64,000 nt of DNA. Source: Singulisphaera sp. GTDB lineage: Bacteria > Planctomycetota > Planctomycetia > Isosphaerales > Isosphaeraceae. The DNA lies in assembly GCA_027451445.1 (NCBI GenBank), contig DAIDJG010000136.1, positions 1 to 64,000 of the forward strand. Direction: 5' to 3'. This document shows, piece after piece, positions 1-64,000 of this stretch. Made by a program: the position numbers and the translations under genes. Below the pieces are notes generated by a model. The model did no database searches, was not told where the DNA came from, and worked only from the letters and a program-made list of their open reading frames with translations. Numbering within the stretch: position 1 is the stretch's first letter; each line of letters begins with the position of its first letter.

Positions 1-1871
1 ACGTTTCCGTTCACGACGAGGTTATCGCCAGCCGCCGTTCCGGTGGTCGAAAGGTTGATGATACCGCTGTTGGCCGTGGCCTGAGCAATGGTCATCGGAC
101 TTGTACTGTCGGTGATCCAGACACCGAGCGCGCCGCCCTTACCTGTCGTGACCGCGTTGGTGGTCGTCAAGTTCACCACAATGGGTGAGGCCGTTCCCGA
201 AGTTACCTGCACTGCAGCGCCCGTCGCCCCGACATTCCCCGTTGGGGTGGCAGCCAAGGAGGCCGAGCCAGCGTTGATGTTCAACCTGGAAGCGGTGATG
301 GTCCCCGCCGTGTGGTTGATGTCGCCGGTGCTATTCAAGTTGACCGTATCGGCGGTCACGCCGCCGCTCAACAGCGTGATGTCGCCGAAGCCGGCATCAG
401 CGCCGGTTCCCGTGGCGTTCGGGTTCGTCGTCGTCAGCGTAACGCTGTTGCCCGCGCCGCCGGCAGTGACGGGGCCAAAGTTGCCCGCGCTCACGGTCAT
501 TCCCAGGTCGTTGGTGATGGTGTAGTTGCCGTTGCTGGCCGTGTCAAGCTGGTTCGAGTCCGACAAGGTGAGGGCTTGGCCGGTGTTACGGATGGTGACG
601 CTGCCGCTAAACGGCGCAGGACTGAAGTCTCCGGCTTCGAGAGTCGCGACCGAGGTCGTGAGGTCGACACCACCAGCGCCGGAGACCGCGTCCAGTTCGC
701 CGCTTCCGGGAATGTAGACATTCAAAGCTCCAGAGCTGCTCCCGGACCTGATCGGACCGCCACCATTGAGCGGCGTGTCGGCACCCACAGCGTACGTGTT
801 TCCTGTGTAAATGAACACAAATCCGTTTGCGCCGGTAGTGATCCCCGTGATCGTTGCGCCGCCGGTGCCGGTCCCTGTGTAATTATGATTTTCGTCGGCG
901 GGGGCGTTGACATAGATCTGGACGAGGTTGCCCGTGGTCACGATGGTGCCGTTGACCTGCGTGAAACCCTGGGGACCGGCATCATCCAGGTTGGACCAGA
1001 TCTCAACCTCGGCAGACGAGATGACGCTGCCGTCGATGTTCGTGGCGTTGGCGGCGAAGATTTCGATTAGGCCGGCGGTGGTCTGGTGGAGGTTTACGTT
1101 GTTCGCTCCGATCGTGACGAAGCCGCCAATCGGCGGGGGCGAGCCGATCAACAGAGTCGCGCCTCCCAGATCGATCGCCTGGTCCGCCGTGATGTTGCCA
1201 CCGGATCCAGCTTCCAGTCTCAAGGAAGTGTTGCCCACGACCGGTCCGTTGAACGTGATGTTGCCACTGACCACCGAAGATGTATTGATAAAGGCGGTAC
1301 TCCTGTCATTCAGCGTCCCGTTGATCGTCACCGAGCCGGCGACCGGCAACACGCCGCCGGGACCGCTGGTGGAGATGCTGCCCGAACCCGTGAGATCGAC
1401 GAGCGTGGCGGAAACCGTCAAGTTGTCAGTGGCCAGGGTATTGGTGATGTTGACCAGCGACCCCGCGAGGATGAGGTTCCTCATGGTAGAGAGTGAACCG
1501 ACGCTGATCACGTCCGTGCCGTTCTGCCCGTTGATTGCGATCGAACGGATATAGCTCGGGATTGTGCCCGAGACCGTCGAACCCGTCACGGTGATGCCGG
1601 GAACCGTCGAGCTAATCGTGCCGGCGGTATCGGTCAGACTGAACGCGCTATCCGTTCCCGAGATGGAGATATTGTTGTTGGCGAAGTTGCCGTTGTAGAC
1701 GAGCGTCGTTCCGACAACGAAGAGGTTCCCGGCGATGGCGGGTGCGATGCGGGTTTCCAGGCCGTCCAGGAACGGGATGAGGCGGCGGGACGCGCTTGCT
1801 GGCCGCCGCTCCCGCTGATTCAGTCGGGCTGACTCCAGGCCCTTCGGCCGCGAGCGTTTAAAGATGCTCAT
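1..1871 (-). CDS. Large beta-rich surface/extracellular protein, copy 1 (partial, C-terminus outside window)
   Basis: The minus strand is open from an ATG at 1871 to the window edge (623 complete codons, no stop). The N-terminus is basic and is followed by the motif DGLETRIAPAIAGN, the LE-x-R-type motif common at the start of planctomycete secreted proteins. The rest is Gly/Thr/Asn/Ser-rich with many short strands (for example NITFNGPVVGN), like filamentous-haemagglutinin or autotransporter beta-helix repeats. It is a paralogue of the neighbouring gene at 2942-5848; the two are alignable from residue 1. A strong GAGGAGG ribosome site 8-9 bases upstream fixes the start. No enzymatic motif is visible. 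An adhesin, sheath or cell-wall role is inferred. Confidence 0.8.
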   Translation of the reverse strand, partial: MSIFKRSRPKGLESARLNQRERRPASASRRLIPFLDGLETRIAPAIAGNLFVVGTTLVYNGNFANNNISISGTDSAFSLTDTAGTISSTVPGITVTGSTVSGTIPSYIRSIAINGQNGTDVISVGSLSTMRNLILAGSLVNITNTLATDNLTVSATLVDLTGSGSISTSGPGGVLPVAGSVTINGTLNDRSTAFINTSSVVSGNITFNGPVVGNTSLRLEAGSGGNITADQAIDLGGATLLIGSPPPIGGFVTIGANNVNLHQTTAGLIEIFAANATNIDGSVISSAEVEIWSNLDDAGPQGFTQVNGTIVTTGNLVQIYVNAPADENHNYTGTGTGGATITGITTGANGFVFIYTGNTYAVGADTPLNGGGPIRSGSSSGALNVYIPGSGELDAVSGAGGVDLTTSVATLEAGDFSPAPFSGSVTIRNTGQALTLSDSNQLDTASNGNYTITNDLGMTVSAGNFGPVTAGGAGNSVTLTTTNPNATGTGADAGFGDITLLSGGVTADTVNLNSTGDINHTAGTITASRLNINAGSASLAATPTGNVGATGAAVQVTSGTASPIVVNLTTTNAVTTGKGGALGVWITDSTSPMTIAQATANSGIINLSTTGTAAGDNLVVNGN

Positions 1872-2235
1872 GGTGCTTTCCTCCTCAACTCGTTGTATGA
1901 CCCTGGAAGGAACCCGCCAGCCGTCAGGCATCGAAGGGGAGCGAGTCGGTTTGGCTTCAACGGCCGGACAGACGGACGCAGGTTGCGCCGGACACTTCGG
2001 ACGTCGCACGACCGACACCGCCTTCGAGCCAAACGCCAAACGCTCGAACTCGGATCGTGTGCGTGCCCTGTTTCGGCCCAACGATCACCGAGCGGGCGCC
2101 TGCCGTGAGACCCCGACCATACGCGGCCTTTCACTATACCCTCCCTAGATTATCCGTTTCAATCAGAATCCTCAGATTATTCTGCCAACCTACTACATTT
2201 TGACAATGCAGAATAACGAGTCCATTCAGTTTAAC
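1872..2235 (-). repeat. Duplicated long leader and promoter region of surface protein copy 1
   Basis: This non-coding stretch is homologous to the leader of copy 2 (5849-6020 plus 6355-6590). Shared blocks include CATCGAAGG-x-x-AGCGAGTCGGTTTGGCT near 1930-1960, GTCGCACGACCG near 2003-2015, and an AT-rich block with TTTCAA-x-x-AGAATCC near 2157-2172. The AT-rich part (about 2130-2235) sits some 270 bases upstream of the start and is the probable promoter zone. The conserved GC-rich part would be a long 5' UTR. No exact -10/-35 assigned. Confidence 0.55.
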
Positions 2236-2240
2236 AGTTA

Positions 2241-2860
2241 GACTCGATTCGCAACGGGTACGCTTGATTTCCACGGTATGAGATCATCCGGGAAGCGCGA
2301 TCGACCGAATGTGACTCGAAGCACAGCGCAGGGGCGCGCATAGTGAACATGTGAATCCACAGGGAGGGGGGTTTTATGATCGCTGGGCGGGCACGCGGCT
2401 CCGCGAGGAGATCGCCGTGCTCGCACTGGAAGGTCGCCTCGCGCGGATCCAGGTGAGGTACGGGCAGGGACCCATGAGAGACGATCGGCTCGGGCGCGAT
2501 CTGTTCGAGAAAGTCGTCGCGCGTGCCCTCGAACAAACCTGGAACCGCGTGTCGCTCCGCGACGATCTGGTCGCTCCGGGCCACCTACTTCCTCTTTCCT
2601 TCACGCAATTGAACCGCGTGGCATCGACCGCCAACGTCTTTTCCGTGCAGAAAAACCTGCTCGATGCCGACGTTCGATTCTCCGAAGCGAGCGCAACGTG
2701 CCAGCCAATGCGCGATGTTTCTGGAGACTATGGGCTGCACTCAGGTAGGGAATCCTGAAGCGAGAACGTGCCTACCCGCGCATAGCCTTCGACGTTGCCC
2801 GTCTCGGTACGGAGTGGGTTTGCGCAAGTGCCCGGAAGACACAGGGGATGAACCTGGCAG
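2241..2860. other. Gap with no supported gene
   Basis: About 620 bases between the leader of copy 1 and the terminator of copy 2. It holds overlapping ORFs on both strands (135 codons on plus at 2351-2758; 117 and 86 codons on minus) but none has a recognisable domain or ribosome site. It could contain a decayed gene. I see no RNA gene or repeat in it. Confidence 0.4.
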
Positions 2861-2900
2861 AAAAACGAAACGGGACGTCCCAGATTCCGGACGCCCCGTT
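2861..2900 (-). terminator. Intrinsic terminator downstream of surface protein copy 2
   Basis: On the minus strand an AACGGGGCGTCC arm (2900-2889) pairs with GGACGTCCCGTT (2880-2869). It forms a 12-bp stem including one G-U pair, with a short loop, followed by TCGTTTTT (2868-2861). It lies about 40 bases after the stop codon at 2942. Confidence 0.8.
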
Positions 2901-2941
2901 CTTTGTTGTCGAGTGTCGCCATCTTTCGACAGAGGCGCCGA

Positions 2942-5848
2942 TCAAGGCACGGTGGGGGTGACAGTCACCATTCCCATCGTCCTGTGCCACTTTGTGAGGC
3001 CAGAGGCCAGTGTGAACGTAATGTCGGAGGCAAACGCCGAGTCGGCCGCCACGATGTTGCCGATCGCCGTGTTGATCTGGAGCGTGTTGGCAAAGGCACC
3101 GAAGGTGAAGTCGATCTGGGTTGCCGAGGGAGTCACGACCAGATTGTCGGCCTTCGTGGTCGAGGTCGTGATTGTGGTATCCGCCGTGCCGCTGGTCGTG
3201 CCCGAAACGACAATTGAGCTCGTTGCCGTGCCAGCCGCCGTCGAGATAGCGACGTTGCCTGCCGTCGCCGTGAGCGAACCGCCCAGCGACAGGACACTCG
3301 AGGCCTTCGAACCGTTGATCGTCACGGCTGCTCCCTTGATCGCACCCGAGTTCGTCACGAGCAGGCTGCCCGTGCCTGACGAGTCGTCGATCGCGACAGT
3401 GGTAACTGCTGTGATGGAGCCGGAATTGGTGAGCACGACGACGGTCGGAGCAAGCTTGCTGTCGAACTGCGCCGATCCGCCGGAAGTGATCGACCCAGTG
3501 AGGTTCAACGTGATCGCGCCCGCAGCCGGAGTGATCGTGAAATCGCCCGTCGAGTTGATCGTGCCGGTCGTGTTCAAGATCACACCGCCAGCGCCGGTTT
3601 TAATATCGGTTGTCGTCGTCGACACGATTGTGCCGCCGATGTTCAGGACTTGGACGCCGGTGCCCGCGCTCGTGTCGATCAACACTGCCTTGCTGGAGGC
3701 GATGGCGCCACTGATGTCCAGCGTGGTTGGCGCGGCGCCGGTGACACCGTTGATGGTGACCGCGCCCGATCCCGCCAGGGTCCCGGAGATGTCGATGTTG
3801 TTGGTCGCGGGCGCAGTCGTCGCAACCGAAGAGGTGACGGTGATCGCGCCGCCCGTCGCCACCGTTGCGCCGGACGCGACGGTCAGGTTGCCTGAAGTAG
3901 CGCCGGTGAGAGCGCCCGGGGTGAGCGTGACCAGGCCCGTATCCGAGGTAACGTTCGATCCACTCAGGATTGTGACATCCTGATCGGATTTGAGCGTCAC
4001 GGTGCCGCCGTTCGCCGTGGCGATGTTGCCGTCGATGACAAGGTTGTCATTGGCCAGGTGGGTGAGCAACGTGACGTTCCCGTTCTGGCTGGTCGCCTGG
4101 GTGACCGTGATGGGACTGGCACCTGCCGCGGGGCTCTCGATGTCGATGATACCCACCGTGGTCGTGGCGTTGACCGTAACCGGCGCCGCCGTTCCCTGTC
4201 CCGACGTCACAAGGACAGGAAGGGTGTTGCCGATGTCACCCGCCGTGCCCGTGGTCCCCGAGCCCGCGACGATGTTCAGCTTGGTTGCCGTCACGATGCC
4301 GGCCGCCGAGCCAACGATGTTGCCGGTCGTGTTCAGGTTGACCGTGTCGGCCGAGTTGCCGACCGGTCCACTGAGGGTGAGGACGCCGCTGGCCGATGTC
4401 GGGTTCGTCGTGGTTAACGTGACGCTGTGGCCCGTGCCGCCGGCGGTGATAGCGGCCGTGGTGCTGACCGTCAGCCCCAGGTTGTTGGTGATGCTGTAGT
4501 TGCCGTTGGTGGCGGTGTCAAGCTGGAAGGCATCCTTCAAGGTAAGGGCCTGGCCGGCGTTACGGATTGTCACGTTGCCGCTATACGGCGCAGGGCTGAA
4601 GTCTCCGGCTTCGAGATTCGCGACTGAGGTCGTGAGGTTGACACCACCTGCGCCGGAGACCGCGTCCAGTTCGCCGCCGCCGGGGATGTACACATTCAAA
4701 CCCCCGTAGCCGCTCGCCGACGTGATCGGACCGCCGCCGTTGAGCGGCGTGTCATGGTTTATGGCGTAGGTGTTGCCAGTGTAGATGTACACGAAGGCGC
4801 CTGCGCCGGCGGTGATCCCCGTGATCGTTGCGCCACCGGTGCCAGTTCCTACGTAGTTGCGGTATGTGTCGGCGGGGGCGTTCACATAAATCTCGACGGT
4901 GGTGCCCGTGGTCACGATGGTGCCGTTTTCCTGGGTGAAACCCTGCGGACCGGAATCATCCAGGTTAGACCAAATGTCAACGTCATCGGTCGCGATCACG
5001 CTGCCGTCGATGTTCGTAGCGTTCGCAGCGAAGATCTCTAGCCCGCGAGAGATGACCTGGTGGAGGTTGACGTTGTTCGCTCCGATCGTGGCCAAATCGC
5101 CATTTGCAACGGGGGGCGCGCCGATGATCAAACTCCCGCCTCCCAGAGTGATCGCCTGGGCTGCCGTGATGTTGCCGCCGGAGCCCGCCTTCAAGCCTAA
5201 GTTGGTGTTGCCCACGACCGGTCCATTGAACGTAATGTTGCCACTGATCGTCGAAGATGTGTTGATCGTGGCGGTGCTCGTATCGTTCAGCGTCGCATTG
5301 ATCGTAACCGAGCCGGCGACCGGCAATGCGCCGATGGTGGGACCGCTGGTCGAGATGCTGCCCGCACCGGTGAGGTTCACCAACGTGCCGGAAACGGTGA
5401 CGTTGTCGGCGGCCAGGGTGTTGTTGATGTTCACCGTCGTACCCGCGAGGATGAGGTTCCTCGTCGTCGAGAGTGAACCCACGTTGATCACGTCCGTGCC
5501 GTTTTGGCCGTTGATCGCGATCGAACGGATGTAGCTCGGAACGACCGCCATACCTGTAGAGAGAAGATTGGCTGACATTCCCGGGACCGTCGAATTGATG
5601 GCGCCGGCCGTATCGGTCAGTCCGAACGCACTATCCGTGCCCGAGACGGTGATATTGTTGTCGGCGAAGTTGCCGTTGTAGACGAGCGTCGTTCCGACGA
5701 CATACAGGTTGCCGGCGACGGCCGGCGCAATGCGGGTTTCCAGGCCATCAATCATGGGGACGAGCTGGCGGGACTGCACGACCCAACGCCGTTTAGTCCG
5801 GAGGACTGAAGCTAATCCCTTCAGTCGCGAGCGATCGAGGTGGTTCAT
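2942..5848 (-). CDS. Large beta-rich surface/extracellular protein, copy 2
   Basis: 968 residues. The N-terminus (MNHLDRSRLKGLASVLRTKR) leads into MIDGLETRIAPAVAGN, the LE-x-R-type planctomycete surface-protein motif, at about residues 32-47. It is followed by a long Gly/Thr/Ser/Asn-rich region of repeated short strands (phrases such as TVNLNTTGNIVGSAAGIV, ITVTSSVATT), consistent with a right-handed beta-helix or autotransporter-like repeat protein. There is no transmembrane anchor at the C-terminus and no catalytic motif. The start is supported by a GAGGAG site 8 bases upstream. It is a tandem paralogue of the partial gene at 1-1871, has its own terminator at 2861-2900, and lies downstream of the pilin-like gene at 6028-6354. 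Adhesin or envelope role inferred. Confidence 0.8.
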   Translation of the reverse strand: MNHLDRSRLKGLASVLRTKRRWVVQSRQLVPMIDGLETRIAPAVAGNLYVVGTTLVYNGNFADNNITVSGTDSAFGLTDTAGAINSTVPGMSANLLSTGMAVVPSYIRSIAINGQNGTDVINVGSLSTTRNLILAGTTVNINNTLAADNVTVSGTLVNLTGAGSISTSGPTIGALPVAGSVTINATLNDTSTATINTSSTISGNITFNGPVVGNTNLGLKAGSGGNITAAQAITLGGGSLIIGAPPVANGDLATIGANNVNLHQVISRGLEIFAANATNIDGSVIATDDVDIWSNLDDSGPQGFTQENGTIVTTGTTVEIYVNAPADTYRNYVGTGTGGATITGITAGAGAFVYIYTGNTYAINHDTPLNGGGPITSASGYGGLNVYIPGGGELDAVSGAGGVNLTTSVANLEAGDFSPAPYSGNVTIRNAGQALTLKDAFQLDTATNGNYSITNNLGLTVSTTAAITAGGTGHSVTLTTTNPTSASGVLTLSGPVGNSADTVNLNTTGNIVGSAAGIVTATKLNIVAGSGTTGTAGDIGNTLPVLVTSGQGTAAPVTVNATTTVGIIDIESPAAGASPITVTQATSQNGNVTLLTHLANDNLVIDGNIATANGGTVTLKSDQDVTILSGSNVTSDTGLVTLTPGALTGATSGNLTVASGATVATGGAITVTSSVATTAPATNNIDISGTLAGSGAVTINGVTGAAPTTLDISGAIASSKAVLIDTSAGTGVQVLNIGGTIVSTTTTDIKTGAGGVILNTTGTINSTGDFTITPAAGAITLNLTGSITSGGSAQFDSKLAPTVVVLTNSGSITAVTTVAIDDSSGTGSLLVTNSGAIKGAAVTINGSKASSVLSLGGSLTATAGNVAISTAAGTATSSIVVSGTTSGTADTTITTSTTKADNLVVTPSATQIDFTFGAFANTLQINTAIGNIVAADSAFASDITFTLASGLTKWHRTMGMVTVTPTVP

Positions 5849-6020
5849 GGTGCGATTCTCCTCAACTCACAGCATGCCCCTGGAAGGGACCCGCCAGCCC
5901 TCGGGCATCGAAGGGAAGCGAGTCGGTTTGGCTCCAATGGGCGACCAGTCTGACGCAGCCCGCAGTTGACGCTTCAGACGTCGCACGACCGGGCCGCCCT
6001 CGAGCCAAAGCCAATATGGG
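5849..6020 (-). repeat. Duplicated leader of surface protein copy 2, proximal half
   Basis: Homologous to 1872-2040. It retains the CCTGGAAGG-x-ACCCGCCAGCC and GAGTCGGTTTGGCT blocks and the GTCGCACGACCG block. In this copy the homology is interrupted after CGAGCCAAAGCC by the pilin-like gene and resumes at 6393 with CAAACGCTC/T. Confidence 0.6.
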
Positions 6021-6027
6021 AACACGC

Positions 6028-6354
6028 TTATTGCTCGGCGCCCGGAACGGCTTTGACTGCGATGCTTGTGTAGTCGCCGGCGCCAATGTCGATTGAATCC
6101 TGCAAGAGCCCCGTCCCGGCCCAGCTCGCCAGCAAGCTGCCGTCACCCGCCGTGAACGTCGCACCGGCGTAGCTGTAACCCTGATCCAGATACCCGATCG
6201 CATTGCCGACGTCCGACATCTCGGCAAGTACCTGGCTGCTGATCTTTTTCATACCGACGACCATCGACAGCACGAGAATCGTCGCCACGAGGACCAGTTC
6301 GGTAGAAATGATGAAACCCGCTTCGTCCATCCACAGTTGTCGCAGCACGCTCAT
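6028..6354 (-). CDS. Small pilin-like (Flp/type IVb-like) membrane protein
   Basis: 108 residues from the ATG at 6354, which has GGGAGA seven bases upstream; an in-frame longer start exists but lacks such a site. The N-terminus is MSVLRQLWMDEAGFIISTEL followed by one hydrophobic helix (residues about 14-34). The acidic-residue-plus-hydrophobic-helix layout resembles type IVb/Flp pilins and TadE-like proteins. The remaining ~70 residues are soluble, Gly/Ala-rich and contain no cysteines. It is immediately upstream of surface protein copy 2 and could be cotranscribed with it. The corresponding place upstream of copy 1 has no such gene. Pilin assignment is by architecture only. Confidence 0.65.
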   Translation of the reverse strand: MSVLRQLWMDEAGFIISTELVLVATILVLSMVVGMKKISSQVLAEMSDVGNAIGYLDQGYSYAGATFTAGDGSLLASWAGTGLLQDSIDIGAGDYTSIAVKAVPGAEQ

Positions 6355-6590
6355 GGTGAATCTCCCGTTGGACCGCACGCTCGATTTCAAACGCTCTGCA
6401 CGGCCCATTTCGGCCCATCGCTCACAGACCAGGCACTCCCCGTGAGCCCTCGTCAATGTGCGACCGCTCTACTGTATACAGCCCATATTACCCATTTCAA
6501 CTAGAATCCGCGAAATATTCAGATTACGCATTACACTTCGACTACGCAAAGCATCCAATCTACTCAATCTAACAATCTCGGCTGATTTGG
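6355..6590 (-). repeat. Distal half of the duplicated leader/promoter region (copy 2)
   Basis: Homologous to about 2040-2235: CAAACGCTC, TTTCGGCCCA, CCGTGAG and the AT-rich block with TTTCAACTAGAATCC and CTCAATCTAACA. It is the probable promoter zone for the pilin-like gene and surface protein copy 2. Individual promoter hexamers were not assigned. Confidence 0.5.
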
Positions 6591-7070
6591 AATGCCTGCG
6601 CGCGATTTCCGCGCTGATCGCCGGCTATGCATCAGCTCGGGAAACTTCGAGATTGGTTGTAGACGGCCAGGTGAGGTGTCGCGGCGTGCCGGGTTCTGGC
6701 AGGCGTATCGGTTAGACGGTGCGTGCTTCGGTTCGTCCCTGGCGATACGTTCGGCGAGATGCCAAATCCGTCTGAAGGGATGATCCTGACCTCGTTATGA
6801 TCCTACTGGCCCATCACGATCAGGAGCGACCGTTCAAGACCGACCGCCCTTCTGGCCACGAGGCAACGTGGCGTGATGGTCCGTCCGCGACATCAAAAGC
6901 CAGGGAAACGCTGCGCCCCCGCGTCAAGATGAGCACGAGCGCGTTGCTCCCGGGTGGAGTGGCACGCTCGGACTTTCGGAACGAACGTTCGCCGCCGATC
7001 GGATCAGCGGCCTATGCCGCGCACGCCCATGTGCCCGCCCGGGTATCCACCCCGGTCAGGTTGTTTTGCT
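6591..7070. other. Gap with no recognised gene
   Basis: About 480 bases. Short plus-strand ORFs (85, 126 and 96 codons in this neighbourhood) overlap each other and resemble nothing known. No hairpin terminator or tRNA seen. Confidence 0.4.
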
Positions 7071-7949
7071 TCAGTAACCGGTCAGTACCTTGGCGTACGG
7101 ACCGAATGCATCGAGCATTTCTCGGATCCGGCCGACCTTACGCCGAAGGATTACATCGGCGTCCATGCGGTTCCTGAGCTTCTCGGGTTCGAGAATCAGC
7201 GCGGTGTAGACCTCCGCTTTGTCCTCGGTGGGACTCGCCGTTGAATAACGGTTCAAAAAACCGCGAAGGCCGTCATCCCGGGCCGACTCGGCGGGGTCGG
7301 CCTGGAGTCGCTCGACGTCGCCTCTGTAATGAAAATCGACAGAATTCAGCGACTCCCATTTCGGGTCGGGATCGAGCTGATGATCGCCGACGAAGTCGAG
7401 TTGATGAAAGAGCTCGTGGTGAACCGTCCGCTCGAGATATCGCGCCTCGAGTCCCGAGTTAACATTGAGATAAATACACCCATTCACAACGTCGGTGAAG
7501 GCGAAACACGCTGTCTCGTCAAAGGTTAGGCCTTCGCACACAAGAATCTTGCGCAATTTGATCTTTTCGAGGAGAGATTTCGGATAAAACTCGATTACCT
7601 GTTTGATGGAGCGGCGGTACAACTCGCTTGACGGACGCTGGCCCGGCGTGACCCGGGCGCCGCGGAGCGTACCATCCGCCGTCTTGATCGAGAAACCGGT
7701 GCTATTGATTACAATATCAACGGGTAGCGTTTCGCCTCCGACCGAAGTCGACCCGCTTACCCGGGGTGACTTGGGCTGATCCGCCGTTCGAGGCACCTCG
7801 ACCGGGACAGACTCGGTGCACGCGGGAACGAGCACGACGAGCAACAGGATCAACCAGGGCTCGCGGCAAAGTTTGCGGCGTTCGCGGTGTGAAGGGGCCA
7901 GCGGTGAGATGAGGTTATCGAATCGCGATAAAGTGGGACACAATTCCAT
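7071..7949 (-). CDS. Putative zinc metallopeptidase lipoprotein (HExxH)
   Basis: 292 residues. A hydrophobic segment (about 32-43) ends in VPAC with Cys44, a plausible lipobox, so the protein is probably membrane-tethered outside the cytoplasm. The motif HHELFHQ gives HExxH at residues 178-182. A downstream acidic residue in the TEDKAEVY region (about 240) could be the third zinc ligand, as in gluzincin-type or putative zinc-binding metallopeptidases. Four cysteines lie in the domain. The N-terminal 30 residues before the hydrophobic stretch are long for a lipoprotein and no good ribosome site precedes 7949, so the true start may be internal. Substrate unknown. Confidence 0.6.
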   Translation of the reverse strand: MELCPTLSRFDNLISPLAPSHRERRKLCREPWLILLLVVLVPACTESVPVEVPRTADQPKSPRVSGSTSVGGETLPVDIVINSTGFSIKTADGTLRGARVTPGQRPSSELYRRSIKQVIEFYPKSLLEKIKLRKILVCEGLTFDETACFAFTDVVNGCIYLNVNSGLEARYLERTVHHELFHQLDFVGDHQLDPDPKWESLNSVDFHYRGDVERLQADPAESARDDGLRGFLNRYSTASPTEDKAEVYTALILEPEKLRNRMDADVILRRKVGRIREMLDAFGPYAKVLTGY

Positions 7950-8099
7950 GGTGGGCAGCGGTCCCAGAAGCAGCTCTTCGGCCGGGAGTTTGGATTCGCG
8001 AAGTCACACAGGGACGAGCGAGAGACGACACAAAGCTAACACGGGGGCCACCTTCTGTCTTCTCCTCGCTCGGCGGGACGTTCGCGGCCAAGCGAACGA

Positions 8100-8333
8100 T
8101 CATTGGACGATCGTTATCGGAGGCCCGAATGCCCGGAGGTTCCGCCCATGAGTGATTTTTGCCGCCCCATTCTTGTTGGGGCGAGCCGAAGTGATCAAGT
8201 TGACAAACTCTCGCCGAGCAGCGGTGGATGGCGCCGTGAGTGGCTTCTCCGCTGACGCGGCAAGGACCGAGCAAAGGGGCGCGATTGCGACAATCGCGAG
8301 CACAAGAAGCACGACGACGCGCTGCGGAGTCAT
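8100..8333 (-). CDS. Small secreted protein of unknown function
   Basis: 77 residues from the ATG at 8333, chosen because AGGAGGGG lies seven bases upstream; a longer in-frame start at 8492 has none. The N-terminus is a clear signal peptide (MTPQRVVVLLVLAIVAIAPL) with probable cleavage near VLAASA. The mature part is about 50 residues, basic, without cysteines. No family recognised. Confidence 0.5.
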   Translation of the reverse strand: MTPQRVVVLLVLAIVAIAPLCSVLAASAEKPLTAPSTAARREFVNLITSARPNKNGAAKITHGRNLRAFGPPITIVQ

Positions 8334-8763
8334 GGAAAAGCCCCTCCTGACCCGAATGTTTGCTTTCACCTTGTATACTTTACGTCCGTGTGTTCCGAAA
8401 CACAACTGGGTTCGCCAGATTCTCAGAGAACCCGCGCCAATCTCGACTGGGTCACTGTGAGAGACCCGGTAGCTGGGCGTGGCACAGACCACGCAGCACC
8501 CACACCGGGGCTCTCGCGCCCTGCGGGTGGGACCAAACGTGTACAGTCCCGAGATTGCCCCAAAGCCGGAAACTCAGCACTCGAGTTCACCCCCACGGAA
8601 AGTCCGCAACGGGTTAGGAAAACGCTTGTTACCTCGGTCGCGAGCCACGACTCCTTCGGTTCGTTCGACCGTACCCCTTTGTTGAAAAACCGAATGTAAA
8701 TGAGCCATACTGGTCGAGACGGATCTGGGAAAGTCGGGATTTCCTTCCAAAAGCTTATCAATC
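8334..8763. other. Divergent intergenic region
   Basis: 430 bases between the small secreted gene (minus) and the O-antigen-ligase-like gene (plus). It should contain both promoters. An AT-rich patch GTATACTTTACG near 8374-8387 could belong to the minus-strand promoter. Nothing else recognised. Confidence 0.35.
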
Positions 8764-11373
8764 ATGTTAACGATTCGAAAACATGAACGCGCGAAAGAAA
8801 ACCCGCGATTCGGGGCACAGCACGTTGCTGAAGGGGCGGTGCTTGTCCTGGTATTCGCCGCGCCCTGGATGCTGGGATCGGTCCAGGCCTGGAGCGAGCT
8901 TGTGCTCGCGTTGGGAATTGGATTCGTTGCGACCATCGCCGCGTGCTTCGTGCGCCCTACGGCCCTCGCGAAAAACCTGACGAGCGGTCCGAGTCTCGCC
9001 CTCGGAGGACTGGTCCTGCTGGGATTGGCCCAGTCAACTTCGTTGCCTTCGGCGATTCTGAGTGTCCTTGACCCTTCATCCGCGAGCCTACGGCGCACGC
9101 TCTTGCCGGAGGTTCCTGAGCAAATCGCGGCGCACTCCGCGTCAGCCGTTACGCTTCCTCGAGCCACTCTCAGCCAGCAACCCGGGGCGACGTGGGATGC
9201 GACGCTTCGGCTGTCGGCCGCGTGGCTGCTCATGCAGTCCATCACGAGTTTCGCCAGTGGGTACGGCGCCCTGCGCCGGTTCGGCTGGGTGGTCGCTCTG
9301 AACGCGACGTTTCTAGCACTCTTCGCTCTGATTCAGGCATTAACGTGGAACGGAAAGATTTACTGGCTGATTCCCGTCGACTCGACCAACGGCTGGTCGG
9401 TCGGGGGCCCATTCGTCTGTCACACGCACCTGGCAGAGTACCTGAACGTCGGTCTGGGATTCGGTCTCGGGTTTCTGCTAGGGGGAAGTGAAGCGGCAAA
9501 CCGGGGGCCGGCGACGCGGACGGGTTGGGTCCTCGCCGCGTACGTCGTCGGTATGCTGGTGCTCGGGATCATTACGTCTCACTCGCGCGGCGGGTTCCTG
9601 GCGATGGTCGCCGCTTCCGTATTTATTGTCCTCTGGAGTCTCCGTGTGCAGCGGTTTCGGGTTTGGCCCGCGCTACTGGCAGCCCTGACTTTGCTCGCGC
9701 TTTTCCTGCTCGTCGTGGGTGACGCCGCACCTTATCTCGCCCGGCTGGGGACGATCCTCGATCGGAAAGGGGATGCCTATCAGCTCCGAGCCAGTATCTG
9801 GAGCGATGTGTTCCGCGGCTGGCTGATGCACCCGCTTTGGGGAACGGGGCTGGGAGCGTTTGGCTTTACGGCGATTCCTTTCATGACCTGGGACCATACG
9901 GCCTTCGCGGCACACGCTGAAAACGAGTATGTCGAGTTGTTGCTCGAGGGGGGAGCCGTCGGGGTCGGTCTGGCCTGCGCCTTGTTGATCGGTGTGGTGC
10001 GGCAGGCGAAGCGTGCATGGCTCAACGCTCCGACCCATTCCGATCGCACCCTCGTCCTCGGCGCGTTCGCGGGAATCATTGCTCTGGCGATCCAATGTCT
10101 GAGTGACTTCGGCCTGCACATCCCCGCGATTGCATTTCTCATGCTGGTGCTCGCTAGCCACCTGATCCGTCTCGGCCGCGCGGCTTCCGCAGGTCCTGAT
10201 TCAATGAAGACTCCCGATCCGCCGGTGCGTTTTTGGGTGCGGGGTGCGATCGTGGCCGTGACGGTATCGATGGTCGCCATGTTTCTCTGGGAAGCCGTCA
10301 AACGAGCACGTTGTGCGTCGCTGGTGGCCTCGGTCGACCTGCCGCCGCCAGACGCGAACTTGCCAACTCCGGTCTTGCGATCCCTGCCGATCGAAGACCT
10401 TGTTCGCGAGCGGGCGGCCCTGGAGGAATGCGTCCGGTTGAGACCGGACTGGGCGGAGGGTCACTTACGCCTGGGCCTGGCGAATCTCGCCCTCTATTCG
10501 GCGACCGCCGATGAATGGCTCGTGGAGTCGATCCCGGATCCGGTCGAACGTGCCGAGATGGCCGACCCGCTCTGGTTGCTAAGACTGGTCCACGACGGGA
10601 AGGCGGATCGGGCCGAGCTTCTGAAGCAAGCACCTGTTGAGGAATACCTGGTCCCGGCGGCCCGGAGTTTTCTTGAGGCGCGTCGAACGTGCATCGTTGC
10701 GCCACTGGCGCACGCGGGAATTGGCACGCTGTCCTTTCTGTTCGAACCCGGAGTGCGTCCGTCATGGTATGTCGAGCGCGTTCTTGAAAGCGCCGGTGCG
10801 AACACCGAGATCCTTCGCTTTGGTGCGCAGGTTGCCGGTGTCTCGGGCGACCTTCCCATCGCCGCGCGGTGCTGGCGCAGAGTGTTACAAGTCAGCGACG
10901 ATTGGGTCACAATCGCCGACGCCGTGAACGGAGTCCTCTCTCCCGACGATGTCCTCAACACCGTCATTCCCGAGGAGCGCGGGCACTTTGCTCTCGGATT
11001 TGCCGACCGGCTTTACACGACGCCGGAACAAAAGTTGAGCCGTGATAAATTCCTACGACATGCCGTCGCGCGGATGCCGTACGATGCCAGGCTGTCCCCG
11101 CCCGAACGACTCTGGCTCGAAGCTCGTGCGCGCGCCGAGTTGGATGATCGCGCCACCTCGGTACTCCGAATGCGGAGTGCGCTTTCGCTGTCACCCGGCC
11201 GATCCGACTGGCGGAAAGAGATGATCGAATGGCTTATCGCGTGGGACCAGCCAGAAGACGCCCACCAGCAGGCCCTCCTTCTCCGCAACCTTGTGCCCCA
11301 GGATCCCGACTTGCCCAAACTGCTCGACCGCACCGCCGAAGCGATCGCGCGGGGGGCTAACGCGCCGAAATGA
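8764..11373 (+). CDS. O-antigen ligase-like membrane protein with C-terminal TPR-like region
   Basis: 869 residues. Roughly residues 20-500 contain about a dozen hydrophobic helices. Typical Wzy_C/O-antigen-ligase (PF04932) signatures are present: the HSRGGFLAM motif near 275 and, in the large loop, GWLMHPLWGTGLGAFGF followed by AHNEY-like HAENEYVELLLEGGAVGV. The last ~350 residues are soluble and alpha-helical with TPR-like spacing (ECVRLRPDWAEGHLRLGLANLALY). The family polymerises or ligates polysaccharide units at the membrane. Its neighbours (GT39-like protein, tyrosine autokinase) support an exopolysaccharide role. No strong ribosome site precedes the ATG, so the exact start is uncertain. 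Confidence 0.8.
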   Translation: MLTIRKHERAKENPRFGAQHVAEGAVLVLVFAAPWMLGSVQAWSELVLALGIGFVATIAACFVRPTALAKNLTSGPSLALGGLVLLGLAQSTSLPSAILSVLDPSSASLRRTLLPEVPEQIAAHSASAVTLPRATLSQQPGATWDATLRLSAAWLLMQSITSFASGYGALRRFGWVVALNATFLALFALIQALTWNGKIYWLIPVDSTNGWSVGGPFVCHTHLAEYLNVGLGFGLGFLLGGSEAANRGPATRTGWVLAAYVVGMLVLGIITSHSRGGFLAMVAASVFIVLWSLRVQRFRVWPALLAALTLLALFLLVVGDAAPYLARLGTILDRKGDAYQLRASIWSDVFRGWLMHPLWGTGLGAFGFTAIPFMTWDHTAFAAHAENEYVELLLEGGAVGVGLACALLIGVVRQAKRAWLNAPTHSDRTLVLGAFAGIIALAIQCLSDFGLHIPAIAFLMLVLASHLIRLGRAASAGPDSMKTPDPPVRFWVRGAIVAVTVSMVAMFLWEAVKRARCASLVASVDLPPPDANLPTPVLRSLPIEDLVRERAALEECVRLRPDWAEGHLRLGLANLALYSATADEWLVESIPDPVERAEMADPLWLLRLVHDGKADRAELLKQAPVEEYLVPAARSFLEARRTCIVAPLAHAGIGTLSFLFEPGVRPSWYVERVLESAGANTEILRFGAQVAGVSGDLPIAARCWRRVLQVSDDWVTIADAVNGVLSPDDVLNTVIPEERGHFALGFADRLYTTPEQKLSRDKFLRHAVARMPYDARLSPPERLWLEARARAELDDRATSVLRMRSALSLSPGRSDWRKEMIEWLIAWDQPEDAHQQALLLRNLVPQDPDLPKLLDRTAEAIARGANAPK

Positions 11374-11471
11374 GGTCGTTCGCTGCGCCGAGGCCTGGTT
11401 TCGAGCGGCCATGTGCGACACCTGGCGGGGTCTTTGTCCCACTCCTTATGGGGAAGAGCGGGTTTCATCTC

Positions 11472-12791
11472 TTATGGCTTGATGTCGCCGCTCCTTGCCG
11501 TGTCAAGTGACCTACGGTAAATCTTGCCAAGCCATTTCGACCGTTCGAGGCCGACAACCGCCGTGATAAGGAGCCACGGCAGGAATTGGGACCTTTGCCT
11601 GTAAGCCAAGCCGATGTTGCCGAACATGAGACTATAGAAAAGAATGCGGGTTCCGTAGAAGGCGAGGAAAGGACACATTTCCTCGCGTCGTGTCCGGATC
11701 GTATGGATCAGGCCAGGCACCACGCCGGCGAAGAACAGGCACCACCAGAAGGCCTGTTCGGGAGCCGTGCACCAGAACCGGGGGCTGGCGTGCATGTAGT
11801 TCCAGGGGAATGGTGCGAGTAATAGGTGGACAGAACCATAGAGCAGAGCCGCCGCGAAACCAAAGGGGCTGTGTAAGTCAAAGCCTCTGTTAAATGCCGA
11901 GCCGCTCTGTGATCCAATGGAAACACTTTCTCTAAAACCCGTATAGAATGAAGCAGTGTGGAATTGCCGCTGGGAGTTCAGCATTCCCAGGTGCTGTGGT
12001 TCTTCGAGAATAGAAAACTCGACGACGATCAGCAGCAGGAACACCAGTGCGGCAAGCACTGCGCGGAACCGTCGACAGCCGGCCATCGGTCGAGCTAGAA
12101 CGGGGGCGATGGTGACGACAGCCATGTAGCCGGCATAGTATCGGAATTCGCAAAGGACAGAAACGAGAAGTGTTGTCAGAGAGACCAGCCAGAGATTACA
12201 CGACTTTTTGCGTAAGACGACGACCAGGTAGAGAATCGCAGTCTCGAGCATGAGCACGAAGGGCTCTTTGATCGTCATGGCCGACCAGACGATCAGCGCG
12301 GGGTACACGCACGCCAGGCAACCGGAGTAGAGCGCGATTCGGGGAGAAAAGAGCTCCCGCGCGATCCGGAACGTAAAAACCACGGTGAGTGCGCCACAGC
12401 ACGCGCCGAGGGAGGCGGCTGGGAGTCGCCCAGTGACACCGGTGAGCTGGATGAAAGTGGCCAGCAGCAACCGGTAACCCTCATGTCTCGCCCGGATTTC
12501 CTCCAGCGCAGCGACCGGCAGCCGAAGGATGCCGATTCCACGACCCTTCCACACCTCTTGGAGGTACAGACCGTTAATCCAACCACTACTGTCTTCATCG
12601 CCCGTGATCGCATCGAAGCCGTATTGGTAGATCGCGACCGACGCGGCGAACCGCAGGAAAAAGGCCACCAGAAAGAGGGCGGTCTGCGCGTCCCGCGATT
12701 GCGAACGGTTGAGAAGGATCAGCCAGGCGCATCCAACGCATGCCAACACGAGGGCTGTCAGCAGTCCGGAAGCAAGGTTTAGCTCGTCCAT
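11472..12791 (-). CDS. Polytopic membrane glycosyltransferase-like protein (GT39/PMT-like)
   Basis: 439 residues with about ten hydrophobic helices. An acidic loop after the second or third helix (GDEDSSGWINGLY, near 65) is where GT-C/GT39 enzymes keep their catalytic acidic residue. The layout resembles dolichyl-phosphate-mannose-mannosyltransferase-like proteins that transfer sugars from lipid carriers. It is the last gene of a tightly packed minus-strand run: its start overlaps the stop of the nucleotidyltransferase gene by 13 bases. It could serve exopolysaccharide assembly or sugar transfer to the exported peptide product. Family-level assignment only. Confidence 0.6.
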   Translation of the reverse strand: MDELNLASGLLTALVLACVGCAWLILLNRSQSRDAQTALFLVAFFLRFAASVAIYQYGFDAITGDEDSSGWINGLYLQEVWKGRGIGILRLPVAALEEIRARHEGYRLLLATFIQLTGVTGRLPAASLGACCGALTVVFTFRIARELFSPRIALYSGCLACVYPALIVWSAMTIKEPFVLMLETAILYLVVVLRKKSCNLWLVSLTTLLVSVLCEFRYYAGYMAVVTIAPVLARPMAGCRRFRAVLAALVFLLLIVVEFSILEEPQHLGMLNSQRQFHTASFYTGFRESVSIGSQSGSAFNRGFDLHSPFGFAAALLYGSVHLLLAPFPWNYMHASPRFWCTAPEQAFWWCLFFAGVVPGLIHTIRTRREEMCPFLAFYGTRILFYSLMFGNIGLAYRQRSQFLPWLLITAVVGLERSKWLGKIYRRSLDTARSGDIKP

Positions 12792-14074
12792 GGTGGGATT
12801 CTCGCTCCTGGGTCGGAACGTGATCCTGGTTTGTCCGCGTCAGGGCGGCGGAACAATGTCATCCCGTATCGACCGAGGAGTCGGCCTGGCCGGATCAGGT
12901 AATAGAGGGGGGCGAGTCGCGCTGGGAGCGACAGCGAATGGAGATCGCCCTCGTTCGGCCTGACGGCAAATTCGAGGCTGGATCGGAGTTGGTCCCGCAG
13001 GCGATCCCGACATCGAAGAAGGAACCGTAGGCGATCGAATTGACTCTCAGGGCGCTCGGGGAAGTGGAGGAATCGGTCCCGGATCACGGTCGCCAGTCGA
13101 TTGGCGGTCGAGTCGACACGAGATTTCTGAACAATTTCCGGCGGAAGTCTTGTACCTGTCAATTCCGTGGCAAGCAACAGACCGATGAACAGTGTCCGCC
13201 GGCAACGTTCTTCGTCGGACCGCCGTAGAATCCGGTCCCAATCCCAGGGACCGCCGTTCTCAAGCAGACAGGCGAGGTCGCACACCCACCTGAGACTGTT
13301 CCAATGATGCTTGGCACCGTGAACCGTGAGAAACAGGAGTGTGACTTCCGGAGAGAGGGTGAGGATCGAGCGGCCAGCCAGGGGAACCTGCGCAAGTTCC
13401 TCCCAGACGCGACCTGGGTCGTGCGGAAAGGTGAAGTAGTTCGGGGTAAGCCGCCAATGCAGCTCGACCATGGAGTCCGGGTCCCTTTTGTGAAACACGA
13501 GGACGGATTCAAAACGAGCGTAAGCGGGACCGCGGGACGAGTTAATCGGAAACTCCGGCATGTAACCGCGTGACTCGAGGACCGCTGTCATCGGGATCAA
13601 ATCCGTCGGGCGGACCAGAATGTCGAGGTCGTCAAACGTCCGTAGTCCCAGGTGACCGAACGCCATCAGGGCCAGAGTGGGTCCCTTGTAGGCGATGACC
13701 GGAATCCCTCGTGCCTCCGCCGCGGCGACGATCTGGAGCAGTTCGCCAGCCAGGAACAGATTGCGTCGCGTGTTGTGTCCGAAGGCGGTTCGAAGCTGGC
13801 CGAGTATCAATGGGGGGACGTCTTTCGACCGGAGCGCGGCGAGGTGGTGGACCAGGAGAGGAGTCATGCCGTGACGCGCGGCCAGATCGACCAGGTAATC
13901 CCAATTGACACCTTCGCCGACGAGAGTGCGGATCTGGTCGAGGCGATCGGGTTCGAGCCGAGTGCCACCGCACAAGAGCAGAAGCGCCATCTCGCGGTTC
14001 GGCCCCGCCCTCTTCGGCAATTCCGGCCGCGACGTATCGTTCGCATCGAGGCCAGGAGTAGCGATGGTGCTCAT
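12779..14074 (-). CDS. NTP_transf_5-family nucleotidyltransferase (lasso N-type tailoring candidate)
   Basis: 431 residues. The centre carries AYKGPTLALMAFGHLGLRTF followed by DDLDILVRP, the metal-binding DxD pattern of the NTP_transf_5 family (PF14907), and a later PDSMVELHWRL segment, also typical. In lasso peptide clusters such as pseudomycoidin this family (PsmN) acts after the HPr-kinase-like enzyme and adds sugar to the phosphorylated peptide. Here a kinase of that type is encoded at 20531-21541. The gene starts six bases after the ABC exporter stop and overlaps the next gene, so it is cotranscribed with the exporter. Confidence 0.8.
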   Translation of the reverse strand: MSTIATPGLDANDTSRPELPKRAGPNREMALLLLCGGTRLEPDRLDQIRTLVGEGVNWDYLVDLAARHGMTPLLVHHLAALRSKDVPPLILGQLRTAFGHNTRRNLFLAGELLQIVAAAEARGIPVIAYKGPTLALMAFGHLGLRTFDDLDILVRPTDLIPMTAVLESRGYMPEFPINSSRGPAYARFESVLVFHKRDPDSMVELHWRLTPNYFTFPHDPGRVWEELAQVPLAGRSILTLSPEVTLLFLTVHGAKHHWNSLRWVCDLACLLENGGPWDWDRILRRSDEERCRRTLFIGLLLATELTGTRLPPEIVQKSRVDSTANRLATVIRDRFLHFPERPESQFDRLRFLLRCRDRLRDQLRSSLEFAVRPNEGDLHSLSLPARLAPLYYLIRPGRLLGRYGMTLFRRPDADKPGSRSDPGARIPPWTS

Positions 14075-14080
14075 ACAGGA

Positions 14081-15910
14081 TCACCTTCGCGTCTGTAGCG
14101 ACCAGGAGAGCGCATAGCGTCCGCCCAGGGCCACCAACTCTTCGTGGGTTCCGGTCTCGACAACGCGGCCGTCGTCGAGCACGTGAATGACATCTGCCTG
14201 CATGGCAGTCGTGAAGCGGTGAGTGATCACCACCACCGTCCGCCGGCCGGCCAGGCTTCGAAGCCGGGCCATCCAGTCGGCCTCGGCCCAGGAGTCCATG
14301 GCGCTCGTGGGCTCGTCAAGGAGAATGATCGGCGCGTTGCGGAAGAAAGCCCGGGCCAGAGCGATCCGTTGCCACTCCCCACCGGACAGTTCCACACCTC
14401 CCTCCACTTCCCGTCCCAGAAGAGTATCATATCCCCTGGTCATTCGCTGAACCACCTCGTCAGCCCCTGCTGCCTTGGCCGCAGACTCGAGTTCGTCGCG
14501 AGAAATTGTTGCTGATTGACGGCCCAGCGTGATCGCTTCGGCGATCGTGAAGCTGTACCGCACTGGCTCCTGGAACAACACCGTGATGAGATCACGCAGA
14601 TCATCGAGTCGGAAAGCTCGCAGGTCCACGCCATCAATCTCGATCGAACCCGCGTCCGGGTCGTAGAACCTGCAGACCAACTTCAGGAGCGTGCTCTTGC
14701 CCGCCCCATTGGGACCGACCACCGCGACGATTTGCCCCGCGGGAATCGTGAGATCGAAGTGATCCAGGGCCTTTCGGGCACTGCCAGGATAATGGAAGCA
14801 GACGTTCCGAAAGCGAATCGAATCGATCACCGCCGGCGCGGGGAGGGGCTTCGGAGGATCGATCACGCGGGGTGACAAATCGAGGAATGCAAACAGGTTA
14901 CCCAGAAAGAGACTATTGGCATAGAATTGACCCACTCCATCGAGAAGGCGGCGGACCGCGGCTTCCCCTTGCTGGAACGCCTGGTAGAACAGCGCCAGGT
15001 CACCCAGTGACGCGCGGCCCTTGACGCCCTGCCACACCATCCAACCGACCGAACCACCGGCCACAGCGAGGCCCAGGACGCCCGCCCCGGCTTCGGCCAC
15101 ACTCTCGGCCCGAATCAGCGCGAGCCGTTCGCGCCGGAGCCGTCGACGCAGCTCCTGATAGGCACCCTGAAACAGCGCACCCAACCCGAACAGTCGCAAT
15201 TCGGCGGCCGAGGCACTCTCCGTCAAAAGCCGGTCGTAATAACGCAGTCGGCGCTCTGCGGCCGTGGCCCTCGAGCGCCACTCGTGCTCACGGTAGCTGC
15301 CGTACACGATCGCAACCAGAGCCGGCACGGCGCAAGCTACCACCGCAGCCGGCAACCAGGGGCCGAACGAGACCAGGACCGCCCCGAGTGCAATCAGGGA
15401 GATCGTGCTCTGAAACAATTGGCCAAGCGTGTCAATCAACGCTACCGGTCTATAGCTCGCCTCCACGCGCGCCCTGTGTAACAGGTCGAAGTACTCGGGC
15501 CAGTCGTAGAAGGCCATGTCGGCGGCGATCGAACGTTCATGGACCCTTGCGGTGATCTCGTCTTGGAGCCGCTCGGCCTGGACCGTCCGGACCCACTCTG
15601 ACAGCCCGTGTATGATTTCGAGTGCCAGCAGCGTCGCGATGAGAATCGCGGCCAGGACCAACATGTCCCGAAGATGCGACGGGTCGACGGCGGTTCGAGC
15701 CACGACCGCCTTACCGAGACGATCCACCAATCCCCGAACAACGTACAGTTGGCCGGCGGGAACAACCCCCTGCAACGCCAGGAGAACCACCCAAGCAACC
15801 GACCAACCGCGCGATGAGGCCCACACCAGGCCGAAGACCCGAGGCAAATGGCGGAACTGCGCCGCGATCCGTGCCAGTCGCATAGCCAGGTAGGTCCGTT
15901 GTTCCATCAT
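14081..15910 (-). CDS. ABC exporter, fused permease and ATPase (lasso D-type candidate)
   Basis: 609 residues. The N-terminal ~330 residues form a six-helix type-I exporter membrane domain. The ATPase shows Walker A GPNGAGKST (near 395), signature LSGGEWQRIALARAF (near 495), Walker B IILLDEPTSAMDSWAE and the switch histidine in VVITHRFTTAM. No N-terminal C39 peptidase domain, so it does not cleave leaders itself; that fits a pathway with a separate B2 peptidase. It is packed between the methyltransferase (five-base gap) and the nucleotidyltransferase (six-base gap). The likely cargo is the mature RiPP; polysaccharide or lipid export is the alternative. Confidence 0.85.
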   Translation of the reverse strand: MMEQRTYLAMRLARIAAQFRHLPRVFGLVWASSRGWSVAWVVLLALQGVVPAGQLYVVRGLVDRLGKAVVARTAVDPSHLRDMLVLAAILIATLLALEIIHGLSEWVRTVQAERLQDEITARVHERSIAADMAFYDWPEYFDLLHRARVEASYRPVALIDTLGQLFQSTISLIALGAVLVSFGPWLPAAVVACAVPALVAIVYGSYREHEWRSRATAAERRLRYYDRLLTESASAAELRLFGLGALFQGAYQELRRRLRRERLALIRAESVAEAGAGVLGLAVAGGSVGWMVWQGVKGRASLGDLALFYQAFQQGEAAVRRLLDGVGQFYANSLFLGNLFAFLDLSPRVIDPPKPLPAPAVIDSIRFRNVCFHYPGSARKALDHFDLTIPAGQIVAVVGPNGAGKSTLLKLVCRFYDPDAGSIEIDGVDLRAFRLDDLRDLITVLFQEPVRYSFTIAEAITLGRQSATISRDELESAAKAAGADEVVQRMTRGYDTLLGREVEGGVELSGGEWQRIALARAFFRNAPIILLDEPTSAMDSWAEADWMARLRSLAGRRTVVVITHRFTTAMQADVIHVLDDGRVVETGTHEELVALGGRYALSWSLQTRR

Positions 15911-15915
15911 TTGGG

Positions 15916-17097
15916 CTACTGGCCGTACCGTTCTGAGAGTTCACCGACATGGCCGAGGGCCGCCTCCCAGCGCGGGAAACGCTTGGGAAAGCGCTCCAGG
16001 AGTTCGCGAGCGATCGCGCCCAGCGGCATCGCATTCTGCATTCGCTCGAGGATCAGCCACACGATCTGACCGTCCTCCGTGAGGCGACTAGGCACATGGT
16101 CGGCACACCGCTTTCTCAGTCGCTCAAGGGAGCGAGGGCTACCCAGGAAAGTTGACTGCTTGAAGACAGAACGCTCCCAAACTGGCTCGTTGGGGTCTGC
16201 CGCGCGTGTTTCCCAGGTCCATTGATAGTCGTCACCGACCCGGTCGGCACGGAGAGCGACCGAGACGACGTCGCCAGTCTTGAGGACAAGTGGCCGGGTC
16301 AAGGGAAAGAACGCCTGGGCGTAGACCTGCTCGGACGCCCCAGGGGCGTTCGAGAAGCCAACGCCCTCCACTAATGTTGCATCAAACCAGACGCAGAGAC
16401 CGTGCGCCGTTCCCGTGCGCGACATCGTCAAGGCCACCTCGCCCCGTGCGTCCGTTTCCTCCAAGTCGGTATAGTCCAGCCTCGTCCAGCATTGCGGTTT
16501 GGCAAGCAGTTGTTCCGGTCGGAACCTGGCCTTGCACCAGCCGTTCGTACTGAAGTTCAGAGCAGCCCTCATGTCCAGGCCGAATTCGTTGTCTTCCCAG
16601 GGTCCGACATGCGTCCGGTAGAGGTCCGGCGATTCAACCAGCGCTACCCAGACGGTGTCCTCGCGCGGGATTAGGATGCCACCCGGAGCGAGCAAGCGCC
16701 GGCGGGCGTCGGCAAGACTTCCGAGGTGGCTGCCAAAGAACGGAAGCACTCCCCGCAAGTCCGAGACGATCACATCGGCGCCCTCAGGCAGTGATATCTG
16801 CGTGGAACAGGCCTGGATGAACTCGATCCGATCGGCATAGCCGCAGTCTGTGGCGATTGCCCGGGCCACTTGGATGATCTCGTCCGGTTCGACCGCCACG
16901 ACCTTTCGGGCCCCAAGTTGACAAGCGACCAGAGAAAACAGACCGGAACCCGCACCGAGATCCAGAACCAGAGCACCCGGCTTGACCGAGCGGCGCATGG
17001 CTTCGATGTAAGTGTCCGTGCGATTGCGGTCGGCCACCATCACACCGTGGCCGTGGACGCTATAGATCGACACGCAGGGCCTCCATGTAGGGGGCAT
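15916..17097 (-). CDS. PRMT-like SAM methyltransferase fused to a C-terminal PqqD-like domain
   Basis: 393 residues from the ATG at 17097. The N-terminus has the protein-arginine-methyltransferase-like entry YSVHGHGVMVADRNRTDTY (from residue 12), SAM motif I VLDLGAGSG (44-52) and the acidic loop VVAVEPDE. The PRMT double-glutamate loop is not conserved (VSDLRGVLPFF stands there), so arginine specificity is doubtful. The last ~65 residues (RLTEDGQIVWLILERM, then LGAIARELLERF) resemble a PqqD/RRE-type winged-helix domain. That would let the enzyme bind a RiPP leader directly. It is encoded just upstream of the ABC exporter. A peptide-tailoring O- or N-methyltransferase is inferred. Confidence 0.7.
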   Translation of the reverse strand: MPPTWRPCVSIYSVHGHGVMVADRNRTDTYIEAMRRSVKPGALVLDLGAGSGLFSLVACQLGARKVVAVEPDEIIQVARAIATDCGYADRIEFIQACSTQISLPEGADVIVSDLRGVLPFFGSHLGSLADARRRLLAPGGILIPREDTVWVALVESPDLYRTHVGPWEDNEFGLDMRAALNFSTNGWCKARFRPEQLLAKPQCWTRLDYTDLEETDARGEVALTMSRTGTAHGLCVWFDATLVEGVGFSNAPGASEQVYAQAFFPLTRPLVLKTGDVVSVALRADRVGDDYQWTWETRAADPNEPVWERSVFKQSTFLGSPRSLERLRKRCADHVPSRLTEDGQIVWLILERMQNAMPLGAIARELLERFPKRFPRWEAALGHVGELSERYGQ

Positions 17098-17494
17098 CGC
17101 GGCCTTCGCCTTCGGTCCGTTCCGGGAAGCGACTAGTAAAACGTTGTTCCGTTGTGGAAACCAAGCGCAGCCGGTTAGTGTGACCACAGGCCTTAGCGGT
17201 CTGCCAGAACGCCGAGGACGTCCACACATCGAGCCGCGTTGTCCCCTCGATCATCGCGACAAAATGCTGAAGCAGCGTCTCGCCAAAAGGTCGTGCATGT
17301 TTCTCGAAGGCAATGTCACCGTTCTGTTCCGTCCCCTCGATCCGGTGCTTGTTACCGGCCTTCGCCTTACGATGCATGAGATTCCTCGCAACGCCGCAAC
17401 GATCGGTGGATGAAAGTCCGCGCCCCACGGTAAAACCATTCGATGCAAACATCGCGCTGAACCCGTCGCAGATTCCATTTCGCCGCGTCTGCAT
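17060..17494 (-). CDS. Unassigned protein in the RiPP cluster
   Basis: 144 residues from the ATG at 17494, 40 bases after the oxygenase stop and overlapping the methyltransferase start by 38 bases. Codon use over the last ~100 residues looks like genuine coding sequence (mostly G/C third positions, few rare codons). No signal peptide and no membrane helix. I do not recognise a family. The segment FEKHARPFGETLLQHFVAMI is helical in character, and two Trp residues lie in LDVWTSSAFWQTAK. A start at the internal ATG giving 105 residues is possible. If translated, it would fill an otherwise unusually long gap in the operon. Confidence 0.4.
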   Translation of the reverse strand: MQTRRNGICDGFSAMFASNGFTVGRGLSSTDRCGVARNLMHRKAKAGNKHRIEGTEQNGDIAFEKHARPFGETLLQHFVAMIEGTTRLDVWTSSAFWQTAKACGHTNRLRLVSTTEQRFTSRFPERTEGEGRDAPYMEALRVDL

Positions 17495-17534
17495 GATCTC
17501 AAAGTGCCCCTGACGCCTTTCTCGATCAAAAAGC

Positions 17535-18473
17535 TCACGTCGACCGAGTGTCTTCGAGCCTTTCCGCGTGGAACCACCCGTTCAAAGTGAAACGGCCATC
17601 GCCAAAAGCCTCTGTCTCGCACTCAACAACAGTCACCTGGTGGAAGTATTCGGAAGGGAAGAAGACAATAGAGTTATCTAAGGGACCGAGTCGCGTGAAC
17701 GCGGTGGTATAGCTGCACGCAGCAGTATCCGAGTCATAGAGCAGCAAATCGCCGCCCGTGAATCGTTTCGGTACGCGATGAAAGTAATAGACATAGCTCA
17801 CCCGCCGATGGCGATGCTTCTCTGCACCTTTGTCCGGGTGGATCTTGTAATGGCTCCCCGTCCGATGGACGGTCATCTGAAGTTCGATCTGACCAATTCG
17901 GAAGGGAGAAACCTGTAAGCGGGGCAGAACGTTTGCAAGCGTGGTCTCAACCCTCGGGAGGAACCACGGAATGAGCTTCTCGATCTCTCTCGACACGACC
18001 CAGGCGGTTCGCGTTTCGGGCTTGTACTCACCCACTTCTCCGATCGTCGCGACCTCGAACTCGGTCTGCTGCTTCAAGGCGAGCGCCAGCACGAGATCGC
18101 GCTCCGCTTGCGAGAGGAAGCCCTCGATCCTGACAAAAGGCGCGGGCCAATCTCCGGGCGGAAGGGCCGTGGGAAAGCGGTCGCGGCCACTCAGAACACA
18201 CTGAAGGTATTGCGCCCGGACGTCATCAGGCCGCAACTCGCTGATGCGCCGGTACGCATTCAAGGCAGCCGCGACATCTCCTCGACAGCGATAGATGGTG
18301 GCCAGCTTCTGAATCGCCGCGAGGTTGTCGGGATCAATCTCGACGGCATGCTTCAACCTCGCCTCCGCCTGCTCCATGAGTCCGCCCCTGGTCAGAACCG
18401 CCGCGGCTAGCTCGTCGAAACTCGTCCGGGCCGTTCTCTCGTCGCCCTCGGGAGGCTTCGATTCCTGATCCAT
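17535..18473 (-). CDS. TPR-2OG/Fe(II)-dependent oxygenase (peptide hydroxylase candidate)
   Basis: 312 residues. Residues about 18-95 are two to three TPR-like helical hairpins (ARLKHAVEIDPDNLAAIQKL). The C-terminal ~200 residues are a prolyl-4-hydroxylase-like double-stranded beta-helix with iron ligands His212-x-Asp214 (in HYKIHPDKG) and His278 (SEYFHQVTVVE), and Arg294 (DGRFTLNGWF) to bind 2-oxoglutarate. All ligands are present, so it should be active. Its position between the GT41 gene and the methyltransferase in the minus-strand run suggests hydroxylation of the RiPP precursor, for example at one of the core prolines. That substrate is inferred. Confidence 0.75.
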   Translation of the reverse strand: MDQESKPPEGDERTARTSFDELAAAVLTRGGLMEQAEARLKHAVEIDPDNLAAIQKLATIYRCRGDVAAALNAYRRISELRPDDVRAQYLQCVLSGRDRFPTALPPGDWPAPFVRIEGFLSQAERDLVLALALKQQTEFEVATIGEVGEYKPETRTAWVVSREIEKLIPWFLPRVETTLANVLPRLQVSPFRIGQIELQMTVHRTGSHYKIHPDKGAEKHRHRRVSYVYYFHRVPKRFTGGDLLLYDSDTAACSYTTAFTRLGPLDNSIVFFPSEYFHQVTVVECETEAFGDGRFTLNGWFHAERLEDTRST

Positions 18474-18547
18474 CGTATTGGTCCTGACGGTAATGGAGTT
18501 TCCTCGAGGTCAGCGCGAGCCGGTCTTCCGCCGGCGAGGAGCTTTTG

Positions 18548-20320
18548 TCAATAAACATGATCGTTCGAAAGCGAACTCGAGTGCTGCTTCACGGCCTCCT
18601 GATAAAAATCCTCAAGGGTCGACAGCGAACAAGTGTCTGAGTAGAAGACACGCGAGCCTTGCTTAAACCGCTCGACAACATTCTGACGCCAAGCATGGTC
18701 CAAACCCAATCTAACCGCGATATTAACATAGTCCGGTTTGTCGCGGGCGATAGTATCCGTCACCCCAAACTGCGTGAGGATTGCGTACGAGTGACGACCG
18801 CGCATGAGCCGCCCAGGCAGAGTCACGATGGGCAGTCCACAGGCGATCGCTTCTACGGTCGTGACGCCTCCTGACCATTCGATCGTATCCAGAAAGACGT
18901 CGGAGAGCAGATTGAGATTCCAATAGTTGAAAATATCTTGTTGCGGCAGAAACACACAGAAATCGTCTACAGATAAACCCATCACAGAGAAGGCCCGTCC
19001 TAGTCGCGTTCGGAATGCCTTGAGTATGTCATGATTCGGCGTCAGGAAGACAAATTGTGCTGAGGGCAATCGCAATGCAATGGCCGGGAACAGGTCGTCG
19101 TGCTGTGGCAGATACTTGAAAGTCGACTGGCACGATAGGTAGAGGATGGCATTGTCTCGCAAGCCGTAATCAGGGCGGCGTTTACCGAGTAACGCCCTCG
19201 GAATGACGGGCTTTTGATAGCAGACACCCACCCCAGGCAAGCAGATCAGTTTTTCCGAATAGTGGTCCTGGCCATTTGGCGGTTCCATCAGCGCGCTCGA
19301 GAGATAATAATTCATGGTTGGCAAGCCGGACGTGATCGGATGATCCCACGCCATGCACTGGATCGGCGCGAGTCGCAAAGCCGCCAGAAGTGTCATCACG
19401 GGCGACCTGCCAATGTCGAGGAAGACGAGGACGTGCAAGCGGTCAGCACGAACGGCTCTCGCCACCTCGTGTACGGAATCGGAGAAATGCGCGAATCGCA
19501 TGCCAGATCGGCGCAACTCGTCGGCGATGCAGTCTGGCGCCTGACCCACCTGGTAAGCATGAACGTCGAACCGAACTCGATCGTGCATGAGCAGCCAACG
19601 TAGAAAGGTCTTCACCACGCTACTATGGTTCAAGAAGTAGGACGACACATAACCGATCCGCAGTTTACCATTGAGGCCGGGCATCGGGGGCGTGTCCGCC
19701 CACTCCGGAAAGTTGGCAGCCACGATCCGATGAACGAGATTGCCATAACGCTGTTGTAACTCGAGGTCGTTCTCTCCCTGATATCCAAGCAACACGTTCC
19801 TGTGCGCCGATACAGCGTTCAGTGCGTCGCGACGCGACTCGGGTGTTTCCAGCGAAATCCTGGCGGCGAGCGCGGACAGCCCGTCCCAGAACCGTCGGCG
19901 GTAATACCCGATTTCCTCCACAGTTTGGTAAATCACCGGCAAGATCAGTGACTCTTTCATCCGGATGGCCAGGTCATGCGGGAAGACGCGCAACGCCTGA
20001 TGGATGGCGTCGATGGCGTCCTGAGTCCGGTTGAGTTTCCTGAGTTTCTCGATGTACGCGTAGTGCAGTTTTACGGAGAAACGACAACGCGTTAGGCCTT
20101 CGCGCAGAACGCTGAGGGCTGTTTCGTCTTCCATTAACGCTGCGTGGTGACCCGCGAGATGCAGGTAGATCTCCGGATTCCGTTCATCTCGCGCCAGGGC
20201 CCTTCGTCTCTCCTCGATCAATTGCGTCCAGACTTCCCGAAAACAACGATCACACTCGTCCGATTCTTTCCCATAGATCTTTTGAAGGGACGGTCGACTT
20301 ACGTCACGCTCAGAAAACAT
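18548..20320 (-). CDS. TPR-GT41 (SPINDLY/OGT-like) glycosyltransferase
   Basis: 590 residues from the ATG at 20320; a 26-residue upstream extension is possible but lacks a ribosome site. The first ~170 residues are TPR-like (RNPEIYLHLAGHHAALMEDE, TQDAIDAIHQALRVFP). From about 200 the protein matches the Glyco_transf_41 pattern: LRIGYVSSYFLNHSSVVKTF, PVMTLLAALRLAPIQCMAWDHPITSG, YLSCQSTFKYLPQHDDLF and SDVFLDTIEWSGGVTTVEAIACGLPIVTL. Such enzymes transfer GlcNAc, fucose or hexose to Ser/Thr (or Asn in HMW1C relatives) of proteins. Placed between the peptide kinase and the oxygenase, it may glycosylate the RiPP. A general protein O-glycosyltransferase role is the alternative. Confidence 0.75.
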   Translation of the reverse strand: MFSERDVSRPSLQKIYGKESDECDRCFREVWTQLIEERRRALARDERNPEIYLHLAGHHAALMEDETALSVLREGLTRCRFSVKLHYAYIEKLRKLNRTQDAIDAIHQALRVFPHDLAIRMKESLILPVIYQTVEEIGYYRRRFWDGLSALAARISLETPESRRDALNAVSAHRNVLLGYQGENDLELQQRYGNLVHRIVAANFPEWADTPPMPGLNGKLRIGYVSSYFLNHSSVVKTFLRWLLMHDRVRFDVHAYQVGQAPDCIADELRRSGMRFAHFSDSVHEVARAVRADRLHVLVFLDIGRSPVMTLLAALRLAPIQCMAWDHPITSGLPTMNYYLSSALMEPPNGQDHYSEKLICLPGVGVCYQKPVIPRALLGKRRPDYGLRDNAILYLSCQSTFKYLPQHDDLFPAIALRLPSAQFVFLTPNHDILKAFRTRLGRAFSVMGLSVDDFCVFLPQQDIFNYWNLNLLSDVFLDTIEWSGGVTTVEAIACGLPIVTLPGRLMRGRHSYAILTQFGVTDTIARDKPDYVNIAVRLGLDHAWRQNVVERFKQGSRVFYSDTCSLSTLEDFYQEAVKQHSSSLSNDHVY

Positions 20321-20530
20321 GATCGCTGCCTCAACAATCAAAACCAGAGACAGTTGCATTGATCCTGGGTTAGCGTGGTAACGTCCGGACCGACGCATCG
20401 GAAACGCGATCCGCTTCCCGTCCTTGCGATGAGGCTCTTGAACCAGCCCGCAGAAAAGCGAGGGGAGGTCGAGTCAGGGGTGCCGTTGAATGAAGTTGGG
20501 ACGACGGACGGCTCGAGCCGGGCGGCAATG

Positions 20531-21541
20531 TCAGCATTCGGCGCGACGTTCCCCAAACCTATCCGGCTCCGTCAGGTGCTGTAGATCATCAACGATGACT
20601 TGGCACAGTTTCGGTAATAACGCCGAACTCGCATGAGCAGTGACTTGCCGAACGGGCACGCTGCGCATGAGCTTACCCAACAACTCGAATTCTCGGCCAC
20701 GCATCCCACTGTCGAGCAAATAATTTGAGTATGAGTTGGCCACAAGCGCTAATAAGCCTTCGCGGTCGTCGAGGGCGTTGGCGTGCGGGGCCGATATGTC
20801 ATCCCTCCGCGGACCAAGGACATAAACAGCACCCAAAGGAAGACCCTGTGACTGGAAACTAAAGGTGGAGTCGTTCAGGTCAAGGTAACACTTTTCCCAA
20901 TTCGGTATCAACCGAGGCAAGGCGTCGGGGCTACCGAACAATCTACTGACCGAATCCGGCCAGAGCCGGAGACGCGGGTTGCCGGGGTGAACAGCGAGAC
21001 CACTTACTCGTTCTTCAAGGGCGACGATGTCATCGGAAAGCACTGGGAAACCAAGCTGCGCAAAAGCTGCCGCTGTCGTGGATTTGCCGGCCTCGCCCGG
21101 TCCGACCAAGGCCACCGCCCGGCCGCGCACGGCAACAGCACTGGCATGCAGGCAAACGACGTCCCGAAGACGCAGCACAAATCCCATGACGGGCCCAAGC
21201 AGATATGTCGCAGTGTCTTCAATTGGAACGGACGCTGGCCAGTTGGCCCAGATTTGGCTGCCGGATCGGTCGAGCAGGAATTCGATCCTGTCGTCTGCGT
21301 AGAGAAAACGGAAAAACCTACCGGAGAAGAGCTTCCATACTCGAAGTTCCGGCTCGTTGACTTTGCCGACCGTATCACTTGCGTAGACCAATTGAGGATC
21401 GGAATCGCTCAGATCCATCACGCCGGACGGCCTGCCCCCCAGGTGAATCTGCACATCAATTCCAGACTGTTCCGACGCTGTGAGGCCGGGGATAGGAAGG
21501 TCCGCCCCAATCCTTAGGCCGAATGCAAATGAGACGAACAC
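20531..21541 (-). CDS. HPr-kinase-like peptide kinase (lasso K-type)
   Basis: 336 residues from a GTG at 21541 with GGAAGG nine bases upstream; the encoded start FVSFAFGLRIGADLPIPGL fits this family better than the longer TTG start at 21619. Residues about 132-135 are the family LHAS motif; Walker A is GPGEAGKST (147-155); LSDDIVAL follows at 168-175. The HPr serine-kinase C-terminal domain is shared with PadeK (paeninodin) and PsmK (pseudomycoidin), which phosphorylate the C-terminal Ser of lasso precursors. Here the gene directly follows the precursor gene. The predicted peptide ends in Thr-His, so the phosphorylated residue must be Thr52, Ser44, Ser31 or another Thr. Confidence 0.8.
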   Translation of the reverse strand: MFVSFAFGLRIGADLPIPGLTASEQSGIDVQIHLGGRPSGVMDLSDSDPQLVYASDTVGKVNEPELRVWKLFSGRFFRFLYADDRIEFLLDRSGSQIWANWPASVPIEDTATYLLGPVMGFVLRLRDVVCLHASAVAVRGRAVALVGPGEAGKSTTAAAFAQLGFPVLSDDIVALEERVSGLAVHPGNPRLRLWPDSVSRLFGSPDALPRLIPNWEKCYLDLNDSTFSFQSQGLPLGAVYVLGPRRDDISAPHANALDDREGLLALVANSYSNYLLDSGMRGREFELLGKLMRSVPVRQVTAHASSALLPKLCQVIVDDLQHLTEPDRFGERRAEC

Positions 21542-21754
21542 AGTTCCAAACCTTCCACGAAACTTCGACGTCCATCTCAAAAAGTGGAAAGGACGGGGTT
21601 GGTGCGGGCCTGAAAGCAAACGGCCAAACGCGAACGACGAAAATGGCCATTAGAGACCATTGATCGCGTATGCCGCTCTCCAGGTCTACCTAACTATCAA
21701 ATCCGTCGCTTCCCTGTTTTGCACTTTGCCAAATGAAATCGAGTGTGCCGCATC

Positions 21755-21916
21755 CTAATGCGTGCGCACAGGCGTAGCGCCCATGGAGGGAATGGCGTTG
21801 TCCGGGGTAAGCCCCGCGTTAGGACTGTGCCGGGTGAGATCCTTCAGCCCGCCGTAGACCTGCAACTGCGGCGCGGTGTAGGGTTTTTTGGTTCTGTTCT
21901 TCATTTCGGACGCCAT
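21755..21916 (-). CDS. Lasso-type RiPP precursor peptide
   Basis: 53 residues, too short for usual gene finders. AGGAGAGG lies seven bases before the ATG at 21916. Residues 10-28 read KKPYTAPQLQVYGGLKDLT, the leader pattern Y-x2-P-x-L-x2-YG-x-L-x2-LT recognised by PqqD-like B1 proteins in lasso pathways. The C-terminal part (29-53) contains a single acidic residue, Asp39, three prolines before position 44 and ends VRTH. If a lasso ring forms, Asp39 must be the acceptor and Ser31 gives a nine-residue ring and a 23-residue product. The usual rule of Thr at leader position -2 would instead start the core at His30, putting Asp39 at position 10. The gene sits between cyclase and kinase genes. Confidence 0.85.
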   Translation of the reverse strand: MASEMKNRTKKPYTAPQLQVYGGLKDLTRHSPNAGLTPDNAIPSMGATPVRTH

Positions 21917-22157
21917 TGCAGTCCTCTCCTCAGTTTTTTGAGACTTGCTGGATGAACGTGCGAAGCCGAGCTATGTACTCAGATCGCTTACAGCATACCA
22001 GAAGTCCGGGTGGTAAAACAAACAATTGATGGTCACGCGACGCAATGCTTGAGACGTCGTGGGCGAAAGGCAACCGCGAATTGGCGCTGGGAGAATCTAA
22101 CAATCTTGAATGCAAGGTCGGTGGCCCCACATTGGCGCACACGGCGTCGCCGAACAA
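21917..22157 (-). other. Upstream region of the precursor gene
   Basis: 241 bases between the cyclase stop and the precursor start. The precursor ribosome site lies at 21924-21931. The gap is long enough to hold a separate promoter, which would let the precursor be made at higher levels than the enzymes. A 75-codon minus-strand ORF with a TTG start covers it but has no recognisable content. Confidence 0.4.
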
Positions 22158-24017
22158 TTACGCCCGTACTCGAGAAGGCGTCTCGTGCGTTGCTGTCGCT
22201 TGTTTTTGCGAGAGTTTCAAGAGCCAACGGTTGAAGTTAAGGGGACGGAAAACCCACCAGGCGGAAGACGCGTCAAACGCTTGCTCCCTATAAGCTTTCA
22301 AGTCAACGTAATGGTCGAGTCGGGGTGCCGAGACTAGCTTTCCGACGATGGGTCGGTGGCCCTGATCGAGTCGCTCCCGGATGGGATCACCGGCAAAGGG
22401 GGTCTTCGGCCGGAGTCGCACCGCATCGGGTAAAATACCGTTCATGGAACTCCGAAGCAACCGCTTGTTGAGACACCAAGGGATCGGTGGTACGGCCAAC
22501 ACGTAGCGGACGATCCGAAGGTCGAAGAATGGATGATTGGACTCGATCGGGACACGTGTTACGTTCGCGCTCTCAGACTCAAAAAAAAACGACCAATGCG
22601 GTGACGTCACGAGTCGGTAAGCGTCCGGCCGAACGGGATGGACCGAGGGAAACCGCTCGTTTTCCATGGACGACCACCGATCGCGAAGATTGAGCCGGGC
22701 CTCGAACGCCCGGTTTAACCACGGCGGGTAGGTCGAGGACAAAGGGTGTTTCCCAACGAGGCGACGTAGCCGTTGACGAACCGCCAGCTTTGGCAGATCG
22801 CGGTGGGAGCGGAGCCAGTGCCCGGCGTCCGTGATCACCCGGCCGAAGCGCCGCTGGCTACATTGAGAGATCAGATGCCGCTGCATCGGGAACCGGAACA
22901 GGGCATCCGGCCCCTGGCCGCTCAGTACGACATCCCCACCAACTGCTCGACCGCGAGAAATGTTGGCGCCCAATGCAGGGAGGGGATTGTCTGCGGGTTC
23001 GGGTGTCCATGCCTCCGGAGAATCCCAGCCATCGTAGGGCTGATACCCATCCGCAACGAGGTATTCGATGGGAATACCGAGAGCCTCGGCGACCAGGCCC
23101 GAGTAATACCGCTCCCGATCAGGAATGAGCGAGTCATAAACGACCGTGTGGGCCCTGAGCTCGAACGGTCTCGAACGCTCCGAGAGTACGTGTTGGGCGG
23201 TCGCCGCGATGGAGGACGAGTCGAGCCCACCGCTCATGGAAACCACGACCCGGTCGAAATTCCGCACGCGATCCGAAACGGCCGTCCGCAATAACTCCCG
23301 AAAGCGCTCGACGTATTCCTCGGGTTGGCCGTACCGAATCTCTTCGTCGATCGGAAGAGTCCAGTATCGACGAATGCCCAGGCGGCCGGACGACCACGTC
23401 AAGGTGTGCGCGGCAGGGAGGCGCTGGATGTCCTCGAAGGCTGTCGTCGCGGGATCCTGGTTACTCTCGAAGAGCAGGAAGTCACCAATCGCCTGGTCGT
23501 TGAGTCTGTCCGACACACTGGGGTGGAGACGCACACAGTCGAGCGAATTGCTCAGCACCAGTGTGGCGCCGACCCGCGCATAAAAGAACGGCCTCACGCC
23601 AAAATGGTCGCGTGCGCCGAACAGGCGGCGGTTCCGCTCGTCCCAAATCACGAAGGAGAAATCGCCGAGCAGGTGCTCAACGCACGACTCTCCCCAGGCC
23701 CGGTAGGCGTGGAGGATGAGTTCGGCGTCCGTTGCGCTCGGAGCGACCAACTCTCCCCGAGCCGCCATGCCTGCCAAAAGCTCGGCGCGGCCGTCCACGC
23801 GGGCGTCCGCAACGATCCAGACATCGCCATCGAGGGTGCAGGGTCCCGCCCATTCAGGGGAAACCCTCAGAGGCGCATTGCCGAGCCCAACCGAGCCGGC
23901 CAGCCGGATCCCCAGTTGGCCGGTCCCGGCCACGTCGACGTTCGCGGTCATCCGACCGAGCAATTCCGGGTCGACCGGCGCGTCGTCCAGGTTGTGGATT
24001 CCGACGAAGCCGCTCAT
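22158..24017 (-). CDS. Asparagine-synthetase-like lasso cyclase (C protein)
   Basis: 619 residues. The N-terminal glutamine-amidotransferase-like half begins MSGFVGIHN: Ser replaces the catalytic Cys2 of true asparagine synthetases, so it cannot hydrolyse glutamine by the normal route. GDFSFVIWDERNRRLFGARD follows as in the family. The C-terminal synthetase half keeps the PP-loop SGGLDSSS (near 265), so it can adenylate a carboxylate. This is the arrangement of lasso cyclases, which activate an Asp/Glu side chain of the core. The ATG overlaps the B2 stop (ATGA), showing translational coupling with B2. Confidence 0.85.
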   Translation of the reverse strand: MSGFVGIHNLDDAPVDPELLGRMTANVDVAGTGQLGIRLAGSVGLGNAPLRVSPEWAGPCTLDGDVWIVADARVDGRAELLAGMAARGELVAPSATDAELILHAYRAWGESCVEHLLGDFSFVIWDERNRRLFGARDHFGVRPFFYARVGATLVLSNSLDCVRLHPSVSDRLNDQAIGDFLLFESNQDPATTAFEDIQRLPAAHTLTWSSGRLGIRRYWTLPIDEEIRYGQPEEYVERFRELLRTAVSDRVRNFDRVVVSMSGGLDSSSIAATAQHVLSERSRPFELRAHTVVYDSLIPDRERYYSGLVAEALGIPIEYLVADGYQPYDGWDSPEAWTPEPADNPLPALGANISRGRAVGGDVVLSGQGPDALFRFPMQRHLISQCSQRRFGRVITDAGHWLRSHRDLPKLAVRQRLRRLVGKHPLSSTYPPWLNRAFEARLNLRDRWSSMENERFPSVHPVRPDAYRLVTSPHWSFFFESESANVTRVPIESNHPFFDLRIVRYVLAVPPIPWCLNKRLLRSSMNGILPDAVRLRPKTPFAGDPIRERLDQGHRPIVGKLVSAPRLDHYVDLKAYREQAFDASSAWWVFRPLNFNRWLLKLSQKQATATHETPSRVRA

Positions 24018-24520
24018 GAGAGCGCCATTTCTCGAGGGAGCAGGGGCCGGTCGAACGACGGAAAACGTACCGCGACGTCAGCGCGGTCGTTGAGCACTCG
24101 ACCCAGGTGCTCCACCCAGGCGTGTGCCTCGAACTGCCCTGACGCTTTCGTAACCCCCACCCTCAAGTCGCCAGGGATACCACGCGCCCGGAGCAGGCAA
24201 CACAAGGTCAGCGATCGATGTAAACAGTTGGCGCGAAAAGGACCCAGGACGGCGATGGCGTGTACGATCTCGCTCGTCCTGACGGCGGCCCTCACCCGGG
24301 AGCGCCCCTCTTCGGCGCCGGCGGTATCCCCCAGGGGTTCCGCGGGGAGGCGCGATGTGAGCCCGTCAAGGAACTTTCGGCAACGATTGAAACCCAGAAG
24401 CCTCTGCCCCAGAATCGTCAGCGGCAGGATCAACGCGGCCTGGACGGCGAGCCGCCGATCGTTCCGTGGGAGGCGCAAGTATCGACCGTAGAGGTTAATC
24501 AACGAGCGTAACCAGGCCAT
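24014..24520 (-). CDS. Lasso B2-type leader peptidase (transglutaminase-like)
   Basis: 168 residues, the usual size for a free-standing B2 protein (PF13471, Transglut_core3). The catalytic triad is visible: Cys99 in RANCLHRSLTL, His133 in FEAHAWVEHLG and Asp145 in RVLND. The N-terminal ~50 residues form a helix with hydrophobic character. It cleaves the leader from the precursor after B1 presents it. The gene overlaps B1 upstream (26 bases) and the cyclase gene downstream (four bases). Confidence 0.85.
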   Translation of the reverse strand: MAWLRSLINLYGRYLRLPRNDRRLAVQAALILPLTILGQRLLGFNRCRKFLDGLTSRLPAEPLGDTAGAEEGRSRVRAAVRTSEIVHAIAVLGPFRANCLHRSLTLCCLLRARGIPGDLRVGVTKASGQFEAHAWVEHLGRVLNDRADVAVRFPSFDRPLLPREMALS

Positions 24521-24779
24521 GCGTCACCAGATCCTCGATCAATTTGCCGAGATCCGCCCGTAGCCGCTCCGCCTCGACATCGTACTCATCCAGCAAACGC
24601 GTATACGCCGCCTCAATCGATGGACTCTCCACGATGGCCTTCCACATCGAGGTTCCCACTTCGTCCAGCCCGAGATAGTTCTCGCTCTCAAGGTTGAGAA
24701 ACACCATCTCCCCTTGAAGTTCTTGCAGCAGAACGTTTTCAGGAACGGAGACACGTGCTGTGAATGAAATCGAGTCCAT
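24495..24779 (-). CDS. PqqD-like RiPP recognition element (lasso B1 protein)
   Basis: 94 residues, standard length for B1/PqqD-family proteins. The sequence shows the family features: an N-terminal strand region with VPENVLLQELQGEMVFLNLE, SENYLGLDEVGTSMWKAI, and a winged-helix end ERLRADLGKLIEDLVTHGLV. It binds the leader motif of the precursor and delivers it to B2 and the cyclase. First gene of the minus-strand cluster; overlaps B2 by 26 bases. Confidence 0.85.
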   Translation of the reverse strand: MDSISFTARVSVPENVLLQELQGEMVFLNLESENYLGLDEVGTSMWKAIVESPSIEAAYTRLLDEYDVEAERLRADLGKLIEDLVTHGLVTLVD

Positions 24780-25150
24780 GAGCGATTTTGCTTCCTTCCG
24801 CTAGATCGCTGCCCTGAAACCAATTCAGCCAGCACGTTCTCGGCCGATACGCTACACTTCGTCGTGCGCTGAGATTATGGTAACCTCGCTTTCGCGCGAA
24901 GACAAGAAACAATCGGCTCGCGTCGGCCCACGGCGTGAACGGGTAGTGCGATTCCGACTACCTCCTCGCAAGACACATTCTCCTTCAACCCACTCGACAT
25001 CCGTGGGGGGGTTATGCGAGGAAATGCGACGAACGCAGTTGAATTTGTTTCGCGCCGTTCATTACCATATCCCGGACATGTTTGCTGCCAACTGCGATGG
25101 ATTGCGGCCGGTGAGAACCTCAGGGACGAGAGTAACCGAGGCGACGCACC
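24780..25150. other. Divergent promoter region between the RiPP cluster and the tyrosine autokinase
   Basis: 371 bases with no supported gene. It must hold the promoter of the B1-B2-C run on minus and probably of the autokinase on plus. An AT-rich stretch lies around 25020-25075 (GTTGAATTTGTTTCG, CATTACCATAT). No operator or riboswitch recognised. Confidence 0.4.
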
Positions 25151-27817
25151 ATGACGCAACTCACGCATACAGACCTCGCGCCGCCTCGGGAGAGTAATCT
25201 TCTCGAGAACTTCTTCTTTGTCCTGGGCGTCGTGCGACGCGGGTGGCGATTCCTCCTCCTGTCCATGCTCGTCTGCGCCACGATCGGTGCGATCTACGTG
25301 GCCCGGGTAAAGCCCGTATACAAGGGCTCGGCCCGGCTTCTGATCATCCAGGAGGGAGGCCGGCCGCTGCACGCCGCCGTCGGCAGCGGACACGACCCGT
25401 TTCAGTTCGGCGACCCGAACGACGAAATCCCCACGCACATGCTGATCATCCGCAGCCCATTGCTGCTGGAACGGGCACTCGGCGAGGCGAATCTGCCGCA
25501 TCTCCACGTGTCCTCGGTGGCAGCCGCGCTGAAGATTACACGCCCCGAGCCCGATATCAAAATGCTCGACGTCGGTTACCAGGCCGACAACGCCCAGGAC
25601 GCCCTCAAGGTTGTCGAGGCCGTCGTGGACAGCTATGGGAAGTTCCTCGAAGACAATTATCAAAAAAACACCAACGACGTGATCCGCCTCATCGGTAAGG
25701 TGCGCGACGACCTGAGCACCGAGCTCAAGGCGTTGGAGCACGATTATCTCGAGTTCCACAAAAAGCACCCTGGGCTAAGCATCTCCGGGGACGGCAAGTC
25801 GCTGCTCACGCGACGCGTCGATCAATGGGACTCCGAGGCCAACAAAGCCATGCTCCGCTCGGCCCAGCTCAAGTTCCAGCTCGGACTGGGAAAGAAGCTG
25901 CAGGAACAAGGGCACGGAGTGAGGGGAATCACCAGCGTTCTGAAGCTTCTCGGCCACGACTCAGACGCAACGCCCAAAGACGGCGGAGCGCTCCCCACGG
26001 ATCCTGCCCTCCAGGTCGAGGCCCAGCTCGAAGAGGTTGAAGTGAAGCGGGCTACCGCCGAACGACTCATCGAGCACCTGAAGGCCGAACAGGCGCGACT
26101 CCAGGATGAGCGCCCGGTGTCCAACGCCGAGGTCGCGGAGGCCTTTTACGCCGAAACGGAAACCGCCCGCCTCAGTGAGCAGATCGCCTCCCTCACCGCG
26201 CGGCGTGATAGCTACAAGCACAGCATCCGCGACCGGAGTGACCCGGCCATCCTGGGGCTCGAACGGCGCCTCGATTCGCTCCGTGCGAACCTCAACGCCC
26301 TCTGGAAGAAACGGCAAGCCCCGCTCCGCGCGGCCCTCGCTCGCGAGTCGACCGGCGACGTCGAGGTCGAGATTCGACGCGCTGAGACCGATCTCCTCGT
26401 CTACCGCGCCCAGGAGACCGCCCTCCGCGAACGGCGGGACCTCTTGAGCGAGAAACAGAAACAAGGAGAAGACGGGAAGGAGCCCGTCACGAGCGCGCGC
26501 GGACCAGCGCAAGCCTTGCTGGAGAACTTACGCCACGCACTCGAAGCGAACGATCAGCTCCACCAGGACATGCGCCACCGCTTCGAGGAAGATGTGGCCA
26601 AAGCCCAGGAGTCCGAAATCGACCGTCTGACCGAAGCGAACCTGAAGGCCGAGCTCGATCGCCAAAGCACCATGTTCCACTCGGTCGTGGACCAGCTCAA
26701 ACAGGCGCGACTGGTGAGCGATCACACGAGCATCACCGCTCAGGTCGTCAACCCCCCCTTCGTCGAGGCCGTGCGCCCCAGGATGACGATGGTCATCGCG
26801 GCTTCGCTCTTGCTCGGACTGAGCGCCGGTTTTGGACTGGCCTTCCTCCACGAAATGGTCGACGCGCGGATCCGCTCCCTGCCCGAGATCCGCAGGGTCC
26901 TCAACATGAGCATCCTGGGGCTCATCCCCCAGATCATCCGCCGGGTCGATCAGGCCCCCGTCAGGGTCGCGCTCATCTGCCACGACCAACCCCGGTCAAT
27001 GCTCGCCGAGTCGTACAAGTCGGTGCGCACCAGCCTCGATTTGCTGCGCCGGAGCCGGCAGTTCCAAACGATCCTCGTCACCAGCCCGCACTCAGGGGAC
27101 GGCAAGAGCACCACGGCCAGCAACCTGGCCATCAGCCTCGCGCACGCGGGCCGAAGAATTCTTCTGGTCGACGCCGATCTCCGGCGACCCTCCCAGCATG
27201 AGCTCTACGGCCTCGAGCGCGAACCGGGGCTGGTCCAGGTCCTACGGTCGCAGTTACCGATCTCGAGCGTCGTGCAGAGGACTCCCGTGGAGAGCCTCGA
27301 CCTGATGTCCGCTGGCCCCGCGGTCTCGAATCCGTCCGAGCTGCTCTCCTCGCCCCAGTTTGGCGATTTCCTCGAGGCCGTACAGAAGATTTACGACATC
27401 GTCGTGATCGACTCTTCACCGCTCCTGGCGGTGACCGACCCTTGCGTCGTCGGCGCGGCCGTTGATGGGATCGTGCTGGTCGTACGTGCGACGACCATTC
27501 GACGCCACGACGCCGAGCGCACCGTGGAAGTGCTCCGCACTTCAGGCACGCCGATTCTCGGCACGATCATCAATGGTATCACGCGTGACCAATTTTCGCT
27601 GCAACAGGGATATGGTTACGGCTACGGCTATGGTTATGGGTACGGCTACGGCTACGGGTACGGCAACGGCAAGGCTTACGGTGAGCGCGAGGAGACCAAC
27701 GGGACACAGAGCCTCGGAGTCTCGCCGCGCGACGCCCTGAACCAACCAGTGAACGGAGCTGCCGGACATGCCAATGGCGAACGGCGCAATGGCACGGCAC
27801 GGCACGAAGACGCCTGA
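25151..27817 (+). CDS. Polysaccharide co-polymerase / tyrosine autokinase (Wzc/GumC-like BY-kinase)
   Basis: 888 residues. The N-terminal Wzz domain has one membrane helix at about 34-56 and a second at about 545-568, with a long periplasmic coiled-coil region (about 170-510) between. The cytoplasmic BY-kinase domain has Walker A SGDGKSTTASN (near 648) and Walker A' ILLVDADLRRP (near 672), plus Walker B IVVIDSSPLL. The C-terminus carries nine consecutive Gly-Tyr units (about 820-837), the autophosphorylated Tyr cluster in an unusually regular form. It regulates chain length and export of exopolysaccharide. It belongs with the O-antigen-ligase-like and GT39-like genes on the other side of the RiPP cluster. 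Confidence 0.9.
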   Translation: MTQLTHTDLAPPRESNLLENFFFVLGVVRRGWRFLLLSMLVCATIGAIYVARVKPVYKGSARLLIIQEGGRPLHAAVGSGHDPFQFGDPNDEIPTHMLIIRSPLLLERALGEANLPHLHVSSVAAALKITRPEPDIKMLDVGYQADNAQDALKVVEAVVDSYGKFLEDNYQKNTNDVIRLIGKVRDDLSTELKALEHDYLEFHKKHPGLSISGDGKSLLTRRVDQWDSEANKAMLRSAQLKFQLGLGKKLQEQGHGVRGITSVLKLLGHDSDATPKDGGALPTDPALQVEAQLEEVEVKRATAERLIEHLKAEQARLQDERPVSNAEVAEAFYAETETARLSEQIASLTARRDSYKHSIRDRSDPAILGLERRLDSLRANLNALWKKRQAPLRAALARESTGDVEVEIRRAETDLLVYRAQETALRERRDLLSEKQKQGEDGKEPVTSARGPAQALLENLRHALEANDQLHQDMRHRFEEDVAKAQESEIDRLTEANLKAELDRQSTMFHSVVDQLKQARLVSDHTSITAQVVNPPFVEAVRPRMTMVIAASLLLGLSAGFGLAFLHEMVDARIRSLPEIRRVLNMSILGLIPQIIRRVDQAPVRVALICHDQPRSMLAESYKSVRTSLDLLRRSRQFQTILVTSPHSGDGKSTTASNLAISLAHAGRRILLVDADLRRPSQHELYGLEREPGLVQVLRSQLPISSVVQRTPVESLDLMSAGPAVSNPSELLSSPQFGDFLEAVQKIYDIVVIDSSPLLAVTDPCVVGAAVDGIVLVVRATTIRRHDAERTVEVLRTSGTPILGTIINGITRDQFSLQQGYGYGYGYGYGYGYGYGYGNGKAYGEREETNGTQSLGVSPRDALNQPVNGAAGHANGERRNGTARHEDA
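27608..27661 (+). repeat. In-frame 6-bp tandem repeat encoding (Gly-Tyr)9
   Basis: Nine units of GGN-TAY. Third positions vary (GGA, GGT, GGC, GGG; TAT, TAC), so the repeat is held at protein level and is not a fresh slippage product, although slippage could still alter tyrosine number. Confidence 0.9.
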
Positions 27818-27974
27818 GATCGCTTTTCTCTGAATTTCCCCCCCCAAGGAGCCCCCAGCGGCCGGCCAGGAAGGCCTTGAGCAGGTAGAGTCATTCGGAA
27901 TCTGACGGGTTCATCTTCGATGCCTCCACACGGCCGGATTTCTGAGCAAACGGGCGAACGTCCTCCTGAGCACC

Positions 27975-28171
27975 CAATACCGTTCAAATAGCCGTAAACC
28001 TTGCGAACACAGGAACATAAATGCTCCCTCCCCCCTTGTGGGGGAGGGCCGGGGTGGGGGGGGTCGCATTACCTATGGCCGTTCGCCCCCCCCACCCCAA
28101 CCCTCCCCCACAAGGGGGGAGGGAGCTAAATCCTTCGTCTGCTTGGGCTTAGCCCTATTTGAACGGTATTG
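27975..28171. repeat. MITE-like palindromic element with 17-bp terminal inverted repeats
   Basis: Perfect 17-bp inverted ends CAATACCGTTCAAATAG (27975-27991) and its complement (28155-28171) enclose a second palindrome: 41-base arms 28023-28063 and 28086-28126 differing at two positions, rich in C and G runs, with a 22-base loop. No transposase inside. It lies between two convergent genes (25151-27817 plus; 28323-29753 minus), so the RNA hairpin could end transcription from both sides. Confidence 0.85.
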
Positions 28172-28322
28172 AGTTTACGCCCGGGTCGCGCGCATCGGAC
28201 TGCGAGTTCCCACTGCGGAACGCGGAAACCTATTACTCCCCCGTTTGGAAAGCATTGGTATCTACACAGTGTTTTTTGCCGCCAAGCGATCGGCTATCGC
28301 CTTTGTTTAACCCCGCGGCCAC

Positions 28323-29753
28323 TCACACGTCTACGTCGCGGCGCTGCGCAAGCTGATCGGGATGCCGTCGGCGGATCGGCTCAACCTCTTCGGCGAGAAA
28401 GTGGACCACCTGTTCCGCTGAACGTCCCGTGAAGTCCGCAGGGTTGAGAACGCCCTCGTAATCGACTCGGGGAAACGCAGGATCGTTCCGGAGCCGATCG
28501 AGAAGGTCATTGTCAGGGCTCCCCTGCTTCACGCGCAACGCGGCGGCCTGGGAATGGACCCGGATCTGCTCGTGGATCGTTTGTCGATCGCCGCCTGCCT
28601 GGACACCAGCCATGATCAGGTTTTCGGTCGCCATGAACGGGAGTTCCTGCTCGACATGACGGCCGATCACAGCGGGATAGACAACCAGTCCGGGCACCAC
28701 GTTCAAATAGAGGTTGAGTAACGCGTCGACCGCGAGAAACGCCTGCGGCAAGACCATCCGTCGGACCGCGCTGTCGTCGAGAGTCCGTTCGAGCCATTGC
28801 GTGGCGGCGGTTTGGCTCGCCGCAGCGGGAAGAGCCATCGCGAACCGGGCAATCGAACAGAGCCGCTCGGCCCGCATGGGGTTACGCTTGTAGGCCATCG
28901 CCGAGGAGCCGATCTGTTCGGCCTCGAAGGGTTCCTCAATCTCTCGTTCGTGCGCAAGCAGTCGGAGGTCCGAACCGAATCGATGTGCGCTCTCCGCGAA
29001 CCCGGATAGGCACGCCAATACCTGCGAGTCGATCTTCCTCGTATACGTCTGGCCCGACACGGTGTAGGTTTGCTCGAACCCAAACGCCCGGGCCACGGCC
29101 CGGTCGAGTGCGTCGACCTTGGCGTGGTCGCCGTCAAACAGGGCGAGGAAGCTCGCCTGGGTACCGGTCGTTCCCTTCACCCCGAGGAACCTTAGAGTCT
29201 CGAGGCGCCTTTCGATCTCGTGGTAATCGAGGATCAGCTCATAGCACCAGAGCGTGGCCCGTTTGCCGACGGTGACGAGCTGGGCCGGCTGAAAGTGGGT
29301 ATAGCCCAGGCAGGGCAAATCCTTCCAGCGCAGGGCAAATGTCCCGAGTGCATCAATGGCACCGACCAGTCGGTCGCGCACCATGCGCAAGGCGTCCCGC
29401 ATGAGGATGAGGTCGGTGTTGTCCGTCACGTAGCAGCTCGTCGCTCCCAGGTGAATGATCGGACGGGCGACTGGAGCGACATCACCGAGCGTGTGGACGT
29501 GCGCCATCACGTCGTGCCGGAGCCGCTTCTCGTGGTCGCGAGCGGCCTTGAAGTCGATGTCGTCGACGTGGGCGCGCAACTCGCCAATCTGCTCGTCAGA
29601 AATCTTCAACCCGAGATCACGCTCGGCCACCGCCAGCGCGACCCAGAGCCGCCGCCAGGTGGAAAACTTCCGCTGCGACGACCAAAGCTCGGCCATCTCC
29701 CGACTCGCGTAACGCGCGACGAGCGGATTCTGATAGACAAGGTGTTCACTCAT
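28323..29753 (-). CDS. purB: Adenylosuccinate lyase
   Basis: 476 residues from the ATG at 29753 ([17 protein letters not shown]), the expected N-terminus; a 14-residue extension upstream is unlikely. It cleaves adenylosuccinate and SAICAR in purine synthesis. The fumarase/aspartase-superfamily signature [15 protein letters not shown] is present, as are the conserved [13 protein letters not shown] and [14 protein letters not shown] segments with the catalytic-region histidines. Length and order match the animal-type PurB family. It is followed upstream on the same strand by the glutamate dehydrogenase gene with an 84-base gap. Confidence 0.92.
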
Positions 29754-29837
29754 GATGCTCTGGAGATTCCGCTCAAGGGGCTTGCGGGGGAACAACGGAT
29801 GCTGGGTCGACGACTGGAGATTTCGTAGGAGGCTTAA

Positions 29838-31067
29838 CTACATACCGCCCAGAACGCGTGCCCGCCCAACTCGGGAGATCCCGATCATGAATGCCGCGGT
29901 GCGCATCGAGATCCCTTTGCGCTGGGCGAGCTCGTACATCTTGTCGAAGCTCTGAACGAGCTTGGTCTCTTCCTCACGCTGAACTTGCTCGAGCGTCCAG
30001 CGGAAGTGCTGAAGGTTCTGGACCCATTCGAAATAACTGACGATCACGCCGCCGGCGTTGGCGAGGATATCAGGGACGACGGGAATCTCGCGTGCATTGA
30101 AGACGGCGTCGGCATCGGGCCACGTCGGGCCGTTCGCACCTTCGATAACCAGCTTCGCCTGAACCGCCTTTGCCATCGCCGCGTCGAACACGCCGCCGAG
30201 CGCAGCGGGGATGAGGACATCGACGGGCATCGTCAAAAGTTGCTCGTTGGTGCTGGCATCGCCGCCGTTGAACCCAACCACTTTCCGGTTGACCGCCACG
30301 TGCTTGTCGAGCGCGGGGATGTCGATGCCCTCGGGGTTTGTGATGGCCCCGTACGCGTCGGAGACCGCCAGGATCTTGCCTCCTTGCTGATGGAGGAACC
30401 GGGCGGTATTGCTGCCAACGTTGCCGTAACCTTGAATGGCGAAGGTTGTCCCTCGAATCACTTTTTGCTGACGGGCGAGCATTTCCCGCGTGACGATCGC
30501 AATCCCGTACCCCGTCGCGGCCTCGCGTCCGGCGGATCCGTGGAAATCGACGGGCTTGCCGGTGACGCAGGCAGGGTGAAACCCGTGATACTTCGTGTAT
30601 TCGTTCATGATCCAGGCCATGACCTGGCCGTCGGTGCCGACATCGGGGGCGGGAATATCCTTGTCCGGGCCGATGAAGTCGTGGATCTGCTGGACGAATT
30701 TTCGGGTAAGCCGCTCCAGCTCTCCACGCGAGAGCTTGTTGGGATCGCAGTTCATGCCCCCTTTGCCCCCACCGAAGGGCAGATCGACGACCGCGGTCTT
30801 CCAGGTCATGAGACTTGCCAGAGACCGCGCCTCGTCGCTATCGACGTGGGGATGGTAGCGCAGGCCGCCCTTGAATGGTCCGCGAGCGTTGTCGTGCTGG
30901 ATGCGATAGCCGATGAAGTTGCCAATCTGGCCCGAGTCGAGCTCGATGGCGACTTCCACCCGCAGCTCGCGATCGGCCGTGATCATGAGCGTGCGCATGT
31001 TGTCCGTGAGGTCGAGCTGCTTGGCCGCCTGGTCAAAATAGAAGTTTGTCGCCTCAAAGGCTTGCAT
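29838..31067 (-). CDS. gdhA: Glutamate dehydrogenase (Glu/Leu/Phe/Val dehydrogenase family)
   Basis: 409 residues, typical for the hexameric short form. The active-site signature LPFGGGKGGMNCDP (catalytic Lys) is intact, as is the substrate Lys in KGGLRYHP and the catalytic Asp in APDVGTDGQVMAW. The Rossmann domain has the GYGNVGSNTARF nucleotide-binding motif. It interconverts glutamate and 2-oxoglutarate with ammonia. Coenzyme preference cannot be read with confidence. A P-II fragment at the right edge of the window is a possible nitrogen-regulation relative, but it is 33 kb away. Confidence 0.92.
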   Translation of the reverse strand: MQAFEATNFYFDQAAKQLDLTDNMRTLMITADRELRVEVAIELDSGQIGNFIGYRIQHDNARGPFKGGLRYHPHVDSDEARSLASLMTWKTAVVDLPFGGGKGGMNCDPNKLSRGELERLTRKFVQQIHDFIGPDKDIPAPDVGTDGQVMAWIMNEYTKYHGFHPACVTGKPVDFHGSAGREAATGYGIAIVTREMLARQQKVIRGTTFAIQGYGNVGSNTARFLHQQGGKILAVSDAYGAITNPEGIDIPALDKHVAVNRKVVGFNGGDASTNEQLLTMPVDVLIPAALGGVFDAAMAKAVQAKLVIEGANGPTWPDADAVFNAREIPVVPDILANAGGVIVSYFEWVQNLQHFRWTLEQVQREEETKLVQSFDKMYELAQRKGISMRTAAFMIGISRVGRARVLGGM

Positions 31068-31248
31068 CGGAGAGGCATTCCAAGGTTAATGGGAGCAAAG
31101 CGGTTCCGGCAAATTCTCGATCGTACCGGACCCACCTTACCCGCCGCAATGGTTCTGGAGAGGATGGAGGCCGAGGCCGTGCGACCCATCGGACCGGCGA
31201 AAGCGCCGAGTTCGAGGTCGCGGCCTCAGGAACTCCGTCGACCTAACG

Positions 31249-32022
31249 ATGACAATGCGTCCCTGGGTCCTGGCCGACGTGAATTACGGCCACGTGAAGT
31301 CCAACTCCCCTTATGAAGTCGCAGTTTTGCCGCTGGGGGCGACCGAACCTCACAACCTCCATCTCCCTTATGGTACGGATACGTTCCAGGTCGAGTTGAT
31401 CGGCCAGCGTGCGTGTGCGCTCGCCCACGAAAAGGGGGGGCGGGTCCTGCTCTTGCCCGCGATTCCGTACGGGACCGAAACGAACCAGATGCGTTTCCCC
31501 CTGGCGATGAACCTGAACCCGTCGACGCTCGCACAGATCATCAAGGATTTGGTGGCGTCGTTGGCGGCGCACGGCGTGCGCAAGTGCGTCTTGCTGAACG
31601 GCCACGGCGGCAACGACCTCAAGTGGGTTCTGCGCGAGTTGCATACCACGACCCCGGTTCAGCTCTTTCTTTGCCACTGGTACAAGGTCGCGGCCGACCA
31701 GTACGCGAAAATCTTTCAGGACGCGGGCGACCACGCCGGCGAGATGGAAACGAGCATGGGCCTGGCCCATTTTCCCGAGCTCGTCAGGATGGAGCAGGCC
31801 GACGCCGGAAGCATGGCCCCGACGCGTTTTAACGCATTGAACCGGGGCTGGGTGGAGATCACGCGTCCCTGGCACCTCCTCACCACGAATTCGGGAGCCG
31901 GCGACCCTCGTCCCGCAACGGCGGCGAAAGGCCACGTCCTGACGGAGCTCGTCGTCGCACGCCTGGGCGCGTTTCTGGTCGAATTGGCGAAGAGTCCGCT
32001 GGATGACAAGTTTCCCTATTAG
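31249..32022 (+). CDS. Creatininase-family amidohydrolase
   Basis: 257 residues, normal for PF02633. Metal-site signatures are visible: LPLGATEPHNLHLPYGTDTF (Glu/His and Asp), LLNGHGGND and GDHAGEMETSMGL. The family includes creatininase, mycofactocin MftE and F420/riboflavin FAPy deformylases, so the substrate is not fixed by sequence. A second ATG two codons downstream is an alternative start. It precedes the SCO1-like gene by 23 bases and may share its transcript. Confidence 0.85.
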   Translation: MTMRPWVLADVNYGHVKSNSPYEVAVLPLGATEPHNLHLPYGTDTFQVELIGQRACALAHEKGGRVLLLPAIPYGTETNQMRFPLAMNLNPSTLAQIIKDLVASLAAHGVRKCVLLNGHGGNDLKWVLRELHTTTPVQLFLCHWYKVAADQYAKIFQDAGDHAGEMETSMGLAHFPELVRMEQADAGSMAPTRFNALNRGWVEITRPWHLLTTNSGAGDPRPATAAKGHVLTELVVARLGAFLVELAKSPLDDKFPY

Positions 32023-32045
32023 GCTCGAGCCCAGGGTCCTCTCCG

Positions 32046-32975
32046 ATGCGTTGGCTACGAATCGTCCTGGGACTCTGTCCCCTGCTCGCACTTTCGCTCT
32101 CGGGCTGTGGGCGCAAGGCGGCGCAGCAAAGCGTGCCTGCTCCCGCAGTCGCGAAACCACCTGCCGACGTCGCGAAGACATACCGCTTCACCGGCACGGT
32201 CCGCTCGGTCGACAAGGATCAAAGCACCGTCACAATCCGGCATGATGAGATTCCCGGATTCATGAGCGCGATGACCATGCCTTTCCGGGTCAAGAATCGC
32301 GAGCTGCTTGACGACGTCCATCCAGACGACGAAGTCGAAGGCACGCTGCGAGTTTCCGACACAGCGTCCGAATTGACGGCCCTCGACGTAACCCGTCCCG
32401 CTCCACCGAAATCGTTGAAACTGAAGATGACCGGTGCGGGACCCGTTCTCGAAACTCCGCCCAAGCTCACAGAGGTCGGTGAAGTCGTCCCCGACTTTTT
32501 GATGACGACCCAGGACGGGAAGGCTCTGAAGCTCTCGGACCTTCGGGGTAAGGTGGTCGTTCTCACGTTCATCTACACGCGCTGCCCGCTACCGGATTTC
32601 TGTCCGCTGATGGACCGGAAGTTTGCCGACCTCGAGGGACGCATCAGCGCGTTCCCAGAACGCGCGGAGCACGTTCGGCTGCTTTCCGTCAGCTTCGATC
32701 CGGAGCACGACACCCCCGAAGTGCTTCGCCAGCACGCCGAGGTGCAGGGGGCGAAGCCTCCGCTCTGGACGTTTGCCGTCGCATCTCATGCCGAGTTGAG
32801 CAAGGTCGCAAGCGCCATCGGCCTCACGTACGGACCGTCCAAGGACGAGGTGATTCACAACCTCGTTACGGTAGTGATTGACCCCGAGGGAAAGCTTGTC
32901 GACCGCGAATCAGGGAAATCATGGAAGACGGCCGATCTGCTCAAGGAGATCTACCGGGTCGTTCCAAGGCGTTGA
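32046..32975 (+). CDS. Lipoprotein with CusF-like copper domain fused to SCO1/SenC
   Basis: 309 residues. Lipoprotein signal ending LSLSGC (Cys21). Residues about 45-115 form a CusF-like copper-binding domain with His66 and a Met cluster (Met73, Met76, Met78 in GFMSAMTMPF). Residues about 140-305 are a SCO1 thioredoxin-fold domain; the copper-binding cysteines are Cys180 and Cys186 in TRCPLPDFCPLM, a CX5C spacing where classical SCO1 has CX3C, and the third ligand is His271 (EVIHNLV). It would deliver copper to a terminal oxidase or similar enzyme on the outer face of the membrane. Confidence 0.85.
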   Translation: MRWLRIVLGLCPLLALSLSGCGRKAAQQSVPAPAVAKPPADVAKTYRFTGTVRSVDKDQSTVTIRHDEIPGFMSAMTMPFRVKNRELLDDVHPDDEVEGTLRVSDTASELTALDVTRPAPPKSLKLKMTGAGPVLETPPKLTEVGEVVPDFLMTTQDGKALKLSDLRGKVVVLTFIYTRCPLPDFCPLMDRKFADLEGRISAFPERAEHVRLLSVSFDPEHDTPEVLRQHAEVQGAKPPLWTFAVASHAELSKVASAIGLTYGPSKDEVIHNLVTVVIDPEGKLVDRESGKSWKTADLLKEIYRVVPRR

Positions 32976-33000
32976 TACGCGCCGGTCGAACCCTCGACGA

Positions 33001-33708
33001 TCAGGGATTAATGTTGGAGTTGCCGAGGATGAAATTCACCCCAACCGTGTAGATCTGGGCCACGATTTTGACAATCGCCTTCCCCTGGCTGATCACACCA
33101 GGTGAGTGTTTGCCATTGGGGATGTATTTGATCGCCATGGCCCCTTCGGCAAACGATTCAACATATGCACCAGCGCTAATATTAATATCGGTCGAGACGG
33201 AGAGGCTGTTCGGCCGGCCCGCGTGGTCGACGTTCTGCTGCGGTGCGGTCAGGTCGAACCCGAGCACCGAGTTGGAGTTCAAGTTGCGGTCGAAAATCGC
33301 GCTCACCCCGCCGATTGGCAGCGCAGGATCCTTGGGAGTGACGATCTGCAATTGAATATCACCATGCAGCATCTGATTCGCGCTACCCGCAGCCTTGATT
33401 TTGACCTGTTGCGCCTCGCTACTGAACTGACCGGGGCCAATTGTGTACGTGCCCGTGAAGGTGGCGACATACTTCTCGCGCTTCAGTTCTCGAGGATTCG
33501 GTGTGCCGGTTGGCGTCAGGGCGAGGTTCGTCCCCGGCGGGGAGCCCTGGTTGGAAGGGATCGCCACGGACGTATCGGACAGCGGGTAGTGCACGTGCGA
33601 ACTTGCCGACGAATTGCTCGCCATCAGCGCGATGATCGCAGAAGGAAGCGAGCGTGCTTCGACCAGTTCGAATGCCGGCCGGACCTGGAAACGACTCCGT
33701 GAATCCAT
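33001..33708 (-). CDS. Secreted protein with planctomycete LE-x-R-type N-terminal motif
   Basis: 235 residues from the ATG at 33708, preceded by GGGAGGAG. Residues 9-25 read VRPAFELVEARSLPSAI, the same class of N-terminal motif as the LETRIAPA of the big surface proteins at 1-5848. The rest is a Ser/Thr/Asn-rich beta-type sequence, with repeated ISAGAYVES-like strands, and no enzyme motif. Extracellular or envelope protein of unknown role. It lies just after the TolC-like gene on the same strand. Confidence 0.6.
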   Translation of the reverse strand: MDSRSRFQVRPAFELVEARSLPSAIIALMASNSSASSHVHYPLSDTSVAIPSNQGSPPGTNLALTPTGTPNPRELKREKYVATFTGTYTIGPGQFSSEAQQVKIKAAGSANQMLHGDIQLQIVTPKDPALPIGGVSAIFDRNLNSNSVLGFDLTAPQQNVDHAGRPNSLSVSTDINISAGAYVESFAEGAMAIKYIPNGKHSPGVISQGKAIVKIVAQIYTVGVNFILGNSNINP

Positions 33709-33801
33709 TCGCTCCTCCCAGACGATCGAGGATTCCCCGCGTTGAACACGTAGCAACGAGTGCATCGGCCTGTATTCGTCCGTCGCACCTTATGGGCGGC
33801 C

Positions 33802-35412
33802 TTAGGGGAGCATCCGCTGTCCCAAGGCTGTGTTGAGACTCAGCATGGACTTTCGATGCCGGACCACCGTGTCGAGGTACTGTTTCGCCGTATCGTTGTA
33901 CGCTCGCTGGGCATCAAGATACGTAAGCTGGTTGACTTCACCGCCAACGTAGAGCCGGTAGCTGTCATTGCGCGCCAACCTCGCGTTCGGCTCGACCGTT
34001 TGTCGAATCCTGCGGACCATCTCTTTGGTGATGTCGTACTCATGGAACGCCTGCTGAACGTCGGTAATCACCTGGCGCTCAAGGGTTTCGACCTCGAGCC
34101 GCGATTGCGTCACGTTCAACTTCGCACGCTCGATGCCACCCTGGTTACGATTGTAGACCGGCAGCGGCACGGTCACGCCAAGTGCCCAGGAAATCGGACT
34201 CTTCAGCCCATAAGGCTGATTGTTCTGGAAGGTATAGGGCTGATAGAGGACATAGACGTCGGTAAACCGATTGGCCTTTTGCAGGCGGACATTCGCTTCA
34301 GCGCTTTGCACACCCAGACGAAACGAGACGACATCGGGCCGCACCGCAAGGGCCGTTTGAACCAGCTCCTCCATCGGTGGCACAGCCGGGACTTCAACGC
34401 GGATTGAGCCGCGGACTTCGAGCGATTCGGATTCCTCGGGTGTCATGTTGAGGAGGGTTCCAAGCACCCGCTTCGTCTTCCGGAGATTCTCCTCCGCGTC
34501 GAGCAGCCCCACCTCGGCTTCGGACAATCGCACGTTGGCTCGACCCACATCGGCCCTCGTCGCTTGCTCACGTTCGTAGAGCAGTCGCGTCACTTCCACG
34601 AACTTCTTCATGCCTTCGACACTCGTCCTGGCAAACCGGACTGTCTGTCGTGCGCCCAGAACATCCGTGTATGCCCCGTAGACGTCGTCGATCCGGTTTC
34701 GGACGGCATCCTGGTACTGGGCCTCGATAACGCGCTTCGCCGTTGAAGCGTAATTGGTCCGCGCCTGGCGTTTGCGTGAGAGGTCGAAGGGGTAAGAGAT
34801 ATTCACGTCGTACTGGGTCGGGCCGCCTGGACTCGAGCGGTTGAACTTTCCGTAAGGGATCAACTGGCTGTCAGCATAGAAGACCGGGTTCGCCCGCAGA
34901 TTTGCGTTGAGGATGTCGGCCTCGGCCTGGGGGATCTCCAGGAACTTCGACCGGAGGTCGAGATTCTCGTGGACCACACGATCGATCGCCTGGTCGAGGG
35001 TCAAACCGTCCTTCGGCCCCTCGTCGTCTTTGTCGGTGATCTCAAACGATCCGTATCGTTCGCCGACGGGCGCGGGCTGCGGCTGGGGCGCGCGGTAGCC
35101 CATGCCAGTCGCGTTTCCGCCTTCGCCTGCGGCCGGAGTCGAGATCGCGCTCGGTGCCCGCGTGGTTGCCGTGCCCAGGCGTCCGCTGATAATACCCGAT
35201 GCTGGTTGCGCCAGCGCGCTGCCGCCGGAGCCAGGCGTCGTTCCCAATGTGTTCGCGCCGGAGCCGGGCGCTGGACCAAGCGACGAACTCCCACCGCCGG
35301 GACTCGCGGGTAGCCCAGTATCAATCGTTGTCGCTTGACCCATTACCCTGCGTGGCGTCAAGATGCCCACGCAGGCGAGAATCAGGAGGAGAATCGAGGT
35401 TCGAAAGACCAT
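33802..35412 (-). CDS. TolC-family outer-membrane efflux protein
   Basis: 536 residues from the ATG at 35412 with GGAGGGC upstream; a signal peptide follows (MVFRTSILLLILACVGILTP). A ~100-residue Gly/Ser/Ala/Pro-rich linker precedes two TolC-type helical repeats (LDQAIDRVVHENLDLRSKFLEIPQAEADILNAN; VQTALAVRPDVVSFRLGVQSAEANVRLQKA). Such proteins form the outer-membrane exit duct for RND, ABC or heavy-metal efflux pumps (a CzcC-like role is possible). No pump genes are adjacent. The upstream lipoprotein with copper domains makes metal efflux a reasonable but unproven partner role. Confidence 0.85.
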   Translation of the reverse strand: MVFRTSILLLILACVGILTPRRVMGQATTIDTGLPASPGGGSSSLGPAPGSGANTLGTTPGSGGSALAQPASGIISGRLGTATTRAPSAISTPAAGEGGNATGMGYRAPQPQPAPVGERYGSFEITDKDDEGPKDGLTLDQAIDRVVHENLDLRSKFLEIPQAEADILNANLRANPVFYADSQLIPYGKFNRSSPGGPTQYDVNISYPFDLSRKRQARTNYASTAKRVIEAQYQDAVRNRIDDVYGAYTDVLGARQTVRFARTSVEGMKKFVEVTRLLYEREQATRADVGRANVRLSEAEVGLLDAEENLRKTKRVLGTLLNMTPEESESLEVRGSIRVEVPAVPPMEELVQTALAVRPDVVSFRLGVQSAEANVRLQKANRFTDVYVLYQPYTFQNNQPYGLKSPISWALGVTVPLPVYNRNQGGIERAKLNVTQSRLEVETLERQVITDVQQAFHEYDITKEMVRRIRQTVEPNARLARNDSYRLYVGGEVNQLTYLDAQRAYNDTAKQYLDTVVRHRKSMLSLNTALGQRMLP

Positions 35413-35636
35413 TGGCCGCAGCCCTCCTTGGCGCGGAGCCGTTGTCGAGACGGGTGCACTGTCCCTATCCGCCTCGCACGCGGCATCGGAGCATCCTTGG
35501 TGTCCTTCTATCGTCCTTACCCATAACTCCACGTTAAACAGTTCTTACCGATTCTCCCCCAACACCGTTTAACCCGCAGACAGGGTAGAGCCGGCATAAT
35601 CCGAAGAGTCAAGCGAACCCGTTCGAGGAGCTTGAA

Positions 35637-36848
35637 ATGTCCACCAACACGGAATGTCGCGGAACAAGGCCTCAATCTCAGGATACGGGAGCTGCGAACA
35701 CGGTAACTGCGGCGACTCGGCGGCAGTTCCTGGGAGCGGCCAGCTCCGCCGCGATCGGCACGGCGCTGGCTGGCGCCGGCTCCCTGTTTGCTCACAATGG
35801 CTCAGACGATCGCGCGGTCATCCTCATCCTCTGCACGGGCGGACCGAGCCAGTTCGAAACGTGGGACCCCAAGCCCGACGCTCCGTCGGAGATTCGCGGA
35901 CCGTTCCGCTCGATCGCTACCGCCGTGCCTGGGATTCGTATCACCGAGCATCTGCCGAGGATCGCGCTCAGGATGGGCCGAATCGCCTTGTTGCGATCGT
36001 TGCACCACGACGCCTTGCCCATCCACGAGACCGGGCACCAATTGCTCCAGACGGGGCGTCTGAGCTGCGGTGGAAGGGAATATCCCCACGCGGGTGCGGT
36101 GGTTTCCCGGCTGCTTGGGGCAAAAACCCAAACGGATCCCTTTGTGATCCTCCCGGCCCCAGCGGGTAATCTGGGGATGGGCGTCTCGCGCGGTCAGACC
36201 GCGGGAATGCTCGGGCCACGGTTCGCACCGAGGGTGCCGAGGGCTCAGATCGCCGATGGATCGGCGTATGATCTCCGATCGGAGCCGCTTCAAATCCGTG
36301 AGTCGTATGGGAACACGCCGTTCGGCCGAGACTGTCTCACCGCCCGCAGGCTCATCGAAGCCGGGTCGCGCTTCGTGACGATCAACATGTTCGAAACGGT
36401 CTTCAATCGAGTTTCGTGGGACTGCCATGGCACGCCGCCGTTCAGCACTCTGAACGACTACGCGCGAGAGCTTCTTCCGACGTTTGACCGGGCTTTCTCC
36501 GGTCTCCTGGACGACCTCGCGCAGAGAGGAAGGCTCGATTCGACCCTCGTCGTAGCCACGGGTGAATTCGGCCGCACGCCCCACCTGAACGCCTCGGGAG
36601 GCCGCGATCACTGGCCCTCGGTCTGGAGCGCGGTCGTTGCCGGCGGGGGAGTCGCCGGAGGGCAGATCATCGGCGCCAGCGACGCCCATGGCGCCCACCC
36701 CGCGGACCGGCCGATCACTCCGCAAGAGCTCCTCGCCACGATGTATCGGAGCCTCGGACTCAATCCGTCCGCGACCATTGAACTTTCGGAGAGCGAACTC
36801 CACCCGATTGCCGCAGGTCAGCCGCCGATCGAAGAGCTCTTTGCCTGA
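35637..36848 (+). CDS. DUF1501 family protein with Tat signal
   Basis: 403 residues. Twin-arginine signal TRRQFLGAASSAAIGTAL at 27-44. The remainder is DUF1501: LCTGGPSQFETWDPKPDAP, LHHDALPIHETGHQLLQTG, DCHGTPPFSTL and TGEFGRTPHLN. These proteins have a sulfatase/alkaline-phosphatase-like fold, are exported folded and are abundant in Planctomycetota, usually beside DUF1549/DUF1553 cytochrome proteins. Here the partners are instead a cytochrome/WD40 protein and a PPC protein on the opposite strand. Function not established. Confidence 0.85.
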   Translation: MSTNTECRGTRPQSQDTGAANTVTAATRRQFLGAASSAAIGTALAGAGSLFAHNGSDDRAVILILCTGGPSQFETWDPKPDAPSEIRGPFRSIATAVPGIRITEHLPRIALRMGRIALLRSLHHDALPIHETGHQLLQTGRLSCGGREYPHAGAVVSRLLGAKTQTDPFVILPAPAGNLGMGVSRGQTAGMLGPRFAPRVPRAQIADGSAYDLRSEPLQIRESYGNTPFGRDCLTARRLIEAGSRFVTINMFETVFNRVSWDCHGTPPFSTLNDYARELLPTFDRAFSGLLDDLAQRGRLDSTLVVATGEFGRTPHLNASGGRDHWPSVWSAVVAGGGVAGGQIIGASDAHGAHPADRPITPQELLATMYRSLGLNPSATIELSESELHPIAAGQPPIEELFA

Positions 36849-36876
36849 CGTTCTTCGATCGGCGCGACTGCGTTCG

Positions 36877-38298
36877 TCATTTGGCCGCAGCTTGCGCGGC
36901 GACGGGCGGTTTGAATCCGGGGGCGGCGACAATCGTGCGCAACGGCTTACCGTCCGCGAAATTCCAGAGCCGCACTTCCCCGTCCCAGCTACCGGATGCA
37001 ACCGTCTTGCCATCCGGAGAAAGCGCCACGGCGTACACCCAGTCGGTATGTCCCGACAATGTCCGCACGGCTGCACCCGTGGCGGTTGTAAAAACGCGCA
37101 CGGTCTTGTCCGAGCTGCACGCGACAAACTCTTTTCCGTCGGGAGTGAGCTGCACCTTGAAGACCGCACCGCCAAAGCCCCCGACCTGCCGGGCCTGCTT
37201 GGCGTCGTCGTCGGGTGTCCAGACGCGAATCGAGTTGTCTTCACCACCCGACAGCACCTGCTTACCGTCCGAGGTGAACGTCACGCAATACACGGTCTGT
37301 GCATGGCCCGGAAAGGTGACCAATGCCTCCTTTTTTTCGACGTCGAAAACTTTACTGGTCTTGTCCCGGCTGGCGCTCGCAAGGCGCTTGCCATCGGGGC
37401 TGAACGCGATGTCAAAGATCCAGTCGGCGTGATCCTCGATCGTCACGAGCTCCTTGCCGGTTTCGACGTCCCAGATTCGGATGGCCCGGTCCGCTCCCGC
37501 CGCTGCGACCTTCTTGCTATCAGGGCTGAATGTCACCGCGAAGACGCAGTCGTTGCTCTCGAGCAGGTCGCGCACCGGCTTCCCGCCACCGTTCGGCTCG
37601 GCCAGCCAGAGCTTGACGCCACCAAACTGACCGGGATCGCCGCTCGCGGTTGCCATCCATTTACCGTCGGGACTGAACGCGATGTCGTAAATGCGCTCGC
37701 CCAGACCCTGAAGGCGACGATCGATCGCCCCGTCGGCCGTCTTCCACAAATTGATCTCGTGATAGCCGGAAGCGGCGACCTCCGTGTTATCGGGGCTGAA
37801 CGACAGCGCCGTGATCGGCACGGTCACCGGGTACGCTTCGGGAATCTTGACGGGCGTGGTACGCCGCAGCACGGTCGGCCAATCCTCGTTCGGTGCGCCC
37901 CCATCGTACTTGGCCCCTTCCTTGACCCACTTCTCAATCAGCGCGATCTTGTCGGGCGAAAGCGGGTCTTGCTTGTACGGCATGCGAGGCTGGCCGTCGG
38001 GTCGAATCATTTCGACGAGCAGGCTTCCCTCCGTGTCCCCGGGGATCAGCGTCACGCCTTCACCTTGCTGTCCGCCCTTCGCCAGTTGCGCGAAGGTGGT
38101 CATCACGTACTTGCTCTCGGATTTCTTGGGGTTGTGGCAGGCGATGCAGTTCTGCACGAAGATCGGCGCGATCTCCTTGATAAAGCTCACGCCGCCAGGC
38201 GCTGGCTTCGCCGCTTCCGCCTTTTGGGGTTCATCGGCGAAGCCACTGCTGGACACGAGAAACGCGAATCCGCATACGAGCGCAAACAAACGAGTCAT
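36877..38298 (-). CDS. Secreted cytochrome-c-domain (PSCyt1-type) protein with WD40 propeller
   Basis: 473 residues. Signal peptide MTRLFALVCGFAFLVSSSGF. Residues about 35-125 contain a planctomycete-type cytochrome c domain with haem motif CIACH and a distal Met (GQPRMPYKQDPLS). From about 155 to the end there are at least seven WD40 repeats with typical ends such as IRIWDVET, IRVWTPDD, VRLWNFAD. Surface-exposed redox/scaffold protein. Follows the PPC gene by 50 bases on the same strand. Confidence 0.88.
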   Translation of the reverse strand: MTRLFALVCGFAFLVSSSGFADEPQKAEAAKPAPGGVSFIKEIAPIFVQNCIACHNPKKSESKYVMTTFAQLAKGGQQGEGVTLIPGDTEGSLLVEMIRPDGQPRMPYKQDPLSPDKIALIEKWVKEGAKYDGGAPNEDWPTVLRRTTPVKIPEAYPVTVPITALSFSPDNTEVAASGYHEINLWKTADGAIDRRLQGLGERIYDIAFSPDGKWMATASGDPGQFGGVKLWLAEPNGGGKPVRDLLESNDCVFAVTFSPDSKKVAAAGADRAIRIWDVETGKELVTIEDHADWIFDIAFSPDGKRLASASRDKTSKVFDVEKKEALVTFPGHAQTVYCVTFTSDGKQVLSGGEDNSIRVWTPDDDAKQARQVGGFGGAVFKVQLTPDGKEFVACSSDKTVRVFTTATGAAVRTLSGHTDWVYAVALSPDGKTVASGSWDGEVRLWNFADGKPLRTIVAAPGFKPPVAAQAAAK

Positions 38299-38348
38299 CG
38301 GATGCCATCTCCCGGAAGTATGAGCTCAAGTCTCACGCGCATGAGCCG

Positions 38349-40688
38349 TCATTTCGCCGCGGTAACCTTGACGGCCAACGACGTTGGCGGCGTGACGTAA
38401 TCTTTCTTGTTGATCTGGAACGCCATCGACACGTTGGAGGTCGCCATGGCAACGGCCGCGTTTGCCTCGGCGACGACCTTGATCGTAAACTCGGAAGCCT
38501 CAGGGGCGACGGTGGCGGGTTCCGCCTTGAGACCCGCGGGAAGCCCGTTGACCTTGACCGTAACAGGCTCTTTGAATGCTCCCTTGCGCACCACCTTTCC
38601 TTTCAATTCAAAGGTAGCGCCGGCTTTCAACTCCAGGGAAGGGGCGGCCAATTCGAGGGCGGCAGGCCGGATCACGTTCAGGGTCACGGCAGGAACCGCA
38701 AAGGTCTGCTCCACGTTGTTCACTTTCCCTTTGGCGAGCAGCGCGACGGACATCGCTCCGAGCGCGGCTTCCGGGGCGGCCGTGACGGTCACGCTCCCTT
38801 CGGCGGCCTTCGCGGCGATGTTGGCCGCAGGAATCGTGACGCCTGGGGGCAACGGAAGCGGCGTGACGGCGAGCGCCGTGTCCGCCCCATTCGCCCGGAC
38901 AACCTTGATGGGGACCGGCCCGCTGAAGCCGTGCGGAATCTCGATCGGAGTGGCGGGTGTGTCAAGCGTGATTCCGGGAGGCAATCCCGTCGCTGCGATC
39001 AGACCGCGCTGCGAAAATGTGTTGGTCGGTAACGTCGCTTGCTGCGCGAAGATGATCGCCTTTTCCGCCGAGGAAACGATCGGCCCCGATGGCCCTTGAG
39101 CCTGACCGACAACGTTCAGGCTGACGGGACCAACCGCGGCATCCGGAGCGGCGGACACGGTGAAAGCGCCGACAAGCTGGCCGTCGGCGATCGTCCCGGG
39201 ACGGACCGTAACCCCCGCGGGCGGGTTGGCCACGCTCAGAGTGATCGGCCCATTGAAGTCTTTGCGGATGACGGTGACACCGACGGCCGCCGAGCCCCCC
39301 TTCGGAATCGTGATCTGCGAGTCGTTGAGCGCCAAATGAAAGCCGGGATTGTTGGGATAGACGATGATCCGATAGGCGTAACCGACCCCTCCGCGTCCCC
39401 CGAGGTCTCGCAACTTGAGCGTCACCTCGTTCAGACCTGCCGGAACGGTGAGATCAAGCCTCGGGTCAGGGGAAACGATACCCGCCGCCTTCCCTTTCGC
39501 CCCCGTCGCGGGCACGGTGGTGTCGTCGGCGGTGGCGAGTACGGCGTTATTCGCGCCGAGGGCCTGGAGCACTCCGTCGAGTGCGGACCCAATGTCAGCA
39601 GCCTCGACCTCAACGTGCAGCTTCTGACCGGGTGTGACGGCCAGGACAAACAGATCCTCGTCTCCCTTAGGGTCGATCCGCCCGTTGAAGATCACAGGCG
39701 CCGCGGCACGGGTTGGGGGCGCAGCGGCGTCGCTCGATTCGCGTAACTCGGGGACGTCGCTCACTCGCAATGGGCTCAACGACTCCACGTCGAGAACCGG
39801 ATCGGCGGGCGCCGTCAGTCCCAGCACCTGGTTCGTGACGCGAGCAAAGGTAACCTCGCTCCCTTCCGTCCCACGAATCGTGGCCGCGGCGATGCGCATG
39901 TCGGGGAGGGTTCCGCCGCGGAGCTCGAACCCCACCGTCTCGCCTTGCCGGCCGCCAATCGGGTAGATCTCTTGTGCCATCGGCACCGCTCCGATCAGCA
40001 ACCGATACACCGGTCGCCCGCCGCCTTGATACCGAGAGTCGGAAAGCTCAACGACGTAATCGCCATCAGCGGGCAGCACGGTCGTCAACCGAGCGTCGGT
40101 CAAGAGCCCCGCGGTGTCATCGGCCGAGGCGACGAAATCGTGATTTGCGGCCGTAAGCCGGATCGTGGGATCCACTCCCGAGCCGATCCTCGCACACTGG
40201 GCATCGACCACGATGAGCTGGCCCTTCTTGCCGGGAAACTTAAAAAAATCCACATCATTTCCCGCCGACTGCCCTTCGACGACGACCGGCGACGGCACGG
40301 CCTGAGCCGTATCGAAAGTGTTGTTCTCTTCCTTCTCGGCCACCTGGGGAAGCTGTCCCACGCTAAAAAGGAACGGGTTCGAGATACCGTCGTCCGTCTT
40401 AACGCGAATCGGGTACACGCCAACCGCCACGGACGGCTCGACGAGCATCCGGACTTTCCAGGTCCCGGCGTTGGAATCCGCCGGTGCAGGATCGACGAAC
40501 TTGAACGCGAAAGGCGCGATGAGCTGTGGGTTGCCCGTGAGATTCCCGCCGCTGATCGCGACCTCGGTGGCCGCGCCTTTTTGAACCCCAAAGGGACTCG
40601 TTCCGCTAATCGTCGGAGGCGCCGCCAAAAGCGAGTTGGATACGCTCACTCCGAACACGACAGCCAGACACGTCGTTCTCACGTTCAT
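38349..40688 (-). CDS. Secreted PPC-domain, Ig-like repeat protein (planctomycete type)
   Basis: 779 residues from the ATG at 40688 with AGGA upstream and signal peptide MNVRTTCLAVVFGVSVSNSL ending LLAAPP. A bacterial pre-peptidase C-terminal (PPC) domain is seen at about 115-225 (EKEENNTFDTAQAVPSPVVV, DVDFFKFPGKKG), a second PPC-like segment near 330-430 (DPKGDEDLFVLAV), and several Ig-like beta domains follow. No catalytic motif. The family sits in planctomycete operons with DUF1501 and WD40 cytochrome proteins and may bind carbohydrate or other surface polymers. Confidence 0.82.
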   Translation of the reverse strand: MNVRTTCLAVVFGVSVSNSLLAAPPTISGTSPFGVQKGAATEVAISGGNLTGNPQLIAPFAFKFVDPAPADSNAGTWKVRMLVEPSVAVGVYPIRVKTDDGISNPFLFSVGQLPQVAEKEENNTFDTAQAVPSPVVVEGQSAGNDVDFFKFPGKKGQLIVVDAQCARIGSGVDPTIRLTAANHDFVASADDTAGLLTDARLTTVLPADGDYVVELSDSRYQGGGRPVYRLLIGAVPMAQEIYPIGGRQGETVGFELRGGTLPDMRIAAATIRGTEGSEVTFARVTNQVLGLTAPADPVLDVESLSPLRVSDVPELRESSDAAAPPTRAAAPVIFNGRIDPKGDEDLFVLAVTPGQKLHVEVEAADIGSALDGVLQALGANNAVLATADDTTVPATGAKGKAAGIVSPDPRLDLTVPAGLNEVTLKLRDLGGRGGVGYAYRIIVYPNNPGFHLALNDSQITIPKGGSAAVGVTVIRKDFNGPITLSVANPPAGVTVRPGTIADGQLVGAFTVSAAPDAAVGPVSLNVVGQAQGPSGPIVSSAEKAIIFAQQATLPTNTFSQRGLIAATGLPPGITLDTPATPIEIPHGFSGPVPIKVVRANGADTALAVTPLPLPPGVTIPAANIAAKAAEGSVTVTAAPEAALGAMSVALLAKGKVNNVEQTFAVPAVTLNVIRPAALELAAPSLELKAGATFELKGKVVRKGAFKEPVTVKVNGLPAGLKAEPATVAPEASEFTIKVVAEANAAVAMATSNVSMAFQINKKDYVTPPTSLAVKVTAAK

Positions 40689-41083
40689 AGGAGTATTCCT
40701 TGGGTCACGCCCCGGCCTCGGGCGGTTGAGCATGCGGGAGCTCTCGGCAATGGAGTCTACGGTTCGTTCAGGCCACAGGCGGGTGGTTCCATTCGGCGGG
40801 TTTTCGCACTATCAAACGTCGCATGAGCTAAGACGTTTGTCAAGCATTGGTCTTGGCATCCTGCGTCGCCGACAGAATCCGGACGCTTTGGAGTGCGACG
40901 GTTTACTGCCGCTTTCGAACCACGCTTACAATTCGTGAGCGGCGGTTTGCAAGGAGCCTTTACGGGCTCACCGAACCCCAAAGAAGATCGCCTTGTCCGG
41001 ACGAGGACACCAGCGTGCGCGATTGGCCCCAAATTGCGTAGAATTGACGAACGCGAAATCCGCTTCCCCAACCTGAGGCCCCC

Positions 41084-43183
41084 GTGCCGACGACCGAACG
41101 CAAGCTCGTGAAGTGCGTCTGTCCGCTCGACTGTCCCGACACGTGTTCGATGGTGGTCACTATCGAAGATGGCGTCGCGACCGACTTGCGAGGAGACAAG
41201 GATCACCCGTTCACTCGTGGCTTCCTCTGCCAGAAGATGGCCCGATACCTCGATCGGGTGTACAGCGACGACAGGCTCCTCCACCCGCTGCGCCGCGTCG
41301 GCCGGAAAGGTGGAGGACGCTTCGAGCGCGTCACGTGGGACGAGGCCTTGGGCACGATCGCGGAGCGGTTCGCCTCGATCGCGTCCTCGCCTCACGGGCC
41401 ACAAGCGATCTTGCCGTATAGCTACTGTGGCACGATGGGAAAGCTCCAGTCGAGCAGTCTGGACCGGCGGTTCTTCCATCGCCTCGGCGCATCGCAGCTT
41501 GACCGGACCATCTGTGCGTCCGCGGGCACATTGGGCTACGAATACACGGTCGGCCGGGGCCGGTATGGTGCCGATCCGATGGCCGTGCCGGAATGCCGCT
41601 TCATCGTCAACTGGGGCTCCAATACCGCCCACACGAACAGCCACCTCTGGAGCCTGATGCTCAAGGCCCGCAAGCAAGGGGCAACGATCGTGACGATCGA
41701 CCCCTATGCTAGTCCCACCGCCCAGCGCTCCGATTGGCACATCCAGCTCCGCCCCGGCACGGACGCGGCGCTGGCGCTGGGCGTCATGCACGCGCTCTGG
41801 CGCGACGGATTGACCGATGAGGACTACATCGAGCGAGCCACCGTCGGTGCCCCCCTGCTCCGCGACCGCGTTCTGACCCACTACCCCCCCGAGCATGTTG
41901 CAAAGATCACTGGCGTCTCCGCCGAGACGCTGGTCGATTTTGCCCACCGGCTCGCCCGCGAGCAGCCGTCACTCATTCGGCTCAACTACGGCCTACAGCG
42001 TCACTATGGCGGCGGCATGGCCGTACGCACGATCACTTGCCTCCCTGCCCTGATCGGCTCCTGGCGCTTCCCCGGCGGAGGTGCACTCCTCTCCACGAGC
42101 GGCACCTACGACTTCGCGATGGACCGTCTGACACGTCCCGACCTCTCGCCGCCAGGAACTCGCATCGTCAACATGAATCAGCTCGGCAAGGCGTTGGCAG
42201 GTGAGCTCCCTGGTCCACCCGTTCTGGCACTCTACATCTACAACTCCAACCCTGCCGCCGTTACGCCCGATCAGAAACGAGTCGTCGAAGGCCTCCTGCG
42301 CGAAGACTTATTCACGGTCGTTCATGAGCAGTTCCCCACGGACACCGTCGATTACGCCGATATCGTCCTCCCCGCGACGACCCAGCTCGAACACCAGGAT
42401 CTTCACGGCTCGTACGGCCACCATTTCGTGCTCCACAATTCGGCCGCCATCGCACCGCGCGGGGAATGCCGCGCCAACAACGACGTTTTCCGAGGACTGG
42501 CCCAACGCCTCGGCTTCGAGTCCGAGTTCTTTCCGGACGACGACCAACTGACGCGCGAAGCCCTCGACGGTGGACCCACTGTCGCAGGGATCACCCTCGA
42601 ACGGCTGAAGGCGGACGGCTCGGTCCGACTGAACCTCCCCGAGCGCTTTCTCCCCTATGCGGAAGGGCGCTTCGGGACTCCGTCGGGCAAATGCGAACTT
42701 TACTCCGAGCGCATGAAGGACAACGGCCTCGACCCGCTCCCAACCTATATCCCTCCACGTGAAGATCCACAAACGCGGCCCGAGCTCGCCGCGCGGTACC
42801 CCTTGCAACTACTCAGCCCGCCGCGTCCGCAGTTCCTGAATTCGACATTCGCCAACTCGTCCGATCACCAACGGATTGCCGGCGACCCGACCGTTGAGTT
42901 GTCCCAGGACGATGCCGCGCGCCGAGGTCTCGTCGACGGTCAGTGGGCCGAGGTCTTCAACGATCGAGGACGGTTCCTCGCGCGCGTTGCACTCACCGGA
43001 ACGGTGAAACCGGGGGTGGCCGTCGCCACGGGAATCTACTGGAGCAAGCTCAGCCCCGGTCGCGCCAATGTGAACAGCACCACATCCGCCGCACTGACCG
43101 ACTTCGGCGGTGGCGCAACGTTTTTCGATAACCTCGTGGAAGTACGGCCGGCCCCCTCTCCAACGGAGTCCGTTTCGCCATGA
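41084..43183 (+). CDS. Molybdopterin (bis-MGD) oxidoreductase
   Basis: 699 residues from a GTG at 41084 (GAGG eight bases upstream). The N-terminal 4Fe-4S site is complete: Cys13-x3-Cys17-x3-Cys21-x27-Cys49. The molybdopterin domain (GTMGKLQSSSLDRRFFHR, NWGSNTAHTNSHLW, TIDPYASPTAQRSD) and C-terminal dinucleotide-binding domain (QLLSPPRPQFLNSTFAN, SAALTDFGGGATFFDNLVEV) are both present. No Tat signal, so it is probably cytoplasmic. Substrate unassigned; related proteins include formate dehydrogenase-like and biotin-sulfoxide-reductase-like enzymes. ATGA overlap with the glutaredoxin-like gene. Confidence 0.88.
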   Translation: MPTTERKLVKCVCPLDCPDTCSMVVTIEDGVATDLRGDKDHPFTRGFLCQKMARYLDRVYSDDRLLHPLRRVGRKGGGRFERVTWDEALGTIAERFASIASSPHGPQAILPYSYCGTMGKLQSSSLDRRFFHRLGASQLDRTICASAGTLGYEYTVGRGRYGADPMAVPECRFIVNWGSNTAHTNSHLWSLMLKARKQGATIVTIDPYASPTAQRSDWHIQLRPGTDAALALGVMHALWRDGLTDEDYIERATVGAPLLRDRVLTHYPPEHVAKITGVSAETLVDFAHRLAREQPSLIRLNYGLQRHYGGGMAVRTITCLPALIGSWRFPGGGALLSTSGTYDFAMDRLTRPDLSPPGTRIVNMNQLGKALAGELPGPPVLALYIYNSNPAAVTPDQKRVVEGLLREDLFTVVHEQFPTDTVDYADIVLPATTQLEHQDLHGSYGHHFVLHNSAAIAPRGECRANNDVFRGLAQRLGFESEFFPDDDQLTREALDGGPTVAGITLERLKADGSVRLNLPERFLPYAEGRFGTPSGKCELYSERMKDNGLDPLPTYIPPREDPQTRPELAARYPLQLLSPPRPQFLNSTFANSSDHQRIAGDPTVELSQDDAARRGLVDGQWAEVFNDRGRFLARVALTGTVKPGVAVATGIYWSKLSPGRANVNSTTSAALTDFGGGATFFDNLVEVRPAPSPTESVSP

Positions 43184-43479
43184 CCACACTGCTGACCCGC
43201 TGGCTGCGTCCGAAACTGAAGCTCACGCACTGGCGCGTGACCGTCTATACCCGCGCGCAGTGTTGCTGCTGCCACAAGGCCATCGACCTGCTCCAGGACT
43301 ACCAAAAACGCTACCTATTTGCGCTCGAACTCGTCGATATCGACGCTGACCCGGAACTCAGAGCCCGCTACGATACATCAGTGCCCGTCGTAACGATCAA
43401 CGACAAAATCCGATTCAAGGGGATCGTGAACCGAGTCCTTCTGGAACGGCTCATTACCGCGGAGAAAGCCAGGAGCTGA
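43180..43479 (+). CDS. Glutaredoxin-like DUF836 protein
   Basis: 99 residues. After a 17-residue lead, VTVYTRAQCCCCHKAIDLL places a CCCC run at the thioredoxin-fold CxxC site, and SVPVVTIND is the cis-proline loop. The family is small thiol-redox proteins. Translational coupling (ATGA) with the molybdopterin oxidoreductase suggests that it protects or reduces that enzyme or its cofactor, which is inference. Confidence 0.8.
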   Translation: MTTLLTRWLRPKLKLTHWRVTVYTRAQCCCCHKAIDLLQDYQKRYLFALELVDIDADPELRARYDTSVPVVTINDKIRFKGIVNRVLLERLITAEKARS

Positions 43480-43499
43480 ATCGAGCGTTCTCAAAAGAG

Positions 43500-43619
43500 T
43501 CTATCCGCAGATGTCGCAGATGAACGCAGATAAATTCAAAAGCAGATTTTACTTCAACCTGTTGAGGTGCAAACCCAAACGATTTTAATCTGCGTTCATC
43601 TGCGACATCTGCGGATAGA
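43500..43619. repeat. Palindromic repeat element, copy A (32-bp arms)
   Basis: Arms 43500-43531 and 43588-43619 are perfect inverted repeats of 32 bases beginning TCTATCCGCAGATGTCGCAG, separated by 56 bases. The same arms occur at 49235-49377 with an unrelated centre. It sits between convergent genes (glutaredoxin-like plus; cobT minus) and can form a long hairpin in either transcript. Confidence 0.92.
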
Positions 43620-43643
43620 ACGCTTTGCAGTCTGGATCCTTCG

Positions 43644-44747
43644 TTAATCAGTCGGCCCCGAGATCCCTGCGGATTCGAACGTCGCCATATCGCGGAGGAG
43701 GTCGCCGGCCGCTGCGATGATCGGCAGAGCCAAGGCAGCACCGGTCCCTTCTCCGAGTCGAAGCTCCAAATTGAGGATTGGTATGAGCGCGAGGGCGTCG
43801 AGCGCGACCCGATGACCCGGTTCCGGTCCCAGGTGAGCGGCGAGGAAGTGGCCGCGTATCGATGGGCAGAGTCGGGCAGCGATCAGTCCGGCGGTAGTAC
43901 TGATCACTCCGTCGAGCACAACGAGCACACCCTTGCTCGCTGCACTCAGGGCCAGCCCCGCGAGGCCGAGGATCTCGAACCCACCGACGCGTGCGATCCA
44001 GTCCCAAAGATCGTCGCAATGCGGCGCATGGAACTCGAGCGCGTCTGCAACGATACCGCGCTTGTGCTCCCAGCGATGGTCGTCAACCCCGGTGCCACGT
44101 CCAACGACGTCACGAGCGGAAGCTCCCGTCAGCGCCGCGATCAACGCGGCGGCGGTTGTGGTGTTGCCGATTCCCATCTCGCCGAGCGCAACCACTCGGA
44201 TATCGTCGCGGATCCATCGATCGCCCAGAGCCAGGCCTGCCTCAATGGCACGATACGCCTCCACGCGGCTCATCGCAGGTCGTTCGAGAAAGTTAGCGGT
44301 CCCTCCGGCGATCGGACAAGTCGCGAGCGAATCGTGGTCCGTCAATCCAGCGGGTAAGTGCTTCACCCCAAGATCAGCCACCCGGACGATCGCCCCCGCG
44401 CGCCGGGCGAGCACGTTCACGGCAGCCCCTCCGCGCACGTAGTTGGCGACCATCTGGCCGGTGACTTCGCTCGGATACGCGCTCACCCCGGCTTCAGCGA
44501 TACCATGATCCGCCGCCAGGACGGCGATGAGTGCGGGGTGCCCCTCAGGCCGTTCCGTGCATTGGATCGCCGCAAGTTGACGCCCGATCTCGAGAAGCCG
44601 CCCGAGGCTTCCCGGCGGCATCGTCAGGCATGCCTGACGCGCCGCCGCGCGTTCAGCCCATTCTGCGGAAGGGGCCTCGATCGATCTTATCGCCCGGAGG
44701 ATCGTCTCCGGAACGATGCGATCGTCCTGTTGCGAGCTGGCACGCAA
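43644..44747 (-). CDS. cobT: Nicotinate-nucleotide--dimethylbenzimidazole phosphoribosyltransferase
   Basis: 367 residues. CobT signatures: MPPGSLGRLLEIG, AADHGIAEAGVSAYPSEVTG, VALGEMGIGNTTTAAAL, GRGTGVDD and the C-terminal LRLGEGTGAALALPI with the catalytic Glu. It makes alpha-ribazole phosphate for the lower ligand of cobalamin. The start is a TTG one base after the stop of the DinB gene, consistent with translational coupling. A PduO-type adenosyltransferase lies 1.7 kb away, but no other cobalamin synthesis genes are present. Confidence 0.9.
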   Translation of the reverse strand: MRASSQQDDRIVPETILRAIRSIEAPSAEWAERAAARQACLTMPPGSLGRLLEIGRQLAAIQCTERPEGHPALIAVLAADHGIAEAGVSAYPSEVTGQMVANYVRGGAAVNVLARRAGAIVRVADLGVKHLPAGLTDHDSLATCPIAGGTANFLERPAMSRVEAYRAIEAGLALGDRWIRDDIRVVALGEMGIGNTTTAAALIAALTGASARDVVGRGTGVDDHRWEHKRGIVADALEFHAPHCDDLWDWIARVGGFEILGLAGLALSAASKGVLVVLDGVISTTAGLIAARLCPSIRGHFLAAHLGPEPGHRVALDALALIPILNLELRLGEGTGAALALPIIAAAGDLLRDMATFESAGISGPTD

Positions 44748-44748
44748 C

Positions 44749-45240
44749 TCAGATCACCACCGGCTTCGCCAGCTTCCTGCGCACGATCACGAACTGACCC
44801 GCGTGCATCAGGTTATGTATGCCGACCATGTTCAGTCCGTCGGCAACGGTCGGCGTGAAGTTCCGGAACCGCTCGGGCGCGGGCGCGGAAAGCTCTTCGT
44901 CACTCAGGCCGTCGAGCACCTTTTTGGTGGCCTCGCGCTGGGCCTTCATCAAACTCAGGTAGTCGCCGTGAGCTTGGAAACCCTTGTCCGCCTTGGCCTT
45001 CGCGGCGTCGGTCGAGTGATTTTCGTGGAAGCCTTCGGGCAATGCCGGCGAAACGCCGGGTTTGATTCCCTCAACCATCATGTTCTCGAAGGAAAGCAGG
45101 TGCCCGAGCTGCCAGGCGATCGGGTTGATATCGTCCATCGGCCGGAGCCGGAACGCCTCGTCGTCCAGGTCGCCAACGTACTTGTCCACAATCATCTGGC
45201 TCATGTCGAGCGTCTGCCGAATCGTGTCCTTCGAAGTCAT
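44749..45240 (-). CDS. DinB-family protein
   Basis: 163 residues from the ATG at 45240 (MTSKDTIRQTLDMSQMIV), which overlaps the stop of the upstream gene (ATGA). The three His metal positions of the DinB/YfiT four-helix bundle are represented by His in AWQLGHLLSFENM and His-x3-His in GIHNLMHAGQ. Family members include thiol-S-transferases (bacillithiol or mycothiol type). Substrate unknown. Confidence 0.8.
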   Translation of the reverse strand: MTSKDTIRQTLDMSQMIVDKYVGDLDDEAFRLRPMDDINPIAWQLGHLLSFENMMVEGIKPGVSPALPEGFHENHSTDAAKAKADKGFQAHGDYLSLMKAQREATKKVLDGLSDEELSAPAPERFRNFTPTVADGLNMVGIHNLMHAGQFVIVRRKLAKPVVI

Positions 45241-46274
45241 CGCGTCGCTTCTCCAGGATTGAGAATGAAATCGGCAAGAAAGAGCTGACTCTTCTTGTCC
45301 GCCGTTCGTCCGCTCGAAGTCCACATCAAGCGTTTACCGTCGGGGCTGAAGACGGGGAGTCCGTCAAAACCGTCGTGGTACGTGATGCGAACCTCGGACC
45401 CCGAATCCACGTCCATCAGGTAAAGCTCGTAGTTCTGATGCCCGTGGCGACTCGTGGCGTATATGATATGGTGGCCATCTGGGTGAAAGTAAGGGCCCCA
45501 GTTCACGAATTCATTGTTCGTCAGCGCACGCTCCGCCGTCCCCTCCGTGTTGTTGATGAAGACCTGAAGAAGATCGTTATCCTTGCGGTCACTCCGATAG
45601 ATGATGCGCTTGCCGTCCGGGGAGAAAAACGGACCGCCGTCGTAACCTTTGCTGTGCGTGATGCGCCTGACGTTCCGACCGTCGGCGTCCATGATGTAGA
45701 TCTCGGCGTCGCCGTCGCGGAATGATGTGAAAACGATCTGCTTGCCGTCCGGCGAGTAGCTGCCCTCCGCATCGTAGCCCGGCGTATCGGTCAGCCGGAC
45801 GAGGTTTGAGCCGTCAGGATTCGCGCGGAAGATGTCCATGCCGCGCGGGAATTCCCATTTGTACCGTTCCGTCCGGCTATACGCCGGGCCCTTCGGACCC
45901 GCCGGTGTTGGGTCGAGATGCGATGAAGCAAAGATGATCGACTTCCCGTCGGGATGGTAATACGCACAGGTGCAGGCCCCCTTCCCCGTGCTCACCATTC
46001 GGGGCTGGGCGTCCTGGAGCAGGTCGCCCGTGAAAATCTGGTAGTCGTCCTGGTTCGCGGCCGGAGTGAGGAAGATCGTTGGTGGCGGGTTGCGCACGGC
46101 CTGAAAGATGATCGCCTTCCCGTCGGGCCGGAAGTAGCCTTCACCTGCCCGCGCGAATCCGTAGGTAACCTGACGAATGTTCGTGAGGTGTTTCGCCTCC
46201 AGGGCAGCCATTTCCGAAGGTGTCGGACTGGGCTCAGCGGCGAGTATCGAGAGCGACAGGAAAATCGTTAGCAT
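45237..46274 (-). CDS. Secreted TolB-like PD40 beta-propeller protein
   Basis: 345 residues. Short signal peptide MLTIFLSLSILAAEPSP. Repeated PD40/WD40-like units, each with an xPDGKxIxFxSxR-type core: YFRPDGKAIIFQ, YHPDGKSIIFAS, YSPDGKQIVFTSFRDGDAEIY, FSPDGKRIIYRSDRKDN, FHPDGHHIIYATSRHG, FSPDGKRLMWTS. Six blades are visible. A TolB-like binding propeller in the periplasm. Coupled to the DinB gene. Confidence 0.82.
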   Translation of the reverse strand: MLTIFLSLSILAAEPSPTPSEMAALEAKHLTNIRQVTYGFARAGEGYFRPDGKAIIFQAVRNPPPTIFLTPAANQDDYQIFTGDLLQDAQPRMVSTGKGACTCAYYHPDGKSIIFASSHLDPTPAGPKGPAYSRTERYKWEFPRGMDIFRANPDGSNLVRLTDTPGYDAEGSYSPDGKQIVFTSFRDGDAEIYIMDADGRNVRRITHSKGYDGGPFFSPDGKRIIYRSDRKDNDLLQVFINNTEGTAERALTNNEFVNWGPYFHPDGHHIIYATSRHGHQNYELYLMDVDSGSEVRITYHDGFDGLPVFSPDGKRLMWTSSGRTADKKSQLFLADFILNPGEATR

Positions 46275-46394
46275 CGCGTGGACTCCGGTTTTTTGCCGAG
46301 GGGAAATGGCGGTACGCCTTCCCTCCCGGTGGCAGCGAGCCTAGTATAAAACCTGCCCACGCGGCCGCCAATGGTCGCGCGAGGAGGGGACATC

Positions 46395-46946
46395 ATGGCG
46401 AAGATTTACACAAAAACCGGCGATGACGGTACGACGGGCCTGCTGGGAAGTGGCCGCGTTGCGAAGGACAGCGCACGGATCGAAGCTTACGGATCGATTG
46501 ACGAGTTGAACGCTGCGCTCGGTCTGGCCCGCGCCCTGCGGCCCGACGCCGCGAGCGACGCCGTTCTGGATCGGCTTCAGGTCGAACTCTTTGCCGTGGG
46601 CGCTGCCCTCGCCGATCCCGACCCCGTCGGGCCGTTTCACGCGACCATCAGGTGGGAGCATGTGGCTCGGCTCGAAGCGGTGATCGACTCGCTGGAAGCC
46701 GAGCTTGCGCCTCTGCGTCAGTTTATCCTGCCGGGCGGTGCGCCGGTCGCGGCGCAGATTCACGTCGCACGCACGATTTGCCGGAGAGCCGAACGCTCTC
46801 TGGTTCATCTGGCGCGGCAGACCGGCGAGAGCGTCCCCGATGCCCTAATGATCTACATGAATCGCCTGAGCGACCTCCTTTTCGTTCTTGCCCGCGTGGT
46901 CAATCAGAGAGCGGGCGTGCCCGACGTACCCTGGAGGGGACTGTGA
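46395..46946 (+). CDS. Cob(I)alamin adenosyltransferase, PduO type
   Basis: 183 residues from the ATG at 46395, with GAGGAGGGG seven bases upstream; an eight-residue extension is unlikely. The N-terminus MAKIYTKTGDDGTTGLLGSG is the ATP-binding segment, and EAYGSIDELNAALGLAR, ARTICRRAERSLV and YMNRLSDLLFVLARVVN are the family signatures, with the conserved Arg and Asn of the active site. It makes adenosylcobalamin. GTGA overlap with the following SDR gene. Confidence 0.9.
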   Translation: MAKIYTKTGDDGTTGLLGSGRVAKDSARIEAYGSIDELNAALGLARALRPDAASDAVLDRLQVELFAVGAALADPDPVGPFHATIRWEHVARLEAVIDSLEAELAPLRQFILPGGAPVAAQIHVARTICRRAERSLVHLARQTGESVPDALMIYMNRLSDLLFVLARVVNQRAGVPDVPWRGL

Positions 46947-47704
46947 ACCTGCGAGGCAAAGCGATCCTCATCACGGGCGGCCGGCGCGTCGGACGAGCCC
47001 TTGCGCGGATGCTCGCCGAGCGCGGCGCTGCGGTCGGACTCACCTACCTGTCGAGTCGAGAGATCATTGAAGAGACCGTCCGCGAGGTTGAGGCCTTCGG
47101 AGTCGCCGGCCTTGCGATTCCCGCCGATCTCTCCAGGGTCGAGGACGCCGAGCTCGCTGTGGCGACGGCCGCAGATCACTTTGGCCGGCTCGACGTGCTG
47201 GTCAACATGGCGAGCGTCTACCGATCCACTCCGCTCGGCAGCCTAACGCCATCCGACTTTGACACGATGATCGCCGCCAATCTGGCCGCGCCTTATCACA
47301 CGGCACTTGCCGCCGGACGCCGGATGCTCGTCGCGCCCCAGTCCGGCACGGACCCCAGGGGGAAAATCGTGTTCGTCGGCGACTGGGCCACTGAGCGGCC
47401 GTACAAGGGCTACCTTCCCTACCTGGTCGCTAAAGGAGCGCTGACGACCCTGACGATGGCTCTGGCGAAAGAGCTCGCGCCGCATGTGACGGTCAACCTC
47501 GTTCAGCCCGCAATGATCGACCCACCGACGGACCTGACCCACGACGAGTTTCGCGCGGTCATCGCCCATACGCCCCTCGAAAGATGCGGGACGCCGGACG
47601 ACCTCAACAGACTGGTTCTCTATCTTCTCGAAGGGACCGATTTCGCTACGGGTGCATCGTTTCGAGTCGACGGCGGGCGGTTCCTCGGGACGGACGCCGT
47701 CTGA
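46943..47704 (+). CDS. Short-chain dehydrogenase/reductase (pteridine-reductase-like)
   Basis: 253 residues from a GTG at 46943 with GGAGGGG upstream. Rossmann motif TGGRRVGRALARMLAERG at 11-28. The catalytic Tyr-x3-Lys is present as YLPYLVAKGALTTL. NMASVYRSTPLG occupies the NAG position (Asn kept, N-M-A-S instead of N-N-A-S). TGGRRVG is shared with pteridine reductases and FolM-like enzymes. Coupled to the adenosyltransferase. Confidence 0.82.
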   Translation: MNLRGKAILITGGRRVGRALARMLAERGAAVGLTYLSSREIIEETVREVEAFGVAGLAIPADLSRVEDAELAVATAADHFGRLDVLVNMASVYRSTPLGSLTPSDFDTMIAANLAAPYHTALAAGRRMLVAPQSGTDPRGKIVFVGDWATERPYKGYLPYLVAKGALTTLTMALAKELAPHVTVNLVQPAMIDPPTDLTHDEFRAVIAHTPLERCGTPDDLNRLVLYLLEGTDFATGASFRVDGGRFLGTDAV

Positions 47705-47746
47705 GCCCAATGGGTCGGCGGAACTGCGGACCTCTTTGGGTCAGCG

Positions 47747-48205
47747 TCACTTCTTCGCGGCGGGAGGAGCGTTGCTGGGAGCGGCCGGAGAGATCCCCTG
47801 GCGAACGGGGATGCGCGGCTCGAGTGACTTGGGCGACGCCAGTTGGGGCGTCGGCTTCAGGATGCTGTCCACGCCCAGGGTGGCAACGCCCGGAATGATC
47901 AGCATCGTACACAAGCCGAGCGCCAGGGCGTGCCAGGGGTGGAACTGAAAGATGAGCGTGAATACGCCGAACCAAACGATTCCTTGCAGGACCGTCCAGG
48001 CGATATTCGTCGTGAACATGGTGTCGAACGAGGGGTGCAGCCAGGTCAGTAGCACGGCGAGGATCAAAGATCCCAGCGCCACCTTCAGGCCAACGCGGGG
48101 AGTGACCTCGTCGTAAAGCTGGTCCTGAGCGACCTCGATGACGATGTAGCAGACCACGAAGAGGACCAACCAATAGATCAAGAGCGGCCAGATGTGGGCA
48201 GCCAT
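47747..48205 (-). CDS. Small membrane protein, about four helices
   Basis: 152 residues. Hydrophobic segments at about 6-26, 40-60, 68-88 and 92-112, followed by a Pro/Ala/Lys-rich cytoplasmic or periplasmic tail (LKPTPQLASPKSLEPRIPV). No family recognised. Confidence 0.65.
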   Translation of the reverse strand: MAAHIWPLLIYWLVLFVVCYIVIEVAQDQLYDEVTPRVGLKVALGSLILAVLLTWLHPSFDTMFTTNIAWTVLQGIVWFGVFTLIFQFHPWHALALGLCTMLIIPGVATLGVDSILKPTPQLASPKSLEPRIPVRQGISPAAPSNAPPAAKK

Positions 48206-48385
48206 GAATCGTCACCTGTCAAAAAAGCGCTAACACGACCCCGCGTCCACTCACCCATGTCAGCCTATCCTAACCCGGATTCGGGTGGTTGGCCACCGGG
48301 ACGCTGGCAGTTTTCGCAGGGCCTGTTATACCATTGGGGCATCGAGCTCTCCACAAGGCAACTTCGACTGCATGGGAACCGGTCA

Positions 48386-49210
48386 ATGATTCAGATCAGC
48401 GCCTTCGCCGACGAGATCTCCAAGGACCCCGTCGAACAGCTCGACGTTCTGGCCGAGCACGGCATCCGCCACATCGAGTTCCGCTCGATCTTCGGCATCA
48501 ACGTTCTCGACCTGCCCGACGAGAAGCACGAAGAGTTCCGAGCGCTCCTGCGTGCGCGCGGGTTCGGTCTGAGTGCGATCGGTTCTCCGGTCGGTAAGAT
48601 CAAGATCACCGAGTCGTTCGAGCAGCACCTGACCCGAATCGAACGCTCGATGATGCTCGCGGAATTCTACGGGACGAAACGGATCCGCATCTTCAGCTAC
48701 TACATGCCGCCCGACGAGGATCCCGCTCAGTATCGCGATGAGGTGATGCTGCGCATGTCGCGGTTCGCCGAGCTCGCAACCGAGCGCGGACTGTCGCTTG
48801 CCCTGGAAAACGAGAAGGGCATCTACGGCGACACTGCGGCCCACGTCCTCGACATCCTCCAGACCGTCAACTCGCCCAGTCTCTCACATGCGTTCGACCC
48901 GGCGAATTACGTGGAGGTCGGGCAGCCGATCGAGGAAGCGTGGACCTCACTGCGCGATCGCGTGACGCACTTCCACATCAAGGACTACGACTCGAAAACC
49001 CACAAGAACGTCCCCGCGGGGATGGGCGAAGGCCAGATCCCGACCCTCCTCGCGGACGCGGTCTCGCGCGGCTATCAGGGCTTCTGCGTGCTGGAACCCC
49101 ACCTCGTCATCGCGGAGCTGGCCTACGGATTCACCGGCCCCGAACGATTCGGCGACGCGGCACGAGCGCTCAAAACCATCCTCGATGAAAAACAGATCGC
49201 GTATTCCTGA
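48386..49210 (+). CDS. Sugar phosphate isomerase/epimerase-like TIM barrel
   Basis: 274 residues from the ATG at 48386 (MIQISAFADEISKDPVEQLD), which begins exactly at the first strand of the AP-endonuclease-2/xylose-isomerase-like barrel (PF01261). Metal-site residues typical for the family are visible: the Glu in LALENEKGIYGD, the Asp/His region in LSHAFDPANY, the His in THFHIKDYD and the Glu in CVLEPHLV. Substrate unknown. Upstream in-frame codons to 48194 lack coding character. Confidence 0.85.
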   Translation: MIQISAFADEISKDPVEQLDVLAEHGIRHIEFRSIFGINVLDLPDEKHEEFRALLRARGFGLSAIGSPVGKIKITESFEQHLTRIERSMMLAEFYGTKRIRIFSYYMPPDEDPAQYRDEVMLRMSRFAELATERGLSLALENEKGIYGDTAAHVLDILQTVNSPSLSHAFDPANYVEVGQPIEEAWTSLRDRVTHFHIKDYDSKTHKNVPAGMGEGQIPTLLADAVSRGYQGFCVLEPHLVIAELAYGFTGPERFGDAARALKTILDEKQIAYS

Positions 49211-49234
49211 GAAGCGCGAAGAATCGGGAAGAGT

Positions 49235-49377
49235 TCTATCCGCAGATGTCGCAGATGAACGCAGATAAGAGCCAATCAGTCAAGGATTAAGGAAAGGTAG
49301 ATTCAATACGGTTTTCTTCCGTGATTCGGTATCTTCACTTTTCCAATCTGCGTTCATCTGCGACATCTGCGGATAGA
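49235..49377. repeat. Palindromic repeat element, copy B (32-bp arms)
   Basis: Arms 49235-49266 and 49346-49377 are identical to those of the element at 43500-43619, with a 79-base centre of different sequence. It lies between convergent genes (isomerase-like plus; gamma-glutamyltransferase minus), only 25 bases after the first stop and 10 before the second. Confidence 0.92.
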
Positions 49378-49387
49378 CTGTTTCGGA

Positions 49388-51106
49388 TTAATACCCCATG
49401 GCTCCGCCGTCTTTACGAGGATCGGATCCGCCGATGAGGATGCCGCGTTCGAGATCGATTCGGATTGCCTGGTAGCCCCCGAATCCGCCTCGGGCGTGGA
49501 TCAGTCGGTGTCCCTTCGCCTCGAGGGTGCGCTGGGCTTCCGCACTTATGCCCGACTCCAGGGCGACGCTGCCGCCGTCCTTGGCGACTTCGCCCGTTGG
49601 TTCAGACGAGCCGAGGTGCCGGAATCGGGGCGCATCGCCGGCTTCCTGGACGTCCATGCCGAAGTCGATCATGTTGCTGATCACTTGAGCGTGGCCCTGG
49701 GCCTGCATGTCGCCCCCCATGAGACCGAAGCTAACCCAGGGCTTGCCACCCTTGGTGATGAAGCCGGGGATGATCGTGTGGAACGGACGCTTATGAGGTT
49801 CGAGGCGGTTCGCGTGCGCGGGGTCGAGCGCGAAGAGGCAGCCGCGGTTCTGGATCGGGAATCCTAGCTTGCCTGGCACGTGATACGACCCAAAGCCTGA
49901 GAAGTTGCTCTGGATCAAACTCACCGCGTTGAAGTCCTTGTCGACGACCGTCAGGTAAATCGTATCGGCCTCAGCCGGGTCGCCGTGGGTGGGATGCTCG
50001 TTGGCGTGCTCGCGCGACATCAGGGCGAGCCGCTTCTTGGCGTACTCCTTCGAGATCAACTCGGCCACCGGGACCTTGGCAAACTCAGGGTCCGCATAAA
50101 ACTTAGCCCGATCCTCGTAAGCCAGCTTCTTCGCCTCGATCATCAGGTGGAGCGCTTCGGCCGACTGCGGACCCATCGCCTTCAAGTCAAACGGTTCGAG
50201 CAAGTTGAGCATTTCGAGAGTCGCAATGCCCTGCCCGTTCGGCGGCAGTTCCCAGATGTCATAGCCCCGGTAGTTCGTCGTGACCGGGTCGACCCAGGTG
50301 CTGGTGTGTTCCTCGAAATCCTTGCTCGCGAACAGGCCGCCGACTTCGCGCGAGTACGCCACGATCCCCTCGGCCAGCGGTCCGCGATAGAACGCATCGC
50401 GCCCGCCAGAGACGATCGCACGAAGCGACTCAGCCAGCCCTGGGCTGCGGAAGACATTACCGGTGGCGGGCGCCTTCCCGCCGGGTAGAAAGCAGGCCGC
50501 GGAGGTTGGGATGCGCGCGAGCTCGCTCTGCGCCGAGTGCCAGTCGGCTGCGATGATTTCGCTGACCGGGAACCCTTCGTCGGCGTAGCCGATCGCCGGA
50601 CCCAGCAGCGCGGACCACGGTTTCGTTCCGAACCGCTGCCGCAACTGGTCCCAGCCGTCGACGCAGCCCGGCACCGACCAGCTCAAGGGCCCGTGCGCGG
50701 GGATCTCCTTCAATCCTTCCGAGCGATAGCGTTCGAGCGTCGCGGCGTACGGTGCGCGGCCGCTCGCGTTGAGACCGTAGAGCTTCTGCGTCCTGGCATC
50801 CCAGACGATCGCGAAAAGGTCGCCGCCGATCCCACACGACATCGGCTCAACGACCCCGAGCACAGCGTTGGCGGCAATGGCCGCGTCGACCGCGTTCCCT
50901 CCCTCCTGGAGCACACGGATCGCCGCCGCAGTCGCCAGCGGCTGACTGGTGGCCGCCATTCCGTGCCGGGCGATCACAGCGGATCGGGTCTTGTGGAGCG
51001 GACCGCTCGGACGATCATGAGCCTGGAGTGGAGCGATGCTGGTCAGCATCACGAGCAGGACAATTACCAGAGGAAGTAGCCCGCTCATAGCAGGTCGAAG
51101 CAGCAT
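49388..51106 (-). CDS. ggt: Gamma-glutamyltransferase
   Basis: 572 residues from the ATG at 51106 (AAAGGA upstream); an ATG at 51136 overlapping the ribokinase stop would add 10 residues. Signal peptide MLLRPAMSGLLPLVIVLLVM. Single precursor later cleaved into two subunits: the nucleophile Thr is in EADTIYLTVVD, where DTIYLT replaces the usual TTHxS, and the oxyanion/substrate-binding regions GGNAVDAAIAANAVLGVVEP, MSCGIGGDLFAIV and SFGLMGGDMQAQGH are conserved. Periplasmic or secreted; hydrolyses glutathione and other gamma-glutamyl amides. Coupled to the ribokinase gene. Confidence 0.88.
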   Translation of the reverse strand: MLLRPAMSGLLPLVIVLLVMLTSIAPLQAHDRPSGPLHKTRSAVIARHGMAATSQPLATAAAIRVLQEGGNAVDAAIAANAVLGVVEPMSCGIGGDLFAIVWDARTQKLYGLNASGRAPYAATLERYRSEGLKEIPAHGPLSWSVPGCVDGWDQLRQRFGTKPWSALLGPAIGYADEGFPVSEIIAADWHSAQSELARIPTSAACFLPGGKAPATGNVFRSPGLAESLRAIVSGGRDAFYRGPLAEGIVAYSREVGGLFASKDFEEHTSTWVDPVTTNYRGYDIWELPPNGQGIATLEMLNLLEPFDLKAMGPQSAEALHLMIEAKKLAYEDRAKFYADPEFAKVPVAELISKEYAKKRLALMSREHANEHPTHGDPAEADTIYLTVVDKDFNAVSLIQSNFSGFGSYHVPGKLGFPIQNRGCLFALDPAHANRLEPHKRPFHTIIPGFITKGGKPWVSFGLMGGDMQAQGHAQVISNMIDFGMDVQEAGDAPRFRHLGSSEPTGEVAKDGGSVALESGISAEAQRTLEAKGHRLIHARGGFGGYQAIRIDLERGILIGGSDPRKDGGAMGY

Positions 51107-51132
51107 CGTGCGATCCTTTCTCGAACGCGCGA

Positions 51133-52128
51133 TCATCGTGGGAAAAAAGGCTCAGGAGGACGCGCCTGGGCCGCAAGCCGGTCGATATCCGCGCGTCGAG
51201 GTGATGCGCCTTGCGCCCCGGGACGCGTCACGGCGAGCGCCCCCGCCGCGTTGGCCCAGACGATGGCATCGAGCAAGGGTCTGTTCTCCGCCAGGGCAAC
51301 TGCGAGCGCGCCATTGAACGCGTCACCCGCTCCCACGGTGTCGACGACCTCGACCTCGAACGGATGAATTCGCATCGGGTCTTCGTTCCCAACGAGAACG
51401 CAGCCTTCCGCGCCCCGGGTGATGACCATATGCGGCATGCCGTACACCGTCTGCAGGTCTTCCAACGCGGACCACGCCTCTCCGGCCGTCTCGATCGCGA
51501 ATCCGGCAAGTGTCGCGGCCTCAGAGTGGTTGGGTGTGAGCAAGTCAACGAGAGCGAACAGACTGCCGCGTGAGCCGACGTCGCCCTCGTCATCGTGTTC
51601 GACTTCCGCCGCTAACCGCTGATCAGCCGGTGCGGGGTTCAGAACGGTGATCATCCCGGCCGCCCGGCCACGCTCCAAGGCTCGTTTCACCGTCTCAAGC
51701 GGGACTTCGAGACTGGCGAGCAGGACGGCGGACGGGTCGAAAACCGACTCGGGGAGCGCGTCGATGTCCGCAGGTGTAAGTTGAGCGTTGGCCCCGGGCG
51801 CAACGCCGATCATGTTCTCGCCTTGCTCCGAGACAAAGATCAGGGCAACGCCGGAAGCTACGCCAGGCACAACACGGGCGTGCGAAACGTCAATTCCCTC
51901 GGCTTGGTAGCGTTCCAGGGATGCACGACCGAACGGGTCGTCACCGACCGCAGTGAGAAAGGTAACGTCTGCGCCCGCCCTGCGCGCAGCCACGGCCTGG
52001 TTGGCCCCTTTGCCGCCCGGCCCCTGGGCGAACGCTCCGCCGAGGAGTGTCTCACCCGCGGCCGGCATGCGAGGAAGACGGACGGTCAGGTCCGTGTTGC
52101 TCGACCCGAGGACCACGACGCGCGCCAT
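51133..52128 (-). CDS. rbsK: Ribokinase (PfkB family)
   Basis: 331 residues. N-terminal substrate motif GSSNTDLTVRLPRMPAAGET and GPGGKGANQAVAARRAGA are ribokinase hallmarks; the PfkB signature DTVGAGDAFNGALAVAL with the catalytic Asp is near the C-terminus. It contains an unusual acidic insert (EVEHDDEGDVGSRG, near 180). ATP-dependent D-ribose phosphorylation is expected. No ribose transporter nearby. Confidence 0.88.
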   Translation of the reverse strand: MARVVVLGSSNTDLTVRLPRMPAAGETLLGGAFAQGPGGKGANQAVAARRAGADVTFLTAVGDDPFGRASLERYQAEGIDVSHARVVPGVASGVALIFVSEQGENMIGVAPGANAQLTPADIDALPESVFDPSAVLLASLEVPLETVKRALERGRAAGMITVLNPAPADQRLAAEVEHDDEGDVGSRGSLFALVDLLTPNHSEAATLAGFAIETAGEAWSALEDLQTVYGMPHMVITRGAEGCVLVGNEDPMRIHPFEVEVVDTVGAGDAFNGALAVALAENRPLLDAIVWANAAGALAVTRPGAQGASPRRADIDRLAAQARPPEPFFPR

Positions 52129-52164
52129 GAGCCGGCCATCCTCTCGCGGGGTCCGCGCAGCCGA

Positions 52165-52512
52165 TCACAGGTAGTCTTCGCGAATAGGATGAAAGATGTC
52201 GAGCGCCACCGCAGGTCCGTCCAGGGCGCGAACCCGATGGACGACCCCACCAGGGATGCGCCAGATCTCCCCCGGCCCGAGGACCTTGGTGACCCCACCC
52301 ACCGTGAACTCCAGTTGCCCGGAGATCATCATCCCCATTTGCTCGTGGGGATGCGAGTGGTCAGGCACGACTGATCCCGGCTCGAAGTTCACGAGCGAGA
52401 GCATCAAGCCCTTTCCCGCGTTGGTCAGGATATCGACACCAGGGAAGATATTGTGGCGCGATCCCTGACCCGCGGTGATGAAGTAGGCGTCGTTCGGCAT
52501 CATTTCGCTCAT
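52165..52512 (-). CDS. Small single-domain cupin
   Basis: 115 residues. Cupin motif 1 appears as PDHSHPHEQMGMMISGQLEF (metal ligands His, His, Glu or Gln) and motif 2 as PGEIWRIPGGVVHRVRAL (His). One metal site is therefore expected. The ATG overlaps the stop of the cytochrome gene (ATGA), and the ribokinase start follows 36 bases after its stop. Role unknown; possibly a dioxygenase-like or sugar-binding regulator. Confidence 0.8.
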   Translation of the reverse strand: MSEMMPNDAYFITAGQGSRHNIFPGVDILTNAGKGLMLSLVNFEPGSVVPDHSHPHEQMGMMISGQLEFTVGGVTKVLGPGEIWRIPGGVVHRVRALDGPAVALDIFHPIREDYL

Positions 52513-53999
52513 CGTCGCCGACCGCCGAAGCTCGCGGCGTGGAGTCCTGAGTAATCAAGAAACTCATCTCGCTTGCCGCCGTTGAATACGTCGGCGATGA
52601 CATCGTCGAGTTTCTCCCCGCCTGCCATCATCCCCTGCGTAAACCTCGGAAGGAGGCCTGGGGAGCTCGTGGCAATCCAATCGCAAATAGCGTAGCCGAC
52701 GGCTCGAACCTCTTCAGCTTTGGCCTGATCGCCCATCGCCTCCATGGCCTTGGTTCTCCAACCCTGATCGGCAAAATCATAGGCGATTCGCCGCAGCTTT
52801 CCGATATAGGGGCTGCCGCGCTCCACAGTCGATGCGAAATACGCGCCCAAGCCCGTGGACAGCCACTTCGGCGCCTTGCCGGTCTTGCTCACCATTCCAT
52901 AAGTCATCGCCTCGGCCAGAAGCCCCGTCAGCGTCCGCTCCGTCATAGGACCATCGTCCGCTTTCTTGGTGCGCGTTTTCTTACTCGCCACGGGCTCATC
53001 CTGCCCGAGCAGTGGATCGGCGACACCAACATACGGTTCGGCAGAGCTGAAACTCGACGCGAATTGATCCTCAGTCTCGATTTCGCGATTCTCCATCGCA
53101 CGGACGAACTCGACGAAGCCGTTCCGATCCTTGAAGACAAAGAGGCTCGTCTTCAAGATCGTGCTCGGTCCGCTGTTCCCAACCACGCTCTTCACCTTGG
53201 AGAACATGGTGTCCATCACCTTGACAGTTGCATCCGCGCGTGCTTTGGGAAGGGTGCTGAAGAGGAGTACATTCTTGCCCACGGTGACTTCGGGAGTGTC
53301 CTTGCTCGCTTTCTTCCACCGCTCGAGCCCAACCGTCTTCACGTGGTCGTCGCGTTGCTCCGACGTCATCTTCTTGAACTCGGCCGCCTGCAGATCCTCT
53401 TCGGTCAAGGCATACGATTTGATCGGCTTCTTTGGGTCCAATCCGGCGTCGAGAACAGCGCCTCCCTTAATCCACTCCTCGATTTTTTCGATCGCGTTTT
53501 CTGTGAAGCGTCGTTGATTCTGGCGGGGGGGCATTTTGGGCTTTTCGGTCCCCCGCAGGTGCTTGACCATATGGCTGTCGTCGGGGTTTCCCGGCTCAAT
53601 GACTTTTTCCTTGTCCGCACCCTTCATCAGCTTCTCGAAGGTGCTCATGTCGAGACCGCCCTTGGGCTCGGCGCCGGTATGGCAGCGGAAGCAGTTGTCG
53701 ACGAGGATCGGGGCGATGTCGCGCGAGAACTTGAGCGTGCCGTCGTCTTTGGCATCGGACGTCGCCGCAGGCTTTGGAGCCGCGTCATCCGGCGCATCCT
53801 GTTTGGGCATCGCCTTCTTGGTCTTCTTCTTTTGGATCAACACGATGTGCCGCGCATCGTTCGGGATGGGCGCTCCCTTGATGGCACGTTCCACGCGCCG
53901 AGGGGCCGGCGTAGCACCCGCACCCCCTTCAGTCTCGCGCAACGACAAGAGGCCCACGGTCAGGCCGAAAACACCTAGCCCGATGAAGAGTCGCGACAT
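52509..53999 (-). CDS. Secreted cytochrome-c-domain protein with a degenerate peptidase-like domain
   Basis: 496 residues. Signal-anchor MSRLFIGLGVFGLTVGLLSL. After a Lys/Ala/Asp-rich linker a PSCyt1-type haem domain spans about 85-185 (CFRCHTGAEPKGGLDMSTF, MPPRQNQRRF). The C-terminal half resembles the gluzincin peptidase-MA-like fold found in planctomycetes: GKAPKWLSTGLGAYFAS matches the conserved PxWLxEGLAxY segment. But the expected HExxH is absent: LLAEAMTYGMV stands there and Ser/Thr replaces the Glu. It is probably non-catalytic. Confidence 0.72.
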   Translation of the reverse strand: MSRLFIGLGVFGLTVGLLSLRETEGGAGATPAPRRVERAIKGAPIPNDARHIVLIQKKKTKKAMPKQDAPDDAAPKPAATSDAKDDGTLKFSRDIAPILVDNCFRCHTGAEPKGGLDMSTFEKLMKGADKEKVIEPGNPDDSHMVKHLRGTEKPKMPPRQNQRRFTENAIEKIEEWIKGGAVLDAGLDPKKPIKSYALTEEDLQAAEFKKMTSEQRDDHVKTVGLERWKKASKDTPEVTVGKNVLLFSTLPKARADATVKVMDTMFSKVKSVVGNSGPSTILKTSLFVFKDRNGFVEFVRAMENREIETEDQFASSFSSAEPYVGVADPLLGQDEPVASKKTRTKKADDGPMTERTLTGLLAEAMTYGMVSKTGKAPKWLSTGLGAYFASTVERGSPYIGKLRRIAYDFADQGWRTKAMEAMGDQAKAEEVRAVGYAICDWIATSSPGLLPRFTQGMMAGGEKLDDVIADVFNGGKRDEFLDYSGLHAASFGGRRR

Positions 54000-54124
54000 T
54001 GTCTATGCCCCGTCTTGCAGAAGTTGCACGGTTGGATGCGCTCATTGTGGCGCAGGGCGGGGAGAGATTCAAGAGACTACAGCCGGAACTCATTCCAAGA
54101 CGTCATGTTCGGGGCGATACCCAA

Positions 54125-55306
54125 TCAACGTACAACCGTCATGGGCATGACATTCGAGTGGGTCTGGTTCGTCACGAGATCGGTTTGTGTGAGCCGAAGC
54201 TCGTACGGTCCGGCGGGGAGATCCTCAGGAAGGTCGAGGCGGTAGTTGACGTAGTAGTCGCGACGGCGTTTGCGGCAACAGTCTTCCGCGAGACCCAGGT
54301 CGTGCTTCCACGGGGGTTTCCCGTTATCGACCGGCCTTAGCTCGACTTCGGCCGAAAGGCGAGACCGGTATCCTTCGCTCACGGCCTCGTAGCGCACGCC
54401 CGACATCTCGCAGTAGACGATCACCGCGCGACCGGCCTTGCACGCGATGGGCTCGAGGGTCTCGTAGCTGCCGAATCCGGTGACTTTGCGGCACAGTTTC
54501 AGTTCGGTGATCTCGAGCGGTGCCATCGCTTCCAGGGCATCGACGGCCGACCGGACCTCGGCCGCGCGTTCCGCTCCGTTGGGAAGGCTGGCGTGACTGA
54601 AGGGGGCGAGGAGGGTCCGCCAAAGCGTGTCGCGTTGATCGCCGACGTTACCCGACATCCAGTCGAGCAAAGCCAACCGTAATGTCCAATTCCCCGGCAG
54701 AGGATCTCCCTTGCCGAGCTCGCCGCGTGCCAGCTCCCGAAGTTGCTCCAAACCATCGCGCCAGACCACTTGAGGGGCCGGGGGCTCCGGTTTCTGGGGC
54801 GGCTCCGGTGGCGCGTCGACCTTGGCCGTCAATTGGTTCTTGTCTTTCACCGTATCGGACGGGTCAACGTGTGAAGACGCAGAATCCACTGCCACCGGTT
54901 CCTTGTCCGAAGGCTCAGCATCCTGGGACGGGAGAACGATCGGAGGCGACGCCGTCACCTCGGGGGCGGGTGGGTCGTTCTTTGATTTGACCTCGGGTTT
55001 CGCGTTGTCCACCAGCGCCACGACATCGACCTTGGCGCCTCCCTTCGCTCGTTCCGCGATTGCATCGAGCAAAGGAGTGGGCACCCGAGGCGCCTGAGCC
55101 GTTGGCGTAGCCGGGGCAGAGACATACAACGGGGCGTCCTGGGAAACTTCGGCAGGAATCACCTGTGCGACCGGTGCATTCGCCGAAGTCGCGACTGGCG
55201 TTCTCGGCCGGAGCAGCGGCTGCTGACAACCCGATCCCAACACAGTCACGGGGATCGCCCCGGCGATCCCAAACACGATGCGCCGTGCTGTACGGCCGGT
55301 GCACAT
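54125..55306 (-). CDS. Lipoprotein of unknown function
   Basis: 393 residues. Signal peptide with lipobox VLGSGC (Cys27) and AAGGG-type ribosome site upstream. Residues 30-180 are Pro/Ala/Val/Asp-rich and look disordered. From about 185 to the end is a compact domain with five cysteines, including LKLCRKVTGFGSYETLEPIACKAG and an AEDCCRKRRRDYYVNY segment, ending in beta strands (GPYELRLTQTDLVTNQTHSN). No family recognised. Confidence 0.65.
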   Translation of the reverse strand: MCTGRTARRIVFGIAGAIPVTVLGSGCQQPLLRPRTPVATSANAPVAQVIPAEVSQDAPLYVSAPATPTAQAPRVPTPLLDAIAERAKGGAKVDVVALVDNAKPEVKSKNDPPAPEVTASPPIVLPSQDAEPSDKEPVAVDSASSHVDPSDTVKDKNQLTAKVDAPPEPPQKPEPPAPQVVWRDGLEQLRELARGELGKGDPLPGNWTLRLALLDWMSGNVGDQRDTLWRTLLAPFSHASLPNGAERAAEVRSAVDALEAMAPLEITELKLCRKVTGFGSYETLEPIACKAGRAVIVYCEMSGVRYEAVSEGYRSRLSAEVELRPVDNGKPPWKHDLGLAEDCCRKRRRDYYVNYRLDLPEDLPAGPYELRLTQTDLVTNQTHSNVMPMTVVR

Positions 55307-55466
55307 AAGACGACCCTTCAGCCGCTTTCGAGCGAAGAAGTAGGGAGTGAGGGGCGAATCGCGTGGGTGTTAAGAGATGTTGCTTCGGGGATGTTACTGA
55401 ACCGAGCGATTCCGGCAAGCTCAAATCTCGGAGGAAGTCCGGGCTTATGAACTCAATGCCAAATGC

Positions 55467-55569
55467 AAAATGGCAGATGGCCAAAGAACAGTGAGAGCCG
55501 AATTGCAGGGCGAGTGCAATGGTCCGTTAAGCACTGTCGGCCATCTGCCATCTGCCATCTGCCATTTTG
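55467..55569. repeat. Imperfect inverted repeat with CCATCTG tandem units
   Basis: AAAATGGCAGATGGCC (55467-55482) pairs with the end of GGCCATCTGCCATCTGCC... (55539-55568), where the 7-base unit CCATCTG is repeated three times. The element lies in the 404-base divergent gap between the lipoprotein gene and the secreted protein gene. Otherwise that gap (55307-55710) holds only the two promoters. Confidence 0.75.
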
Positions 55570-55710
55570 TTCGGGGTTCATAGCTCAACGCTGCGGACAG
55601 ACCAGCCCGGCCGCTCAGAACCGGCAAGCGTCTGCTGCATCTCGCCGAGAGACCACCGTCGCCGTAAGATGACATTGTCGACCAACCAACGATTAGCGGA
55701 GGAAGGCGCC

Positions 55711-56901
55711 ATGACCGCCTGGGTCGTCTCGCTGGGCCTTATGCTCGTGACGGCGGGTAAGCCGCCCGTCGAGTCGGCCGCGGATACCGTGACGTTGCGG
55801 GACGGCCAAGTGGTGCTGGGCCATCTCATAGAACCTTCACCACGAGCGGGGAGTGTCGCCCTCGTGGCGCGCCGAGCTTGGATCGAGGCCAAGCTGCCGC
55901 AGTGGGCGAAACGCTGGCTGGCCGAAGTCGAGCCGGCCGAGCGCAAGGCGGAGGCCCAACGCCGGCAACGGCTGGAGTCCTGGAAACGCGAGCGAGCCGG
56001 AAAAACCGAGCCCGATGATCGGATTGACGCCTGGATCGACCACGAACTGGCGCGGTTGAAAGGCGAAGCCGAGAAGCCGGCGTCGGTCCTTATCCCTGTG
56101 ATCATCGCCAAGAGCGATGTCCGGAGCATCGTGCGACGGCCGAAGTCCTCGCAACGGCTGCTCTTGCTCGGTTGGCGTGCTGGATTTGCGAGTGTCGAAG
56201 AGATGCCGCTCGACGCTCTGAAAGACGCGCTCGAAGGGCGCGGGTTCGACCTCGCGAGCACGGTGCCAGTCAGCGTCGAACACATGCTTCCCCTGCAACC
56301 GGAGACTGACGTCCAATGGATCGCGCGTCGAGCGGCCACGGAGGTCACACACGACTCGGGTCTCAAATTCATCCAGGTCCAGCAACTTCTGCTCCCAGAG
56401 CCGGAGCCCGGCCAGCCCTTGAACGCGGGCGCAGCGCTGTCGGCTCTGCCGGATCTCGTGAAGATGCTTACCGGCGAAGCCACCGACCCAATGCCCGAGC
56501 GACTGCGCGCGGTCTCCGACCGCGGACGCGTGGGAGCGATCGTGACGAAGGAGGATCTTGACCCGAATCTCGAAAGCGTGAGCGTCGAGATCATGCTCTG
56601 GGTCCGCGGACCGGGCAACCGCTGGGCCCCCTTCGGCTGGCGGAAGGCAACGGTCCGCGCGGCGGATGTGGGGCAAGACGAAGGCAAAGACCTGGCGGAC
56701 GACCCTCAAGTCCAGATGATTTTCTCGCTCGCCAAATCGCTGGGTCTTGGAGACGCTGGCGGAGAGGTGCAGCAGAAGGGTCTCCAGGTGGGTGCCGCCA
56801 CGCGAAAGGCACTCGGGCAGGCGCGGACGGCGTTTCAGGAGGACCTGGCCAGGTTGGCCCTGTCGCTCGAAGAACGCGCCCAGGCGAAGGGAAAGGACTG
56901 A
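55711..56901 (+). CDS. Secreted protein of unknown function
   Basis: 396 residues from the ATG at 55711, preceded by GGAGGAAGG. Signal peptide MTAWVVSLGLMLVTAGKPPV. Next, VTLRDGQVVLGHLIEP is a short strand pair often seen in planctomycete secreted proteins. A charged helical segment follows (about 75-125, with ERKAEAQRRQRLESWKRERA), then a mixed alpha/beta domain, with a coiled-coil-like C-terminus (RTAFQEDLARLALSLEERAQ). No recognised family. Confidence 0.65.
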   Translation: MTAWVVSLGLMLVTAGKPPVESAADTVTLRDGQVVLGHLIEPSPRAGSVALVARRAWIEAKLPQWAKRWLAEVEPAERKAEAQRRQRLESWKRERAGKTEPDDRIDAWIDHELARLKGEAEKPASVLIPVIIAKSDVRSIVRRPKSSQRLLLLGWRAGFASVEEMPLDALKDALEGRGFDLASTVPVSVEHMLPLQPETDVQWIARRAATEVTHDSGLKFIQVQQLLLPEPEPGQPLNAGAALSALPDLVKMLTGEATDPMPERLRAVSDRGRVGAIVTKEDLDPNLESVSVEIMLWVRGPGNRWAPFGWRKATVRAADVGQDEGKDLADDPQVQMIFSLAKSLGLGDAGGEVQQKGLQVGAATRKALGQARTAFQEDLARLALSLEERAQAKGKD

Positions 56902-57061
56902 CGGCGCGAGGTCTTGGAGGCGATCACGCCGACGCGAGGACTAAAGACCGATTGTGAGCCCTGCTGCGTGGAGTTATCCTGGCGGCGCTCGTAATCGATC
57001 GCGCCTAGCTCACTTTGAGGCGACGAAGGCGAACGCCTCGAAAGCGAAAGGGGTCAAGAGG

Positions 57062-57871
57062 ATGGGTTTGTTCTCGGGGAAAAAGGGACTGGTGCTGGGC
57101 GTCGCGAACGACTTCAGCATCGCGTGGGCCATTAGCGACAAGCTGCTGGCCGAAGGCGCGGAGATCGGGTTCACCCACCTCCCCGGCGAAAAGATGGAAC
57201 GCCGCGTGCGCAAGACCGTGCCGAAGGATGCCAAGCTGATCACGCCTTGCGACGTTCAAAAGGACGAGGATGTCGCGCGCGTTTTCGCCGAGGCTCGCGA
57301 AGCCTACGGCGCTCTCGACTTCGTGCTCCACTCGATCGCGTTCGCGCCGATGGACGACATCAAGTGCAACTTCGTCAACGCCAGCCGCGAGGGGTTCAAG
57401 ACGGCGATGGACATCAGCGTCTACTCGCTCGCGATCGTCGCGCGACACGCGGCCGAGTCGATGCCCAACGGCGGTGCGATCGAGACCCTCACCTACTTCG
57501 GCGGCGAGCGAGTGGTGTCCGGCTACAACATGATGGGGGTGTGCAAGGCCGCCCTCGACGCCGCCGTTCGCTACCTGGCGTATGACCTCGGCCCGAAGAA
57601 GATCCGCGTCAATGCGCTCTCCGCCGGTCCCGTGAAGACCCTGGCCGCTTCGGCGGTGGGCGATTCGGACAAGCTCGCGGGCCTCTACGAAGCCGTTTCG
57701 CCGTTGGGCCGGAACATCACGCGGGAAGAGGTCGGTTCGGCGGGCATGTTCCTGCTCTCCGACCTGGCGAGCGGCATTACGGGCGAACTCCTCCACGTGG
57801 ACTGCGGCTACAACGTGATGGGCTCTCCGGGGCGGGCCATCGAGGCCGCCAAGGCGGGGGCGACCCTTTGA
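57062..57871 (+). CDS. fabI: Enoyl-ACP reductase, FabI type
   Basis: 269 residues from the ATG at 57062 ([20 protein letters not shown]), the family N-terminus with the divergent Gly motif [12 protein letters not shown]. The catalytic tyrosine/lysine pair is in [22 protein letters not shown], and [13 protein letters not shown] is the substrate-loop region. It performs the last reduction of fatty-acid elongation. TTGA overlap with the Nudix gene. Confidence 0.92.
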
Positions 57872-58287
57872 GCGAGGCGGAGGAACCGGTCCGCGTCGGG
57901 ATCGGACTGGTCGGACGCGCGGGCAAGTACCTTGTCCGCCAGCGTCCAGCCGGCAACATCATGGAGGGTTACTGGGAATTTCCGGGCGGAAAGTGCGAAC
58001 CCAGTGAAGCTCCCAAGGATGCGACGCGACGCGAGTGCAACGAAGAGGTGGGGATCGACGTCACCGTCGTTGGGCTTCGGCGCGTGGTCTCGCACCGATA
58101 TCCACACGGATTCGTGGAATTGTCGTTCTTCGACTGTACGACGGTCGAGCCGTCGGCAGAGCCCGCGGAAGGTTCGGGGTTCGTCTGGATCGACGCGGCG
58201 GAACTGCCGACACTGACATTTCCTGGTGCGAACGAACAGGTTCTCGAAGAGCTCGTGCGAGAAGCCGAGGCGAGAGCGCACAGATAG
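57868..58287 (+). CDS. Nudix hydrolase (MutT-like)
   Basis: 139 residues from a TTG at 57868 overlapping the fabI stop. Nudix box complete: [20 protein letters not shown] followed by EVGI, with the REx2EE metal-binding acids. The segment YWEFPGGK before it is typical of MutT/8-oxo-dGTPases. Probably cleans oxidised nucleotides. The end lies beside a hairpin at 58308-58356. Confidence 0.85.
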
Positions 58288-58307
58288 CAGCAAACCAGGA
58301 AAGCCTA

Positions 58308-58356
58308 GGACCATTAGACTCCCTCACCCGTACGGAGAGAGGGAATTCAATGGTCC
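58308..58356. terminator. Bidirectional hairpin between convergent genes
   Basis: GGACCATT (58308-58315) pairs with AATGGTCC (58349-58356); an inner CCCTC/GAGGG stem surrounds the CCCGTACGG loop. It lies 20 bases after the Nudix stop and 55 before the clpP stop. No U-run, so a repeat-type palindrome is as likely as a classical terminator. Confidence 0.5.
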
Positions 58357-58410
58357 GTTCGCGCGAAGCGATTCGCGATCAATGCCCCGGAGGGATATCT
58401 CGACGACTCG

Positions 58411-59025
58411 TCAAGGAATCCGCTCCGGATTCGCCGGCACGGGTGGCTCACGATCGACGACGTTATCGATCAGACCGTAGTCGCGGGATTCCTCGGGCGA
58501 CATGAAGCGGTCGCGGTCCGTGTCTTCCTGGAGCCGCTCCAGGGTCTGGCCCGTGTGCTTCATGTAGATCTCGTTGAGCTGCTTCTTCATGCGGATGAAC
58601 TCTTCCGCATGAATCATGATGTCGGTCGCTGTCCCTTCCATCCCCGCGAGGGGCTGGTGGATCATGATGCGTCCGTGGGGCAACGCGTTGCGTTTACCCT
58701 TGGCGCCTGCTGCGAGCAGAAGCGAGCCCATGCTGGCGCACTGGCCGATGCAGTAGGTCGCGACGTCGCACGAAACCCATTGCATCGTGTCGTAGATCGC
58801 CAGTCCCGCGGTAACGCTGCCGCCGGGGCTGTTGATGTAGAGGTGGATGTCGGCCTTCGCGTCCTGGTGCGCGAGGACGAGCATCTGCGCGACGATCAGG
58901 TTGGACACATTGTCGTCGATGGCCGAGCCAAGGATGATGATGCGGTCCTGGAGCAGGCGGGAGTAAATATCCATCGCCCGCTCTTCGCGACCACTCCGTT
59001 CAATCACGATCGGGATCAGTGGCAT
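58411..59025 (-). CDS. clpP: ATP-dependent Clp protease proteolytic subunit, paralogue 1
   Basis: 204 residues, family length. Catalytic triad is complete: Ser98 in [11 protein letters not shown], His123 in MIHQP and the Asp in [10 protein letters not shown]. The N-terminal loop [20 protein letters not shown] is the normal ClpP hydrophobic-pore segment. It forms the heptameric rings that work with ClpX/ClpA/ClpC. It follows the second clpP gene by 66 bases. Confidence 0.93.
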
Positions 59026-59091
59026 GAGTTGTACCCTTTGGACGAGAGGTCGCCGGACGAAGAGCCCAGAAGACAGAGCACGATCACACGA

Positions 59092-59730
59092 TTAGCTGAC
59101 CGGTGCCGGCCCCTTGGCCGCCTCGCTGCCCGGCATGTGGCCCACAACCTCGTCGACGATGCCGTAATCCTTGGCCTGGATGGCTGTCAAGTACCGATCG
59201 CGCTCGGTGTCGCGGGCGACCCGATCGATCGGCTGCCCCGTGTGCTTGGCGAGGATCTCGTTGATGTCTTTCTTGTTGGCGAGGATTTCCTGCGCCTGAA
59301 TTTCGATGTCAGAGACCTGCCCGCCCACCTGTCCGTAAGGCTGGTGGATCATCACCTTGGAGTGCGGCAAGGCGTAGCGGCGCCCCTTGGTCCCCCCCGC
59401 CAGAAGCACCGCGGCGCCGGAGGCGGCCATGCCGATGCAGTAGGTGGCAACAGGGCAGTCGATGAATTGCATCGTGTCGTAGATCGCGAGCGTGCTGGTA
59501 ACGCTGCCGCCCGGGCTGTTGATATAGAAGCTGATCCCTTGCGTCCGGTTCTCGAACTGGAGGAAGAGGAACTTCATGACCGTCATGTTGGCGACGGCGT
59601 CGTTGATCACCCCCTCGAGGAAGACGATCCGGTTTTCCAGCAGGAGGTCGCCCAGGGTCATCTGCCGTTGCCGGGCGTAGTCCCGGTAGCGCTGAAGCGT
59701 CGGCACGGCGAGCGGATGTTCGGGGAACAT
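59092..59730 (-). CDS. clpP: ATP-dependent Clp protease proteolytic subunit, paralogue 2
   Basis: 212 residues. Catalytic Ser104 in GMAASGAAVLL, His129 in MIHQPYGQVGGQ, and Asp in DTERDRYLT, so also active. It differs from its neighbour in the N-terminus (MFPEHPLAVPTLQRYRDYAR lacks the MPLIP entry loop). This suggests different ring partners or no direct unfoldase docking by that loop; hetero-rings of the two subunits, as in Mycobacterium or Listeria, are possible. Located 100 bases after tig. Confidence 0.92.
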   Translation of the reverse strand: MFPEHPLAVPTLQRYRDYARQRQMTLGDLLLENRIVFLEGVINDAVANMTVMKFLFLQFENRTQGISFYINSPGGSVTSTLAIYDTMQFIDCPVATYCIGMAASGAAVLLAGGTKGRRYALPHSKVMIHQPYGQVGGQVSDIEIQAQEILANKKDINEILAKHTGQPIDRVARDTERDRYLTAIQAKDYGIVDEVVGHMPGSEAAKGPAPVS

Positions 59731-59830
59731 AGCAGAGTTCCTTGGAGATCAAGGCCCAACCGTTCCGACCGCAGTCGGTCAGGCCGGGCCCGTGGATCGA
59801 CACAAGAGTGTGGGTTCGGGCGAGCGGCAA

Positions 59831-61378
59831 TCAGGCTTGCGCTTCGCCGCCCTCCGAAGAGGCTTCCGCAGCCGTTTCGGTCGCCTGGCCTTCCGTTTCC
59901 GCCTCCGACTCCTCGGGGGCGACGACATTGGACGCAGTCTGGTCGAGGGTCTCAACCGGCTGCTCCTCAGCCAGCGGGACATCCTCGAACTTGATGCTTT
60001 CCATGATCCGGTCGAGTGCCTTGCGCTCCAGGATCTGAGTCGCGATGGCGTCCGCCAGCCCTTCCTTTTCGATTCTGGCCCGCACGCGACGGGGACTCTC
60101 GTCGCTCCGCTCGGCCATCGTCTCGATTTCGAGCTCGAAGTCCTCGTCCTCGACCTTGATCGATTCTTCCTCGGCGATCTTGCTGAGGATGAAGAACTCC
60201 TTGAGCGTGCGCAGCGTGGTTTCGTGGGCGTTGGCGCGGATCTCCGCCTGTCGGGCGCGGATCTGGTCGTCGCTCAGACCGCCTTGACGCAGTTCGTTGA
60301 CCAACCGCTGGATCGTCGTCTTCTCCTGGCGCTTGACCAGGTCGCCGGGCAGGTCGAACGGAACCTCGTCGATCAGTTTGTCCATGATCTCGCGGCGGAC
60401 GGCGTTGCGCTTCTGGGTCTCCAGCCGCCTTTCGAGCAATTCCCGGAGCGCCCCCCGCAGTTCGTCCTCGCTGTCGAAGCCGATCGAGTCGAGGAACGCG
60501 CGGTTGACTTCGGGCAGGCGGTTTTGCTTGAGATCTTTGACCTCGAACGTCACCTGGACGGTCTTGCCCCGGAGTGAGGGGTCCGTGGAACCCGAACCGA
60601 TCTCGGCCACCGCTTCGCGCGTGTCGCCCGGCTTCGCGCCGACGAGCGCTTCGCCGAGTTTCGGGATACGGCCGTCCTGGAACTGCATCTCGGGTTGGAG
60701 ACGGAACTGCGTTTCGTCGAATTTATTGAGATCCTTGCCGTCCTGATGGAAACGGATGTCGGCAATGATGAAGTCGCCGATCTCCGCGCTTCCCTCGAGC
60801 TTCGGCACGATTTGGGCATAACGCTCCAGGAACAGCTTGAACTGGGCGTCCACGTCCTGGTCGGTCAGCACGCGGGTTGGGCGCTTGACCGTCAGTTCCT
60901 TGTAGGTCGGGAGCGCGAAATCCGGTCGGACTTCGACCTCGATCTCGAAGCTCATCGGCCCTTCGTCGGGAAGCTGAATCGCTTCGACATCGAGCTTGGG
61001 CTGGACGATCGGGTCGATTTTGTAGTCTTCGTCCAACTGCTCGAGGGCGCCCATCAAGAGTGTCGACTTGACCTGTCCCGCCACTTGCTTCCGGAACCGC
61101 TTCTCGACGAGCTGCCGGGGAGCACGACCGGGCCGGAATCCCGGCAGGACCGCCTCCTTGACCATTTCCTTGAGCGAGTCCTCGAACTGCCGGTCGATAT
61201 CCGCACGGGAAATCGCCACCTTCAGGTGCTTCTTGCAGGGACCGACGTTCTCGATGTGGACGTCGAGTTGAAGCTTGGTTTTCAGACTTTCACTAGCCGG
61301 CGATTCGGCTGAGCTGTCGGCTTCCGTACCCTCGGCCGTGCTGACGGGCGAATCGAGGTCGTGCTCGCCGGTGGTCAT
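59831..61378 (-). CDS. tig: Trigger factor
   Basis: 515 residues, longer than most trigger factors (about 430-450). The ribosome-binding motif GFRPGRAPRQLVEKRF lies near 85, followed by the PPIase domain (EIGDFIIADIRFHQDGKDLN) and the helical C-domain. The extra length comes from an N-terminal acidic Ser/Glu-rich lead (TEADSSAESPASESLKTKL) and a C-terminal Glu/Ala-rich tail (SEAETEGQATETAAEASSEG). Ribosome-associated chaperone. Its order before the two clpP genes is the conserved tig-clpP arrangement. Confidence 0.92.
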   Translation of the reverse strand: MTTGEHDLDSPVSTAEGTEADSSAESPASESLKTKLQLDVHIENVGPCKKHLKVAISRADIDRQFEDSLKEMVKEAVLPGFRPGRAPRQLVEKRFRKQVAGQVKSTLLMGALEQLDEDYKIDPIVQPKLDVEAIQLPDEGPMSFEIEVEVRPDFALPTYKELTVKRPTRVLTDQDVDAQFKLFLERYAQIVPKLEGSAEIGDFIIADIRFHQDGKDLNKFDETQFRLQPEMQFQDGRIPKLGEALVGAKPGDTREAVAEIGSGSTDPSLRGKTVQVTFEVKDLKQNRLPEVNRAFLDSIGFDSEDELRGALRELLERRLETQKRNAVRREIMDKLIDEVPFDLPGDLVKRQEKTTIQRLVNELRQGGLSDDQIRARQAEIRANAHETTLRTLKEFFILSKIAEEESIKVEDEDFELEIETMAERSDESPRRVRARIEKEGLADAIATQILERKALDRIMESIKFEDVPLAEEQPVETLDQTASNVVAPEESEAETEGQATETAAEASSEGGEAQA

Positions 61379-61482
61379 CGTGGGGCTTCCTCAAAAGTCA
61401 TTGGGCTGGACGGCTTGAGACGCCATCACGCACCCGACGCGTTCGAGCGTAAGCCACCAGCCCTGTTCTGGCCAAGGACAAG

Positions 61483-61554
61483 AGCGGGAGATGGGATTTG
61501 AACCCACGACAACCACGTTGGCAACGTGGCGCTCTACCCCTGAGCTACTCCCGC
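61483..61554 (-). tRNA. tRNA-Gly (GCC anticodon)
   Basis: On the minus strand, GCGGGAG acceptor pairs with CTCCCGC; the D arm is GCTCAGGGGTAGAGC; anticodon stem-loop CCACG-TTGCCAA-CGTGG gives anticodon GCC; the T arm is GTGGG-TTCAAAT-CCCAT; discriminator U. The CCA end is not encoded. Cloverleaf complete. Confidence 0.95.
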
Positions 61555-61879
61555 ACTACACTTCCTCTCACCGACACAACATGAAGAGCGACCAGCGATC
61601 TCCCCAGGTCGGTTCGAGCAAAGGCTAGTATAGCGCCACCGCAGGGGATTTCAAGTCGTCTTCAACGAAAACACACCGAGCGACGCCGACCCGCGCAAGG
61701 GGCCCCCACAACGCCTTCAACTTGGTGTCGCTCGAACCTCGCCTAAAGCCCTTGCGCTTCGGATTCCGTTTGCGTACCGCGTGCTGGGCCGTTAACCTAA
61801 AGAGTTATCCAGTCTAGAGGTCCGATCTTGAGAATAACTCCGCCGCCGGTCCGAACCGTGGCGGGAGGGTGTAGCGACG
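61555..61879. other. Intergenic region before the FHA gene
   Basis: 325 bases between the tRNA and the FHA gene. It holds the tRNA promoter (minus) and the FHA promoter (plus). No other gene or repeat recognised. Confidence 0.4.
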
Positions 61880-62521
61880 ATGGATTATCGACTTGTGGTC
61901 GTGCGCGGGCGCAGCGGCTCGGAGGCGATCGAGCTTGCCGACGGAGTGACGACGGTCGGCCGTCACGATGACTGCCAGCTTCGCATCAAATCCTCCCAGG
62001 TCAGCCGAAAACACTGTGAGATTTTCGAAAAGAAAGGACTCCTCCTGGTTAAGGACCTGGGCAGCGCGAATGGTACGTTCGTCAACGGTCAAAAGGTCGA
62101 CGGTCAGCGAGTTCTCGAAGATGGCGATGAGTTGACAATCGGCCAGGTGAAGCTCCGCGTGTCCAGGCGGGCCGCGAGCGCGGCCGCCGCAGCTCCCGCG
62201 ACGGCGCCAGCCAAGCCCAACGACACCGCAGTCACCGCGTCCCCCGCGGAAGGTGCCTCCGCAGCAGCCGCCCCCGCAAAAGACGAGCCGCTCGATTTCG
62301 ACACCACGTTCAACACCGATGACGGGTCGGACGACGAGTTCGACATCGACTTTTTCGAATCGCCAACGACGAGCCCGTCGCCGGCCGCTGCCCCAGAAAC
62401 CGTTCCGGCCGCTCCGCAAACGCCTCCCCCCTCCCCTCCAGTTCCGGAACCCGCAACGAGCGAAGCCGACGACGCGGTCAAGGATTTCCTCCTCGATATC
62501 AAATTCGACGACGATCACTGA
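61880..62521 (+). CDS. FHA-domain protein with acidic Pro/Ala tail
   Basis: 213 residues. Residues about 3-95 are one FHA domain with all phosphothreonine-binding residues: the Gly-Arg of TVGRHDDCQL, the Ser of SSQVSRKHCEI, and the Asn of LGSANGTFVNG. The rest is a low-complexity Ala/Pro/Ser linker with acidic patches (DDGSDDEFDIDFF) ending KDFLLDIKFDDDH. It would bind phosphorylated partners of Ser/Thr kinases, which are abundant in this phylum; none is encoded in the window. Confidence 0.88.
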   Translation: MDYRLVVVRGRSGSEAIELADGVTTVGRHDDCQLRIKSSQVSRKHCEIFEKKGLLLVKDLGSANGTFVNGQKVDGQRVLEDGDELTIGQVKLRVSRRAASAAAAAPATAPAKPNDTAVTASPAEGASAAAAPAKDEPLDFDTTFNTDDGSDDEFDIDFFESPTTSPSPAAAPETVPAAPQTPPPSPPVPEPATSEADDAVKDFLLDIKFDDDH

Positions 62522-63052
62522 CACAAAGCATACGTGAGCGAATCAGACTCAGCGTGCGAGCGCAGCGCCCATGTCGTGCCGCTGCGTCTCTCTTCTAAGT
62601 CGTCGGTTTCCCGAACGACGTGGACGGATCGATCCAACAGAACGTGCGTTCCATCGGTTTTCCGTTCCCTCTCCCCCGTCGATCCGGGCATGTGTTTTGA
62701 CGCGGCTCCGGCTCGAAGTGAACCACCGCCGACCCGGGTTTTCACGATTCCTTCAAATAGGGTTGGGCACGCTTTGGACCTCATGGAGTGAATCGTTTGG
62801 AAGCCAACATTCCCTCAAAAGCGAAAACGCGCCTGGGACCTCTTTCCCGAATGGAATTGTGGCCCGCGATCAACTTTCCATAAGATTTTATTGCATTCTC
62901 CGCTCGGATGCCTTAAATAGCTATGAACGGCGAGCGGTCAAACTTCAAATCGCACCGAACGTACGGGGCCGCTTGTCCATGCCAGGAATGCACTTAGCTG
63001 TACTGATGCATGCTTGGTATGCTTTTGCACTTTTTTGAGGAACCTGAAAGCG
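62522..63052. other. Upstream region of the LexA-like regulator
   Basis: 531 bases, no supported gene (overlapping ORFs of 155 and 85 codons have no recognisable content). The only distinctive feature is the imperfect inverted repeat described at 62982-63017. Confidence 0.4.
62982..63017 (+). promoter_or_regulatory. Candidate operator (imperfect inverted repeat)
   Basis: CCAGGAATGCA (62982-62992) and TGCATGCTTGG (63007-63017) match as an inverted repeat at 9 of 11 positions, 36 bases before the regulator's ATG. A place and size suited to autoregulation by a helix-turn-helix dimer. Based on symmetry alone. Confidence 0.3.
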
Positions 63053-63877
63053 ATGGCCCGTCGAAAGACTCTCCCTGAGTCCGTCCGAGTCAAGTACTCG
63101 CTGGCCGAGCGACTGAGCGCCTTGAGGTCCGAGCTTTATGGAGATCGCGGCGGACCGGAGTTAGCTCGACGTCTCGGGTTGCCAATCCGCACCTGGTACA
63201 ACTACGAAGCGGGGGTAACCGTTCCAGCCGAAGTGATCCTGAAGATCATCGAGCTGACTTCCGTTGAGCCGATGTGGCTGCTGTACGGAACGGGCCCCAA
63301 GTTTCGGGCGATCCGGCACCAACGGCATACTGGGGAGCCGAGTGCGACCCATTCCGTCGGTGACCTCCTCCGCACGGCGCTCGAGATTCTCGAGCAAGAG
63401 GAGCATCGGCCGAAACCCAGCACGAATTCCGAACACGACCAGGTCGCCGCGTTGCCGGCAGAATCGCCGAGCGGACCAAGCGGCGTCGTGCTGATTAGCG
63501 TCGATGGCGCACGCAACGAGCCGCTCACGGAAAAATCCGGAGCACGCTACCAGGCGGCGCACCGCGAATGGGTTACGGCCGAACGGGAATCACGCTGCCT
63601 TCGCATTACGGGACACGCGATGACGCCGCTGCTGGCAGAAGGCGCCCACGTCGCGTTCGCCAAATCCGATGAGCCGCTCTCCGCGCTCGACGGCAAGATG
63701 GTCGTTGCGTGGATCAACGACCAGCCCCATGTGCGCTGGCTGCAGCTCCACGGGCACCTCGTGCTGCTCCGTGCCGAGAATGCTGCGACCGATCCGCCGC
63801 AACTGCTGGTCAACATGGAAGAGGACTCGGACAAGGTCCGCTTCCGCCGCGTCCTCTATATCAGTCCGCCACACTGA
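63053..63877 (+). CDS. HTH/S24 (LexA-CI-like) regulator without the cleavage dyad
   Basis: 274 residues from the ATG at 63053. An XRE-like helix-turn-helix occupies about 15-70 (GGPELARRLGLPIRTWYNYE). The C-terminal 110 residues resemble the S24/LexA peptidase fold. In LexA-type proteins the motif is G-x-SM-x-P with Ser nucleophile and a later Lys; here it reads GHAMTP (Ala189) and HVRWL (Arg228). Both catalytic residues are thus replaced and self-cleavage is not expected. The fold may serve only for dimerisation or sensing. Confidence 0.7.
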   Translation: MARRKTLPESVRVKYSLAERLSALRSELYGDRGGPELARRLGLPIRTWYNYEAGVTVPAEVILKIIELTSVEPMWLLYGTGPKFRAIRHQRHTGEPSATHSVGDLLRTALEILEQEEHRPKPSTNSEHDQVAALPAESPSGPSGVVLISVDGARNEPLTEKSGARYQAAHREWVTAERESRCLRITGHAMTPLLAEGAHVAFAKSDEPLSALDGKMVVAWINDQPHVRWLQLHGHLVLLRAENAATDPPQLLVNMEEDSDKVRFRRVLYISPPH

Positions 63878-63897
63878 GCCCGTCGCGGCACCCTGTT

Positions 63898-64000
63898 TTA
63901 CCAGGTGACGTGCGCATCGAGGCAGGGAAGTACCAGGATCTTCCCGTCGCCGATTCTGCCGGTGCGCGCGTGAGTCACGATCGCTTTGATCACGGCCGGA
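63898..64000 (-). CDS. P-II nitrogen regulatory protein, C-terminal fragment (runs off the window)
   Basis: 33 codons plus stop. The sequence IVTHARTGRIGDGKILVLP is the conserved ARTGxIGDGKIF/VxP segment of GlnB/GlnK C-terminal regions. The end (CLDAHVTW) is slightly shorter than the usual RTGERGxxAL tail. The T-loop lies outside the window, so uridylylation cannot be judged. Convergent with the regulator gene, 20 bases apart. Confidence 0.75.
   Translation of the reverse strand, partial: PAVIKAIVTHARTGRIGDGKILVLPCLDAHVTW

Follow-up and report, generated by a model that had tools for sequence, protein, structure and literature searches.

Functions for a kinase (K) and a nucleotidyltransferase-type enzyme (N) in lasso peptide biosynthesis are known from the bsf cluster of Bradymonas sediminis (PMC10368454) and from the paeninodin and pseudomycoidin (psm) pathways (PMC9266682). 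The kinase BsfK acts on Ser3 of its peptide and not near the C-terminus (PMC10368454), and in the psm pathway an NTP_transf-type enzyme adds a hexose to phospho-Ser (PMC9266682). In the canucin A pathway the Fe/2OG enzyme CanE hydroxylates the linear precursor with the aid of B1, and lassomycin-type (StspM) and lihuanodin-type (LihM) clusters contain a methyltransferase (PMC9266682). The locus described here lies in a window of 64,000 nucleotides, the whole stretch of DNA that was analysed. It has in common with the bsf cluster the precursor gene A, split B1 and B2, C, D, K, N and a YxxPxL leader (PMC10368454), and with the paeninodin and psm clusters an HprK-like kinase, N being the counterpart of the psm NTP_transf-type enzyme (PMC9266682). 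It also contains a 2OG oxygenase that is a candidate counterpart of CanE and, like the StspM and LihM types, a methyltransferase.

The locus comprises eleven genes on the minus strand (11472-24779), which are intact open reading frames that overlap or are tightly spaced (Table 1). Families were assigned by Pfam and NCBIfam profile searches, and all gene functions are read from sequence. A first-pass annotation of this DNA had listed a set of enzymes and a precursor with a lasso-type leader on one strand. Every listed gene was found and is intact, and the PqqD, Transglut_core3 and NTP_transf_5 domains were recovered by Pfam searches; the PMT_2-type glycosyltransferase gene had been left unlisted. 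This last gene overlaps N by 13 bp and lies inside the acquired block described below, and it was counted in the cluster unit.

Table 1. Genes of the putative lasso-type cluster, with the evidence for each assignment
Gene	Predicted product	Position	Strand	Evidence
B1	PqqD-type RiPP recognition element, predicted leader binder	24495..24779	-	PF05402 7.9e-15
B2	Predicted leader peptidase (Cys/His/Asp)	24014..24520	-	NF033537 3e-22, Transglut_core3 5.9e-22
C	Predicted lasso-type macrolactam cyclase, asparagine-synthetase-like	22158..24017	-	NF033535 1.6e-96, Asn_synthase 6.4e-30
A	53-residue lasso-type precursor, MASEMKNRTKKPYTAPQLQVYGGLKDLTR/HSPNAGLTPDNAIPSMGATPVRTH	21755..21916	-	Leader alignment, motif, RBS
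K	HprK-like peptide kinase (predicted)	20531..21541 (GTG at 21541 the likely start; frame open to 21619)	-	TIGR04352 7.6e-8
GT41	GT41 (OGT-like) glycosyltransferase with TPR	18548..20398	-	PF13844 (Glyco_transf_41) 9.1e-31
2OG	TPR-2OG-Fe(II) oxygenase, P4H-like	17535..18473	-	PF13640 (2OG-FeII_Oxy_3) 5.2e-16
M	PRMT-fold methyltransferase with three-helix tail	15916..17097, open frame to 17229	-	PRMT_C 7.2e-10
D	ABC exporter (predicted)	14081..15910	-	ABC_tran 2.9e-31
N	NTP_transf_5 enzyme (PsmN-type)	12779..14074	-	PF14907 3.6e-63
PMT_2	PMT_2-type membrane glycosyltransferase	11472..12791	-	PF13231 2.5e-8

The family profile of B1 matches the lasso RRE TbiB1 (PDB 5v1u) at 5.8e-24. The B2 match to the NCBIfam model lasso_biosyn_B2 is above the model cut-off, and the Cys/His/Asp residues of the peptidase noted in the first-pass annotation are retained (NCL...AHAWVE...ND). 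The match of C to the lasso cyclase model falls under that model's very strict cut-off; C is 48% identical to its counterpart in related locus L046 and falls together with the C proteins from other lasso loci. As had been noted, Cys2 of C is replaced, because the protein begins Met-Ser. The exporter D has a 40% identical homologue at the same position in L045 and further homologues in L127 and L129. We also considered B1, B2 and C as an EPS asparagine-synthase system, and rejected this reading because B2 and the precursor argue against it.

The gene for A is preceded by an AGGAG ribosome-binding site. Its leader aligns without gaps with the precursors of 26 relatives, and phmmer matched A directly to several of these (3e-4 to 2e-5), while matches to two precursor NCBIfam models were below cut-off (NF033528, 1e-3; NF033521, 15.4 bits versus 19). 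YxxPxL occupies positions -17 to -12 of the leader, the exact spacing by the published ruler, and Thr is at -2. The sole acidic residue of the core is at position 10, as compared with published rings of 7-9 residues; the first-pass annotation had missed this potential ring-forming acid. With the usual cut the ring acid would be Asp10, and it would be Asp9 only if B2 cleaved one residue further on. Position 10 is the sole core acid in several relatives as well, and most precursors of the related family have the usual Asp9. We found no paper on a natural ten-residue lasso ring in literature that was mainly outside subscription journals. If the prediction holds, natural lasso rings would reach beyond 7-9 residues.

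The core of A has small residues around the predicted ten-residue ring and no obvious bulky plug. These features would fit a non-threaded product, such as a branched or macrocyclic phospho/glyco-peptide that is perhaps bound to cell-surface polysaccharide, as would the Wzc/O-antigen ligase genes that recur as neighbours of the related loci. We consider such a product rather improbable, as B1, B2, C and the leader all belong to the lasso type and the usual Asp9 prevails in the family. A lasso peptide with predicted threading is the preferred reading. With EPS genes recurring as neighbours, one may ask whether these peptides act at the cell surface. At the C-terminal end, a (K/R)(S/T) motif was present in 19 of 27 precursors versus 2.8 in shuffles. 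The comparison of loci that have both K and M with loci that have K but not M covered 27 and five precursors, respectively. The core of A ends in R-T-H, with a C-terminal His instead of the C-terminal Ser of paeninodin-type substrates, so that A departs from the paeninodin type in this feature.

K retains its His, GxxGxGKST and DD motifs, with a match to HprK_rel_A (TIGR04352) below the model cut-off, and N retains KG and DLD. The start of M is most likely near 17097 rather than 17229. An AF2 model of M (pLDDT 88.6) matched PRMTs in Foldseek with E about 1e-28, and M has the overall fold and SAM-binding motif in common with PRMT1 and PRMT6. Unlike these enzymes, M has Asp in place of the first catalytic Glu, no conserved second Glu (Gly in the window protein), no THW loop and additional C-terminal helices; the family signature at the catalytic double-Glu position is SDLRG. 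Because the catalytic pair is lost, arginine methylation is not to be assumed. The arginine methyltransferase activity that had been proposed for M is therefore less supported, and we rejected a general arginine methyltransferase after considering it. No lasso work in the searchable literature mentioned a protein arginine methyltransferase.

M had also been described as a PRMT-PqqD fusion. The PRMT fold stood, whereas a leader-binding tail was not established by sequence and was weak by fold. The tail gave no match to the Pfam PqqD profile, and hhalign against B1 returned a probability of 5%, leaving homology unsupported. Its fold consists of three helices only, as against the winged helix with beta-strands expected of a PqqD/RRE domain, and TfuB1 ranked third among insignificant fold matches (E 4.1). 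The same tail is present in M genes without lasso genes in view (L061, L063, L065 and L068). The modelled fold is at most suggestive of an RRE-like tail.

To collect relatives, we scanned for M with three close proteins as query, a nine-protein alignment being too diverse. Lasso C was paired with M in 29 loci (about 28 distinct) from several phyla, with K in 27 of them and N in at least 16. KSB1 and Cyanobacteria share the gene order B1-B2-C-A-K-M-D-N, and across phyla the precursor adjoins the enzymes of the B1-B2-C-A-K-M-(D)-N set. L045 (KSB1) and L127 (cyanobacterial) are simpler clusters with K-M-D-N, and L049 comes from an isolate, Synechococcus sp. CCY 0621. That K, M and N form a widespread cassette was missed in the first-pass annotation. 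Together with the shared (K/R)(S/T) motif, this cassette offers a target on which NTP_transf_5 enzymes can be tested directly; what they do in lasso pathways has yet to be settled. The C and M trees are largely unresolved and permit no strong statement on placement; the window stands apart from other planctomycete loci, its nearest rows being Acidobacteriota. We tentatively propose, while holding it somewhat unlikely, a hitherto undescribed multi-phylum lasso family in which K and PRMT-fold M, often with NTP_transf_5, would act at (K/R)(S/T), with natural ten-residue rings in some members and a window product that is also glycosylated and hydroxylated.

The cluster sits within an EPS locus of a 622-contig MAG-type assembly. 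In a genome of the same genus the EPS genes that flank it lie next to each other and the entire cluster is missing, so the cluster behaves as one acquired unit of ~13.7 kb. In this comparison the genes occur together or not at all. Scattered enzymes in relatives, which the first-pass annotation had named as evidence against a single pathway, were not seen in the same-genus genome. No tRNA was found near the cluster, nor were direct or inverted repeats of at least 10 bp common to both edges. When M, C, K, GT41 and 2OG were compared with plasmids, the matches were all distant, the best ones to M lying in unrelated gene contexts, and B2 of L046 had no plasmid match. Promoter and terminator scans were at chance level, the promoter scan being of low power. 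The lack of an informative promoter signal and the missing cluster in the same-genus genome would fit a silent or decaying cluster without a product, which we regard as very improbable given eleven intact, overlapping or closely spaced genes with their active-site residues kept.

GT41 aligns with human OGT (1.2e-28) with the His and Lys positions retained, and the HPD...H...R motif is present in the 2OG oxygenase. Neither these proteins nor PMT_2 had a match in any of the 29 related lasso loci, and for this reason five kinds of modification on one product are less supported than the first-pass annotation had suggested; its heavily tailored lasso-type cluster is otherwise well supported by the block-wise presence and absence and by the recurrence of the set across phyla. 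The real lasso pathway might instead consist of B1, B2, C, A, K, M, D and N only, with GT41, 2OG and PMT_2 as passengers that act on EPS or other proteins, giving fewer kinds of modification. The missing matches, the surrounding EPS locus and the frequency of TPR-GT41 proteins in other contexts in the host's class favour this explanation. However, GT41 and 2OG are both encoded between K and M, with the same orientation and within the block that is missing from the same-genus genome, and oxygenases of other kinds are found at comparable positions in L053 and L055. We judge passengers to be a serious but less probable explanation. A different oxygenase also lies beside the cassette in L046, and a 2OG homologue is present in a lanthipeptide cluster. 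Action of GT41, 2OG and PMT_2 on the lasso peptide is the least certain part of our proposal.

Our preferred reading, to which we give an even chance, is a lasso-type RiPP cluster that is complete and was acquired horizontally, and in which GT41 and 2OG also tailor the product. From the gene content we infer catalytic steps, modification sites, threading and ring size as follows. B1 would bind the YxxPxL leader of A. K would phosphorylate a hydroxyl close to the C-terminus, with Thr23 of the conserved (K/R)(S/T) as the likeliest site, and N would add to this phosphate by PsmN-type hexose or nucleotidyl transfer. M would methylate A, the basic residue beside Thr23 being a guess for the site, while GT41 would add an O-linked sugar and the 2OG enzyme a hydroxyl. 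B2 would cut off the leader at LTR/H, C would close the macrolactam on Asp10, and D would export the finished product. The missing matches of GT41, 2OG and PMT_2 in the related loci, the acid at position 10, the C-terminal His, the action of BsfK on residue 3, the lost catalytic pair of M and the MAG-type nature of the host assembly speak against the full pathway.

The first-pass annotation considered the enzyme combination undescribed in lasso systems. Our literature search, mainly outside subscription journals, found no paper on a lasso cluster with this combination, but the C and M core recurs in 29 loci, and GT41 and 2OG are so far seen only here. The recurrence suggests a conserved subfamily of lasso pathways in bacteria other than the usual producers; its PRMT-fold methyltransferase has a rebuilt active site. 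Among the described systems, the bsf cluster is without M, GT41 and 2OG, and its precursor has Ile(-2) and a ring acid at Asp8, as compared with Thr(-2) and position 10 in the window (PMC10368454). The paeninodin and psm clusters lack a methyltransferase of the M fold, an oxygenase and GT41, and their substrates carry a C-terminal Ser instead of the internal (K/R)(S/T) (PMC9266682). Unlike the window, the canucin A pathway has no kinase, N, M or GT41. Finally, the StspM and LihM types are C-terminal carboxylate O-methyltransferases or PIMT homologues (PMC9266682), whereas M of the window has a PRMT fold.

The first-pass annotation had proposed a heavily tailored lasso-type cluster, and its lasso-type gene set was borne out by our searches. 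Eleven intact, tightly packed genes run along one strand (see table); the B1/B2, B2/C and N/PMT_2 pairs overlap, and gaps of 5-6 bp separate M (a predicted PRMT-fold methyltransferase) from D (an ABC exporter) and D from N. The leader peptidase B2 scored above the NCBIfam lasso B2 cut-off, the macrolactam cyclase C matched the lasso cyclase model at 1.6e-96, and a profile of the family of B1, a PqqD-type leader-binding protein, matched the solved lasso RRE TbiB1 at 5.8e-24. Active-site residues are kept in B2, the HprK-like kinase K and the NTP_transf_5 enzyme N.

Coordinates of the window cluster and of loci from other genomes
Locus	Positions	Strand	Content
Window	11472-24779	minus	from 24779: B1, B2, C, A (precursor), K, GT41, TPR-2OG oxygenase, M, D, N, PMT_2-type glycosyltransferase
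L031 (planctomycete)	5523-9014		1164-residue reading frame with Ice_binding-like domain, between K and M
L032 (planctomycete, another family)	11954-15572		HprK-like kinase, M-like and NTP_transf_5 cassette beside purE; PqqD
L033 (planctomycete, another family)	2019-5397		HprK-like kinase, M-like and NTP_transf_5 cassette beside purE
L045 (KSB1)	8052-8987		three precursors
L046	8448-8993		two precursors
L066	9911-13198		two M genes
L132 (Halopiger xanaduensis plasmid)	6434-11539		lasso B1-B2-C, kinase-like and NTP_transf_5 genes
L137 (Pseudanabaena plasmid)	1-8440		Nif11-type lanthipeptide cluster, two 2OG oxygenases

Searching the phylum with M revealed lasso genes beside M in planctomycetes of other classes. 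Three aligned M proteins, used as query against ~85,000 species genomes, matched 34 loci, spread over Acidobacteriota, KSB1, Chloroflexi, Rokubacteria, Cyanobacteria, Gemmatimonadota, Gammaproteobacteria, Deltaproteobacteria/Myxococcota and others. Once additional genomes of Acidobacteriota and Cyanobacteria were included, lasso C and M occurred together in 29 loci, ~28 of them distinct since L029 and L056 are one contig. K was present in at least 27 of these, N in at least 16 and an exporter of the window's type in at least 8, all lower bounds as many contigs end early. The order B1-B2-C-A-K-M-D-N in L045 and in the cyanobacterial L127 is that of the window minus GT41 and 2OG. Some relatives carry several precursors. 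By impression, Wzc-type or O-antigen-ligase genes are commoner than expected near M-bearing lasso-type loci (L030, L045, L053, L071, L075, L077, L117, L118, L121 and the window).

The 53-residue precursor A has the leader YTAPQLQVYGGLKDLTR, which aligned without gaps with those of 26 relatives; the family shares the pattern Y-x2-P-x-L-x2-(Y/F/L)-G-x-(I/L/V)-x2-x-T-x. Under a published ruler that places YxxPxL at -17 to -12 (PMC10368454), A would be cut at LTR|H to give a 24-residue core, HSPNAGLTPDNAIPSMGATPVRTH, in which Asp10 is the sole acid. Most of the 27 precursors have Asp9, those of the window, L048, L050, L053b, L070, L072 and L076, and also that of L127, have Asp10 (the sole acid in most), and that of L053a has Asp11. 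At the usual cut, cores of the Asp10 set start mostly with Ala, Ser or Thr, as do those of the Asp9 set; because the two sets start alike, we prefer this cut to a one-residue shift. The window core would then start with His, and for this precursor the cut may instead fall at H|S, giving a nine-residue ring. The lasso rings described so far span 7-9 residues; in vitro, one of ten residues has been obtained (PMC8498205). The candidate precursor of the haloarchaeal plasmid locus, which lies near a flippase and sulfatases, also has Asp10.

A (K/R)(S/T) motif falls within the last seven residues of 19 of 27 cores, against a shuffled mean of 2.8 and a maximum of 11 in 5000, although these counts, like those for Asp, come from mutually related precursors and so are not independent observations. 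The motif was absent from all five precursors compared from clusters with K and without M (two from Sulfitobacter, one each from Halopiger, Antarctobacter and Priestia).

Phosphorylation by K and N-dependent hexose addition are known from characterised clusters, in which phosphorylation precedes leader removal and is aided by B1 (PMC9266682; PMC10368454). By analogy, we infer the modification sites on A: K would phosphorylate Thr23 within the (K/R)(S/T) motif, the phosphate would be the target of N, and M would act at some site on the precursor. The 2OG oxygenase and GT41 may act on further residues, and B2, C and D would then finish and export the peptide.

GT41, 2OG and PMT_2 may all take part in this pathway; none of the three had a match in any of the 29 loci with C and M. 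Aligned with human OGT, GT41 retains the His and Lys positions that we take to be key OGT residues. A homologue of the window's 2OG is one of the two oxygenases in the cyanobacterial lanthipeptide cluster, so this family does occur in RiPP settings. Other oxygenases are found beside the cassette: L053 has a Cupin_8/JmjC protein flanked by K and M, and L055 and L046 have FAD-binding monooxygenases.

The sequence of M matched PRMT6 at 9.3e-27 and its AlphaFold2 model (pLDDT 88.6) has a PRMT fold, from which we conclude that M is a PRMT-fold protein. The first-pass annotation had called M a PRMT. In the PRMT6 alignment both residues of the double-Glu loop are replaced, by Asp and Gly. Nearly all lasso-linked M proteins carry SDLRG, with a variable residue at the second Glu and no THW loop left. 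Both features are kept in the more distant PRMT-like proteins that the same searches matched in bacteria. Because these features are altered or lost, arginine methylation by M should not be assumed. As to the proposed PqqD fusion, the C-terminal tail is predicted to form helices and to lack the beta-strands that a complete PqqD domain has, profile comparison gave 5% probability, and the lasso RRE TfuB1 was third among insignificant matches in a fold search. Leader binding by the tail is possible. The M-like proteins of L032 and L033, whose cassettes lack lasso B2 or C, keep the first catalytic Glu. Chloroflexi homologues (L057, L059 and L068) have the SDLRG signature and adjoin a SHOCT-domain protein, where no lasso genes were seen nearby; the tail is missing in L057 and L059.

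Enzymes scattered elsewhere in relatives had been named as evidence against a single pathway. In the same-genus genome G001, the orthologue of the right flank (Wzc-like, 71% identical) adjoins a homologue of the left flank (O-antigen ligase), and the ~100 bp between them hold no lasso genes. The simplest reading is acquisition of ~13.7 kb in the window's lineage. Loss of the cluster in G001 is a less likely alternative because C and M had no comparable match among other sampled genomes of the class. The host is a draft genome (622 contigs, 4.8% estimated contamination); nevertheless, the EPS genes on either side have counterparts in the same-genus genome.

In the searchable literature, whose coverage leaves out most subscription journals, we found no description of a PRMT-fold enzyme in a lasso pathway, of the K-M-N family across phyla and its C-terminal motif, or of natural predicted ten-residue rings and GT41/2OG additions. 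The lasso class and its subtype with K and N are already known.

Follow-up and report, generated by a model that had tools for sequence, protein, structure and literature searches.

A PRMT-related methyltransferase with a helix-only PqqD-like C-terminal domain in a lasso peptide gene cluster

The window, the whole 64,000-nucleotide stretch of Singulisphaera sp. DNA that was analysed, carries a lasso peptide gene set on its minus strand. The same-strand neighbours of the methyltransferase gene comprise a precursor, B1, B2, a cyclase, a kinase, a GT41 protein, an oxygenase, an ABC exporter and a PF14907 protein. The enzyme is thus coded together with precursor, B1, B2 and cyclase, as expected of a lasso-tailoring enzyme, and the cluster setting assumed in the initial annotation is correct. 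The features of the locus are as follows.

24495..24779, minus strand: B1, a complete PqqD/RRE protein (PF05402, positions 1–67 of 67)
24014..24520, minus strand: B2 leader peptidase (NF033537, above cut-off)
22158..24017, minus strand: lasso cyclase C, Asn synthase type (family matches)
21755..21916, minus strand: lasso precursor with a YxxPxL leader (NF033528, E 0.001, under cut-off; resembles the relatives' precursors)
20531..21619, minus strand: HprK-related kinase (TIGR04352, E 8e-8, under cut-off; relatives at many related loci)
18548..20398, minus strand: GT41 (O-GlcNAc transferase-like) protein with TPR (PF13844, E 9e-31)
17535..18473, minus strand: TPR and 2OG-Fe(II) oxygenase protein (PF13640, E 5e-16)
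15916..17073, minus strand: PRMT-like SAM methyltransferase gene, probable extent (open frame, family matches, GGAGG, relatives' starts)
16738..16779, minus strand: degenerate double-Glu loop of the methyltransferase, SDLRGVLPFFGSHL (alignment with 16 domain-less PRMT-like relatives)
16147..16671, minus strand: PRMT-type β-barrel, residues ∼143–317 (PF22528 match; VIA-align to PRMT8)
15919..16092, minus strand: C-terminal PqqD-like three-helix domain, residues 336–393 (profile, HHalign and structural evidence)
14081..15910, minus strand: ABC exporter (PF00005, E 3e-31)
12779..14074, minus strand: PF14907 nucleotidyltransferase-like protein (PF14907, E 4e-63)

The minus-strand frame of the methyltransferase is open over 15916–17229 and ends at 15916. 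It was initially read from the ATG at 17097, giving a protein of 393 residues (P0002), and the residue numbers 143–317 and 336–393 used here follow that numbering. A GTG at 17073 is the likelier start, because GGAGG lies six bases upstream of it and the relatives start at the same point. The real gene is therefore probably 15916..17073, with 385 codons for amino acids, and an end at 17097 is about eight codons too far.

The relatives' leaders end one residue past a conserved LT; if the same holds for the window's precursor (21755–21916), its ring-forming Asp would lie at core position 10. In most of the relatives' precursors it is at position 9, and the value for the window would mean that the ring is unusual or that cleavage occurs at a shifted site. 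The precursors compared here mostly have Lys or Arg in the tail, and offer a Ser or Thr and a C-terminal carboxylate. At one related locus (L076:7729-8274) two similar lasso precursors stand in tandem ahead of the kinase gene. The window's GT41-type and TPR-2OG oxygenase genes (17535–20398) had no best BLAST match at 1e-3 in 40 relative loci or in L005, a locus titled Acidobacteria.

Relatives of the methyltransferase were found at E ≤ 1e-15 in 37 of the 392 genomes from the window's phylum, counting the window's own genome, which was also the single genome with a match at 1e-10 among the 45 of the window's family. L005 belongs to the genome G435, in whose phylum the family profile matched 28 of 297 genomes at 1e-30. 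The relatives are of two kinds, those where the match reaches the C-terminus and those where it ends near residue 290, and the architecture with the C-terminal tail recurs in this second phylum group. When viral contigs were scanned, the yield was one short match (L095) and no relative of use. The 40 neighbourhoods taken for comparison are a chosen subset of the matching genomes.

The Pfam scan of the methyltransferase gave PRMT_C (PF22528, E 7e-10), PrmA (2e-9), Methyltransf_25 and general SAM methyltransferase models. A full-length model built from two sequences (mean pLDDT 42.9) served for the barrel match alone; in VIA-align this low-confidence model gave its highest score among PRMTs with PRMT8 (Z 13.6, 141 aligned, rmsd 5.4). 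The protein belongs to the class I SAM methyltransferases; its PRMT-type barrel is followed by an additional C-terminal domain of ∼58 residues. The PRMT-like SAM enzyme proposed from the sequence alone is thereby borne out. PRMT1/3/8 and CARM1 share with it the SAM domain, the PRMT barrel and, in the alignment, the HG...WF barrel motif. Unlike these enzymes, it lacks the double-Glu and THW loops, carries the extra C-terminal domain and is found in a lasso context.

Loss of the double-Glu loop had also been noted at the outset, and the alignment with the relatives agrees: where the pattern is SE..G....E the window reads SDLRGVLPFF, and QVY occupies the position aligned with THW. The first Glu is kept in all 16 of the domain-less relatives and the second in 15 of them (L034 has Asp). 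In 12 of the 21 relatives that have the tail domain and whose loop is covered, the first Glu is replaced by Asp. Other domain-bearing relatives have TE at the loop without the pattern (L022–L024), no acid at the loop position (L085–L087) or a retained SE..EE (L082–L084). Since L022–L024 and L082–L084 keep the first Glu, double-Glu loss is not universal in the family. A link between loop type and Lys or Arg in the precursor tail was considered and dropped, as the precursors (about a dozen) were too few; the window itself does not fit.

In PRMTs, the double-Glu and THW loops grip arginine. Judged by its sequence, the window enzyme descends from PRMT-like enzymes and retains their SAM site and barrel. 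With both loops lost, the enzyme most likely transfers its methyl to some group other than an arginine guanidine bound in the classical way; classical arginine methylation by this enzyme is unlikely, a statement that applies to the window protein rather than to the family as a whole.

The last ∼65 residues had been likened to a PqqD winged helix. In Pfam, PF05402 does not match the window protein at E ≤ 1, so that the family cut-off is not reached. An alignment of 20 tails (∼67 columns; the near copies L024 and L083 were excluded) contains a fully invariant Pro, with L, L, F, A and V close to invariant. When these tails were scanned singly, PqqD was the most frequent family, albeit weakly (NCBIfam PqqD matched eight of the 20, at best 0.0015, and Pfam PqqD three, at best 0.019). 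One tail matched HTH_47 at 0.00036, better than PqqD, and other tails matched unrelated families.

The profile of this alignment gave 20 matches at E ≤ 1e-4 in the 297 genomes: 15 tails of the methyltransferase family, one of them (L112) in a short open frame that covers barrel and tail, and five small proteins. All five of the latter are PF05402 proteins above the cut-off. These proteins of ∼118 residues (L113–L117), from the phylum of G435, bridge the tail to PF05402; they resemble mutual orthologues and hence cannot be counted as independent. When 22 tails were aligned with the five in HHalign, the probability was 95.8%, compared with 0.2% for the reversed control, and none of 100 column shuffles reached the same score. 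Against 18 lasso B1 proteins the probability was ∼12%, a poor fit which indicates that the tail is no close copy of B1. This comparison had at first pointed to no relationship, a view overturned by the genome-wide profile search. Against the model of the five PqqD proteins, the tail of the window protein reaches only 1.3 bits, and the PqqD link is therefore a property of the family. In PDB sequences, the tail profile found PqqD 3g2b at E 0.4, ranked under unrelated matches at 0.02 to 0.2. By these profile comparisons, the tail is homologous to the helical half of PqqD.

The tail was also modelled alone, from a two-sequence alignment with L005 as the second row (mean pLDDT 82.9, helix blocks >90). 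The model has four helices and no strands. In Foldseek, the lasso B1 structure 6jx3_B had the top probability (0.75, rmsd 1.2, 46 columns), with all E-values ≥1. VIA-align re-alignment of 42 chains also placed 6jx3_B first (Z 6.2, 62 aligned, rmsd 2.8), with PqqD 3g2b at rank three (Z 5.3, 49 aligned, rmsd 2.2); small helical domains can reach such scores by chance. The comparison with B1 and PqqD that had been proposed for the C-terminus thus finds a lasso B1, 6jx3_B, as the nearest structure and matches helices only.

A small helix bundle could resemble PqqD by chance convergence. The missing PF05402 match for the window sequence, the tail that prefers HTH_47, the indecisive Z of 6.2 and the weak match to the B1 profile would all fit such an origin, but the only other genome-wide matches of the tail profile are PqqD proteins (five of five) and no shuffle attained the HHalign score. 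We consider convergence very improbable.

The HHalign match begins just before the first helix of PqqD, and only the three PqqD helices align. A linker of 19–21 residues, predicted to be helical, separates the invariant Pro from the last barrel motif in all 22 full domains, and its fixed length leaves no space for the PqqD β-hairpin (β1–β2). The Pro itself, invariant in the same 22 domains, sits at the place of the leader-pairing strand β3. Taken together, homology, model and linker length define the tail as the helical half of PqqD, with three helices kept and the β-hairpin gone. Compared with PqqD/RRE proteins (PF05402; lasso B1 6JX3, PqqD 3G2B), which are its best structural neighbours and whose three helices align with it in order, the tail lacks the β1–β3 sheet in the model and has the short fixed linker and the invariant Pro in the place of β3. 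Of the original description, the PqqD relation stands, over ∼58 residues and by the whole-family profile, and the complete winged helix does not.

According to the available part of PMC12710340, the strict definition of a RiPP recognition element (RRE) is a βββ-ααα order, the peptide-binding cleft is made by α3 and β3, and many false positives have only part of the fold, for example a helical bundle. The tail departs from this order, with four helices and no strand in the two-sequence model and the 19–21-residue linker in 22 of 22 domains. These features bear on the original proposal that the tail is a second, working RRE which binds the leader alone and lets the methyltransferase act independently of B1. 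The PqqD homology and the first rank of B1 6jx3_B would suit that proposal, as would the existence of RREs fused to tailoring enzymes (PMC12710340, available part). The strandless model, a linker too short for β1–β2, the Pro at β3 and the unmatched βββ-ααα order speak against it, as do the presence of B1, the sole PF05402 match in the genome, within the cluster and the known lasso tailoring reactions aided by B1 (PMC10368454, available part). We judge a second, independent RRE to be distinctly unlikely; a tail that is half a PqqD leaves the claim of an independent leader-binder unsupported.

Locus context was scored with profiles of B1, B2, cyclase, kinase and PF14907, and for the window by its family scans. 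B1, B2, cyclase or kinase genes occurred at 21 of the 23 loci with the domain, 16 of which had a cyclase or B2, and at none of the 16 loci without it. The two domain-bearing loci without such genes are L005, where the contig begins within the gene, and L027, a 16.5 kb contig with the tail in a shifted frame and none of the searched lasso genes. This count leaves out L021, a lasso locus where the enzyme ends short of the tail, L030, which has B1 and part of a tail, and the tailless lasso locus L088. On a tree of 41 rows a single origin of the tail was not recovered; five changes were needed, at least two of them forced.

At L022:11954-15614, L023:1585-5397 and L024:1-2848 an HprK-like kinase, the tailed methyltransferase and a PF14907 protein adjoin one another. 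L022 and L023 also have a PqqD/B1-like gene, and no lasso cyclase or B2 is seen on the three contigs. The tail and the kinase module therefore co-occur even where no cyclase is seen, on contigs that are short. In L030:6969-9414, the partial-tail PRMT-like methyltransferase stands beside a PqqD protein and a radical SAM/SPASM protein, a RiPP-like setting. The lasso cluster at L088:9071-14797 codes for a PRMT-like methyltransferase with no tail and with the loop TE..DE; the precursor of this cluster has Arg in its tail.

The tail might instead be purely structural, packing on the PRMT barrel or forming a dimer, with no role in substrate recognition. PRMTs act as dimers, and most of the near-invariant positions of the tail hold Pro or a hydrophobic residue (P, L, L, F, A, V), as in a packing core. 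Its PqqD relation and its occurrence almost only at lasso or kinase-module loci favour a role linked to the precursor, however, and 16 relatives manage without the tail. We regard a purely structural tail as unlikely.

Among known lasso methyltransferases, StspM/LasF, which methylates the C-terminal carboxyl, resembles the window enzyme in being coded in a lasso cluster and in probably acting on the linear precursor (available parts of PMC8498205 and PMC9266682). The same parts describe StspM as modelled on mitomycin 7-O-methyltransferase, with a catalytic centre of His242/Glu296, and not on a PRMT. LihM and TceM are SAM-dependent enzymes that tailor lasso peptides, as proposed for the window enzyme, but they are PIMT homologues and TceM requires the folded lasso (PMC9266682 and PMC13001092, available parts). 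The window protein gave no PIMT (PCMT) family match at E ≤ 1 in Pfam. In the open-access literature searched, we recognised no description of a PRMT-like lasso methyltransferase or of such a tail fusion.

On balance we think it probable, by a modest measure, that the enzyme is a lasso-tailoring methyltransferase derived from PRMTs, with altered chemistry and with its helix-only PqqD tail serving as a docking element on the precursor. The tail would bring the enzyme to the linear precursor; contact with the B1–leader complex is the most likely route, rather than the classical pairing of a strand with the leader. Methylation of the core would then precede leader removal, alongside the HprK-like kinase, and the candidate acceptors are a Lys or Arg side chain in the tail of the core, the C-terminal carboxylate or a phospho-Ser/Thr group. 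Several results weigh against this reading: the chance-range VIA-align score and the want of a Foldseek E-value <1, a C-terminal model that rests on two sequences, the poor fit of the lasso B1 profile (∼12% in HHalign), the domain without lasso genes at L027 and the lasso enzyme without a domain at L088, the first Glu retained in L022–L024 and L082–L084, and the tree.

The available parts of PMC8498205, PMC9266682 and PMC10368454 give the linear precursor as the substrate for methylation by StspM and for phosphorylation, hydroxylation and epimerisation, several of which B1 speeds; for the last three, PMC10368454 describes help from B1 itself. That lasso tailoring enzymes reach the precursor via contacts with B1 is put forward as a hypothesis in the available part of PMC9266682. 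A more specific proposal, which we offer tentatively and hold to be possible rather than probable, is that this PRMT-derived lasso family has left arginine chemistry and that its PqqD remnant reads the precursor through B1, in a half-RRE to RRE contact, and not through the leader itself.

If the docking reading is correct, a PRMT-derived methyltransferase would join the enzymes of lasso tailoring, and a helix-only PqqD derivative would join the short list of RiPP docking domains outside strict RRE definitions. The enzyme makes the B1-contact hypothesis of PMC9266682, as worded in its available part, open to test.
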